A stretch of 40,026 nucleotides of DNA from Bacillota bacterium (GTDB taxonomy: Bacteria > Bacillota > Sulfobacillia > JAJZYS01 > JAJZLH01), in the NCBI GenBank assembly GCA_021827745.1, contig JAKAUI010000023.1, forward strand, positions 1 to 40,026, written 5' to 3'. The notes under the pieces are model-generated. The model saw nothing but the letters and a program-made list of their open reading frames with translations. It did not search any database and was not told the DNA's origin. Shown here one piece after another: positions 1-40,026 of the stretch; the stretch's first letter is position 1; each line of letters starts with the position of its first letter. The position numbers were made by a program, and so were the translations under genes.

Positions 1-336
1 AAGAAAGCGATCTTCCGCCAGCTTGTACACCAGGAGGTCGTCGACGATGCCGCCGTCTTCCCGACACATCGGGGTGTACAGCACGCCGTCTGGCGGAAGC
101 TGACTCGGCCAGTTGGTGACCAGCTGGTCGACCAGCTCCGCTGCGCCCGCCCCCTTAACCTCAATCTCTCCCATGTGCGAGACGTCAAACAGTCCGGCCC
201 GCTGCCGGACTGCCTCATGCTCCCTCAGGATCGAGCTGTACTGGATCGGCATCTCCCATCCGCCAAAGCCAACCATCCGCCCGCCCAGTTCGACGTGCAG
301 GTCAAATAGCGGCGTATGCCTCAGCGCCTCTTCCAC
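1..336 (-). CDS. gcvT: Aminomethyltransferase GcvT (glycine cleavage T protein), N-terminal part
   Basis: Partial gene; the C-terminal two thirds lie beyond the left edge. The minus-strand translation contains TPLFDLHVELGGRMVGFGGW, then WEMPIQYSSI, FDVSHMGEIEV and TPMCREDGGIVDDLLVYKL, the standard start of the folate-binding GcvT fold. The family transfers the aminomethyl group of glycine to tetrahydrofolate in the glycine cleavage complex in the cytoplasm. I prefer the GTG at 334-336 because a strong ribosome-binding site (AGGAAGGGGGAG) lies 7 bases upstream. The in-frame ATG at 358-360 has no good site, and a stop lies two codons above it. The 41 bases between this start and the preceding antitoxin gene are too short for a glycine riboswitch. 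Confidence 0.93.
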   Translation of the reverse strand, partial: MEEALRHTPLFDLHVELGGRMVGFGGWEMPIQYSSILREHEAVRQRAGLFDVSHMGEIEVKGAGAAELVDQLVTNWPSQLPPDGVLYTPMCREDGGIVDDLLVYKLAEDRFL

Positions 337-377
337 TTCGGCTCCCCCTTCCTGGCCCATCCTTTACCCGGCGAGCC

Positions 378-722
378 TCAGCGCCATGTGCAAGCTAGGC
401 AGGCGCCCCACCAGCCGTCGGCGAGGGAGGCACCCTCTCGGCTCAGTCCGCGACTGTGCCCGGCCTGGTCCTCATGTTCGGCAAGTAGTTGCTTTCGTAC
501 CATCATACGCACCGACGTTGACCGATCCACGCCAGATCGCCTGGCAGCCCTGGTCAGGGCCACGAGATGCCCTGGGTCGAAGCGCACCGATAGGACGACG
601 CGCCTCCACCGGTAGTTCACTGCCTCCACACCATGGTGCTGAAAATCCTCGGTGTCATGGCTCTCCCAGAATTGAGCCATGTCATCGACGTCTTTGAAAT
701 CTGGAATCTTCCCCCGGCTCAC
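378..722 (-). CDS. BrnA/CopG-like antitoxin
   Basis: 114 residues. The N-terminus (IPDFKDVDDMAQFWESHDTE) matches the typical start of BrnA/CopG-type antitoxins, which neutralise a cognate RNase toxin and autoregulate through a ribbon-helix-helix DNA-binding tail. The stretch VRFDPGHLVALTRAARRSGV followed by DRSTSVRMMVRKQL fits that tail. Start is GTG with a good AGGTGAT site that overlaps the stop of the upstream toxin-like gene, the usual toxin-first order of brnTA. The last 25 or so residues (GHSRGLSREG... CLACTWR) look unlike the family and may be a read-through extension. Family assignment is by motif recall, so the exact subfamily is uncertain. Confidence 0.65.
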   Translation of the reverse strand: MSRGKIPDFKDVDDMAQFWESHDTEDFQHHGVEAVNYRWRRVVLSVRFDPGHLVALTRAARRSGVDRSTSVRMMVRKQLLAEHEDQAGHSRGLSREGASLADGWWGACLACTWR

Positions 723-728
723 CGGCCA

Positions 729-935
729 TCACCTCCCTTCCGTCTTTTCGACGAAGAACCGCCGCTCCTGAGCCGTCATGTCCCGCACCGTGATCGGCAT
801 GAAGACATCGTGCAGTGGTCCCTCCGAAAAGATGACCCCCGGGATCAAGACATAGCGCCCTTCAGCGGTCCGGCCGTAGACCAGATAGGCCAGAGACGAC
901 CCCCACGCTTTGGTGGGCCTCGATGCGCTGCCCAC
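729..935 (-). CDS. BrnT-like toxin, N-terminally truncated (possible pseudogene)
   Basis: 68 residues from a GTG start. YLVYGRTAEGRYVLIPGV and PITVRDMTAQERRFF match the second half of BrnT/DUF4258-like toxins, small RNases blocked by a BrnA-type antitoxin; the antitoxin gene follows directly. Family members are usually about 90 residues, with an N-terminal segment built around an RHGV-type motif. Here the reading frame runs back only to the stop codon of the upstream CofE-like gene at 963-965. It shows PDQV and SRPTKAW remnants before and after the GTG but no upstream start. Either the gene lost its N-terminus or the sequence has a frameshift near 940-965. No ribosome-binding site is evident before the GTG. 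Confidence 0.5.
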   Translation of the reverse strand: MGSASRPTKAWGSSLAYLVYGRTAEGRYVLIPGVIFSEGPLHDVFMPITVRDMTAQERRFFVEKTEGR

Positions 936-962
936 TTGGTCAGGACACGATGCGCGGTGTGG

Positions 963-1682
963 CTAGGACGCCGGGCGCCTCTCCCGCACGATCCCGATGG
1001 GCGTCTGCTGATGCCCCTGACCCAGGGGATTGTCTCGGGTCGCCTGGCGCAGCAGGTCGCGGTCGATCCCGCTAGACGCCCCGAGCACCTCGGCCCCGAC
1101 GTCGTTCACGTCCACCACCGCCAGTTCGCCGCCCACAGCGCGGGCCAGCCGTCTCGCTACGCCCTCGGGATCGGTCGGCATCAACACGACATAATCCCCG
1201 TAGGGCGGGATGGTCACCCGGTTGGTGCCGTCGATGGCGGCGACCCGCCGGCCGGCCAGCCGGTAGAAGTCCCCGGATCGGCCGAGCAGGCGCTTGGTGA
1301 AGCCGCCGGCTGCGGCTGCGAACACGATGCGCGCCGTCCCCGCCTCGCGCAGCGCCATCTCCATGACCAGGGGATTGCGGTGACCCAACCCATGGCTCGA
1401 CTTCATCACCCGGGCAGACAAAAAGTGCGCCAGCGGGCGCACCTGGATCTGATCGCCCTTGACCAGCCGACCCTGGCTGATCGCCACGACCTTCTCGGAG
1501 ATGAAGACCATGTCCCCAGGCGCCAGCCACGGTCGGACCAGTGCGCTGAGCATCTGCTCTAGGTCGGCGCCCTGATGGATCATCGGCGTGCGCACCAGCA
1601 GGCGGTCAAAGGTCCGCTCCCCGCAGCTGATCGGTGAACCGGCCTGGATATGCTCGGGCCAGGACACGCCACGCTCGTCCAC
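963..1682 (-). CDS. Coenzyme F420-0:L-glutamate ligase family protein (CofE-like)
   Basis: 239 residues, close to the usual single-domain CofE length. PWLAPGDMVFISEKVVAISQ GR resembles the family's conserved N-terminal motif (GD..v.seKivs..eGr), and NPLGQGHQQTPIGIVR resembles its C-terminal end. The family adds gamma-linked glutamate to coenzyme F420-0 using GTP. Homologues also occur in bacteria where F420 is not proven, so the substrate here is uncertain, and no other F420 genes are in the window. Start is GTG; a G-rich tract (GGGGGG) about 7 bases upstream may serve as a weak ribosome-binding site. It follows tadC after 60 bases and could be read through from the pilus operon. Confidence 0.72.
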   Translation of the reverse strand: MDERGVSWPEHIQAGSPISCGERTFDRLLVRTPMIHQGADLEQMLSALVRPWLAPGDMVFISEKVVAISQGRLVKGDQIQVRPLAHFLSARVMKSSHGLGHRNPLVMEMALREAGTARIVFAAAAGGFTKRLLGRSGDFYRLAGRRVAAIDGTNRVTIPPYGDYVVLMPTDPEGVARRLARAVGGELAVVDVNDVGAEVLGASSGIDRDLLRQATRDNPLGQGHQQTPIGIVRERRPAS

Positions 1683-1742
1683 CTAGATCCCCCCGCCCTC
1701 GATTTGGCCGCTTTGGGGGGGATTCCTTCTCAACCGCCCGGT
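1683..1742 (-). other. Inverted repeat between tadC and the CofE-like gene
   Basis: On the minus strand ATCCCCCC and GGGGGGAT form an 8-bp inverted repeat with a loop of about 20 bases. The right arm covers the G-rich tract that would be the ribosome-binding site of the CofE-like gene. There is no T-run, so this is not a typical intrinsic terminator. A translational brake or an operon boundary is possible. Confidence 0.3.
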
Positions 1743-2624
1743 CTAAGGGTGAAGGGCGTGGCCGATGCCTAAAAGCGCCGGTCCCAAGAGCACGATGAAC
1801 AGGGCTGGAAAGATCAGGAACACGAGCGGGAAGAGCATCTTGACCGGCGTCTTCATCGCCTGCTCCTCGGCCCGCTGCCGCCGCCGGACGCGCAACGCGT
1901 CCGACTCGACCCGTAGCGGCCGGGCCAGTCCGACCCCCATCTGCTCGGCCTGGACAATGGCCGACACCACCTGGCGCAGCTCGGCGATGTCGGTGCGCTC
2001 GGCCAGATCACGAAGGGCCTCGGCCCGGGTCCGGCCGAGGCGGATCTCAGACAGAGTCCGGCCCAGTTCGTCGCCAAGCGGCGGCTGACTCTTCTCGGCC
2101 ACGCGCTGCAGGGCTCCGTCAAAGCCCAGACCAGCCTCCACCGAGACGGCGATCAGATCGAGCACGTCTGGAAGGGCTTTAGTCATCAGGCGCTTTCTCG
2201 TCTTGATCCGGCCGAGAAGCCACATCGACGGCAGCCGGTACCCGATCAGAGCCGCCAGCACGGCCCAGATCAGCCCGCTGCGTCCTCCGGCCAGCACCGG
2301 AACCACAGCGGTCGCCATCAAGGCGAGGCGGATGATCACGAAGGCGGACAGGGAAATCGGCGAGCCAGCCCGGGCGATCTGGGCCAAAAGCGCATCCAGC
2401 TGTCTTTTCGGGGTGTGGCGCAGGACGGCCTCGGCCACCTGGTTCAGGATCGGCCTGACCAACCGCTCGCCGATCGGCGCCTTCTCCTGCGCTGCGGCCA
2501 CGTCCCCCGGAGCTAGGGCCGCCAGGTGGCGCTGGATACGGATCGTCTCCTCCGCGGGAGCCATCAGCGCGAAGCCAGCCGCGAACACGGCGGCAAAGAC
2601 GACCAGGGCCGCCCAGGCAGCCAT
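1743..2624 (-). CDS. tadC: TadC-like pilus platform protein (type II secretion F family)
   Basis: 293 residues. An N-terminal membrane segment is followed by two more, a cytoplasmic domain with the T2SF signature (VLDLIAVSVEAGLGFDGALQ, then LSEIRLGRTRAEALRDLAER), and a C-terminal hydrophobic hairpin. The family forms, with TadB, the inner-membrane platform on which TadA drives Flp pilin assembly. The start ATG overlaps the tadB stop in an ATGA arrangement. It is the last obvious pilus gene of the operon. Confidence 0.9.
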   Translation of the reverse strand: MAAWAALVVFAAVFAAGFALMAPAEETIRIQRHLAALAPGDVAAAQEKAPIGERLVRPILNQVAEAVLRHTPKRQLDALLAQIARAGSPISLSAFVIIRLALMATAVVPVLAGGRSGLIWAVLAALIGYRLPSMWLLGRIKTRKRLMTKALPDVLDLIAVSVEAGLGFDGALQRVAEKSQPPLGDELGRTLSEIRLGRTRAEALRDLAERTDIAELRQVVSAIVQAEQMGVGLARPLRVESDALRVRRRQRAEEQAMKTPVKMLFPLVFLIFPALFIVLLGPALLGIGHALHP

Positions 2625-3535
2625 CAGTAGTTGACCTGAACCATCTGGCGGATGACCAAGGCACCGATCAGCTCCAGCACACAGGCGGCACCAAGCATGA
2701 TGTGACCGATTGTGGTGCTAAACAGCGGCTGGATGAATCCGGGATCAATCAGCGAGGTGAGCACCCCGATGGCCACCGGCAAGAGGCTGACAATCCACCC
2801 AGACATCCGGCCCTGAGCGGTCAGGGTCCGCACCTCGTTGGCGATGCGCAGTCGCTCGCGCAGCGTGCCCTGGATCCGGTCCAAGACCTCGGCCAGATTG
2901 CCGCCGACCTGGCGTTGGACCGAGATGGCGGTGACGGCGAGCGAAAGCTCGCTCAGATCGAGGTCAGCAGCCAGTTCCTCCAGCACATCTTCCAAGGGCA
3001 GCCCAAGCCGCATCTGCGAGACCGCCGCCTGCACCTCCTTGCCAAGCGGCGATGTCTCCTGGGCGGCCGCCATCTCCAGGCTCTGTCCCAGGGCATGCCC
3101 AGCCCGCAGCCCGTTGGCCACGGCCTGAAGCAGCCTGGGCAACGCCGCTTCCATCTCCCGCTGCCGCTTTTGCGCGCGCACTCCGAGCCAGGCGCGGCCG
3201 CCGCCGATGACGAGCGCCGGACCGGCCACCACCCCCAGCGGGCCGAGCAACGCCACTGCCAGGAGCAGCATCAGCACAGAGCCGATGGCTGCTGCGATCA
3301 ACACCTCGGCCACGGTGAAGCGGGAGTCCGCCCGCCGCAAGAGATGTGCCAGCCTTCCGGACTGCTCCGAGGCGCTGTGCTTTGGCCGCCCAAGCGAGCG
3401 GGCCACATCGCCTCCGGGTGCGCGCATCATCTTGAGGTGGGACAGGATGCGCCTCGTCGGATCGCCGTCCACGGCGGACCAGACCGCCCAGAACACGGCG
3501 GCCCCTAAAAGGATCGTCACGAGCGCTCTAGCCAC
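2624..3535 (-). CDS. tadB: TadB-like pilus platform protein (type II secretion F family)
   Basis: 303 residues with N-terminal and C-terminal membrane segments around a T2SF domain: LLQAVANGLRAGHALGQSLE, VSQMRLGLPLEDVLEELA and VQRQVGGNLAEVLDRI are typical. It should pair with TadC as the inner-membrane base of the Tad pilus. The GTG start overlaps the end of tadA by 8 bases, pointing to translational coupling. Sequence-based separation of TadB and TadC rests on gene order, since both belong to the same family. Confidence 0.9.
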   Translation of the reverse strand: MARALVTILLGAAVFWAVWSAVDGDPTRRILSHLKMMRAPGGDVARSLGRPKHSASEQSGRLAHLLRRADSRFTVAEVLIAAAIGSVLMLLLAVALLGPLGVVAGPALVIGGGRAWLGVRAQKRQREMEAALPRLLQAVANGLRAGHALGQSLEMAAAQETSPLGKEVQAAVSQMRLGLPLEDVLEELAADLDLSELSLAVTAISVQRQVGGNLAEVLDRIQGTLRERLRIANEVRTLTAQGRMSGWIVSLLPVAIGVLTSLIDPGFIQPLFSTTIGHIMLGAACVLELIGALVIRQMVQVNY

Positions 3536-4832
3536 GATCTCGATCCTGCCAGCTGCCGTCCTGGCGTAGCGTGCCCCACCCGCTTCCGCTCATCCGGTCG
3601 GCATTCTTCGGTCGAAAACCGGACTGGCGAAAGACGTGCGCCTCCTGGTCGAAGGAGAACATGGCCTCCAGCACGATCACATCGTTCTCCAATCCCTGCA
3701 CCTCGGCGATCTGCATCACGCGGCGGGCGCCGTCCTTGCCACGGGCGATCTGGACGATCACCTGCACGGCAGACGCAATCTGCTCCCGGATGGCGCGCAG
3801 CGGCAGGTCGACGCCCGCCATCAGCACCATGGTCTCGATCCGGGAGAGCGCCTCTCTCGGCCCATTGGCGTGCACGGTGGTCAACGACCCGTCGTGACCG
3901 GTGTTCATCGCCTGGAGCATGTCGAGAGCCTCGCCGGCCCGCACCTCACCGATGATGATGCGGTCTGGCCGCATGCGCAGGGCGTTTCTGACCAGCTGGC
4001 GGATCGCCACCTCACCCCTGCCCTCTAAGTTCGCCGGCCGGGTTTCGAGCGCCACCACATGCTCCTGCTGCAGGCGCAGCTCGGCCGCATCCTCGATCGT
4101 GATGATCCGCTCGTCTGCCGGAATGAACGACGAGAGCACGTTCAGCAGGGTGGTCTTCCCAGACGCCGTCCCTCCAGAGACCACCACGCTGATCCGACTT
4201 TTCACGCAGTCCTCGAGAAAGATGGCCATCTCCTGGCTCAGCGTCTGGTTGTCGATCAGATCGGCCACGTCGAGCGGGCGGGCGGGGAACTTGCGAATGG
4301 TCACAGTCGGCCCGCGCAGCGCCAGCGGAGGGATGATGGCATTGAGGCGGCTGCCGTCCTTCAGCCGGGCGTCCACCATCGGGCTCTGCTCGTCCAGGCG
4401 CCGACCGAGCGGAGCAATGATCCGGTCCACCATGTCCAGCACCTCGCGGTCGTCGGCAAAGCGGACGGCCGTCCGCTCCAGCCGGCCGCGCCGTTCGACG
4501 TAGACCTCACGGCTGGAGTTGACCATAATCTCCGAGACCGACTGGTCGTCTAAGAGCGCCTGCAGCGGGCCCAGCCCGATGATCGAAGACACGATCTCCT
4601 CGCACAGCTGGTCGCGGTCAACGGCCGGAACCTCTGCCTCGGCCAGGTGGCTCAGCACCCGCTCCCTGAGCTCCGGCTCCTGGGCCGGAGTCAGGCGAAC
4701 GACTCCTCGACTGCTGCCCATCTCGCGGGCCAGACGCTTTTGGATGTCGAGTCGGAGCAGGGTGAACTGTTCGCGCTCCGGAGCCGAAAGCGGGTCGCCG
4801 TCGGGACCGTGGATCTTGCGGTACAAGGACAT
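3528..4832 (-). CDS. tadA: TadA/CpaF pilus assembly ATPase
   Basis: 434 residues, usual for CpaF-type secretion ATPases. Walker A is GGTASGKTT around residues 220-228. The Walker B and His-box region reads RMRPDRIIIGEVRAGEA and TGHDGSLTTVHANGPREAL, and the N-terminal domain has IIGLGPLQALLDD and EIMVNSSREVYVERRG. The hexameric ATPase powers pilin insertion by the TadB/TadC platform at the cytoplasmic face. An ideal AAGGAGGT ribosome-binding site lies 8 bases before the ATG, and the gene is 6 bases from the tadZ stop. Confidence 0.95.
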   Translation of the reverse strand: MSLYRKIHGPDGDPLSAPEREQFTLLRLDIQKRLAREMGSSRGVVRLTPAQEPELRERVLSHLAEAEVPAVDRDQLCEEIVSSIIGLGPLQALLDDQSVSEIMVNSSREVYVERRGRLERTAVRFADDREVLDMVDRIIAPLGRRLDEQSPMVDARLKDGSRLNAIIPPLALRGPTVTIRKFPARPLDVADLIDNQTLSQEMAIFLEDCVKSRISVVVSGGTASGKTTLLNVLSSFIPADERIITIEDAAELRLQQEHVVALETRPANLEGRGEVAIRQLVRNALRMRPDRIIIGEVRAGEALDMLQAMNTGHDGSLTTVHANGPREALSRIETMVLMAGVDLPLRAIREQIASAVQVIVQIARGKDGARRVMQIAEVQGLENDVIVLEAMFSFDQEAHVFRQSGFRPKNADRMSGSGWGTLRQDGSWQDRDRG

Positions 4833-4838
4833 CGCTGC

Positions 4839-6032
4839 CTACCTCCTTGAGCCGAGCGGTCTCAGCACACTGCGCCGTGCGACGAGGCGCGCCGGTGGAC
4901 CGCCGACCTCCTGGGCCAGAGCCGCCAGCGCCCGGGCCAGGGGCCCGCTGCGCCGGCGCCTGACGATCGGCACCCCGGTGTTGCAGGCCCGGACGGCACT
5001 GTCTCCGTCCGAGGGCAGACGGTAGGAGATCGGGTAGTCGAGGAAGCGGCTGATGTCCTGGGCGGTGAGGCCGATGGCGGCGTTGGCCCGGTTCAGCACC
5101 AGCTTCAGCCGATCCGGCTGGAAACCGAGCTTGTCCACCAGCACAGTCAGGCCCTTGGCCGTGCTCTGCAGCGCAGGCACATCCGGAGCCGTGACCAAAA
5201 GCACGGTGTTGGCCATCTCGAGAGCGGCGACCGTCGCCTCCGAAAAGCGGCTGGCTGTGTCCACGACCACGGTGTCGTATCCCAGGCGCAACATGCGCAG
5301 CACCTCGGCCACATAGTTGCGGCCGGCCTCCTTCTTGCCCTCGCCGTCGACGGTCGGGGCCAGATCAGGCGTCAGCGGCGAGGCCAGGATCGGCACGCCC
5401 AAGATCGGGTCGGTGACCATCATTTCCTGGATCAGGGGCAGGGAAAAGGCGCCGCGCCGCCGCACCAGATCGGCCATCGTCTGCTCGGGCAGCGCCCCGA
5501 AAAAGGCGCACAGCGACCCAAACTCAAGGTCGAGGTCGACCACGCAGACCCGCTGCCTGCGCCCGGCCAGTTCCGCAGCCACGTTGGCGGCGATCGTGGT
5601 CTTGCCGACACCGCCCTTGGTGGCGAACACGGTGATGATCCGGCCCTGGCGCTCGCCGGGCCCCTTGGCCACCCGGCGCAGGCTTTCTAAGACCATCCCC
5701 GGATTCAGGGGCAGGGACAGAAGGTCCAGAGCACCCAGGCGCATGGCGGTGCGGTAGTCCTCCGGCTTGGGGTCGGGCGCCATCAGAATCAGCTTGGTAC
5801 GGCCGAGCGGGCTCTCTTGTTCCAGCCAGCTCAAGGCATCGCCGTCTGGGAGCTGGCTGGAGATGAGGGCCACCTCCGGCTGGTGGCGGGCGATCAGCAC
5901 GCTCGCCTCCCGATAGCTGGTGGCCTCGCCGAGCACGCGCACCTCGCTGCCCAGCATCGCCCGCAGGGCGTCGAGATCGGCGCGCCGGGACAGGGCGAAC
6001 ACGACGCTGGTCTCTTCTCTGGTCTCACTCAT
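4839..6032 (-). CDS. tadZ: TadZ/CpaE-like pilus localisation ATPase
   Basis: 397 residues. The first 120 or so form a receiver-like domain lacking an obvious phosphorylation motif. This is followed by a MinD/ParA-type ATPase with the deviant Walker A KGGVGKTT (after ITVFAT), the switch region VCVVDLDLEFGSL and VVVDTASRFSEAT. CpaE/TadZ proteins position the Tad machine, often at a pole. The ATG overlaps the cpaB stop (ATGA) and GGAGGTGA lies upstream. The C-terminal 40 residues are basic (VRRRRSGPLARAL). Confidence 0.9.
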   Translation of the reverse strand: MSETREETSVVFALSRRADLDALRAMLGSEVRVLGEATSYREASVLIARHQPEVALISSQLPDGDALSWLEQESPLGRTKLILMAPDPKPEDYRTAMRLGALDLLSLPLNPGMVLESLRRVAKGPGERQGRIITVFATKGGVGKTTIAANVAAELAGRRQRVCVVDLDLEFGSLCAFFGALPEQTMADLVRRRGAFSLPLIQEMMVTDPILGVPILASPLTPDLAPTVDGEGKKEAGRNYVAEVLRMLRLGYDTVVVDTASRFSEATVAALEMANTVLLVTAPDVPALQSTAKGLTVLVDKLGFQPDRLKLVLNRANAAIGLTAQDISRFLDYPISYRLPSDGDSAVRACNTGVPIVRRRRSGPLARALAALAQEVGGPPARLVARRSVLRPLGSRR

Positions 6033-6694
6033 GGCAGGGCGGTCACCTCCGAAAGCGCGGCAGCCGGCGCGTGGTCACGGGCCGGACGAAGGGCCAGGGT
6101 AATGGCGCCCAGCTGCTGCGACAGCTCCAGGGTCGTGGCCTGGGCAGGCGTCAGCTCCAGGGTGATCAGCCCGTTGGTGCCGCCAGCGGCCGGCGCAGCG
6201 ACGCGCAGCACCAGGATGTCTGAGAGCACGAGGTCGGAGAGAGGCGCCTTGGCCGGTCCGCTGCTGGCTCCGAAGGTGGCCAGGATGTCCACCCGGTCGC
6301 CGACAGAGAGCTGAAAGCCGACGGCCGCCACCGGCGTCAGAGAGACGGTGACGGCACGCTCGCCGACCGGCAGTTCCTGGACCAGGGGGGCGGTCAGCGG
6401 CGCCACCAGATCTTCCTGCCGGACCCGCTCACCGGCGGCCAAGGGTACGGTCAGGGCCTGGCCCAGGGCGACCTGGGCGACGGTGAGATCGCCGGGCGAC
6501 AGCACGGTGGTGGCCTGCTCGGTCAGATCGGCGCTGGTCAGCACCGTCCCGGCGGAAAGCGCCTGGGTGGTGACCAGCACCTGTTGCTCTTTGGGCGCCG
6601 CCGGTTTCGTCACGACCAGAAAGACCGCGGCCACGACCAAGGCCGCCAGAAGGGGCAGGACCACGCGCAGCCAGCTGCGTCTACCGATGCTCAC
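6029..6694 (-). CDS. cpaB: CpaB/RcpC family pilus assembly protein
   Basis: 221 residues. After one N-terminal membrane anchor (VVLPLLAALVVAAVFLVV) comes a SAF-type domain (VLVTTQALSAGTVLTSADLT, GQALTVPLAAGERVRQEDL) and a CpaB C-terminal half (SVGDRVDILATFG, VLSDILVLRVA). In diderms the protein supports the secretin; here no secretin is present, so it probably works outside the cytoplasmic membrane near the cell wall. Start is GTG with GGAGGCG 7 bases upstream. It sits between the tadG-like gene and tadZ. Confidence 0.88.
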   Translation of the reverse strand: MSIGRRSWLRVVLPLLAALVVAAVFLVVTKPAAPKEQQVLVTTQALSAGTVLTSADLTEQATTVLSPGDLTVAQVALGQALTVPLAAGERVRQEDLVAPLTAPLVQELPVGERAVTVSLTPVAAVGFQLSVGDRVDILATFGASSGPAKAPLSDLVLSDILVLRVAAPAAGGTNGLITLELTPAQATTLELSQQLGAITLALRPARDHAPAAALSEVTALP

Positions 6695-6709
6695 GAGTGG
6701 GCGCCTCCG

Positions 6710-7663
6710 TTACTGGTCAAGGGTGACACCCATCAGGGCGGTGGTCGACGGCAGGTAGGGTCCGATCGTGCCGTTCACCACGGCGTTGATGAACACTCCC
6801 GTGACCTTGCCGCCGTGCACCGCCTCCAGCCAGAAGGCGGCGAACCCGAGCACCGTCACCGTGGTGCGCCCGCCGCTGGGTGGGGCGATGATCGGCAGAT
6901 AGAGCATGCAGGGCGAGTTGACGGCGGTCGAGCTGATGCCGCTCTGGCCGTCCTCTAGCGACTGGCCACTGGCCTGACATGCGGCCAGCCGGGCGGAGAG
7001 ACCTTGCTCGGTCGGTCCCACCATGTCGCCGGGCTGGGTGCTGATCGTCTGACCAACCGAGATCGGCAGCTGGGTGCCGTTGATCAGATCCTGCTCATAG
7101 GTGGTGGCACCGGGAGAGCCGTCTCCGAACCAGACCGGCCCGAAGTCGCCGTTAGAGTCCGAACCGTTTCCGATCTTGATCGTGTAGGTCTGACCGGTGG
7201 TCCAGGTCGAGAACTCAACACCGAGCGGCAGGAGACCGCTGAAGGTAGTGAGCTGACCGATGGCGGCGCCGGCCACGGCCGACACCTGAGCGCTCGGAAT
7301 GCCGATCAGCGGCCCGAAGAACAGCGGTGCCCGCTCTGCGATCGTCACCGTGAGCTGGGTGCCAGTTGCCCCGGACACGGTGGCGGTCACGTCCTGGGCC
7401 GGCACCCCGTTTGCCACGACCGTGTTGATGGCGGCCGTCGTGGCTCCGGTCGGCGAGCCGGGCAGCAGGCTGGCGCCGGCCAGAGCACCGGCGTCGGCAG
7501 CCGTCTGCAGCTGCTCTTTCAGGACATACAGCCGCCCGGCGTCCAGCGAGAGGGTGAAGAAGCCGAGCACGAACACAGCGGAGACCGCCACGATGGCGAT
7601 CACCGAGCCGCGCTCGCTCGATTTGGTCTGCCCGCTCTTCCGCACTTGCCCCCAGCCTCTCAT
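6710..7663 (-). CDS. TadG-like Flp pilus-associated protein
   Basis: 317 residues. SERGSVIAIVAVSAVFVLGF is the positively charged start plus membrane helix of the TadG/TadE-like N-terminal domain. It continues as DAGRLYVLKEQLQTAADAGA and LAGASLLPG, a hallmark of putative Flp pilus-assembly TadG-like proteins. The remainder is a Thr/Gly/Ser-rich extracytoplasmic region without a recognisable von Willebrand domain. It is probably a minor pseudopilin or pilus-tip or anchor protein. The start ATG has only a weak ribosome-binding site; a GTG six codons inside, preceded by GGGGG, is an alternative. Confidence 0.8.
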   Translation of the reverse strand: MRGWGQVRKSGQTKSSERGSVIAIVAVSAVFVLGFFTLSLDAGRLYVLKEQLQTAADAGALAGASLLPGSPTGATTAAINTVVANGVPAQDVTATVSGATGTQLTVTIAERAPLFFGPLIGIPSAQVSAVAGAAIGQLTTFSGLLPLGVEFSTWTTGQTYTIKIGNGSDSNGDFGPVWFGDGSPGATTYEQDLINGTQLPISVGQTISTQPGDMVGPTEQGLSARLAACQASGQSLEDGQSGISSTAVNSPCMLYLPIIAPPSGGRTTVTVLGFAAFWLEAVHGGKVTGVFINAVVNGTIGPYLPSTTALMGVTLDQ

Positions 7664-7670
7664 CGATCCG

Positions 7671-8072
7671 TCATTCCATGCCCATGGTGGCGCTCTCGGC
7701 CACCGGTATCGTGCTCCCCCACAGCCCGGCCAGGGTGCCGAACAGAACTGGCGCCTGATAACTCACAGAGACGGTGACATTGCTCCCGGCCTGGCGCGCC
7801 CCGCTCGGGGTGATGGTGACCGTCAGTCCGGTCGCCGGCAGGTCGGATGCGACCTGGTCGACCTGGGCCGTAATCTGGGCGTTGGTGGCGCCGGTGATCG
7901 CCACCCGCGCCCCCTCGGCCGCCGCCATCTGCAGAGTGAGCGCCGCCGATAAGACCGCTCCCACCTGGACCACGCCGACCAGTAGCAGCACCAGAAGCGG
8001 CAGGATGAGTGCAAATTCAACAGCCGCCTGACCAGACTGTCGGCCCTGGGCGGCCCGGTGACTAATCGCCAC
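7671..8072 (-). CDS. tadE: TadE-like minor pseudopilin
   Basis: 133 residues from the chosen GTG. RQSGQAAVEFALILPLLVLL is the TadE prepilin-like motif with the conserved Glu and the hydrophobic helix. It continues LQMAAAEGARVAITG and has a short beta-rich tail. TadE proteins are processed by the prepilin peptidase and take part in Flp pilus biogenesis. I chose the GTG at 8070-8072 because GAGAGGG lies 6 bases upstream; an in-frame GTG at 8088-8090 has no such site and begins close to the strong hairpin at 8100-8128. Confidence 0.87.
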   Translation of the reverse strand: MAISHRAAQGRQSGQAAVEFALILPLLVLLLVGVVQVGAVLSAALTLQMAAAEGARVAITGATNAQITAQVDQVASDLPATGLTVTITPSGARQAGSNVTVSVSYQAPVLFGTLAGLWGSTIPVAESATMGME

Positions 8073-8099
8073 GAGGGTCCCTCTCTTCACTAGTGCCAG

Positions 8100-8128
8100 C
8101 GCCAGGGGGCGCGTCTCGCCCCCTGGCG
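8100..8128 (-). other. Strong stem-loop between flp and tadE
   Basis: A perfect 12-bp stem (CGCCAGGGGGCG with CGCCCCCTGGCG) and a 5-base loop, starting 22 bases after the flp stop codon. No T-run follows. Such a hairpin after a major pilin gene could act as a partial terminator, or as a barrier to 3' exonucleases that keeps the pilin message more abundant than the rest of the operon. Confidence 0.6.
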
Positions 8129-8149
8129 TCTTCCCCGATTAGCTGCTTC

Positions 8150-8317
8150 CTAGAGGCTGGCTGTGATCTTCCCGAAAATGACTCCGATGGCGCTACCGAG
8201 GCCGGTCAGGGCCGCAATCAAGGCGACGGCGATCAGAGCGATGATCAGTGCGTATTCCACCATGCCCTGGCCACGCTGGTTGCGCAGGACGTTCCATAAA
8301 GACGCGAATGACATCAT
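8150..8317 (-). CDS. flp: Flp-type major pilin
   Basis: 55 residues, a typical Flp size. The short N-terminal leader MMSFASLWNVLRNQRGQG is followed by MVEYALIIALIAVALIAALT, the class III prepilin motif with the conserved Glu-Tyr pair. A glycine-containing hydrophobic tail ends KITASL. Cleavage should fall after the glycine before MVEY, carried out by the prepilin peptidase encoded at 13432-14166. The ribosome-binding site GGAAGGAGGT lies 8 bases upstream of the first of two ATGs. The gene is the first of the Tad operon and directly follows the cyclic-di-GMP riboswitch and its terminator. Confidence 0.95.
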   Translation of the reverse strand: MMSFASLWNVLRNQRGQGMVEYALIIALIAVALIAALTGLGSAIGVIFGKITASL

Positions 8318-8349
8318 CTGGCAAACCTCCTTCCCATACGTCCCGAGAA

Positions 8350-8386
8350 AGAGGAAAGCCCCCCCGCCCGTCTAGGCGGAGAAGCT
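8350..8386 (-). terminator. Intrinsic terminator of the cyclic-di-GMP riboswitch
   Basis: On the minus strand AGCTTCTCCGCC (8375-8386) pairs along all 12 positions, three of them G-U, with GGCGGGGGGGCT (8357-8368) around a six-base loop. TTCCTCTTTCTC follows. It lies after the aptamer and before the flp ribosome-binding site, so it can stop transcription before the pilus operon. Its 5' arm overlaps an 8-base segment exactly complementary to aptamer bases 8439-8446. Confidence 0.85.
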
Positions 8387-8402
8387 CTTAGGCTCCCGAC
8401 AC

Positions 8403-8492
8403 GCCCGTTCGGCAACCCGGCTGCCTGTCTCTGGATGTAGAGCTTCAGGCCCGTGGTTTTGCGTCCACGCCTTTCGACGTGTTTGCCTTTCT
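8403..8492 (-). ncRNA. Cyclic-di-GMP-I (GEMM-I) riboswitch aptamer
   Basis: Read on the minus strand, the element shows the class I hallmarks in order: AAAGGCAAAC; a stem CACGTC-GAAA-GGCGTG closed by a GAAA tetraloop; GGACGCAAA; a second helix GCCTG...CAGGC containing CTCT...AGAG; and AGCCGGGTTGCC. These match the conserved core of the GEMM-I aptamer (known from Vibrio Vc2) in sequence and pairing. It sits in the leader of the Tad operon and is followed by a terminator, so it should control pilus expression by sensing the second messenger cyclic-di-GMP. It also accounts for most of the non-coding stretch 8318-8582. Confidence 0.93.
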
Positions 8493-8515
8493 CGCTGGAC
8501 ATTCAATTTGCCATC

Positions 8516-8544
8516 ACTTTTCGGCTACGGCGGACAGATGTCAA
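8516..8544 (-). promoter_or_regulatory. Candidate promoter of the riboswitch-Tad operon
   Basis: A perfect TTGACA (8539-8544) stands 17 bases before AAAAGT (8516-8521), a weak -10 box. The predicted start near 8509 falls just upstream of the aptamer. The stretch lies between the aroKB stop and the riboswitch. Confidence 0.4.
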
Positions 8545-8582
8545 GTAGGTTGGTCACATTTCTAAAACTTTCCCGCAGAGGA

Positions 8583-10094
8583 TCAGGGGCGCCCTGCCTC
8601 TTCAGCAAGTCGCCTGAGATCCTGATCGGTGGCGGCGGCCAGATAGGGATGGCCGGGGCGCTGCAGCAGCACCAGCCGTTTCCCGCCGTCCGAGCGCTTC
8701 TTATCCAGCCCCATCGGCTGCATCAGCTGGTCTGGGGGCACATCCGTGTCGATCGGCAGGCCAAAGCGCAAGAGCAGCTGCTCCACCCGCCGCACCAGTC
8801 CGTCCGCCCGTCCCTGGGGGGCCCCGTAGCGCAGGATGGCGCAGAGCCCCACGGCCACAGCGTGGCCGTGGGACATCTGATAGCCGGTGGCCTGCTCCAG
8901 AGCGTGGCCGATGGTGTGGCCGAGGTTGAGGTAGGTGCGCTCCGCCTCTTCTTTGGGATCAGCCGCCACGATCGTCATCTTGACCGAAAGCGCCCGGCGG
9001 GCGACCGGTTCCAGGTCTTCCGGAGTCGCCGGCCAGGCCATCTCCTCAAGCGCCTCCAAGGCAGCGTCCCCTTCCAGTAGGGCCGCCTTCACGATCTCCG
9101 CCATGGCGTCGGCCAGCACCGCAGGCGTGAGACTGGCCCAGAACTCGGGGTCCACCACGGTCAGACGCGGCATGTGAAAGGCGCCGACCAGATTCTTGCC
9201 CTCCGCCAGGTCAACACCCACCTTCCCGCCGATGCCGGCATCGACCGCCGCCAGAAGCGTGGTCGGCACGTCGATCAAGGGCAGGCCGCGCAGATAGGTC
9301 GCGGCCAGAAAGCCGGCCACGTCCAGGGTCACACCGCCGCCGACGGCGAACACGGTGGTGGTGCGGTCAAAGGCCTGCTCGGCTGCCCATGCGTAGAGGG
9401 CGCGCACGCTGTCTAAGGTCTTCTTGTCCTCATGGTCGTCGAAGGAGCGAAGCGGCACGTCCGGCAGGACCCGGCCAATCTCACCGCCCCAGTGCCTGGC
9501 GATCGGCCCGGCGATCACCACGCCGGCTCGACCCGGTGCGAAACGAGCCAGGTGATGGCGGCTGCCGCGGCCCCAGAGCACCCCAGGGCCAACCCACTCC
9601 ACCTCCTGCAGGTAGCGACCCACCTGGCGCGCCACCGCCTCGGCCTCCGCTTCGGCATCGAAGGCGGCCTCGGCGACACGGGAGAAAATCGGCCGCCGCC
9701 TGAGGTTGATGTCGTCCAGTCGAGCGGCCAGGTTGCCGCGCAGAAGTGGGCGGCTGTCGTCCCCGGACAGTCTGCGCACCAAGGTGGTCAGAGAAGGCCT
9801 CAGCCAGATCACCCGCCACTCCCTGAGCAGCTGGGCGTTTCGCGGATCGTCGAGGCTGCCGCCGCCCAGGGCCAGAAGTCCATCATGCTCGCCGCTGACC
9901 CGGGTCAGGATCCGATGCTCCAGCGTGCGAAAGGCGTCCAGGCCGAGCCGGTCGATCAGGCCGGCGACCTCTGAGCCTGCCTCCCGACTGACCTCGTCAT
10001 CGAGGTCCAAGAACGGGACGTCCAGTTCCTGTGCCAATAGTCTCCCGACCATGCTCTTGCCGGCGCCTGGCAGGCCCGTCAGGGCAACTTTCAA
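8583..10094 (-). CDS. aroKB: Bifunctional shikimate kinase / 3-dehydroquinate synthase
   Basis: 503 residues, a fusion. Residues 1 to about 165 are shikimate kinase: GLPGAGKSMVGRLLAQEL (Walker A), PFLDLDDEV, LALGGGSL and the lid RPLLRG. From about 170 onward is 3-dehydroquinate synthase: FAVGGGVTLDVAGFLAATY, DVPTTLLAAVDAGIGGKVGV, then the metal-binding residues in AEIVKAALLEG, NLGHTIGHALE and MSHGHAVAVG. It catalyses steps 2 and 5 of the shikimate pathway. The same fusion order is known in Thermotoga. Start is TTG, overlapping the aroC stop by four bases (TTGA), with AAAGGCGG 8 bases upstream. Confidence 0.95.
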   Translation of the reverse strand: MKVALTGLPGAGKSMVGRLLAQELDVPFLDLDDEVSREAGSEVAGLIDRLGLDAFRTLEHRILTRVSGEHDGLLALGGGSLDDPRNAQLLREWRVIWLRPSLTTLVRRLSGDDSRPLLRGNLAARLDDINLRRRPIFSRVAEAAFDAEAEAEAVARQVGRYLQEVEWVGPGVLWGRGSRHHLARFAPGRAGVVIAGPIARHWGGEIGRVLPDVPLRSFDDHEDKKTLDSVRALYAWAAEQAFDRTTTVFAVGGGVTLDVAGFLAATYLRGLPLIDVPTTLLAAVDAGIGGKVGVDLAEGKNLVGAFHMPRLTVVDPEFWASLTPAVLADAMAEIVKAALLEGDAALEALEEMAWPATPEDLEPVARRALSVKMTIVAADPKEEAERTYLNLGHTIGHALEQATGYQMSHGHAVAVGLCAILRYGAPQGRADGLVRRVEQLLLRFGLPIDTDVPPDQLMQPMGLDKKRSDGGKRLVLLQRPGHPYLAAATDQDLRRLAEEAGRP

Positions 10095-11239
10095 CTGTGT
10101 AACCGCCTTTCATAGGCCGCTTTGGCCCGCTTCAGCTCCGTTAGGGTGTCGGCACCGAACTTCTCGGTGAGCGCAGTCGCCAGCACGAGCGCCATCACCG
10201 CTTCAGCCACCACCCCCGCCGCCGGCAAGGCGACCACATCGGAACGCTCGACCTGGGCGTCAAACGGCTGGTGGGTGATCAGATCGGCGCTCATGAGCGG
10301 CCGGCGGAGGCTGGAAAGAGGCTTCATCGCCGCCCTCAGCCGGATCGGTTGGCCGTTTGACATGCCGCCTTCAATGCCGCCGGCTCGATTGGTGGGTCGG
10401 GTGAAGCCCTGACCGGGGGTGAAGGCGATCGGATCGTGCACCGCAGAGCCGCGCTGTTCGGCAGACCACCAGGCGTCTCCGACCTCGGCCCCCTTGATCG
10501 CCGGGATGGACACCATGGCGGAGGCGAGCTGAGCGTCAAGGCGGCGGTCGTAGTGGGCGTGGGAGCCGAGCCCCACCGGCACGCCGAAGGCCACCACCTC
10601 GATCACTCCGCCTAGGGTGTCGCCGGCGGACTTCGCCCGGTCGATGGCCTCGATCATGGCCACCTCTGCCTCGGGGTCGGCGCAGCGCACCGGCGAGCGG
10701 TCGATCCGGGCCAAATCCGCCGGCCCCAAGTGGGCGCTGCGGGCGCGAACCCCGCCCAAAGACACCACATGCGAGATCACCTGGATGCGACAGGAGCCCA
10801 ACAGCGCCTTAGCCAGGGCGCCAAGGCCGACCCGCATGGCCGTCTCGCGGGCAGACGCCCGCTCCAGAATGTCGCGGGCGTCGGCGCGCTGGTACTTGAG
10901 CGCCCCGGCCAGGTCGGCGTGGCCGGGCCTGGGCTTGGTCACGGCCGGTCCCACCGGCGGCCCGAACTGGGCCATGCGCTCTTTCCAGTGCGCAAAGTCG
11001 CGGTTATGGATCAGCAGCGCAATCGGAGATCCGATCGACTCCCCGAAGCGGATACCGGACAAGATCTCTGCCCGGTCCCGTTCGATCTGCATGCGGCCGC
11101 CCCTGCCATAGCCCATCTGGCGGCGTGCGAGATCTCGGTCGATCGCCCGCTGGCTGATCTTCACACCCGCCGGCATGCCCTCCAGGATGCCCACCAAGGC
11201 AGGGCCATGGGACTCTCCCGCGGTCAGGATCCGGATCAT
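10091..11239 (-). CDS. aroC: Chorismate synthase
   Basis: 382 residues, normal for the family. MIRILTAGESHGPALVGILE at the N-terminus, RQMGYGRGGRMQIE, RPGHADLAGALKY and RASARETAMRVG are classic chorismate synthase signatures, as is GGIEGGMSNG. The FMN-dependent cytoplasmic enzyme converts EPSP to chorismate. The ATG has GAGGAAAG next to it. It lies directly upstream of aroKB and 120 bases after the membrane protein at 11360-13312; no terminator is visible in that gap. Confidence 0.97.
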   Translation of the reverse strand: MIRILTAGESHGPALVGILEGMPAGVKISQRAIDRDLARRQMGYGRGGRMQIERDRAEILSGIRFGESIGSPIALLIHNRDFAHWKERMAQFGPPVGPAVTKPRPGHADLAGALKYQRADARDILERASARETAMRVGLGALAKALLGSCRIQVISHVVSLGGVRARSAHLGPADLARIDRSPVRCADPEAEVAMIEAIDRAKSAGDTLGGVIEVVAFGVPVGLGSHAHYDRRLDAQLASAMVSIPAIKGAEVGDAWWSAEQRGSAVHDPIAFTPGQGFTRPTNRAGGIEGGMSNGQPIRLRAAMKPLSSLRRPLMSADLITHQPFDAQVERSDVVALPAAGVVAEAVMALVLATALTEKFGADTLTELKRAKAAYERRLHS

Positions 11240-11359
11240 CTTTCCTCTGTCTCCCTAACGTCCTGCTCTAGATCGGTCGGGTCTCGCACCATGTTCCCCA
11301 TCGGCTGCGCACTTCCTGGCAGAGGGCGCAGCCACCAGCCGTTTCGTCTCGTGCCGAGC

Positions 11360-13312
11360 CTAGCCTTGCTTCAGTTCGTAGACGGTCAGCTGCGGGCTCG
11401 AGAAGAAGACGCTGGGAGCCGCATGGTGCGCCTCCCAGCTGGTGAGCCAGCGCTGGACCAAGATCGTGTCCTGACGATCGACCCGGGCGTAGGCCAGGCC
11501 CGCCGTTCCCAGATTGGCAACGTGATAGCGGTGGTTCACGAACAAGAAGATCTCGCTCTGGCCAATCGGGTAGGAAGGTCGGCCGCCGCCCGGCACATAC
11601 TGGGGCCAAGCTCCAGGTGTGCTCGGCGACACATGGGCCACGAACGCCGGGGCATCGATCTGGAAGCCCTGGCCCAGGGCGAAGGCGTAGCCGAGATCGT
11701 TCGAGACGGCAAGCCACCTGTCTGGCGGCTGCGTGTCGGTGATCTTTACCCAGGCAGCGACGAAGGCATCCGACGTCATCGAGTACGGAGTGAGCGGCTT
11801 CGGCGGGTAGCTCCTGAGGGCAAAAACCGAGACGGCGATGGCTGCCAAGAGAGAGACCCACTTGGCCCACCGACCCGAGACCATCCAGGCCACCACCTCT
11901 TCCAGGAGCCACCAGCCCATGGCCAGTCCCAGCCCTTCGGTGAAGGCCACGAAGTTGCCGCTGCGCTGGGAGAGCAGGGCCGACTGCACGCCGAAGCGGG
12001 GCAGCTGCTGAACGAACAGCGCACCACAGAGTGCGAGCAGCGCCACCAGAGGAACGGCGATCACCGTGCCCTCGCGTCGGCGAAGCAGGTGGAACAGAAA
12101 GAGGGCCAGGCAGGCGCCAGCGGAGACGGCGGCGACGGCCGTGAGAGGGGGGGCCACGGCGCCGCTGTGGCTCACCAAGAAGGCCGCTGACGAGCCGTAC
12201 AGGGGGATGCCGAGCGCTCGTGGCAAGACGATGGGAAGGGCGACGAGAATGGCCGCAAGCGGCACCCAGCGCAGATACCAGCCCAGCACCCGGCGGTCGA
12301 TCCCGCTTGCCATCCAGCCGCCGAGCGTCCCCGCGATGGCCGCAATGCTCGCATTGAGCAGTGGGATCGGATGGACGAGTCCGGCCACGGCCAAGAGCGA
12401 CACGGCCGTCCACCGCCATCCAGCGTGCTCGTGATCGGTCCACGATCGGTACACGAAGTAGGCGGTGGGCAAGGCAAACACGCTGCCGAACTCCTGGGCC
12501 AAGGAGGCCGCCTGCCGATCGACTGTATAGGGAAACAGGAAGGTGAGACTGCCGTAGCAGAGCATGGCGATGATGCCCGGTGCCACCTTGCCCGAAAGCC
12601 GGTACGCCGTATACCCCAACGTCAACACCATGGCCACACCGACGGCCGGTCCGAAGAACTTCTCAAGCAGGATCGGGTTGGTAGCGCCGAGCTGGCTCCA
12701 CTCGGCCATGACCAGAAGGTAGCCGCGGGGATAGATGCCATCGGGAAACAGCCGTCCTAATTGGATGTCCTTCATCCAGGCGAGAAGGACGTAGGCGTCG
12801 GAATAGGGCAGAGCAGCGTGCAGCCAATTCTGCCAAAAGCGCATCCAGGCCGCCACTGCCACCACGCCGGTTGTGGCAAGGGCGGCGATGGCCCCGTACC
12901 AGGACCAGCGGCGGCGACTTTGGGCCCTCTGTTCGGGGGCAGGCCGACGCCGTCTCGCCAAAAAGCCAGAGGGCAGGGCCGTGAGTTCATTCAGGTCGGC
13001 CAGCAGGCGGCTGCTGACCGTCGTGTTGGCGCCCAGGCTTGGAGTGCTCGCAACGCCGCTCGGGACACCGAGACGGAGCAGCACCAGAACGGCAGCCAGC
13101 GACATCCAGTTCAAGATGCCGATGGCCGTGAGCAGGTAGCCGGCAACGATCAGCACGAGCAACATGCGCGTGGCATTGGACACCAGTCGGTCAATTCGCT
13201 CCATCCCTGAAAACTGAACCAGCGCGAATGTGGGCCACCAGACCAGCACCACCACTCCGATCGCCACCATGCTGGTCACAGTCTCCAAGATGGACGCAAG
13301 CGGCAGCGGCAC
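11360..13312 (-). CDS. Large multi-pass membrane protein, family paralogue 1 (unknown function)
   Basis: 650 residues with many hydrophobic segments (about 12) and a C-terminal soluble domain of about 150 residues. I chose the GTG at 13310-13312, with AGGGGAGG 8 bases upstream, because the N-terminus then lines up with the paralogue at 22275-24269. A longer GTG start at 13384 is possible. The two share long near-identical stretches such as SDAYV..WMK, GIYPRG, EKFFGPAVG.AMVL, VAPGI.AM, FPY.VDRQAA and LVHPIPLLNA. The acidic SDAY motif after the first helices recalls the first-loop acidic motif of GT-C glycosyltransferases; this is only a hypothesis. It sits between the prepilin peptidase and aroC, apart from the exopolysaccharide block. 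Confidence 0.8.
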   Translation of the reverse strand: MPLPLASILETVTSMVAIGVVVLVWWPTFALVQFSGMERIDRLVSNATRMLLVLIVAGYLLTAIGILNWMSLAAVLVLLRLGVPSGVASTPSLGANTTVSSRLLADLNELTALPSGFLARRRRPAPEQRAQSRRRWSWYGAIAALATTGVVAVAAWMRFWQNWLHAALPYSDAYVLLAWMKDIQLGRLFPDGIYPRGYLLVMAEWSQLGATNPILLEKFFGPAVGVAMVLTLGYTAYRLSGKVAPGIIAMLCYGSLTFLFPYTVDRQAASLAQEFGSVFALPTAYFVYRSWTDHEHAGWRWTAVSLLAVAGLVHPIPLLNASIAAIAGTLGGWMASGIDRRVLGWYLRWVPLAAILVALPIVLPRALGIPLYGSSAAFLVSHSGAVAPPLTAVAAVSAGACLALFLFHLLRRREGTVIAVPLVALLALCGALFVQQLPRFGVQSALLSQRSGNFVAFTEGLGLAMGWWLLEEVVAWMVSGRWAKWVSLLAAIAVSVFALRSYPPKPLTPYSMTSDAFVAAWVKITDTQPPDRWLAVSNDLGYAFALGQGFQIDAPAFVAHVSPSTPGAWPQYVPGGGRPSYPIGQSEIFLFVNHRYHVANLGTAGLAYARVDRQDTILVQRWLTSWEAHHAAPSVFFSSPQLTVYELKQG

Positions 13313-13431
13313 TGGCTCTCCCTCCCCTCGACCGATCGCGCACCGCACCTGTCGTCCGAAAACCGGTCTTAGTCCCTCTCGCACCCGACGGCAGGATCGA
13401 AGCGGCCAGGTCAGCTTCGACCCTCAGCTCG

Positions 13432-14166
13432 CTAGGGCAGGCCCGGTCCACCCCAAAACGGCACCCCGCCCAGGCGCAGGCTGAGCACGAGGGCGGCTGC
13501 CCCCGCCAGGTACGGAGCCAGGGCAAAGCTGTCATGGGGGCGGCGCCTGCGGCTGAGCAGCATCACGCCAGCCCAGGAGCCGGCAGCGATGAAAGCGGCC
13601 AAGAGAGCTAAAACGCCGGCCAGGGGGCCCAAGAACAGTCCGATTACGGCCGCCAGCTTGACATCTCCCCCGCCCAGGCCCCCGCGGCTGAAAACAGCCA
13701 ATAAGAGCGCCAGTCCGCCCAGGGTCAGGGCACCGAATCCGATTGACTGCCACGGTGCCGGCGGCCAGGCCAGAGCGCTCACCAGGGCGCCTAGGACAGC
13801 CACCAGGAGCAGCCGGTCTGGCACCAGCCGCGCCTCCAAGTCGGTCCAGGTCACGAGCCCGAGCACGACCAAAAACACGGCTGCTGGAACCGCCTGCCGC
13901 CAGTCCGAAAATAGCCATCCACCGCATAGCGCAAGTACGCCGGCCAAAAGCGCCATCAGGCGCTCCCGTCGCGGCGGCTTCGTCCCACAGCGCGCACAGG
14001 CGCTGCCGGGTATCCCCAGCCATGCCCAGGACGACAGCGGTGCCTGGCAGTTCTCGCAGCTTCGGTGCCAGGGCCGACTGACGGTCGGATCAAGCCACCT
14101 GCGGGTCTCTACCGCGAGGACCAGTCCCAGTGCCGTTCCGCCGACCAGCAGCAAGATCAGACTCAT
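13432..14166 (-). CDS. Prepilin peptidase (type IV leader peptidase)
   Basis: 244 residues, the full two-domain form. Two CxxC pairs (CENCQAP and CARCGTKP) lie in the N-terminal cytoplasmic zinc-binding loop. The catalytic aspartates are in TWTDLEARLVPD and GLGGGDVKLAAVIG. Hydrophobic helices fill the rest. It cleaves and often N-methylates prepilin leaders at the membrane; the Flp and TadE proteins of the neighbouring operon are its likely substrates. The ATG overlaps the aroE stop (ATGA). Confidence 0.95.
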   Translation of the reverse strand: MSLILLLVGGTALGLVLAVETRRWLDPTVSRPWHRSCENCQAPLSSWAWLGIPGSACARCGTKPPRRERLMALLAGVLALCGGWLFSDWRQAVPAAVFLVVLGLVTWTDLEARLVPDRLLLVAVLGALVSALAWPPAPWQSIGFGALTLGGLALLLAVFSRGGLGGGDVKLAAVIGLFLGPLAGVLALLAAFIAAGSWAGVMLLSRRRRPHDSFALAPYLAGAAALVLSLRLGGVPFWGGPGLP

Positions 14167-14981
14167 GAGGCGCTCTTCGCCTCCTCCTCGACCAGCAGGC
14201 GCAGGTGGGCGAGGAACTCTAGCTCCGGTCCGTGCTCACCGAACCACAGCTCCCAGCTCAGCGCGGCCTGGGCTGCCAGCATCGCCACTCCGGACACCGT
14301 CTTCAGGCCACGGGCCGCCGCTTCCCGCAACAGCTTGGTCGGCGACGGGCGGTAGACAAGGTCGTAGACCCAGGTGGAGGCGCCGAGCCCGTCCAGGTGG
14401 TCGAGCGGCATGACGCCAGCATCTGGCGCCTGTCCCACAGGCGTGGCGTTGACTAAGAGGTCTAAAGCGTCGAGCATCCGGTGTCGATCGTCCCAGGCGA
14501 CGCCTTGAACCTTGGTCTGGTCGACCAGTCTGGACAGGCGTGCCGGGTTCCTCGTGCTGCAGGTGACGGCGCAGCCAAGGCTCTGAAGGCCGCCGACCAC
14601 CGCCCGGGCCGCACCGCCTGCGCCGAGCACCAGAGCGCGCTCCGGCCGGATTGGCAACGTCGCCAAAAAGCCCTCGAGGTCTGTGTTGGCACCATACCAG
14701 CCGTTGGGTCTGCGAACGACGACGTTCACCGCCCCCAACTCGCGGGCCTGGTCGCTGAGCCCTGCCAAAAAGCCGATCACCGACTCCTTGTGCGGGACCG
14801 TCACGTTGAACCCCTGCCACGGCTGCTGCCACATCCGCTCCAACGTGGCTGAAAGCTCTTCCGGGCGAACGGCGAGGCCGACGTACAGTGCGGAACGGCC
14901 TCCTTGCTGGAAGGCTCGCTGATGGATCTGAGGCGACAGGGAGTGGCCGATCGGATAGCCGATCACCCCATAGAGGTCCAC
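14163..14981 (-). CDS. aroE: Shikimate dehydrogenase
   Basis: 272 residues. YGVIGYPIGHSLSPQIHQ at the N-terminus, GFNVTVPHKESV with the catalytic lysine, NTDLEGF, the NADP-binding LVLGAGGAARAVVGGL, and NATPVG identify AroE, which reduces 3-dehydroshikimate. Start is GTG, immediately after the TGA of the deacetylase gene, with GGGGAGG 8 bases upstream. It therefore appears co-transcribed with the exopolysaccharide genes, an unusual partnership. Confidence 0.96.
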   Translation of the reverse strand: MDLYGVIGYPIGHSLSPQIHQRAFQQGGRSALYVGLAVRPEELSATLERMWQQPWQGFNVTVPHKESVIGFLAGLSDQARELGAVNVVVRRPNGWYGANTDLEGFLATLPIRPERALVLGAGGAARAVVGGLQSLGCAVTCSTRNPARLSRLVDQTKVQGVAWDDRHRMLDALDLLVNATPVGQAPDAGVMPLDHLDGLGASTWVYDLVYRPSPTKLLREAAARGLKTVSGVAMLAAQAALSWELWFGEHGPELEFLAHLRLLVEEEAKSAS

Positions 14982-15863
14982 TCACTCAGCCTCCCCGATA
15001 GGTCTCAGACCGCCCGAGCCCAGCACCATGCGGGGGGCGAGCTGCGCCGCCTGATCCGTGGCTACCTTGCAGGCCGGCCCCCACGAAATCGCAGACAACA
15101 ACCAGACAAGTTTCTCGGCGAAGGCGTCGGCTCCCGCCGTCATGGAAAAACGCACACTGGCTGGCACTGCGTCCGGAAACTGCCACGTTGGGCGGCCCAC
15201 CTCCCAGGGATGAAGATAGCCCACGGCCGGGTAGCTTTTCGCCGCATAGGAGGCTGCAATCCAGCGGCGGGGCAGGCTGCGCCAGTAGAACCCTCCTCCG
15301 GCGCGCAGGCCGGACCAGGAACGGACCGCGGTCGGAAGTTCGAACAGGTCTCCCGCGTCGGTGGCGATCCGAAGCGGACGGCCGGTCGCGACCGGCTCGC
15401 CGTAGATGCCGTGTCGGCCGTCGAAGATGCTCATGTCGACACGAAAGCCTGTCTTGCGAATTACCTCTGGCGCCCAGGGAACCTTGCGGTCCAGGGACCA
15501 GGTCGGAGCCCTGAAGGCAGTCACCGGCTGACCGGAGAGGTCTTGCAAGAGGCCCCTGGCCCGGCCCAGATCGGCCATCAGACGCTCCTGGCCCAGATCG
15601 ACCAGAAGGTCGTGGGTCCAGCCATGGCAGCCGATCTCGTGGCCGCGCGCGACGATGTCTCGAATCAGGCCCGGATTGTCCTTTGCCACCTCGCCCACAA
15701 CGAAGAAGGTGGCCTGCACACCCGTGTGCGCCAGAATGCTGAGCACCTGCTCGGTCTGAGCCTGCACCAGGGGCTGGCCGGCTCGGCGGTCCACCCACCC
15801 GGCCAGAAGGGTGGCATCGGACCAGCGCTCGACGTCAACGCTCAGGATGTGGCGGGTCACCAT
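14982..15863 (-). CDS. Polysaccharide deacetylase (NodB fold)
   Basis: 293 residues. HILSVDVERW carries the first catalytic Asp, GHEIGCHGWTHD the metal-binding His pair, and FRAPTWSLDRKVPWAPEVI and YLHPWEV match the PEP-CTERM-locus type of deacetylases. These remove acetyl groups from N-acetyl sugars in exopolysaccharides. No signal peptide is visible, which is odd for a polymer-acting enzyme; either it acts inside or export occurs with the complex. I chose the ATG at 15861-15863 with GGAGGATG upstream; a GTG six codons earlier is possible. In Pel systems the deacetylase activity resides in PelA, so this gene may cover half of that role. Confidence 0.88.
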   Translation of the reverse strand: MVTRHILSVDVERWSDATLLAGWVDRRAGQPLVQAQTEQVLSILAHTGVQATFFVVGEVAKDNPGLIRDIVARGHEIGCHGWTHDLLVDLGQERLMADLGRARGLLQDLSGQPVTAFRAPTWSLDRKVPWAPEVIRKTGFRVDMSIFDGRHGIYGEPVATGRPLRIATDAGDLFELPTAVRSWSGLRAGGGFYWRSLPRRWIAASYAAKSYPAVGYLHPWEVGRPTWQFPDAVPASVRFSMTAGADAFAEKLVWLLSAISWGPACKVATDQAAQLAPRMVLGSGGLRPIGEAE

Positions 15864-17008
15864 CTGAACAGCATCCTCCACATCTCAGGCCGCAGCGCCA
15901 TGGCCACGGCGATCAGCGGGAAGGCGACGGTCGGCCCCATGTCGTCCAACGACCAGATGTCATCTGTCAGAGCGCGGACATCGCCGCCAAGCGCCTGTCG
16001 GCCGAACCAGCGAGCAGGGTGCGACAAAAAGTGCAGCAGGTCGGCGGGCATCGACCAGCGGCAGCCCACGCCCACACGATAGACCGGCGGCGATGCATTG
16101 GGATGCCCGGCCATGGCGGCGGCCTGCAGGCCAGGAAAGTCCACCCCGGCCGCCACCGCGACTGCAAGCGAGTTCCAATAGCGCGGATTCACCTCGGCCA
16201 GCACCATCCGCCCGCTGTCTTCCGCTTCCAGGAACTCCACCTCCAGCGGTCCCCGCCAGCCGACAGACTCGACCAGCTGGCGCGCCATCGCCACCAGGTC
16301 GGGCCGACTGGCGCTGACCTGGACGGTGCTGGCCCCGTATGGCTCGGGGAACCAGCGCAGCTCCCGCTGGACGAAGCCGGCCAAGAACTCGCCGTGAGCT
16401 CCATACAGAAGGCCGACGTCCCATTTGGCCGAAACCGCGATCCACTCCTGGGCGATCATGCCTCCTCCTGCGCTGGCCCACCTCCTAAACGCCGCTACTG
16501 CCTCATCCGGCCTCTTCACCAAGCGGACGCCGCGCCCACCGGCACCTCGGCGGGGACGGAGGATGAAGCCCTGGGGCCACTGCGCCAGCAGTTCGATCAG
16601 GTCCTGTTCCGTGTCCACGAGGCGACTCTCTGGAGTGTCCATGCCCAGGCTCCTGGCCAGATCGATGGTTCGGCCCTTGTCCCGAAACCACTGGTAGTGG
16701 TCAGCTTCGGGAACCAGGGCGCAGGCCGCCGCCCGACCGCCCAGCAAGGTGGCGGCCTCGGTGCTCTCGTCGTCCATGGGCAAGACTAGGTCAAATCTCT
16801 GCCCGATCAGCGTGTCCTGAAGCCAGCCCGAAAACCGCTTGGGATCGCCCAAAGGTGGTGAGCGCAGGGCACCTTTTGCCCATTTCGAGAAGCGGGCCAA
16901 GGCGACGGGCGTGTCTTCGGCCACCCACACCTCATGGCCAAGCACACCCAGCTGGCGCACTGCGGTGAGGCTCTTTCGCAGCTGCCCGTCCGTGACCAGC
17001 ACCTTCAT
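15857..17008 (-). CDS. ATP-grasp family carboxylate-amine ligase
   Basis: 383 residues. KVLVTDGQLRKSLTAVRQLG begins a pre-ATP-grasp domain. It is followed by the nucleotide-binding ILRPRRGAGGRGVRLVKR, MIAQEWI and the metal-binding VLAEVNPRYWNSLAVAVAAG. Such ligases activate a carboxylate as acyl phosphate and join it to an amine. The substrate here is unknown, but the setting among polymer genes suggests an amino acid or other acid added to a sugar, or a precursor. The ATG at 17006-17008 overlaps the GT2 stop (ATGA) with CAGGGA upstream; an ATG five codons earlier is an alternative. Confidence 0.82.
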   Translation of the reverse strand: MKVLVTDGQLRKSLTAVRQLGVLGHEVWVAEDTPVALARFSKWAKGALRSPPLGDPKRFSGWLQDTLIGQRFDLVLPMDDESTEAATLLGGRAAACALVPEADHYQWFRDKGRTIDLARSLGMDTPESRLVDTEQDLIELLAQWPQGFILRPRRGAGGRGVRLVKRPDEAVAAFRRWASAGGGMIAQEWIAVSAKWDVGLLYGAHGEFLAGFVQRELRWFPEPYGASTVQVSASRPDLVAMARQLVESVGWRGPLEVEFLEAEDSGRMVLAEVNPRYWNSLAVAVAAGVDFPGLQAAAMAGHPNASPPVYRVGVGCRWSMPADLLHFLSHPARWFGRQALGGDVRALTDDIWSLDDMGPTVAFPLIAVAMALRPEMWRMLFRW

Positions 17009-17808
17009 CGGTTCCCTGCCCATCCGCCCACCACGCGGACATCCCCCAGCACAGCCCTGGCCCTTTGCGCGGCGCCCTGGCGGGGCCGGGTGAAGGAGCG
17101 GCCGTATGCGACCAGCGCCATCACGGCGTTCGTGAGCCCATCGCGGTGCCGAACTCCCTTGCGGTAGTAACGGATGGTCACCGGCTCCGTGTTGTCTATG
17201 CGGGCGCCCTGGCGGGCGGTCAGCACCGCCAGCTCCTGGGCGCAGCCGTAGGCAAGCGCCGTGAAGTAGGGCAGCAGCCGGGAGACGGTCTTGAGCCTCA
17301 TCACCCGGAAGCCGCTCTCGGCATCCTCATACGGCTGTCCGCCGAGCCGGGACGCCCACCAGGACAGGGCGCGGTTGCCAAATCGCTTGCCAAACGGGTA
17401 GCCAGAAAGGCCGCGTCGGCCAAGCACGACATCGAAGTCATGATCGATCAGGCGCTTGACCAGGCGCGGGATCTCCTCCGGCAGGTGCTGGCCATCGGCA
17501 TCCAGCATGACCAGAAGGTCGGTCTCCTCCAGGTGGCCGTCCTCAACGGCCAGGACGAGGTAGGCAAAGCCGCTCAGCAGCGCCTGGGACATGCCGCGAT
17601 TCTTCTCGTGGTGCAGCACCGTGCGCCTTGCCCCTTCAGTCGCCCATCGGTCCAGGCTCTTCCCCGACCCGTCGCTCGAGCCGTCGTCGACGGCGACGAT
17701 CCGATCGACGAAGCGGGCAACCTCGTCCAGGACAGCCACCACCGTCGCCTGCTCGTTGTACACGGGCACCAAGGCGATGGTTAGCGGCCGCCTGGCGTCA
17801 GCCTCCAC
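17005..17808 (-). CDS. GT2 family glycosyltransferase
   Basis: 267 residues from the chosen GTG. ALVPVYNEQATVVAVLDEVA, IVAVDDGSSDGS, LLVMLDADGQHLPEEI with the DxD-type metal site, and LGRRGLSGYPFGKRFGNRAL follow the order of GT-A fold glycosyltransferases related to polyprenol-phosphate sugar synthases. There are no membrane helices, so it probably acts on a lipid carrier from the cytoplasm. The true start is uncertain: GTG 17806-17808 has no clear ribosome-binding site, while a TTG at 17833-17835, with GGACGGGG before it, would overlap the upstream gene by 17 bases. Confidence 0.9.
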   Translation of the reverse strand: MEADARRPLTIALVPVYNEQATVVAVLDEVARFVDRIVAVDDGSSDGSGKSLDRWATEGARRTVLHHEKNRGMSQALLSGFAYLVLAVEDGHLEETDLLVMLDADGQHLPEEIPRLVKRLIDHDFDVVLGRRGLSGYPFGKRFGNRALSWWASRLGGQPYEDAESGFRVMRLKTVSRLLPYFTALAYGCAQELAVLTARQGARIDNTEPVTIRYYRKGVRHRDGLTNAVMALVAYGRSFTRPRQGAAQRARAVLGDVRVVGGWAGNR

Positions 17809-17818
17809 CGACGGCGAA

Positions 17819-18625
17819 TCAGCGACCGCGCACAATGTCCCCGTCCACCGTGCGGATGCCCTGGGCATAGTCAAACGGCGCGGCGTAGTGCAGGAAGCCG
17901 AACCTGCGAGCGAGTTGGCGCAGATAGTCCAGCTGCCGGTCCGAGGTCGCACCGGGTTCGACGAGGGACAGGAGCATCGGCATCAGTCCCAGCGAGTTCG
18001 AGTACTGGAGCAGACTGTCGAGCGTCATCTGCGCCCAGGGCGCCTTTAGTTCCTCCTCGGACAGGGTTCCCTCCCAGCAGACGCCGTCCAGGTAGCTGGC
18101 AACGAGCGGCAAGAGTAGCCACAGGCCGTTGTTCATCACCACCAGCTTGTCTGGAAAGACGCTGCGCCCCATCCGAACCAGGTCAGCGGTGGCGGAGAGC
18201 AGCCAGCCCGTGTCTTGGGACACGAGCGGGTCCTCGACGTCGCCCAGGCTGTCCAGGAAGATCCCGTCCCACCCGGCGTGGGAGAGCGCAGTCAGCTGTT
18301 CCAACAGATGGTGTTTCCAAAGGGCTGAGCGCGGATCCACCACGTAGGTGCCAAACTCCTCGCGCAGCCAAGGCCTGCCTTCAACCCTCAAGAGGTCACG
18401 GCTTTGCAGCCGCAGCTTCTCGACGATGTGCGGCGCCGCCTCCATAGCGCCCACGTAGGCCAGCACCTTAGTCCCCCTGGTCTTCAACTGGGCCACGTCA
18501 GCGCTCCGCCAGCCGGCAGGCTCCAAGATGGCAAGGTCGTACTGATCGATCCCCTGTAGCGGCCCATAACCGTAGTAGACGGTATAGGTGCGGGCACGGA
18601 TCCTGGGCGCTTTCACGCTGGGCAC
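17819..18625 (-). CDS. GH114/PelA-hydrolase-like glycosidase
   Basis: 268 residues. VYYGYGPLQGIDQYDLAILEP, TKVLAYVGAMEAA, GWDGIFLDSLGD (acidic residues near 120-125), VVMNNG and VCWEGT match the TIM-barrel family of endo-alpha-1,4-polygalactosaminidases (GH114, related to the GH166 domain of PelA). These cut polymers of galactosamine type, and Pel contains partially deacetylated N-acetylgalactosamine. No signal peptide is evident, and there is no fused deacetylase domain as in PelA; the separate deacetylase at 14982-15863 may complement it. GTG start with AAGGGGAT 7 bases upstream. Confidence 0.82.
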   Translation of the reverse strand: MPSVKAPRIRARTYTVYYGYGPLQGIDQYDLAILEPAGWRSADVAQLKTRGTKVLAYVGAMEAAPHIVEKLRLQSRDLLRVEGRPWLREEFGTYVVDPRSALWKHHLLEQLTALSHAGWDGIFLDSLGDVEDPLVSQDTGWLLSATADLVRMGRSVFPDKLVVMNNGLWLLLPLVASYLDGVCWEGTLSEEELKAPWAQMTLDSLLQYSNSLGLMPMLLSLVEPGATSDRQLDYLRQLARRFGFLHYAAPFDYAQGIRTVDGDIVRGR

Positions 18626-18649
18626 CTGTGCAATCCCCTTCCCGGGGTC

Positions 18650-20251
18650 CTAGACTTCCGGAGGACGCGGCACGATTCCCTGGCCGGCGAGGACCCGTTC
18701 CAAGAGGTCGACCATCGCCGGGTCGAGCTGAGTCGCTCGAAGCTTGTCGACCTCGTAGAGGGCCCGATCCGGCGCCAGGCCGGGGCGGTAACTTCGGGCC
18801 GAAGTGCGGGCGACGTAGTTCTCGGCGGCAGCCATCAGCCGTCCGGGAAGCGGGATGTCCTCGCCGGCCAGGCCCTCAGGATAGCCGAGTCCGTCCCAGC
18901 GTTCGTGGTGGTAGCGGACGGCGTCCCGCACCGTTGCCGAGGCCACCCCTGGCGGCAGACTGGCCAGCAGGTCGTAGCCGACCTCTGGATGGCGCTGGAT
19001 GAGGGCCCGACTGGTCTCGGACAGTGTTCCCTTGGTCATCGGCAGGTCGAGGTTGACCGCCACCATGCCGAGGTCGTGCAGACGACCGGCCATCTCCATT
19101 TGGCCCACATCCTGCTCCGTCATCCCTAGCGCTCGGCCCAGGCTGACCGCGACCTGCGCGACCTGCCGGGAGTGGCCCTGGTTGAACGGGTCGGCGGCAT
19201 CCAGCATGTCGACGATGGCGTAGAGGGCTTCGACATAGCTGGCGGTGCTGGCCGCCGACAGAGCTCGCCCCTGGAAGGTGGATGCCAGGCTCCCCCCCAG
19301 CACCGTCAGGACGTTGCGCAGATGGTCGCTGGCGACCAAGGCGTTCTTCGCACCGTAGACCACGGCGCCGCGCTCTCGGCCCGCTGCCACCGGCACCACC
19401 ACGAATCCCTTATACCCAAGGCGAAGCACCGGAGCAGGCAGCCTGGGGGCGCTCCAGACGGCGGCCTGGGCGACGGGCAGGGCGGCGGTCAGCTGGCGGG
19501 GATCGAGGGCGTCTGCCAGCGAGGCGTCTTCACCCTGCCACAACAGTTCCACGGAACTCCCGGCGTCCTGCCAGCTGGCGAAGTAGCCGCTTTCTGCAGC
19601 CAGAGCCTCCCCGCCCAGACGGCAGACTAGGCGCAACACCTCGTCGACCTGAAGCACCAGTTCCAGAGCCCGCTGCTGGGTGCTCGCCTCCAGCCGGCTC
19701 TCGTCCGCCCGTCGACCCAGGCGGTCGGCGTACAGCACCACAGCCAGAAGGGGCCGAAGCCGGTAGGCATACGCCGCCAGCTGCCGACGATCGTGGTCCT
19801 CAAGCCTGAAGCGAGCCGGGACTGCAATCCTGAGCATGATGGCCTCTCCGCAGCTGACGCTGAGGTAGGGCTCAACCTTGGTCCCGTCCACCACAATCTG
19901 CAGGGGATCTTCGGGCATCGCCAAGTCGAGAGGCGCCTGCCGAATCGGACCTCCGGCGACCAGTCCGGCATAATTGGGGCCGATCGTCGGGGTGCCGGTC
20001 GCTGTCCGGGTCGCCTTCAGCAAGAGCGGCCCCGCCGCGTCGTCGGCGGCATAGGCGTAGTAGCCTCCGGCCTCCATCATCTTGCCGAGGCCGGTGAGGG
20101 CGGCAAACAGGGTGGCCTGCAGGTCATAGGGAGGCTTCAGTGCATCCATGACCTCCTGCCAGGCCTCGTCGACCGTGCCCTGGCGGGCCTGGCGCCGTCC
20201 AAACAGGCCGAGGCCAACGCTCGCCAGAGCGATCCAGCTCAAGCCGTCCAC
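18650..20251 (-). CDS. Membrane-anchored HD-GYP protein with GAF-like regions
   Basis: 533 residues. An N-terminal helix (LSWIALASVGLGLF) is followed by two regions of about 130-150 residues that look GAF-like, and from about residue 350 an HD-GYP domain. That domain shows GHSRQVAQ, LHDLGM (392-393 the HD pair), RHPEVGYDLL and HHERWDGLGYPEGL. Family members hydrolyse cyclic-di-GMP. Here the usual lysine of HDxGK is Met (LHDLGM) and the usual Asp near AxDxYDALT is Glu (AENYVARTS), so activity may be altered or lost and it may be a sensor. In Pseudomonas Pel operons the membrane GAF/GGDEF receptor PelD fills this slot. GTG start with GGGGGTGG upstream; it lies 31 bases after the membrane protein. 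Confidence 0.83.
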   Translation of the reverse strand: MDGLSWIALASVGLGLFGRRQARQGTVDEAWQEVMDALKPPYDLQATLFAALTGLGKMMEAGGYYAYAADDAAGPLLLKATRTATGTPTIGPNYAGLVAGGPIRQAPLDLAMPEDPLQIVVDGTKVEPYLSVSCGEAIMLRIAVPARFRLEDHDRRQLAAYAYRLRPLLAVVLYADRLGRRADESRLEASTQQRALELVLQVDEVLRLVCRLGGEALAAESGYFASWQDAGSSVELLWQGEDASLADALDPRQLTAALPVAQAAVWSAPRLPAPVLRLGYKGFVVVPVAAGRERGAVVYGAKNALVASDHLRNVLTVLGGSLASTFQGRALSAASTASYVEALYAIVDMLDAADPFNQGHSRQVAQVAVSLGRALGMTEQDVGQMEMAGRLHDLGMVAVNLDLPMTKGTLSETSRALIQRHPEVGYDLLASLPPGVASATVRDAVRYHHERWDGLGYPEGLAGEDIPLPGRLMAAAENYVARTSARSYRPGLAPDRALYEVDKLRATQLDPAMVDLLERVLAGQGIVPRPPEV

Positions 20252-20282
20252 TGCGCCACCCCCGATCCGCTCGGCGCCGTCT

Positions 20283-22271
20283 TCATGGCTGCTGAATCCA
20301 GATCACCAGCAGCTGGCTACTGTGGAAGTATACGCTGGCCGTCTTGGGATGAGCCTTAAGATACGCCATGCCCCAGACTAGGGCCCTGCCGCTGACCGCC
20401 GCCCCCGCCGCGCCGCTGTACGCTGCCACCCCTCCACCGGTCGGCAGCTTGAGGCCGGCGTCCTGCGCCGTGATCGGGTGGGAGAAGCCAGGGACCTTGA
20501 GCGGGATGTCCAGGAAGATGTCCGGTGTCAAGATGGCCGCGCTTCCAGCATCGAGCGGCCTAAAGGCAGGGGACTTGGCCTGTGACAGCCGGGCGCTTGA
20601 GACGAACGTCACAAGCTCCACGTGCCATCCCCGGCCCAGCACCTCGCTGTACTGCTGGGTCGGCGAGACAAGCGTCCAGGTATAGGCCGGGAAGGCGTCG
20701 CTGATCCGCAGGTAGACGCGTCCGGACCCGATCGGCTCGAAGCGCTGCAGCGGCTGCGGCTTGAGCGGGGCGAGATAGAGACTGGGCGCCAGGGTGGCGA
20801 CGGCTAAGAGTGCGGCCACCGAGCGATTGGCAGGGAGCTTGAGCGCGCCCATGTACGCCCACCCGAAAAAGGTCGTGACCAGGAGCGCCCCGACGACATC
20901 TGCGGCAAGACCGGCTCCTCCCACGTCATAGACGCCGAAGGGCCCCAGCTTGGTCAAACCCCAGCATCCGGCGATGACGATGGCCATGCCGATTGTGACT
21001 GCCGCCCAGGGACGCGAGTTGCGGAACGCCAGCACCCCTTGCGCCACCAGGGCGGCCGCCACGGCCGCAATCAGGAGCGGCGCCCGTGGCCCGGCCAGCC
21101 AGGCCACCACACCGGTCGGCGCTGCGAACGGGACGCGCATGGTCCAGAGGATGTCGAGCGGAGGGACCTTCAACAGCGTGCCGCCCACGATCGGGACGAT
21201 GCCGGCCGCCACTGCCGCCAGGGTTAGGGCGACGGCACCAATGCCCCTCCTTGCCGTGCCGGGAACAAGGCATGCCCAGGCGAGAGACAGGGCGATCACC
21301 CCGACCAAGAGATAGGGTGCCAGCAGCGGCTCGACCAGCGTCACTACGATCGCAGCGGACAGCATGATCAGCCGGTCCCGCCGATCGCCCTGGCGCAGCC
21401 AGCGCAGGCTGAAGGCCAGCGCAAACAGCAAGAAGGCCAGCGCCATTTTCGGCGCAATCGGCGTCGTCAGGTGCCAGGGCACACCGCCGGCGGTGGCCAG
21501 CGTCGTCAGGCCCACGGCCACTGCCGCGGTGAAGATCGCCCACAGGCTGCCGCCAGAGATCTCCCAGGCCAATGTCATCGCCGCCAGGACGATCATAACG
21601 GCGGTCAGGGCGCCCCAGAAGCGCAAGATCAGCAGCGGATTGTTCAGAAACAAGGTGGACATGGCCGCCACCAAGACGTGCAGTCCCTCGGGGAAGAGCC
21701 CGATGGCGAACGGGCCCTGGTTGAGCGCGATCTCCTTCACGGCCAAGAGGTCGACGTAGCCCTCTGCGGTGCCTGGCGCCACCTGGGCCAAGGGCCCCAG
21801 CAGGTGCCACCCAAAGGTGAGCGCGATGGCGAGCACCGAGCCAAGAACCAAGGGCTGGCGAAGCCCCATCACAGCCCGGCGCACCGCCTTCACCAGATCC
21901 CCGAGGTAGCTCCACAGGAACCACAAGAAGCCGTGCGAGCTCTCTGGGTCCATGGTGTCCCAAAAGCGACTGGCCTTTTTGGTTCCGGCCGCCCGCTCCT
22001 CCTTGGTCTGAGGCGGTCGGCCCCGGGTCACGCCCACGGCCACGCCGATCACGGCCACGGCCACCATGGTCGCAAGCTCCACGCTGCGCGCCAGGGTGAG
22101 GACAAAGCTGACTGCCGTCCAAAAGGCCACGCCGGCGACGAGCACGCTGCTCAGTCGGATCAGCGCCCCCTCATCTGAGCGAGCGGCCAGGGCCACCGCT
22201 GGCAAAAACAAGATGGCCACGACGAAGTCGAGGAGGGTCTGGACCAGCGTCCCCAAAGAGCCCGCCAGCAT
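20283..22271 (-). CDS. Large multi-pass membrane protein, divergent family member 3 (unknown function)
   Basis: 662 residues with roughly 12 hydrophobic helices, a charged cytoplasmic insert near residues 100-125 (RGRPPQTKEERAAGTKKASR) and a C-terminal extracytoplasmic region. Its end (VYFHSSQLLVIWIQQP) aligns with the ends of the two paralogues at 11360-13312 and 22275-24269 (VFFSSPQLTVYEL and IFFNSSELTVYEL), so a common origin is likely though the core is more diverged. ATG start with GGGGGAGGA 6 bases upstream, overlapping nothing and only 3 bases past the previous stop. Placement right after the PelG-like gene suggests a role in polymer synthesis or export. Function unknown. Confidence 0.8.
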   Translation of the reverse strand: MLAGSLGTLVQTLLDFVVAILFLPAVALAARSDEGALIRLSSVLVAGVAFWTAVSFVLTLARSVELATMVAVAVIGVAVGVTRGRPPQTKEERAAGTKKASRFWDTMDPESSHGFLWFLWSYLGDLVKAVRRAVMGLRQPLVLGSVLAIALTFGWHLLGPLAQVAPGTAEGYVDLLAVKEIALNQGPFAIGLFPEGLHVLVAAMSTLFLNNPLLILRFWGALTAVMIVLAAMTLAWEISGGSLWAIFTAAVAVGLTTLATAGGVPWHLTTPIAPKMALAFLLFALAFSLRWLRQGDRRDRLIMLSAAIVVTLVEPLLAPYLLVGVIALSLAWACLVPGTARRGIGAVALTLAAVAAGIVPIVGGTLLKVPPLDILWTMRVPFAAPTGVVAWLAGPRAPLLIAAVAAALVAQGVLAFRNSRPWAAVTIGMAIVIAGCWGLTKLGPFGVYDVGGAGLAADVVGALLVTTFFGWAYMGALKLPANRSVAALLAVATLAPSLYLAPLKPQPLQRFEPIGSGRVYLRISDAFPAYTWTLVSPTQQYSEVLGRGWHVELVTFVSSARLSQAKSPAFRPLDAGSAAILTPDIFLDIPLKVPGFSHPITAQDAGLKLPTGGGVAAYSGAAGAAVSGRALVWGMAYLKAHPKTASVYFHSSQLLVIWIQQP

Positions 22272-22274
22272 CGC

Positions 22275-24269
22275 CTATCCTCCCCCGCTCGCGCTGCCAC
22301 CCGCGGCGGCCGTGGCTGACGGCTGGAGTGAGAGCTCATAGACCGTGAGCTCGGAGCTGTTGAAAAAGATCGTCGCGGCCGGGTGGTGCGCGTCCCAGAC
22401 TTGCAGCCACGCCTTCATCAGGGCGCTGTCGTGGCGGTCGATGGCTGCGTATAGGGGCCCCGCCACCGCGGCGGGGGCCAGGTGGTAGTGGTGATTCACG
22501 AACAGAAAGATCTCGCTCTGGGCCAAGGGATAAGGCTTGGCACCGCCGCCTGGGCTGTAGTGAGGCCAGCGAAAGGAGCTGGTGGCGGACACGTGGCTGA
22601 CGAAGGTCGGGATGTCGATCTGAAATCCCTGGTCGAGTGCCAACGAGTAGCCGAAGTTGTTCGAGATGGCGAGCCACGTGCCAGGGGTTTGAGTGGTGGC
22701 GATCTTCTCATAGGCGTAGACGTAGGCGTCAGAGGTCATCGAATACGGAGTGAGCGCCGGCGGCGGGAACACGAGCCAGGCATAGACGGACAGCACCAGG
22801 GCCGAAAGCAGGGACATCCATGTCGCCGCCTTGTCCCTGACCACCCAGCCGATCAGCTCTTCGATCAGACACCAGCCCATGGCCAGACCCAATGCCTCGG
22901 CAAAGGCCACCAACTCACCGCTTCTGGTGGAGAGCAGGGCCGAATTGATGCCAAAGTGCGGCAGTTGCTGGATCAAGACGGCGCCCGCCAGCACAAAGAG
23001 GGCGACCAGGGGCGCACCGATCTGGCCTCCATCCTGGCGGCGAATCAGCCGCAGCAAGAACAGCAGGACGCAGCTGGCGGCCGCCGCCTTGGCAACCAGA
23101 CTGATCGTAAGCGGCGGTGCCGTGCTCTTGGCAGTCAGGAAGGTGGCCGCCGAGCCGTAGAGGGGGATTCCCAAGAGGTGCGGCACGGCCACTGGCAAGA
23201 TGACCACGACAGCAGCCAGAGGGACGAAGCGGCTGTACCAGCGGAGCGTCTTACGATCGATGCCGCCCGCCATCCACCCGGCCACCGTTCCGGCGACGGC
23301 CGCGATGACGGCGTTTAGCAGCGGGATGGGATGGACCAGGCCGGCGATGGTCAAAAGGCAGACCGCGATCCAGCGCCAGCCCTTTTCGTTGGGGGCCACC
23401 CAGGACTGGTAGACGAAGTAGGCGGTGGGCAGGGCGAAGATGTTGCCGAACTCCTGGCTGTCGGTTGCAGCCTGGCGGTCGACGACATACGGAAACAGGA
23501 AGAACAGGGTCCCGTAGAGGGTCATGGCCACGATCCCGGGAGCGACCCGTCCGGTGAGTCGCCAGGCCGAGTAGCCGACTGAGAGCACCATGGCGAGACC
23601 GACCGCTGGGCCAAAAAACTTCTCGAACACGACTGGGCTGGCAAGTGTCAGTTTGTCCATCTGCGCCAGCACCAGATGGAAGCCGCGGGGATAGATCCCG
23701 TTCACGAACAGGTTCTGAGCGAGAATTCCTTTCATCCAGACGATGACCACGTAGGCGTCTGAGTAGGTCAGGGCGGCATGCGTCCAGTTGCCCCAAAAGC
23801 GCGTCCAGGCAGCCACAGAAATCACGAGGAGGGTGGTGAAGCCGGCCACCCAACCATAGAGCGGCGGCAGACGGAAATTCCTCCAGAACCGATGCCATCC
23901 GCCCACTGCTCCCTGCCACAGCCGCCCCGGGGCAGTCGCCAGGCGATCGAGTTCGGCCAGGAAGACGGCGGCAAGACGCGAGTTGGTGGCCAGTTCGTAC
24001 CGACTGCGGTACTTCGGGCGGACGGTGAAGCGCAGGAGGAAAATCAAGACCACCAGAGGCACCCAATATAGGAGGTGGCTGGCGGTCAGGATGTAGCCGA
24101 CGACGATCAGAAAGAGGATCATTTGGGCCGCATTCGCCGCCATCCGATCGATGCGGGCCATCTCCGGGTACTGTGGCAAGGCGACGCTTGGCCACCAGAT
24201 GAAGAGGAGCACAACGCCAATGGCAAGCCGGGTCAGCGTCTCGGTGATCAGCCAGAGGGGAAGTGCCAT
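22275..24269 (-). CDS. Large multi-pass membrane protein, family paralogue 2 (unknown function)
   Basis: 664 residues. Starts MALPLWLITETLTRLAIGVV, with about 12 hydrophobic helices, SDAYVVIVWMKGILAQNLF after the early helices, and a conserved C-terminal domain (SDAYVYAYEKIATTQTPGTW, FLFVNHHYHLAP, IFFNSSELTVYEL). It is strikingly similar along its whole length to the protein at 11360-13312. A short Ala/Gly/Ser tail ends it. The ATG has AGGAG 6 bases upstream and lies 10 bases from the PelG-like stop, so it is probably co-transcribed with it. GT-C type glycosyltransferase or polymer co-transport are possible roles; nothing in the sequence settles it. Confidence 0.83.
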   Translation of the reverse strand: MALPLWLITETLTRLAIGVVLLFIWWPSVALPQYPEMARIDRMAANAAQMILFLIVVGYILTASHLLYWVPLVVLIFLLRFTVRPKYRSRYELATNSRLAAVFLAELDRLATAPGRLWQGAVGGWHRFWRNFRLPPLYGWVAGFTTLLVISVAAWTRFWGNWTHAALTYSDAYVVIVWMKGILAQNLFVNGIYPRGFHLVLAQMDKLTLASPVVFEKFFGPAVGLAMVLSVGYSAWRLTGRVAPGIVAMTLYGTLFFLFPYVVDRQAATDSQEFGNIFALPTAYFVYQSWVAPNEKGWRWIAVCLLTIAGLVHPIPLLNAVIAAVAGTVAGWMAGGIDRKTLRWYSRFVPLAAVVVILPVAVPHLLGIPLYGSAATFLTAKSTAPPLTISLVAKAAAASCVLLFLLRLIRRQDGGQIGAPLVALFVLAGAVLIQQLPHFGINSALLSTRSGELVAFAEALGLAMGWCLIEELIGWVVRDKAATWMSLLSALVLSVYAWLVFPPPALTPYSMTSDAYVYAYEKIATTQTPGTWLAISNNFGYSLALDQGFQIDIPTFVSHVSATSSFRWPHYSPGGGAKPYPLAQSEIFLFVNHHYHLAPAAVAGPLYAAIDRHDSALMKAWLQVWDAHHPAATIFFNSSELTVYELSLQPSATAAAGGSASGGG

Positions 24270-24278
24270 CGGGCGCTC

Positions 24279-25928
24279 CTAAGCGATCCGAAACAGCATG
24301 TAGTCGATGCGAGACAGTGTGCGCCAGACTTCCGCCGAGCTGGCGACCAGCAAATAGGCCACGCCTATGACCAGCCCGAACACGGCGAACTGGTAGGCGG
24401 CGAACACTCGGGTTGCCACCAGCCCGACCACCAGGTCGACCGCCACGGCCGTCAGCATGGCGCGTAGCGCCGGGATGGGCTGAGACAGCGTAAACAAGAG
24501 CAGGATGTTGAACAGACAGATGGCCAAGAACACATACGCCCAGCTCGCCCATGCCAGGACGAAGGGTTCCACCCCTCGCACCGGGATGGCGTTTCGCATG
24601 CCCGGCAGATGCATGACCAAGAGCAGCATCACGTGGGCCGCTGCCCAGCCAATGACTGCGACGCACAGAAAGATGGCGACCCCTGTCAGGTACACCCGGC
24701 GCATTCGGGCGGTCAGCCGCACCACCTCATCCTGGCCGATCTCATGCTCGTCGGTCTGCATCCGGCGCATCACGTAGTTGATCATCGCCTCCGCTGCGGC
24801 CAAGGGAACGATCAGGGCGGCCAGGGCCCAGTCCATCCCGAGCTCATACTGGCCCCGGAACCAGATGTCATAGGGCAGGAAGACCGTGTTCGTCGACCAA
24901 GCGATCAGGCGGTCGGCGAAGATAAACACAAAATACAAGATGCCGTAGATGAAATAGGGCCACGTCGAGTATGCCAACTGCGACATTCTGGTCTTGATGA
25001 TGCGGCCGGCATCCTTGCTCCCGACCAGGCTCTTGCGCAGGATCACGACGCTGATCACGACCGTCGCCACGGTGGCCACGAAGATGCCGGCCACCTGCGC
25101 CACCACAACCGGGTAGCCGTGGGTCCAGATCTCGTAGGCGACCACGATGGCGAGCGCAGTCATCAGGGTCAGAATGTACTCGCGGCGCAGGACATACAGA
25201 CCCGAAAACGACAGCCAGAGCATGGACAGCATGACCGTGTACACGGCCATGAACAGAACGAGCGAGATCGGCATCAGCGGGAAGATGGTGTCCAAGAGCA
25301 CTACGCCGACCGCAACCACGACCGAGAAGACGAATCCCCAGCGCATGATCAGATACATCGTGCGCTCGACCATGGACGTCTCCTGAAGGCCGATCAGGAG
25401 ATAGTAGGTGTTGGCCATGGCCTGCGAGAAGCCGCCGGTGGCGATGAAGCTCAAGAACGTGGCTAGAGCAAGCGCCGTGGCCTGGTAGACGCTGAAATAG
25501 AGATAGGAGGCCACGGAGATGTGCAGCAGGATCATGCTCAAGACCGAAACGGCCATCGGAAGGGCGAACGTGAAACCGTGCAGGACCTGCCGAATGGTCT
25601 GCACCAGCACGACCGAAAACGGGATCTCAACCTTGGGTGGAATCGGCTGGCTGCCGACTGACTGCTTGATGTCCAGGTACATCTGCTCGGCGAGTTCGAA
25701 CACGCTGGCGTAGCCGAATGAAGACTCCACGCGCTGGTCGGTCCAGCCGGTGGACTCGATCACAGCGGCGACGTCCATGGTGTCCTGGACGTCAGGATTG
25801 GCTTCCATCACTTGCCGCATCAGGCGCTCATAGCCATCGTCACGGCCAGCGGCCTGACGGCGAGCGGGAAGCGGACGAAGCGGCACCGAATGATCCATCG
25901 CGGGCAGTCGATCCTCGCTGGCAGACAT
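24279..25928 (-). CDS. pelG: PelG-like exopolysaccharide transporter
   Basis: 549 residues from the ATG at 25926-25928 (a GTG at 25973 is possible). About 12 hydrophobic helices. The stretch YFIYGILYFVFIFADRLIAW, followed by PYDIWFRGQYELGMDWALAA, is characteristic of PelG, the MOP-superfamily flippase-like Pel exporter. Unlike Pseudomonas PelG (about 456 residues), this one has about 85 extra N-terminal residues: DVQDTMDVAAVIESTGW, then VESSFGYASVFELAEQMY. It is the first gene of the long minus-strand exopolysaccharide unit, facing PelF across a 231-base divergent region. Confidence 0.88.
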   Translation of the reverse strand: MSASEDRLPAMDHSVPLRPLPARRQAAGRDDGYERLMRQVMEANPDVQDTMDVAAVIESTGWTDQRVESSFGYASVFELAEQMYLDIKQSVGSQPIPPKVEIPFSVVLVQTIRQVLHGFTFALPMAVSVLSMILLHISVASYLYFSVYQATALALATFLSFIATGGFSQAMANTYYLLIGLQETSMVERTMYLIMRWGFVFSVVVAVGVVLLDTIFPLMPISLVLFMAVYTVMLSMLWLSFSGLYVLRREYILTLMTALAIVVAYEIWTHGYPVVVAQVAGIFVATVATVVISVVILRKSLVGSKDAGRIIKTRMSQLAYSTWPYFIYGILYFVFIFADRLIAWSTNTVFLPYDIWFRGQYELGMDWALAALIVPLAAAEAMINYVMRRMQTDEHEIGQDEVVRLTARMRRVYLTGVAIFLCVAVIGWAAAHVMLLLVMHLPGMRNAIPVRGVEPFVLAWASWAYVFLAICLFNILLLFTLSQPIPALRAMLTAVAVDLVVGLVATRVFAAYQFAVFGLVIGVAYLLVASSAEVWRTLSRIDYMLFRIA

Positions 25929-26010
25929 AATGGTCCCGTCGAGATTCCCCGATCGACCTCTCCGATCCTGCACACGCAGGCCTGAAGCGGCTATTTCACC
26001 GTTCCGACCG

Positions 26011-26026
26011 CAGGCTCTAGAGCCTG
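26011..26026. promoter_or_regulatory. 16-bp perfect palindrome in the pelG-pelF divergent region
   Basis: CAGGCTCTAGAGCCTG is its own reverse complement. It lies 83 bases before the PelG-like start and 134 before pelF, in a region otherwise without genes, and is a plausible operator. No gene for a matching regulator is near. Confidence 0.5.
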
Positions 26027-26068
26027 GCCCCGAGCGGCAGCCATTTTAGCGTTGCAACCGGCCAATGC

Positions 26069-26098
26069 TTGGTCCATCGTGATCCCAACTACTATATA
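26069..26098 (+). promoter_or_regulatory. Candidate pelF promoter
   Basis: TTGGTC (26069-26074) and TATATA (26093-26098) with an 18-base spacer, 62 bases before the pelF start. The -10 box is inside a 10-bp palindrome ACTATATAGT (26091-26100). Both boxes match the consensus only partly. Confidence 0.35.
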
Positions 26099-26159
26099 GT
26101 GGGCCGCGGTCAGCGACCAGCAGACGTCAGAATTCGAGAGGTCAGGGGAGGGCGGCGGC

Positions 26160-27893
26160 TTGGCCCGCAGACCGGTGATCCTTCTGGCGACGGAGGGGAC
26201 CTATCCCTTCCACCCAGGCGGTGTCAGCACTTGGTGCGACACCCTGATTCACCGCATGCCCGATGTGGACTTCGTGGTCTTCGCCATCGCCATGAATCCG
26301 TACGTCAGCATCCGATTCTCGATGCCCCGCCATGTCCAGTCGATCGTCACCGTCCCGCTGTGGGGCACCCAGGACCCATCGGAACACCGACAAGACGCAG
26401 CCTTCTCCCAGATCTTCTTGCGCAAGCAACGCACCAGCGGCGCCGAAATCGAGCGCCTGTTCATTCCGCTTCTCGACCAGCTGCTGGGCCAGATGCGCGT
26501 CGGCACCGAAGACCCAGAGGTGGTCGGCGAGGCACTCGCCGGCCTGTATCGGTACTTCCAGGTCTACGACTATCAGACGTCCTTTAAGAACCCAGTGGTC
26601 TGGGAGCACTACCGCGCCTGGGTGGTCAGTGCGGCGGCGGACGGTCTCTGGGACCAGCCAACCGTCTTCGAGGCCGTTCAGTCGCTCGGCTGGATCTACC
26701 ACTTCTTCACGGTCCTGAACACGACCCTGCCAGAGGTGGACCTCGTCCACTCGTCCGCGGCGGCCTTCTGTGGAATGGCCGGAATCGTCTCCAAGATCCA
26801 GTTCGGCACGCCTTACATCCTGACGGAACACGGCGTCTATCTGCGCGAGCAGTACCTTTCGGTCGGGCGCAGCAATATGTCCGGTTTCGCCAAGCGCTTC
26901 CTCATCTCTCTGATCCAGACAGTCGTCAAGGCCAATTTGCACTATGCGGACGAGCTCTCCCCGGTGTGCTCCTTCAACGCCCGTTGGGAGCGACTTCTGG
27001 GCGCAGACCCCGGGCGCATCCGCGTGATCTACAACGGCGTCGACCCTCAGGTGTTCACCCCGGCAGCGGAACCGCCCGGCGGCGATAAGCTGGAGGTGCT
27101 CTGCGTCGCCCGCTCCGACCCGAACAAGGATCTCGAAAGTCTGCTTCACGCTGCCGCCATCGTCGAGCAGAAGATCGGCGGGGTCCGCTTCGTGGTGCGC
27201 GGGGCGGTTTCTGTCCCCGAATACCACACCAAACTGCTCGATCTGCGCTCGGAGCTGGACCTGGGCGGTGTCGTCGATTTTCCGGGGGCCACCTCTAACA
27301 TCGCCGAGTCATACCGCGGCGCTGACATCGTAGTCCAGTCCAGCGTCTCCGAAGCCTTCCCCTACTCTGTGATCGAGTCGATGATGAGCGGCGTTCCGGT
27401 AGTCGCCACCGATGTGGGCGGCACCAGAGAGGCAATCGGTGACACCGGCCTATTGGTACCCGCCCGTGATCCCGCCCGCCTGGCCTTGGCACTGATCGTT
27501 CTCGCCCAGGACAAGAGCCTGCGCGAGCGGCTGGGGCAGGCGGCCCGAGAGCGGGCCCTCAACTTCTTCACGGTCGCCCGGACAATCCGCCTCTATCAGG
27601 AGACCTATCTGCGACTCGCCGGTCTGAGCCCAAGGACTGCCGACGCCCAGCGCCAGCAGCTCTTGGCTTTGGACCGGGCCTACGCCTTGATGCGGGTTGG
27701 GCTGGCGGCTCCTGCCTTGGATCAGATCAGAGGCGTGATGACCGCCAACGCCAACAACCCGATGGCCGCCTTTCTGATGGCGCAGATGGCACAGCTCGAG
27801 CGCTCTCTGGGGCAGACGGAACAGGGGATCAGACACATGGTCAGCGCCTGGCTGCTCAACCATCTTGAGCAGGTGCGGTCCACCTCCGCCTGA
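26160..27893 (+). CDS. pelF: PelF-like GT4 glycosyltransferase
   Basis: 577 residues. LLATEGTYPFHPGGVSTWCD near residues 9-28 is the PelF N-terminal motif. The C-terminal GT-B half has VLCVARSDPNKDLESLLHA and VSEAFPYSVIESMMSGVPVV with the EX7E motif, and ends with a helical TPR-like tail of about 80 residues (ANNPMAAFLMAQMAQLERSL). PelF polymerises the Pel backbone from UDP-linked amino sugars in the cytoplasm and works with PelG. The gene is TTG-initiated with GGGGAGGG 7 bases upstream. It lies on the opposite strand to the rest of the block and is followed by two DivIVA-like genes. Confidence 0.92.
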   Translation: MARRPVILLATEGTYPFHPGGVSTWCDTLIHRMPDVDFVVFAIAMNPYVSIRFSMPRHVQSIVTVPLWGTQDPSEHRQDAAFSQIFLRKQRTSGAEIERLFIPLLDQLLGQMRVGTEDPEVVGEALAGLYRYFQVYDYQTSFKNPVVWEHYRAWVVSAAADGLWDQPTVFEAVQSLGWIYHFFTVLNTTLPEVDLVHSSAAAFCGMAGIVSKIQFGTPYILTEHGVYLREQYLSVGRSNMSGFAKRFLISLIQTVVKANLHYADELSPVCSFNARWERLLGADPGRIRVIYNGVDPQVFTPAAEPPGGDKLEVLCVARSDPNKDLESLLHAAAIVEQKIGGVRFVVRGAVSVPEYHTKLLDLRSELDLGGVVDFPGATSNIAESYRGADIVVQSSVSEAFPYSVIESMMSGVPVVATDVGGTREAIGDTGLLVPARDPARLALALIVLAQDKSLRERLGQAARERALNFFTVARTIRLYQETYLRLAGLSPRTADAQRQQLLALDRAYALMRVGLAAPALDQIRGVMTANANNPMAAFLMAQMAQLERSLGQTEQGIRHMVSAWLLNHLEQVRSTSA

Positions 27894-28041
27894 TTTCTGA
27901 ACCAGGTCTTGGCATCGGCGTGCAACCCTCTTGCGTCGGTCCCTTCGCGCGTGCTAGTGTTTTGCTCGGTATTATGTACCATCGCGTCCCCGGCTCATGT
28001 GACCCTTCCCGGGCCCAAGCGGTGTGATCGGAGGCGGCCCC

Positions 28042-28557
28042 ATGGATCGTGACTTTCGACGTAGCCTGATTGGCTACAAGGTTGCGGGGACGGAGCGATT
28101 CTTGAGTTTCCTCGAGCAGGAAATAGCTGCTCGCCGCGAGGCACGGGAGGCTCAGATCGCCGCGCTCCACCAGGAACAAGCCGCCTTCCAAGGTGACGTC
28201 CGGACGATCGAAGAGGCAATCTCACGCCACGAGCAGGCACAGAGCGCTCTGCGATCCACGCTGACTTTGCTGTCTGAGCAGGGAGTGCGCAAGGTTCAGG
28301 ACGCCCAAGAGCGGATGGCCCAGGACGACGCCCAGCGCATGGCGGTCCTCGCCCGGCGCGAGAGCATGCTGTCTCAAACCGGCCGGCTGCTGGAAGAGTT
28401 CCGGTCCGGCGTGCTGGCCTTGATCGAGAAGACGCTCGCCGCGCTTGCTACGAACCAGCAGTTTCCGGAAGCCCTTTCTGATCCCGCCTCGTCCGACGGG
28501 ACGGCACCGATCGTTGTCCAGCCCGGATCCGCTGGAGCCGCTTCCGCAGGCAAGTAA
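28042..28557 (+). CDS. DivIVA-like coiled-coil protein
   Basis: 171 residues. The first residues (FRRSLIGYKVAGTERFLSFL) resemble the DivIVA membrane-binding motif (F..GY...V..FL). They are followed by a long charged coiled coil and a short, low-complexity Ala/Gly/Ser tail. DivIVA-type proteins bind curved membrane and recruit partners at poles or septa. Start is ATG 28042-28044 with GGAGG 7 bases upstream; a GTG six codons earlier lacks a good site. The gene ends in TAATG, overlapping the next gene's start. Similarity is only at motif level, so the family call is moderate. Confidence 0.62.
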   Translation: MDRDFRRSLIGYKVAGTERFLSFLEQEIAARREAREAQIAALHQEQAAFQGDVRTIEEAISRHEQAQSALRSTLTLLSEQGVRKVQDAQERMAQDDAQRMAVLARRESMLSQTGRLLEEFRSGVLALIEKTLAALATNQQFPEALSDPASSDGTAPIVVQPGSAGAASAGK

Positions 28558-30389
28558 TGCCGGAGAGGTCGTCGCGACTCCTCCCGTCGCGCAAACTGCA
28601 CACTGGTCTGTTCGGCTATAACCGCGCCGACGTCCAGGCGTACCTGTCGGAACTGGAAGGCTCCGAGCGAGCCGCCGTGGACATTTGGACGCGCGCCGTG
28701 GAGTTGGAGCGCGACGCCGTCTCCCGCGCCCGCGAGCGAGCGACCACGATGCGCGACCTCCTGCACCACCTAGAGCGCGAGACAGCCACGCTGGAGGGTC
28801 AGGTAGCGACCGCCAAATCCACGGCTGAATTGTTGGATGTCGGTGCCCAGCATGAGATATACCGCTTGGAGCAGACCTACCAGCTCCGCCGCGAGCAGCT
28901 CGCCCAACTCGTCCCCGCCATTGACCGAGAGCGGCAAAAGATCGATGTCGGGCTGCGGCAGATGATGTCGACCATCCGTGACACCATGCTGCAGACGACA
29001 GCGGCGATCGCACCTGGCATCGACCATGACGTGCAGTTCGCCGCCGTCGCACCTGTGCTGTTTGGCTCAGAAATCGAGGCCTCTCAGGTCCGGGCTCGGC
29101 CCTTGGCCGGGAATAGGACCCGGCTCGACGTGCCGCCGGATCGACTCCGGGCCCAGAGTCGGGACGGCAGAGTCAGCGGCTCGGTGACCGGCATCGTCGT
29201 CTCCGGCCTTCCGCCGCGCGTCCTCGGCTATATCATCGGGCCGACGGACGACACGGAAAAGGCGATTGCCGCTCAGGACGTGGTGGCCATCGGACAGCAC
29301 ACGGTGATGCTGAAGCCGGACGCCCGGCTGATGACTCCGGAAGAGTTGCCTGAGATGCCAGAGGGACAGGCGCTGCGTGCGATTGCGCGCCTTGCTGCCC
29401 CGGACTTGGGTTCGGTGGAGCAGGCAGCCAGCGCCCTGTCTGCGAGCCCATCCTCAGCCACGAGCGACCTGCTTGTTCCGCTGAGCCAAACCCCCGCCCA
29501 GCGAGTGGTGACAGAGCCAGAGCCATCCGTCGAGACTCGGCCAGACGTCGGTATTCCAAGGAAGGCTGACGCCGGCGCCGCGCCAAGTCCTGGGCTGGAA
29601 GCGGACCCGGCGCGCGGCGAGCAGACTCTGGCCGCCGAACCAACGGAGGTCCTGCCCGACCATCCCGCCGCTGTCGACGAGCCGTCGGCTCCAAGTCGAG
29701 ACTCCGCCGCCCACAATGACACCGCCGAAGCAGCCAATTCCAGCGGCCCCGCCGTGCGCGAACAGGAGCCTTTGGGGGTGCCTGGTGCAACGCCGTCGAG
29801 GGCGGTCTCAGAGGTCGCGCCGCCGCTTGTGGTCCCGCCCTCGGTCGAAGCGCCGCCAGCGTCTGCCCCGGCCCAGGTCGCCCGGCTTGGCCAGCCAAGC
29901 ACAGCCCCCAGCCTGGCTGAGCTGGCCGGTCTCCTTCCTCCCCCTTCCTGGCAGGTGGACGTCCCGGCCGCCCAGGCTGGCAGCGATCTGCTCTCGGAGG
30001 TCAGCCCGGCGGAGGCCGTTCCGCCGCCCATGACTCTGGGGCAAACTGCACCCCCGGCGTCGACTCCACCGATCGCTCCCCCGCCCCGCACCGAGGCGAG
30101 TGCGCCGATCAGGGAGCGTGTCGACCAGCCGCCGGCGGCGCCGCCGCCGCCTGCAGCCGTGCCGGCTCCAGAGCTAGGCGGCGCTTCATCCAGCGGTGCG
30201 GTAGACGTCTTGGCCTTCCTCGAGGGCAAGGTCGTGGGTCAGGACATCTACAACTCCGCCGGCGAGCTATTGGCGGCCAAGGACATGGTGATCGACGCCG
30301 CGCTCGTGCAACGCGTGGATGCGGCCGGCCGCCTGCCGGAACTGATCGTGTACATGACCTTCCCAGGCCTCTCGGGCTCGGGGAGCTGA
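28557..30389 (+). CDS. DivIVA-like protein with PRC-barrel-like domain and Pro/Ala-rich linker
   Basis: 610 residues. Residues 12-35 (LHTGLFGYNRADVQAYLSEL) resemble the DivIVA start. A coiled coil spans about 36-150. Residues about 205-262 (VTGIVVSGLPPRVLGYIIG, AAQDVVAIGQHTVML) look like a PRC-barrel. A long Pro/Ala/Ser-rich linker runs from about 290 to 540. The last 60 residues form a compact domain (FLEGKVVGQDIYNSAGELLA, VDAAGRLPELIVYMTF). PRC-barrels mediate protein contacts. Start ATG overlaps the stop of the previous gene (TAATG). No function is established; a scaffold role at the cell pole or division site is an inference. Confidence 0.6.
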   Translation: MPERSSRLLPSRKLHTGLFGYNRADVQAYLSELEGSERAAVDIWTRAVELERDAVSRARERATTMRDLLHHLERETATLEGQVATAKSTAELLDVGAQHEIYRLEQTYQLRREQLAQLVPAIDRERQKIDVGLRQMMSTIRDTMLQTTAAIAPGIDHDVQFAAVAPVLFGSEIEASQVRARPLAGNRTRLDVPPDRLRAQSRDGRVSGSVTGIVVSGLPPRVLGYIIGPTDDTEKAIAAQDVVAIGQHTVMLKPDARLMTPEELPEMPEGQALRAIARLAAPDLGSVEQAASALSASPSSATSDLLVPLSQTPAQRVVTEPEPSVETRPDVGIPRKADAGAAPSPGLEADPARGEQTLAAEPTEVLPDHPAAVDEPSAPSRDSAAHNDTAEAANSSGPAVREQEPLGVPGATPSRAVSEVAPPLVVPPSVEAPPASAPAQVARLGQPSTAPSLAELAGLLPPPSWQVDVPAAQAGSDLLSEVSPAEAVPPPMTLGQTAPPASTPPIAPPPRTEASAPIRERVDQPPAAPPPPAAVPAPELGGASSSGAVDVLAFLEGKVVGQDIYNSAGELLAAKDMVIDAALVQRVDAAGRLPELIVYMTFPGLSGSGS

Positions 30390-30398
30390 CGACTGGTC

Positions 30399-30938
30399 CT
30401 ACCCGACCTCCCGGAGGCGACGGTCTCGCAAGGAGGCCAGCACCAGCCGTTCGATCGGCCTGAGCAGGCGGATCGGCAGGAACTCCCGCCGATCGAGGGG
30501 CTCTACCAAGATGCTGTGCAGACCGCTCCTGTTGGCACCCCAGATGTCACGAAACACCTGGTCGCCGACGGCGACGGCAGTGGCCGGCGTCTGACCGCAG
30601 GCCGCCAGCACCTTGCGGTAGGCCGCAACGGACGGTTTCCCCACACCAGGAAAGCAGCGCAGTCGAAGTTCGCTGGCGACTCGGTGCACCCGAGCCGAGC
30701 GGTTGTTTGAGAACACGACGGCTTCCATGCCCATCTGGCGAACCTGCTCCAGCCAGGCCAGCACAGCGGCCGATGGGCGCTGCTCGCGGCTCGCGATCAG
30801 GGTGTTGTCGAAGTCGATCAAGAGCATGCGAATGCCGCGCTGTCTGAGCGGCTCTAAGGCAATCGCGCTGATGTGGCGGACATGTTGGTCCGGTCTCAAT
30901 CCATCCCTCTGAGCGGCTGACTGACGGTAGGTTGACAT
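30399..30938 (-). CDS. yqeG: YqeG family HAD IIIA phosphatase
   Basis: 179 residues. MLLIDFDNTLIAS is the HAD aspartate motif, with VFSNNRS as motif II, GKPS as the lysine motif and AVGDQVFRDIWGANRSGLHS as motif III plus the tail. The arrangement is that of YqeG/PGP-like phosphatases common in Bacillota. Substrate unknown in most members; related proteins dephosphorylate phosphatidylglycerophosphate. It ends 9 bases from the convergent DivIVA-like gene. ATG start with a weak AAGGGCG site. Confidence 0.87.
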   Translation of the reverse strand: MSTYRQSAAQRDGLRPDQHVRHISAIALEPLRQRGIRMLLIDFDNTLIASREQRPSAAVLAWLEQVRQMGMEAVVFSNNRSARVHRVASELRLRCFPGVGKPSVAAYRKVLAACGQTPATAVAVGDQVFRDIWGANRSGLHSILVEPLDRREFLPIRLLRPIERLVLASLRDRRLREVG

Positions 30939-31069
30939 CGCCCTTATCCTAGCGCCTCCGATACCGACTGTCGATCCGCCCGCTCACCGCTGGTCTGCTC
31001 CAGGTCGGTTTGTTATCATGAATGCGTCTTTGCGCCCGCCCCTCAACCTGAATCCGAGGAGGCAGCCCG

Positions 31070-31327
31070 TTGGCCTACATTATTGCCGAACCGTGCACCG
31101 GGGTGAAGGACCGCAGTTGTGTGGACGTCTGTCCCGTCGACTGCATCCACACCACAGACGATGCCAAGCAGTATTTCATCAATCCGGACGACTGCATCAA
31201 CTGCGGGGCCTGCGAGGCCGTCTGCCCGGTGTCGGCGATCTTCGAGGAGTCGGTGCTGCCGGACAAGTGGCTGCACTTCATCGACATCAATCGCACCTTT
31301 TTCGGATTGGACTCGCTGAACAGCTGA
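31070..31327 (+). CDS. fdxA: 7Fe ferredoxin
   Basis: 85 residues. Cysteines 9, 17, 21, 25 and 42, 45, 48, 52 follow the order of Azotobacter-type 7Fe ferredoxins: C-x7-C-x3-C-x3-C, then DDCINCGACEAVCP. That suggests one 3Fe-4S and one 4Fe-4S cluster in a small cytoplasmic electron carrier. TTG start with AGGAGG 7 bases upstream, preceded by a possible TATCAT -10 box at 31014-31019. Stand-alone gene, transcribed opposite to its neighbours. Confidence 0.92.
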   Translation: MAYIIAEPCTGVKDRSCVDVCPVDCIHTTDDAKQYFINPDDCINCGACEAVCPVSAIFEESVLPDKWLHFIDINRTFFGLDSLNS

Positions 31328-31351
31328 CCGTCCAACCAATGAACAGCACCG

Positions 31352-31376
31352 AGCGGGCGGCCCTTGGCCGCCCGCT
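31352..31376. terminator. GC-rich stem-loop between fdxA and rhomboid gene
   Basis: Perfect 11-bp stem AGCGGGCGGCC / GGCCGCCCGCT with a 3-base loop in the gap between two convergent genes. No T-run follows on either strand, so if it terminates, it is atypical; transcript-end protection is an alternative. Confidence 0.55.
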
Positions 31377-31390
31377 TCGCGCCTGGGCGC

Positions 31391-32038
31391 CTAGGCGATC
31401 AGCCACAGCCCTGCCCCCAAGGCGATCAGAAGCACTCCGGCCAGGGCGTTTGGCCATGTCCAGCGCCGGCCAGGCAGTCCGAAGACCAACGTCGCCAGGA
31501 TGCCGCCGACAAAGCCGCCCAGATGGTCCCAGATCGCAATCTGCGGGTTGTAGAGATCGAATAGCAAGTTGATGCCGACGATGCCAACCGCCCACCAGAG
31601 CAAGGAGGGGCCGATCCGCCGTCTAGCGGCGATCGCCACCACCAGCACGGCCCCCAGCAGCGCAAAGATGGCACCGCTGGCTCCGGCCGAGACGACGTTT
31701 GGCGGCATCAAAGCGAGCGTGGCCACGCCGCCGAGCAGGCCACCGAGCAGATAGATGCCCAAGGTGCGCCAGGAGCCGTACACGGGCTCCACCACCGTCC
31801 CGACGATATAGAGGCTCCAGCCGTTCAGCAAGATGTGCAGCCAGGACCAGTGGATGAACATCGCCGTGAAAAGTCTCCACGGCTGTCCGGCCACCACCAG
31901 CGGCGTATATTGGGCGCCCAAATTCACGGCGGTCTGAATCGAGATGGTGCCGCCGCCGACCGTCAGACCGCCTTCCACCACCCAGACGATGGCGATGGCG
32001 GCGAGGAGCGAGAGCGTCACCGGATGACGACGGACCAT
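31391..32038 (-). CDS. Rhomboid family intramembrane serine protease
   Basis: 215 residues, about 6-7 helices. The HILLNGWSL helix (His 68, Asn 72), the catalytic serine in SAGASGAIFALLGA (Ser 121) and the catalytic histidine in IWDHLGGFVGG (His 172) are all present. Rhomboids cut single-pass membrane proteins within the membrane; substrate here unknown. It follows the enoyl-CoA hydratase gene after 29 bases and could be the last gene of that operon. Confidence 0.92.
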   Translation of the reverse strand: MVRRHPVTLSLLAAIAIVWVVEGGLTVGGGTISIQTAVNLGAQYTPLVVAGQPWRLFTAMFIHWSWLHILLNGWSLYIVGTVVEPVYGSWRTLGIYLLGGLLGGVATLALMPPNVVSAGASGAIFALLGAVLVVAIAARRRIGPSLLWWAVGIVGINLLFDLYNPQIAIWDHLGGFVGGILATLVFGLPGRRWTWPNALAGVLLIALGAGLWLIA

Positions 32039-32067
32039 GGCTCAGGCTCCTGTCTTGGACTTAGGGC

Positions 32068-32844
32068 TCAGCGCCCGTGAAAGTGTGGCCTTCGCTTCTC
32101 CAAGAAGGCAACAAGCCCCTCCCGGGCGTCCTCCGAGGTCATCACCTCGGCCATGGCCTCCCGCTCTGCGACGAGGCCGTTGGCGATTCCTTCGACCAGG
32201 CCCTGATGCAGGGCGCTCTTCGCCGCCGCCAGGGCGATCGGGGGCTGCTGGGCCAGGCGGCCGGCCAGGTTGCGGGTCAGGTCGTGCAGCTGGTCGGCGG
32301 GCACGCTGCGGTTGACCAGTCCCCAGCCCTCGGCCTGGCTGGCTGTGACCTGGGCGCCGGTCAGGATCATCTCGAGCGCCCGTCCCCTCCCGACCAGCCG
32401 GGGCAGACGCTGGGTGCCTCCCCAGGCCGGGATGATGCCGAGCGTCGTCTCCGGCTGGCCAAGGCGCACATGGTCTGCACACAACCGAATGTCGCAGGCC
32501 ATGGCCAACTCCAGGCCTCCGCCCAGCGCCGTGCCCTGAAGCATGGCGATCGTGGGCCGTGAGATGGTCTCCAGCTGCGAGAACAGGGCCTGCCCGCGCT
32601 GCAGGTAGGCCGGGAGGTCGGTGCCCATGGCGCCCTTCAAGTCGGCCCCGGCCGAAAAGAAGTGCGGGCCGGCCCCGGTCACCACCACCACCCGAACGTC
32701 CAAGTCGTCCGCCACGGCCCGCAGTGCCGCGTCCAGGCCGTCTAAGACGGCCGGGCCCAGCGCGTTGGCCGGCGGGTTGTCGATGGTCAGCCAGGCAACC
32801 TTGGACTCGATGCGGATGGCGATCGGACCCTGTTGCTCAGACAT
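32068..32844 (-). CDS. Enoyl-CoA hydratase
   Basis: 258 residues from the ATG at 32842-32844, normal family length. Oxyanion-hole and catalytic features: AGADLKGAMG, QGTALGGGLELAMACDIRLC and LGQPETTLGIIPAWGGTQRL, with both glutamates of the crotonase active site in place. It hydrates trans-2-enoyl-CoA in beta-oxidation. The start overlaps the stop of the 3HCDH-domain gene by 8 bases. Last beta-oxidation enzyme of the operon. Confidence 0.95.
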   Translation of the reverse strand: MSEQQGPIAIRIESKVAWLTIDNPPANALGPAVLDGLDAALRAVADDLDVRVVVVTGAGPHFFSAGADLKGAMGTDLPAYLQRGQALFSQLETISRPTIAMLQGTALGGGLELAMACDIRLCADHVRLGQPETTLGIIPAWGGTQRLPRLVGRGRALEMILTGAQVTASQAEGWGLVNRSVPADQLHDLTRNLAGRLAQQPPIALAAAKSALHQGLVEGIANGLVAEREAMAEVMTSEDAREGLVAFLEKRRPHFHGR

Positions 32845-33121
32845 CGGTGAAGCCTCGCCCGCTCGCGACGCGCTGGCTGAGCAGCGGCAGGGGGGCGAAC
32901 CACTCTCCGTGCTCCTTTGCCATCTGCTCGAGGCGGTCCTTGATCTGCGCCAGCCCCTGGTGGTCCGCCCAGGCGAAGATCCCCTCTTTGAAGCCAGCAC
33001 CGGCCCGCAGGGCGATGTCCACGTCCGCCACTGTAGCGACACCTTCCTCAACGATCCGGACGGCCTCTTGAAAGGCAGCCAGGGTGAAGCGCTCCACACC
33101 GTCTGAAATATCAGCGGCCAT
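32837..33121 (-). CDS. Stand-alone 3-hydroxyacyl-CoA dehydrogenase C-terminal domain protein
   Basis: 94 residues from the ATG at 33119-33121 (GGGAGGT upstream). FTLAAFQEAVRIVEEGVATV, ADVDIALRAGAGFKEGIFAW and VASGRGF match the 3HCDH C-terminal domain, without any NAD-binding part. FadB-type proteins carry this as a duplicated C-terminal domain, so this looks like the second domain in a separate gene, probably a partner or dimer element of the preceding dehydrogenase, which it overlaps by 11 bases. Function alone is not known. Confidence 0.75.
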   Translation of the reverse strand: MAADISDGVERFTLAAFQEAVRIVEEGVATVADVDIALRAGAGFKEGIFAWADHQGLAQIKDRLEQMAKEHGEWFAPLPLLSQRVASGRGFTDV

Positions 33122-33983
33122 CGTCTGCCGCACCTCCCGTATAGTCGTAGAATCCGTGCCCGCTCTTCACGCCGAGCGCCCCTCTCGCCACCCGCTCAGC
33201 CACGGCCGCCCCTCCGCCGAAGCGGGGGCCGTAGGCCGCCTCCAGGGTGGCCTGAACCTCTTTCACGATGTCTAGGCCGAGCTGATCGGCCAACCCGAAC
33301 GGCCCCATCGGCACCAGTCCGCCGGCGAGTGTCGCCCGGTCCAGATCGGCGAAGCTGACGCCGGTCTCTTCGGCATAGCGCAGCACCTCGGACATGGCTG
33401 CCATCAGCACCCGGTTGACCACGAACCCCGGGCACTCTTTGACCCGCACCGGAATCTTGCGAATGTCGGTCACGAAGCTGACCACCGTCTCCACCGTGTC
33501 GGCGGTGGTGGCCTCGCCGCTGACCACCTCGACCAGTCGCATCACAGACGCCGGGAAGAAGAAGTGGACGCCGGCCACCCGCCCGGGCTGCCGGCTGCCC
33601 TCGGCCATGGCCGTGATGGAGAGCGCAGAGGTGTTGGATCCGATCACGCACAGCGGTGAGAGCACGCTGTCCAAGGACCGGATCACCTGTCGCTTCAGGT
33701 CGAGCGTCTCTGGCACCGCCTCGATCACGAGATCGCAGTCGCCCAAGGCCGCCAGATCGGTGGAGGTCGTCAGCAGGCTGAGCCGATCCTGGGCCTGGGA
33801 CGCGGTCATCCGGCCGCGGTCTACCCGCCGCTGATAGATCTCCTCGATCCGCTTCCTGCCTCGTTCCACCGCCGGAGCGGAAATGTCCACCAGCACCACC
33901 GGCACTTCGGCGAAGGAAATGACTTGGGCGATCTCGGCGCCCATCGTCCCGGCTCCCAGCACTCCGGCCTTCAGCACAAACAT
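33111..33983 (-). CDS. 3-hydroxyacyl-CoA dehydrogenase
   Basis: 290 residues, the size of PaaH/Hbd. NAD-binding AGVLGAGTMGAEIAQVISFA, then DLVIEAVPETLDLK, SNTSALSITAMAE, GVHFFFPASVMRLVEVVSG and ECPGFVVNRVLMAAMSE identify the family. The C-terminal 3HCDH domain has GPFGLADQLGLDIV and SGHGFYDY. It oxidises 3-hydroxyacyl-CoA to 3-oxoacyl-CoA with NAD. ATG start one base past the thiolase stop, with GGGGAG 6 bases upstream. Confidence 0.95.
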   Translation of the reverse strand: MFVLKAGVLGAGTMGAEIAQVISFAEVPVVLVDISAPAVERGRKRIEEIYQRRVDRGRMTASQAQDRLSLLTTSTDLAALGDCDLVIEAVPETLDLKRQVIRSLDSVLSPLCVIGSNTSALSITAMAEGSRQPGRVAGVHFFFPASVMRLVEVVSGEATTADTVETVVSFVTDIRKIPVRVKECPGFVVNRVLMAAMSEVLRYAEETGVSFADLDRATLAGGLVPMGPFGLADQLGLDIVKEVQATLEAAYGPRFGGGAAVAERVARGALGVKSGHGFYDYTGGAADDGR

Positions 33984-33984
33984 G

Positions 33985-35172
33985 TCAGGCTCCCCACCTC
34001 TCGAAGATGGCGCTCGCTCCTTGGCCGCCGCCGATGCACATGGTCACCAGCCCGTAGCGAACGTTCAGTCGGGACATGGCGTGCACCAAAGTGGCCGTCA
34101 GCCTGAGGCCGGTGGCGCCAATCGGGTGACCCAGGGCGATCGCCCCGCCGGAGACGTTCGCCTTGGCCGGATCATAGTCGAGCTCCCGTTGGCAGGCCAG
34201 CACCTGGGCGGCAAAGGCCTCGTTGATCTCGATCAGATCGATCTGATCCAGGCGCAGCCCAAGCTTGCCAAGGAGCTTCTCGGTGGCCGGCACCGGACCG
34301 AGTCCCATCATCTTGGGATCGCAGCCGGCGTATGCGTAGCCGAGAAGCCTCGCTTGCGGCGTGATTCCGTGGTCCTTGGCGGCCTGCTCCGAGAGCACCA
34401 GGCAGCTGGCGGCGGCGTCGTTCAGCGGGCAGGAGTTCAGCGGCGTGACGCTGCCGCCCTTTCTGAAGATGGCGGGCGCCATCGCCATCCGATCCGGGGA
34501 CAACGCCGGGCTCGGACCCTCGTCCCGGCTGATCTCGACCGGCGGGTCGTTGCGACGGGCGGATACCTGCACTGGAGCGATCTCGTGTCGAAACAGCCCG
34601 GTGCGGCTCGACTGGTAGGCCAGGCGGTGGCTTTCCAGGGCGAAGGCGTCCTGCTCCAGGCGGCTCAGCTGATAGCGCTCGGCCAGATTCTCCGCCGTCT
34701 CGCCCATCAGGAGGCCGCTGTAGGCGTCGGTCAGACCCTCCCAGATCGCATCGCGCAGCTCCTGGTGGCGCAGGTGCAGACCCCATCTCGCCCCATAGGT
34801 GAGATAGGGCGCCTGGCTCATGTTCTCGGTACCCACGGCCAAGACCGCCTCAGCGTCTCCCGCCGCGATCGACTGGGCGGCAGAAGTGAGCGCCTGCAGT
34901 CCAGAGGCGCAGTTGCGCTGGACTGTAAAGGCCGGCGTGCTCTCCGGCAGGCCCAGACGCAGGCCGATCTGGCGGGCGACGTTGGCCTCAGAGATGGGCT
35001 GACCGCCGCTGCCGCAGATCAGCTCGTCCACCTCTTTTCTGTCCAGCCCGGCCCGGGCCAGGGTGGCCTCGCTCGTCGCCACGCCGAGGGCCGTGGCCGA
35101 TACGTCCTTCAGATTTCCGCCAAAGGCGCCCACCGCCGTCCGGGCCACACCCGCAATCACAATCTCGGTCAA
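33985..35172 (-). CDS. Acetyl-CoA C-acyltransferase (thiolase)
   Basis: 395 residues. Active-site cysteine in VQRNCASGLQALTSAAQ, histidine in GGAIALGHPIGATG and second cysteine in VTMCIGGGQGASAIFE. EINEAFAAQVL is also typical. It performs the last cleavage step of beta-oxidation. TTG start overlapping the ligase stop (TTGA), with GGAGG 7 bases upstream. Confidence 0.95.
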   Translation of the reverse strand: MTEIVIAGVARTAVGAFGGNLKDVSATALGVATSEATLARAGLDRKEVDELICGSGGQPISEANVARQIGLRLGLPESTPAFTVQRNCASGLQALTSAAQSIAAGDAEAVLAVGTENMSQAPYLTYGARWGLHLRHQELRDAIWEGLTDAYSGLLMGETAENLAERYQLSRLEQDAFALESHRLAYQSSRTGLFRHEIAPVQVSARRNDPPVEISRDEGPSPALSPDRMAMAPAIFRKGGSVTPLNSCPLNDAAASCLVLSEQAAKDHGITPQARLLGYAYAGCDPKMMGLGPVPATEKLLGKLGLRLDQIDLIEINEAFAAQVLACQRELDYDPAKANVSGGAIALGHPIGATGLRLTATLVHAMSRLNVRYGLVTMCIGGGQGASAIFERWGA

Positions 35173-36854
35173 TGCTGGTCCTCCTTTGCCGTCTGCTCAA
35201 ACTGCTCGGCCAGCACGCGTCTGAGCGTCTTTCCGATCACGGACTTGGGCAGACTCTCACGCAGCTCGAAGGACCGGGGCACCTTGTAGCGCGCCAGTTC
35301 TCCCATGCAGTAGTCGTGCAGCTCCTGACCGCTCAGTTCGGCGCCCTCCCTCGCCACCACCGCCGCCCGCACCGATTGGCCGAGATAGGCGTCCGGCACG
35401 CCGAACACGGCCGCCTCTATGACCTTGGGGTGGCGGTAGAGCACCTCTTCGACCTCGCGGGGATAGATGTTGTACCCGCCAGCGATGATCAGGTCCTTCA
35501 TCCGGTCGACGATGCGCAAAAATCCGTCCTCGTCCAAGACGCCGACGTCACCGGTCTTCAGCCAGCCGTCGCTGGTGAGCACAGTCGCCGTCTCCTCGGG
35601 GCGCTGCCAGTAGCCGAGCATCACCTGCGGGCCCTTGACCCAGATCTCGCCCTGCTCCCCGACTTCGGCGATCTGTCCCTCAGCGTCCACCACGATCCCT
35701 TCTGTGTCCGGAAAGGGGATCCCCACGGTACCTGTCTTCCGGTTCTCGCTGAGCGGATTGCAGTGGGTGACCGGGGAGGCCTCGCTCAGGCCGTAGCCCT
35801 CCACCAGATATCCGTGCGTCAAGGCCTCGAACTCCTCCTGCACGGACAGGGGTAAGGGCGCCGATCCGGAGATGCATGCCGAGATGAACGAAAGGTCGAG
35901 CTTGCGCTGTCCCGCCTGCTGGGTCACCGCCACGTACATGGTCGGTGTGGCCGGGAAGAATTTGGGCCGGTAGGCGATCAAGGCATCGGTCAGCTCTTTG
36001 GCGTCGAAGCGAGGCAAAATCATCAGGGCCGCTCCCGAGACAAGCGCCAGGTTCATCGCCACGGTCATGCCGTAGACATGGAAGAAGGGCAGGACGCCAA
36101 CCACCCGGGCGCCGACCTCGGGCTGGCGTCTCGACCAGACCATGGTCTGCAGGGCATTGGCCATCAGGTTCTTGTGGCTGAGCATCACGGCCTTGGGCGT
36201 GCCGGTGGTGCCACCCGTATACTGGAGCGCAGCCAGCTCGTCGGGCTCGGCCGCCTGCACAGCCAGGGTGTGCGTGGCCAGGTTTTGGCCCCAGGTCTGC
36301 TTCGCCGGCACGTCCTGCCACTGGCCGTGTCGCTTGGCGACCAGCTGGGCGATCTGGCGCTTGGGGGCTGGCAAGAGGTCCGTGATGTGGGTGTAGACCA
36401 CCTTCACCTGGGGATGGTCAGCCAGAACCTTGTCCACCCGGGGGGCGAGGCGGTCGAGCGCCAAAACCAGAGAGGCGCCGGAGTCGTCGAGAATCTGTGC
36501 GATCTCGCGCTCCACGTACAAGGGATTGACCATCACCGCAACGGCCCGCGCCCACAGCGTGCCGTAGAAGGCTGCCACCGCCTGGGGACAGTTTGGCAGC
36601 ATGATGATCACCCGTTGGCCGCGGCCGATTCCCAGCTCACTGACGGTGGCCGCCCAGCGGCCGGCCAAGTCGGAGAGCTTCCGCCAGCTCCACTGAGAGC
36701 CCAGAAAGAGCAGAGCCGCCTGCTCGGCCAGCTGGTGGCCGTTTTGTCTGAGCCTGGCGTCCAGGCTGATGTCCGGATAACTGAGGCGGCGCGCCACATC
36801 CTTGGGATACGCCTGGCGCCACCTGGCCTCCAGATCCTCGAGTTTCACTGCCAT
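35169..36854 (-). CDS. Long-chain fatty-acid CoA ligase (AMP-forming)
   Basis: 561 residues. The AMP-binding motif YTGGTTGTPKAVMLSH, VEGYGLSEASPVTH, GWLKTGDVGVLDEDGF and RMKDLIIAGGYNIYPREVEE, plus the catalytic lysine in PKSVIGKTLRR, identify a FadD-type ligase that activates fatty acids to acyl-CoA. The N-terminal region is typical of FadD. It heads the beta-oxidation steps and lies 6 bases from the acyl-CoA dehydrogenase stop. ATG start. Confidence 0.95.
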   Translation of the reverse strand: MAVKLEDLEARWRQAYPKDVARRLSYPDISLDARLRQNGHQLAEQAALLFLGSQWSWRKLSDLAGRWAATVSELGIGRGQRVIIMLPNCPQAVAAFYGTLWARAVAVMVNPLYVEREIAQILDDSGASLVLALDRLAPRVDKVLADHPQVKVVYTHITDLLPAPKRQIAQLVAKRHGQWQDVPAKQTWGQNLATHTLAVQAAEPDELAALQYTGGTTGTPKAVMLSHKNLMANALQTMVWSRRQPEVGARVVGVLPFFHVYGMTVAMNLALVSGAALMILPRFDAKELTDALIAYRPKFFPATPTMYVAVTQQAGQRKLDLSFISACISGSAPLPLSVQEEFEALTHGYLVEGYGLSEASPVTHCNPLSENRKTGTVGIPFPDTEGIVVDAEGQIAEVGEQGEIWVKGPQVMLGYWQRPEETATVLTSDGWLKTGDVGVLDEDGFLRIVDRMKDLIIAGGYNIYPREVEEVLYRHPKVIEAAVFGVPDAYLGQSVRAAVVAREGAELSGQELHDYCMGELARYKVPRSFELRESLPKSVIGKTLRRVLAEQFEQTAKEDQH

Positions 36855-36860
36855 ACCCCC

Positions 36861-38084
36861 TCAGCGCTCAGCTCCAGCCTCCTCGAACAGTCGGCGCGAG
36901 ATGACGATGCGCTGCACCTGAGCCGTGCCCTCGAAGATGTCGAACACCTTGATGTCTCGATACCACTTCTCGAGCAGCGAGTCGCCAAGCGCACCGACGC
37001 TGCCGACCAGATCCATCGCCTGCCGGCAGATGGCCATGGCCACCTGTCCGGAGAACGCCTTAGACATAGAGGCCACCTTGGCGTTGGGCTGGCGGGCGTC
37101 GGCCATGCTGGCCGCTTCGAAGACAAGGGCTCGGGCCATCTCCAGCTCCGCCGCCATCTGGCCGAGGCGAGCTCTGGTGGCTTCGGCCAGCGGTGTCCCC
37201 AAAGAGAGCGCCGCATTCTGGGTCAGCCGATCAGTCGCCTCTTCCAGGGCCGCTCGGGCGATCCCGACCGCCATCGCCGCCACCAGCGGCCTGGTCGAGT
37301 CGAAGGTGGCCATCGCCACCCGAAATCCCTTGGCCTGGCGCTCCTCGTAGTAGGCCTCGCCGCCAAGCAGGTTTTCATCGGGGACAAAGGCATCGACCAG
37401 GCTGAACTCGGACGTCTCGGACGCCCGAAGCCCCATCTTGTCGAAGATGCGACCGGGCTCGAGGCCAGGCTGACCCTTCTCGATGACGAAGGCCCGCTGG
37501 CCGCGCCGGCCAAGCGAGCGGTCGACCGTGGCAAAGGTCACGGTCCACTCCGCCCGGGCCCCGTTGGTGATGAAGGTCTTGGTCCCGTTCAGGATATAGC
37601 CGCCCTTGGTCCGGGTCGCCGTCATCTGGATGCCGGCAGCATCGGATCCGGCCTCCGGCTCCGTCAGGGCATAGGCGCCCCACTTCGGCTCGGGATCGCT
37701 GAAGACGCCGAACAGGCGCTCCTTTTGCTCTGGCGTCCCGGTCGCCGACACCGGCGGCCCGCCCAGCCCTGGTCCGGGCAGGGTGATGATCACGGCGGCG
37801 TCTCCCCAGGCCATCTCCTCGGCCGCGACCACGGCGATCCGGTTGGTCTGGCGGACCCGCTTGGCGTCCTGCTCTTCGCCCACACCCTCGCCGTCTCCGC
37901 CCCTGCCGACAGAGGCCGGAATCGGCTCCATCGAGATGCCGAGCGCCTTCACCTTCTTCAGAAAGCTGATCGGCACTTCATGGGCGACATCGGCGGCCCG
38001 CGAGATGGGTCGGATCTCCGTCTTCGCAAAGTAGCGCAGGAAGTCACGCACCTGACGCATCTGAGGCGTCCACTCCCAGTTCAC
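36861..38084 (-). CDS. Acyl-CoA dehydrogenase (catalytic subunit)
   Basis: 407 residues from the GTG at 38082-38084, which overlaps the next gene's stop (GTGA) and has GAGGAGGT upstream. AYALTEPEAGSDAAGIQMTA and YILNGTKTFITNGARAEW are the flavin-binding acyl-CoA dehydrogenase signatures. KVFDIFEGTAQVQRIVISRR carries the usual catalytic glutamate. It oxidises acyl-CoA to 2-enoyl-CoA using FAD. Adjacent to the degenerate paralogue at 38081-39055. Confidence 0.94.
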   Translation of the reverse strand: MNWEWTPQMRQVRDFLRYFAKTEIRPISRAADVAHEVPISFLKKVKALGISMEPIPASVGRGGDGEGVGEEQDAKRVRQTNRIAVVAAEEMAWGDAAVIITLPGPGLGGPPVSATGTPEQKERLFGVFSDPEPKWGAYALTEPEAGSDAAGIQMTATRTKGGYILNGTKTFITNGARAEWTVTFATVDRSLGRRGQRAFVIEKGQPGLEPGRIFDKMGLRASETSEFSLVDAFVPDENLLGGEAYYEERQAKGFRVAMATFDSTRPLVAAMAVGIARAALEEATDRLTQNAALSLGTPLAEATRARLGQMAAELEMARALVFEAASMADARQPNAKVASMSKAFSGQVAMAICRQAMDLVGSVGALGDSLLEKWYRDIKVFDIFEGTAQVQRIVISRRLFEEAGAER

Positions 38085-39055
38085 GACGCCACCTCCTCGC
38101 CGAGCAGCACAGTGAAGCGATCCAGCCGGCCGGTCAGGGCCCCGGCGGCCACCGCATCCCGGAACCACATTTCGACCGGAAACTCAGACACGAAGCCGGC
38201 GCCGCCCAGGGTCTGGACCGCCTCGTCCCCGGCCTTGAAGGCCGCCTGGCGACTGGCGACCAAGGCGCAGAGCATCGCCTGCTGGGCGCTGGCGTCCCCA
38301 CTCTGATGCAGCCAGATGGCCCGCTCGGTCAGCCCTTCGGCCGCTTCCAGCCAGGTGGCGGCGTCGGCCAGCGGGAAGGCCACGCCTTGGTAGGTGGTCA
38401 GTGCCTGGCCGAAGGTCTTTCTGGTCAAGGCGTAGGTCACGGCCGTATTCAGCGCCGCCCGGCCGGCGCCCAGCATCAAGGAGATCGCCAGGAGCACGCC
38501 CTCGCGCCAAAGCCGCTTCGCGTCGCCACCTGCGGTCACAGCCGAGGCCTGCGGCCGATCGGATCGCACGAGGCCGGCGGCGCTCAGACCAACGCTCTCA
38601 CCCGGCCTCTCAGGCGCGGACTCGGCCAGGGCCATCGCCTCCGGAGCCAAGAACAGTGTGCTCCCTTCTCCCTGAGCCAAGAGGGCGACCACCGGCTGGT
38701 CGGACTGACCGTCGAGCGCCGCTGGGTCGAGGCTGAGCGCCGTAAGCGGCCGGTTGACTGCGCGCGAGAGGTGGCGCAGCCAGGCTGGAAGGAGCAGGGC
38801 AGCGGCCAGCGACGGGTCGCCTTCCGCTAGCTCCCGGCCGACCGCATACAGTCCGCCCACGCCGAGACCGGCCCCATCTGGCTCCGGATCGGCGGTCAGG
38901 TCGAGGCCCGTCTGGGCGAACGCTTCGCTCAGAGATGGCGGAACGGCGCGGTCTGCCTCGGCTTGGCGACCCACTGCCCTGAGGCTTGTCTGCCCCAAAG
39001 AGTGGGCCAGCTCCCGCACCGACACGAGCAGCTCTTCTGATCCCTCACCCACCAC
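38081..39055 (-). CDS. Acyl-CoA dehydrogenase-like protein, degenerate paralogue
   Basis: 324 residues, shorter than normal (about 380-400). GAGRAALNTAVTYALTRKTF and TTYQGVAFPLADAATWLEAA belong to the C-terminal helical domain. The position of the catalytic glutamate (IFEGT in the neighbour) reads AAGALTGRLD here, and the central flavin signatures are not evident. Adjacent catalytic and non-catalytic acyl-CoA dehydrogenase genes are known to form mixed alpha2-beta2 enzymes in actinobacteria (ChsE1-ChsE2 type), which this pair may do. GTG start with GGAGG 6 bases upstream. Confidence 0.82.
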   Translation of the reverse strand: MVGEGSEELLVSVRELAHSLGQTSLRAVGRQAEADRAVPPSLSEAFAQTGLDLTADPEPDGAGLGVGGLYAVGRELAEGDPSLAAALLLPAWLRHLSRAVNRPLTALSLDPAALDGQSDQPVVALLAQGEGSTLFLAPEAMALAESAPERPGESVGLSAAGLVRSDRPQASAVTAGGDAKRLWREGVLLAISLMLGAGRAALNTAVTYALTRKTFGQALTTYQGVAFPLADAATWLEAAEGLTERAIWLHQSGDASAQQAMLCALVASRQAAFKAGDEAVQTLGGAGFVSEFPVEMWFRDAVAAGALTGRLDRFTVLLGEEVAS

Positions 39056-39082
39056 TGGTGCCCTCCTCTCGACTTCTGGCTC

Positions 39083-39658
39083 TCAGACTCGACTGCTGGC
39101 GCACTGCAGGCTGGCCAGCGCCATCTCGGCCACCTGATCGGCGATCTCCTCCGCACCCAGCCGCCCACCCGGTCGATACCAGGTGTTCATCCAGTTCAGA
39201 GCGCCCAGAAGGTGCAGCGCCGCCACCCGGCAGTCGGCCACGGAAAACACCCGCTCGGCCACGCCCTCTTCGATCATGCGCTGCACCTTCAAGACGTATC
39301 CATCGGCCAGCTCCGCCACCATTCGCTGCTCGTCTCCGGTCAGATGGCGTCCCTCCCGCAGCAGGACGGCCACCGTCTCGCGCTCCGCCGCCATGCGCAG
39401 GGCGTGCTGGCGGGCCCAGAGAACTAGGCGCTCGGAGACCGGCATCGGGCCCAGACGGTCAAGGTCGTCGTGAAAGGCCTGAATGGTCTCCCGGGCGATG
39501 GCGTAGAGCAGGTCCTGCTTGCCGCTGATGTAGTGGTAGAGGCTTGGCTTGCTCAGCCCGGCTGCGGTGGCGATATCCTCCACCGACGTGTCGTGGTAGC
39601 CTGCCTCTTCAAACAGGCGGCTCGCTGCCTGATAGATGGCAAGACGTCTGTCCGTCAT
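39083..39658 (-). CDS. TetR family transcriptional repressor
   Basis: 191 residues from the ATG at 39656-39658 (GGAGG 5 bases upstream; an ATG four codons earlier also exists). AIYQAASRLFEEAGYHDTSV and EDIATAAGLSKPSLYHYIS are the HTH of TetR proteins. The C-terminal ligand domain is of the fatty-acyl-CoA type often found with beta-oxidation genes (FadR/PaaR-like); the acyl-CoA ligand is inferred. A perfect 18-bp operator lies just upstream, so autorepression of the operon is likely. Confidence 0.93.
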   Translation of the reverse strand: MTDRRLAIYQAASRLFEEAGYHDTSVEDIATAAGLSKPSLYHYISGKQDLLYAIARETIQAFHDDLDRLGPMPVSERLVLWARQHALRMAAERETVAVLLREGRHLTGDEQRMVAELADGYVLKVQRMIEEGVAERVFSVADCRVAALHLLGALNWMNTWYRPGGRLGAEEIADQVAEMALASLQCASSRV

Positions 39659-39672
39659 CGCGACCTCCATCC

Positions 39673-39690
39673 CGACCGACCGGTCGGTCG
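39673..39690. promoter_or_regulatory. TetR operator, 18-bp perfect palindrome
   Basis: CGACCGACCGGTCGGTCG is identical to its reverse complement and contains the ACCGACCGGTCGGT core common to TetR/FadR-type operators. It ends 15 bases before the chosen tetR start and overlaps the likely transcription start region of the beta-oxidation operon. Confidence 0.8.
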
Positions 39691-39732
39691 TGTCTTCTCC
39701 GCCGTCGATTCATCTCCTGCTTCGTGGCCGAC

Positions 39733-40026
39733 TCAGAGGGGCAGGTGCAGCGTCAGCTTCAGCCAGGTGATCACCAGGGCCACGGCGAGGGCGGGCAGGA
39801 GATTGGCAACCTTGATCCGCACAAGCCCCAGCATGTTCACGCCGATGGCCAGCACGATCACGCCCCCGACCAGCGAGATGGCTGAGATGTAGGCGGCGGT
39901 CAGCACACTGGCGGCGACGGTGGCGATCAGGGCGATCCCGCCCTCATAGAAGAAGAGCGCCACGACGCCAACGATCACGCCAACCCCCAGCGTGGAGGCA
40001 AAGAAGATCGCAGAGACGCAGATCGG
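39733..40026 (-). CDS. DUF554 family membrane protein, C-terminal part
   Basis: Partial; the N-terminus lies beyond the right edge. Within the window the frame is open for 97 codons: ICVSAIFFASTLGVGVIVG, then ALFFYEGGIALIATV, AISLVGGVIVLAIGVNMLGL and RIKVANLLPALAVALV. These hydrophobic helices with the GLVRIKVANLLPAL ending match DUF554 (YqgA-like) membrane proteins of unknown function. The gene runs toward the tetR gene and ends 43 bases before its operator. Confidence 0.85.
   Translation of the reverse strand, partial: PICVSAIFFASTLGVGVIVGVVALFFYEGGIALIATVAASVLTAAYISAISLVGGVIVLAIGVNMLGLVRIKVANLLPALAVALVITWLKLTLHLPL

Follow-up and report, generated by a model that had tools for sequence, protein, structure and literature searches.

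Our analysis suggests that the window (the whole 40,026-nucleotide stretch of DNA analysed) encodes Pel-type exopolysaccharide machinery of a second lineage, centred on the Bacillota and here called PelF2-PelG2, equipped with a predicted polyprenyl-phosphate sugar arm (GT2, deacetylase and GT-C). We give this reading a probability of roughly 55%. It is based on protein families, fold classes, conservation and the absence of PelD and PelE; from these we infer substrates, reaction order and regulation. An initial annotation had described positions 14982-27893 as a Pel-like block, and every gene that it listed is present at the coordinates given. Its right-hand boundary has to be moved, since the system runs on through two coiled-coil genes to 30389. 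The term monoderm is applied by virtue of affiliation with the Bacillota only. The features are as follows.

26160..27893, + strand: PelF type 2, a GT4 glycosyltransferase with DUF3492 and a GT1-type domain (NF038011, PF11997, tree, invariant residues)
27651..27893, + strand, boundary approximate: TPR-like C-terminal tail of PelF (conserved pattern, 30 relatives)
24279..25898, alternative start 25928, - strand: PelG type 2, a predicted 12-helix MOP-superfamily transporter (hhalign, AF2, Foldseek)
25653..25841, - strand: helical N-terminal cytoplasmic domain of type-2 PelG (alignments; helices 20-82 in the model)
22275..24269, - strand: TM664, predicted GT-C-fold glycosyltransferase (AF2 and Foldseek, invariant columns; no Pfam/NCBIfam family)
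20283..22271, - strand: TM662, second GT-C-like membrane protein (BLASTP to TM664, same profiles; no Pfam/NCBIfam family)
18650..20251, - strand: GAF-like/GAF-like/HD-GYP c-di-GMP-type protein (PF13487, E 7.6e-33)
17819..18625, - strand: PelA-hydrolase-like (GH114-like) glycoside hydrolase (PF03537, E 9e-6, just under cut-off; PelA profile)
17005..17826, - strand: GT2 glycosyltransferase resembling PpgS and dolichyl-P-sugar synthases (PF00535, E 1.6e-22; NF058614)
15857..17023, - strand: ATP-grasp ligase (PF02222, E 1.4e-8; PF15632; PF02655)
14982..15881, - strand: NodB-type deacetylase with DUF3473, XrtA-system type (PF01522, E 9e-23; PF11959, E 1.3e-15; TIGR03006, E 1.6e-50)
28024..28557, + strand: small coiled-coil protein directly 3' of pelF (position kept in relatives)
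28557..30389, + strand: larger coiled-coil protein with a DivIVA-like start (homologues in 38/48 loci)
11360..13384, - strand: TM664 paralogue, possibly an associated part (BLASTP 55.5% over 646 aa)

The PelF and PelG pair and its loci

The synthase that the initial annotation had called PelF-like is a true PelF. It matches NF038011 over its full length with 132 bits (curated cut-off 100) and DUF3492 with E 7e-39 (PF11997), and the EX7E motif (E398/E406) is invariant in the alignment of relatives. In the tree, PelF of the window type forms the sister clade to canonical PelF, with joint support of 1.0 against other GT4 proteins. Identity to canonical PelF is just 27%, and the protein is longer (577 aa versus about 479 aa). 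Its tail follows the pattern A..QFR.A....P....P.LL.EIA.AY..LG..D.A..ELEKA, which is kept in 30 relatives and absent from canonical PelF.

The claim of a divergently oriented PelG-like neighbour stood by profile-profile comparison, but not by the Pfam PelG model. With PF16933, whose cut-off is 29 bits, the window protein and its relatives scored 7.5-9.4 bits (window protein E 2.2), and the model matched nothing in the whole genome from which the window comes. Because this model gave no significant match, identity was argued from hhalign comparisons that included MurJ controls. PelG2 aligned with canonical PelG at Prob 72 and E 3.3e-5 over 390 columns, while alignment with MurJ-like proteins reached only Prob 8 and E 0.004. 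A MurJ/Wzx identity was rejected since these matches were weaker than those to PelG. The predicted structure is a 12-helix MOP fold (AF2 pLDDT 84), and Foldseek returned MATE, WzxE and MurJ at E of about 2e-5 to 1e-3. D39, A45, E48 and D54 are invariant in the alignments of the N-terminal domain, a domain unseen in canonical PelG. PelG2 thus appears to be a remote relative of PelG that is nearer to PelG than to MurJ, at a profile probability (72%) that is moderate. PelF2 and PelG2 make up a discrete second lineage.

A survey of gene neighbourhoods (48 loci) revealed an organisation that is stable across many genera. The locus, with nearly all of its partners, recurs in 47 further genome contigs from many Bacillota; carriers include Sulfobacillus relatives, Paenibacillus, Psychrobacillus, Tumebacillus and Peptococcaceae. 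Nine to ten of the window's families are encoded at most 10 kb away from PelG in distant Bacillota, so the grouping goes beyond chance. Among the 48 loci, several of which are truncated by contig ends, we found PelG in 48, PelF in 47, GT-C in 45, HD-GYP and the coiled coil in 38 each, GT2 in 36, the glycoside hydrolase in 31, ATP-grasp in 27 and the deacetylase in 22. Type-2 PelF and type-2 PelG occur in an identical set of genomes (8 of 398 in the phylum), and canonical PelG is found in none of these eight. Genomes of family f4 have the latter half of the cluster intact but in inverted orientation, and in Sulfobacillus-type loci the deacetylase and ATP-grasp genes are not near pelF/pelG. Further genes encoded at the loci include a GalE-type epimerase (nearby in 17), a MurJ-type flippase (16), DUF2304 (16), an exosortase with a small LPETP-ending protein (4/48, all Sulfobacillus-type) and, in locus L062, VTC and DUF4956.

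Sequence comparison also indicates that the two coiled-coil genes (28024-30389, + strand) are part of the system. The position of the small one is kept in the genus and in Sulfobacillus-type loci; in Bacilli, it is also found between pelF and the larger coil. Homologues of the larger one usually lie between pelF and pelG, and their C-terminal domain is conserved (GKVVGQDIYN...LPELIVYM). Scanning the gap between the divergent pelF and pelG genes, and the region downstream, for promoters gave 0 sites, with 0.4 expected by chance.

Partner enzymes and a possible c-di-GMP regulator

TM664 was modelled by AF2 (pLDDT 89.7, pTM 0.89), and its 26 best PDB matches in Foldseek were all GT-C proteins (PglB/OST, AftA, DPY19, PMT4, ArnT, ALG12). 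D171, in the first outer loop, is invariant in 31 sequences. TM664 is therefore a predicted GT-C-fold transferase. TM662 is probably GT-C-like through its relation to TM664 (BLASTP E 2.8e-9), and profiles of the two proteins recovered GT-C proteins in 45 loci. The TM664 paralogue, which was included in the GT-C alignment, lies near aroC and a prepilin peptidase gene. For the GT2 enzyme, the best NCBIfam match was NF058614 (PpgS), with E 1.3e-18 and 67 bits; a Paenibacillus orthologue reached E 6.7e-33 and 114 bits. Since these scores are well below the equivalog cut-off of 370, the sugar could be another hexose.

The GH114-like profile matched PelA best (5tcb/5tsy/9cgy, E 4.9e-24 to 8e-24), far more strongly than PF03537. 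D125 and E185 are invariant in the alignment, there is no signal peptide, and in three loci the hydrolase and the GAF part of the HD-GYP protein form one fusion protein. This enzyme is therefore PelA-like but apparently cytoplasmic. The NodB/DUF3473 deacetylase starts at its catalytic domain, has no transmembrane or signal segment and is not an exported deacetylase of the PelA/PelADA type. Its TIGR03006 score is 171.8 bits (cut-off 276.2), a cut-off that a Paenibacillus orthologue does reach. No exosortase (PF09721) was found in the window's genome.

The initial annotation had recognised neither PelD nor PelE, and both are indeed missing. PelD combines TM, GAF and degenerate GGDEF parts; its model PF16963 gave nothing above cut-off, and a Gram-positive PelD profile found nothing in the window's genome (G000). 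In six type-2 genomes there was no true PelD match, only generic epimerase or sensor/GGDEF pieces, and no PelE match. The same profiles gave full PelD matches and PelE in both positive controls (G480 and G535). As for the HD-GYP protein, its metal ligands are lost in 7/25 aligned relatives (H189Y, HD to SN, D305Q). It is thus probably catalytically dead in several Bacilli, which suggests a c-di-GMP receptor in the place of PelD. The window protein, however, keeps most ligands (H189, HD, H250, HH and GYP, with D305 changed to E), and its role may be that of a phosphodiesterase and not of a receptor. A hidden PelD was rejected, as alignment of the GAF regions reached no more than Prob 1, and we retain the analogy alone. 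Four GGDEF proteins are encoded in the window's genome.

Proposed mechanism and alternatives

Based on these observations, we propose that PelF2, a cytoplasmic GT4, would polymerise a nucleotide-activated hexosamine, most likely UDP-GalNAc, and that PelG2, as its family relationship suggests, would move the chain across the membrane. The GAF-GAF-HD-GYP protein would read c-di-GMP in place of PelD/PelE, and the PelF2 TPR tail and two coiled-coil proteins may hold the complex together. In the lipid-carrier arm, GT2 would make a polyprenyl-phosphate amino sugar that the cytoplasmic NodB enzyme then deacetylates. A MurJ-type flippase would flip the product, and the GT-C proteins would hand it over, on the outer side, to the growing polymer or to an acceptor. 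The polymer would thus acquire positive charge without extracellular deacetylation of the PelA type. Within the cell, the signal-less PelA-like hydrolase probably trims the chain or releases it, controlled by the sensor. A bolder version, which we offer only tentatively, is a distinct class of synthase-dependent exopolysaccharide secretion that Bacillota have in common. Here PelF/PelG and lipid-linked amino-sugar decoration (GT2, cytoplasmic deacetylase, flippase, GT-C) would be joined in one locus, and a GAF-HD-GYP c-di-GMP receptor would replace PelD and steer the intracellular hydrolase, yielding a cationic branched polymer that is not Pel.

The locus might instead make ordinary, partly deacetylated alpha-1,4-GalNAc Pel, with GT2, GT-C and deacetylase as mere neighbours or makers of another glycan and unrelated proteins filling the PelD/PelE roles. 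A PelF above cut-off, a hydrolase nearest to that of PelA, the epimerase in 17 loci and the VTC and DUF4956 genes of L062, as seen in PMC7112168, would all fit. We nevertheless consider this unlikely: GT2, GT-C and often the deacetylase accompany pelF/pelG in very distant Bacillota, including loci with an inverted second half, no export signal is present on the deacetylase whereas PelADA of B. cereus is extracellular (PMC13254593), and PelF2 has diverged far from canonical PelF.

The GT-C proteins could also glycosylate proteins instead of polysaccharide. GT2 and GT-C would then attach a PelF/PelG-made glycan to a protein or wall polymer, in the manner of oligosaccharyl- or mannosyltransferases, with the Sulfobacillus-type exosortase handling the acceptor protein. 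The best structural matches of TM664 include OST/PglB, DPY19 and PMT4 as well as ArnT/AftA, the exosortase loci encode a small LPETP-ending protein, and the GT-C paralogue in the window adjoins pilus genes. This explanation is distinctly unlikely, as the exosortase is missing from the window's genome and present in only four loci, and the fold, being common to all GT-C enzymes, does not reveal the acceptor. Lastly, PelG2 might be a MOP flippase for lipid-linked sugars, with PelF2 making a lipid-linked oligosaccharide and no long polymer. Its fold and the WzxE and MurJ matches are in line with this, but 16 loci encode a MurJ-type flippase in addition, and PelG2, which resembles that flippase less than it does PelG, is strictly paired with PelF, making such a role very improbable. 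Taken together, these comparisons favour PelF2-PelG2 as a separate variety of Pel system, as the initial annotation had suggested, with a true PelF, a remotely related PelG, no PelD/PelE and a stable organisation.

Significance and relation to known systems

We found no paper in the open-access literature that describes this gene organisation. The 2020 surveys report pelFG-only Gram-positive operons, but PelD was recovered there (PMC7112194). The Gram-positive pelDEADAFG operon (Bacillus cereus ATCC 10987; PMC7112168) likewise has adjacent PelF and PelG, a PelA-type hydrolase, a NodB-fold deacetylase, a c-di-GMP-type regulator with a GAF domain and, as accessory genes in some loci, an epimerase, VTC and DUF4956. 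In contrast, the window system has no PelD/PelE, its PelF carries a TPR tail, its PelG, a remote relative, bears an additional N-terminal domain, and its deacetylase and hydrolase, without export signals, are laid out unlike extracellular PelADA. It also adds GT2, GT-C, ATP-grasp and coiled-coil genes.

If our reading is correct, PelF2-PelG2 would be a second major Bacillota lineage of Pel-type biofilm polysaccharides, missed by surveys based on PelG, PelD and PelE (0 matches with the Pfam PelG model). There would then be two independent ways to add c-di-GMP control and positive charge to a PelF-made polymer. Cultured Paenibacillus, Psychrobacillus and Tumebacillus are among the carriers, and acid-mine relatives of Sulfobacillus would gain a candidate matrix polysaccharide locus. 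With pelABCDEFG of Pseudomonas aeruginosa the window system shares PelF, a remote PelG and a PelA-hydrolase-like enzyme (best PDB match 5tcb), but it has no PelD/PelE and no outer-membrane PelB/PelC, the latter expected for a monoderm, and its hydrolase is separate and without a signal peptide. XrtA/exosortase EPS clusters resemble it in their TIGR03006-type deacetylase and, for four Sulfobacillus-type loci, in the exosortase, which the window's genome does not have; we know of no PelF/PelG core in such clusters.

The sugar arm is most like the galactosamine modification of arabinogalactan in mycobacteria and corynebacteria (PpgS, Rv3632, Rv3779; PMC9671496), which also combines a PpgS-like GT2, a small membrane partner (DUF2304 here), an epimerase and a GT-C transferase. 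The type-2 system differs in its acceptor, in a GT2 below the PpgS equivalog cut-off and in its coupling to PelF/PelG. The flipping and deacetylating factors of the mycobacterial pathway are described as unidentified (PMC9671496), whereas genes for a MurJ-type flippase and for a deacetylase are found in type-2 loci, and their products would be candidates for these steps in polyprenyl-phosphate galactosamine pathways.

PelF lineage and conservation of the locus

Our analyses have shown that the block at 14982-27893 is a real, conserved variant of Pel-type polysaccharide machinery. As contig C9, the window belongs to a 1.62-Mb genome (completeness about 97%). Pfam/NCBIfam and sequence recovered every gene that the initial annotation had listed, in place:

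26160-27893, plus: type-2 PelF (PelF2)
24279-25898, minus: type-2 PelG (PelG2)
22275-24269, minus: membrane protein TM664
20283-22271, minus: membrane protein TM662
18650-20251, minus: HD-GYP protein
17819-18625, minus: hydrolase
17005-17826, minus: GT2 (start most likely 17826, overlapping the 3' end of the hydrolase gene)
15857-17023, minus: ATP-grasp
14982-15881, minus: deacetylase

Two further genes follow pelF directly:

28024-30389, plus: two coiled-coil genes

PelF passed the curated PelF model as proposed (132 bits, cut-off 100). Among 398 genomes spread across the phylum, full-length PelF matches were either canonical (11; E 1e-95 or better) or type-2 (8; E 1e-37 to 1e-47), and weaker matches covered only the C-terminal GT4 half. 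The type-2 PelG profile matched in exactly the eight type-2-PelF genomes; canonical PelG was found in nine other genomes (sample of 299), and type-2 PelG in 27 of the 154 genomes of the window's class. In the PelF tree, 30 type-2 and 14 canonical sequences formed separate clades (supports 0.84 and 0.99; mean identity between types 27%). The two joined each other against other GT4 enzymes with support 1.0.

Gene order was unchanged in two congeners (TBLASTN). A different family within the order has these genes too, with the half holding HD-GYP, hydrolase, GT2, ATP-grasp and deacetylase inverted relative to pelF, pelG and one or two GT-C genes. Since the set is kept despite this inversion, it is a stable set and not a chance neighbourhood. 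Scanning the PelG-like alignment against 84,980 species genomes gave 47 named loci, carried by Sulfobacillus MAGs, Paenibacillus, Psychrobacillus, Paenisporosarcina, Tumebacillus, Peptococcaceae, Pelotomaculum and others, as well as single contigs of Thermoflexales and Actinomycetes MAGs. The closest named records were Bacillota MAGs JAJZLY010000009 and JAJZLH010000059; Sulfobacillus MAGs were more distant. Profile searches in all reading frames of 48 loci, several ending at contig ends, found, across distant Bacillota, PelF (47), GT-C proteins (45), HD-GYP (38), coil (38), GT2 (36), hydrolase (31), ATP-grasp (27) and deacetylase (22). Bacilli typically have pelF first, then the small and the large coil, pelG, one GT-C gene or two, ATP-grasp, deacetylase, a MurJ-type flippase (16 loci), GT2, DUF2304 (16 loci), HD-GYP and hydrolase. 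Sulfobacillus-type relatives L039, L040 (17684-19012), L041 and L045 carry an exosortase within the locus, adjoining in L040 a small protein with an LPETP-type sorting-like tail; the window's own genome has no exosortase. Paenibacillus locus L062 holds VTC and DUF4956 genes (18183-19617), the accessory pair reported from streptococcal and clostridial pelDEADAFG loci (PMC7112168).

PelG, PelD/PelE and c-di-GMP

The PelG assignment stands only as remote kinship. Against the Pfam PelG model the protein reached only E 2.2, and that model had no match anywhere in the window's genome. Its predicted structure (pLDDT 84) matches the MOP transporters MATE, WzxE and MurJ. Profile-profile comparison of type-2 (37 sequences) with canonical PelG (8) gave Prob 72, E 3.3e-5 over 390 collinear columns, versus Prob 8, E 0.004 for type-2 PelG and Prob 0.8, E 0.07 for canonical PelG against the MurJ-like flippase of the type-2 loci. 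Type-2 PelG also has a conserved N-terminal helical domain (residues 20-82) that is missing from the alignment of canonical PelG.

The Pfam PelD domain gave nothing above cut-off. Because Gram-positive PelD escapes such models (PMC7112168), dedicated profiles (7 Gram-positive PelD, 6 PelE) were run on six type-2 genomes and on two canonical genomes outside the alignments. Both controls were detected (PelD E 1e-68 and 1e-195; PelE E 1e-31 and 1e-84). Neither profile matched in the window's genome, in line with the initial annotation, which had recognised neither protein; in the other type-2 genomes PelD matched only an epimerase-like N-terminal third or short C-terminal stretches, and PelE matched in none of the six.

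With sensor domains and a c-di-GMP-type domain, the HD-GYP protein would follow a PelD-like logic and may stand in for PelD. Homology of its GAF region to PelD was not demonstrable by profile comparison, so the likeness is one of analogy. In seven relatives (Paenibacillus, Tumebacillus, other Bacillales) the alignment has the HD dyad changed to SN, H189 to Y and D305 to Q, with the GYP loop retained; catalysis should therefore be lost. The window's protein keeps all ligands except D305 (E). PelF2 carries a TPR-like tail, conserved among relatives; the end of canonical PelE looks like a TPR region too, and the coils may serve as further scaffolding.

Four GGDEF proteins are encoded in the window's genome, so c-di-GMP is probably made. 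Further features lie nearby:

8407-8496, minus: c-di-GMP-I-GGC riboswitch (74.5 bits)
14163-14981, 10091-11239 and 8583-10094, minus: shikimate-pathway genes (Pfam/NCBIfam)

The riboswitch closely precedes a Flp pilin gene (about 8152-8318, minus) and Tad pilus genes, so the pili, and possibly also the nearby polysaccharide locus, would respond to c-di-GMP. The shikimate genes (aroE, aroC, aroK-aroB fusion) are interleaved among the polysaccharide block, a prepilin peptidase gene and pilus genes.

Hydrolase and GT-C proteins

A separate hydrolase gene is present as annotated; its family profile is nearest to P. aeruginosa PelA (5tcb, E 4.9e-24), with natural GH114 entries far behind (E 9e-7). 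D125 and E185 are invariant. In three Psychrobacillus/Paenisporosarcina loci, with no separate HD-GYP gene found in the flank, the hydrolase forms the rear of a fusion whose front is a copy of the HD-GYP protein's N-terminal GAF region (E 4e-30 to 1e-33), two of the fusions being membrane-anchored:

L048, 20146-21540: GAF-hydrolase fusion
L049, 18197-19618: GAF-hydrolase fusion
L057, 20100-21410: GAF-hydrolase fusion

These fusions, and the lack of a signal peptide, indicate that the hydrolase is most likely cytoplasmic, and link it to the GAF sensor.

The large membrane proteins can now be named more closely. TM664, modelled from 31 sequences (pLDDT 89.7, pTM 0.89), has a predicted GT-C fold: its top 26 PDB matches are without exception GT-C transferases with lipid-linked donors, including PglB/OST, AftA, DPY19, PMT4, ALG12, ArnT and Emb. 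The first outer loop has an invariant residue, D171, in the 31-sequence alignment. TM662 is its relative by sequence (BLAST; the same profiles recover both). Outside the main block, a GT-C paralogue 55% identical to TM664 lies at 11360-13384 (minus), flanked by aroC and the prepilin peptidase gene.

Comparison with known systems

Taken together, the conserved locus, the discrete PelF/PelG lineage and the absence of PelD and PelE agree with the proposal of a separate variety of Pel system. The variant is apparently new to the literature, judging from open-access full text; some of these pelF genes may already appear in the supplementary tables of the 2020 surveys. Since the window's genome gave no PelG-model match, PelD or PelE, and the deacetylase of the locus lacks an export signal, we do not file the block as a strict Pel system. 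We predict that it probably works like one, with a lipid-carrier sugar arm added to a Pel-type synthesis and export core.

For this arm, the best match of GT2 is PpgS, the enzyme that makes polyprenyl-phospho-GalNAc; the window's GT2 scores 67 bits and that of Paenibacillus 114, both below the cut-off of 370. In Bacilli, GT2 is accompanied by DUF2304 and a MurJ-type protein. The deacetylase is of TIGR03006 (XrtA) type and lacks a signal peptide or membrane segment, whereas B. cereus PelADA is single-pass and extracellular (PMC13254593). In mycobacteria, PpgS with Rv3632 makes polyprenyl-P-GalNAc, the factors that flip and deacetylate it are unknown, and Rv3779 puts GalN on arabinogalactan (PMC9671496); each step of this pathway has a candidate analogue in the present loci.
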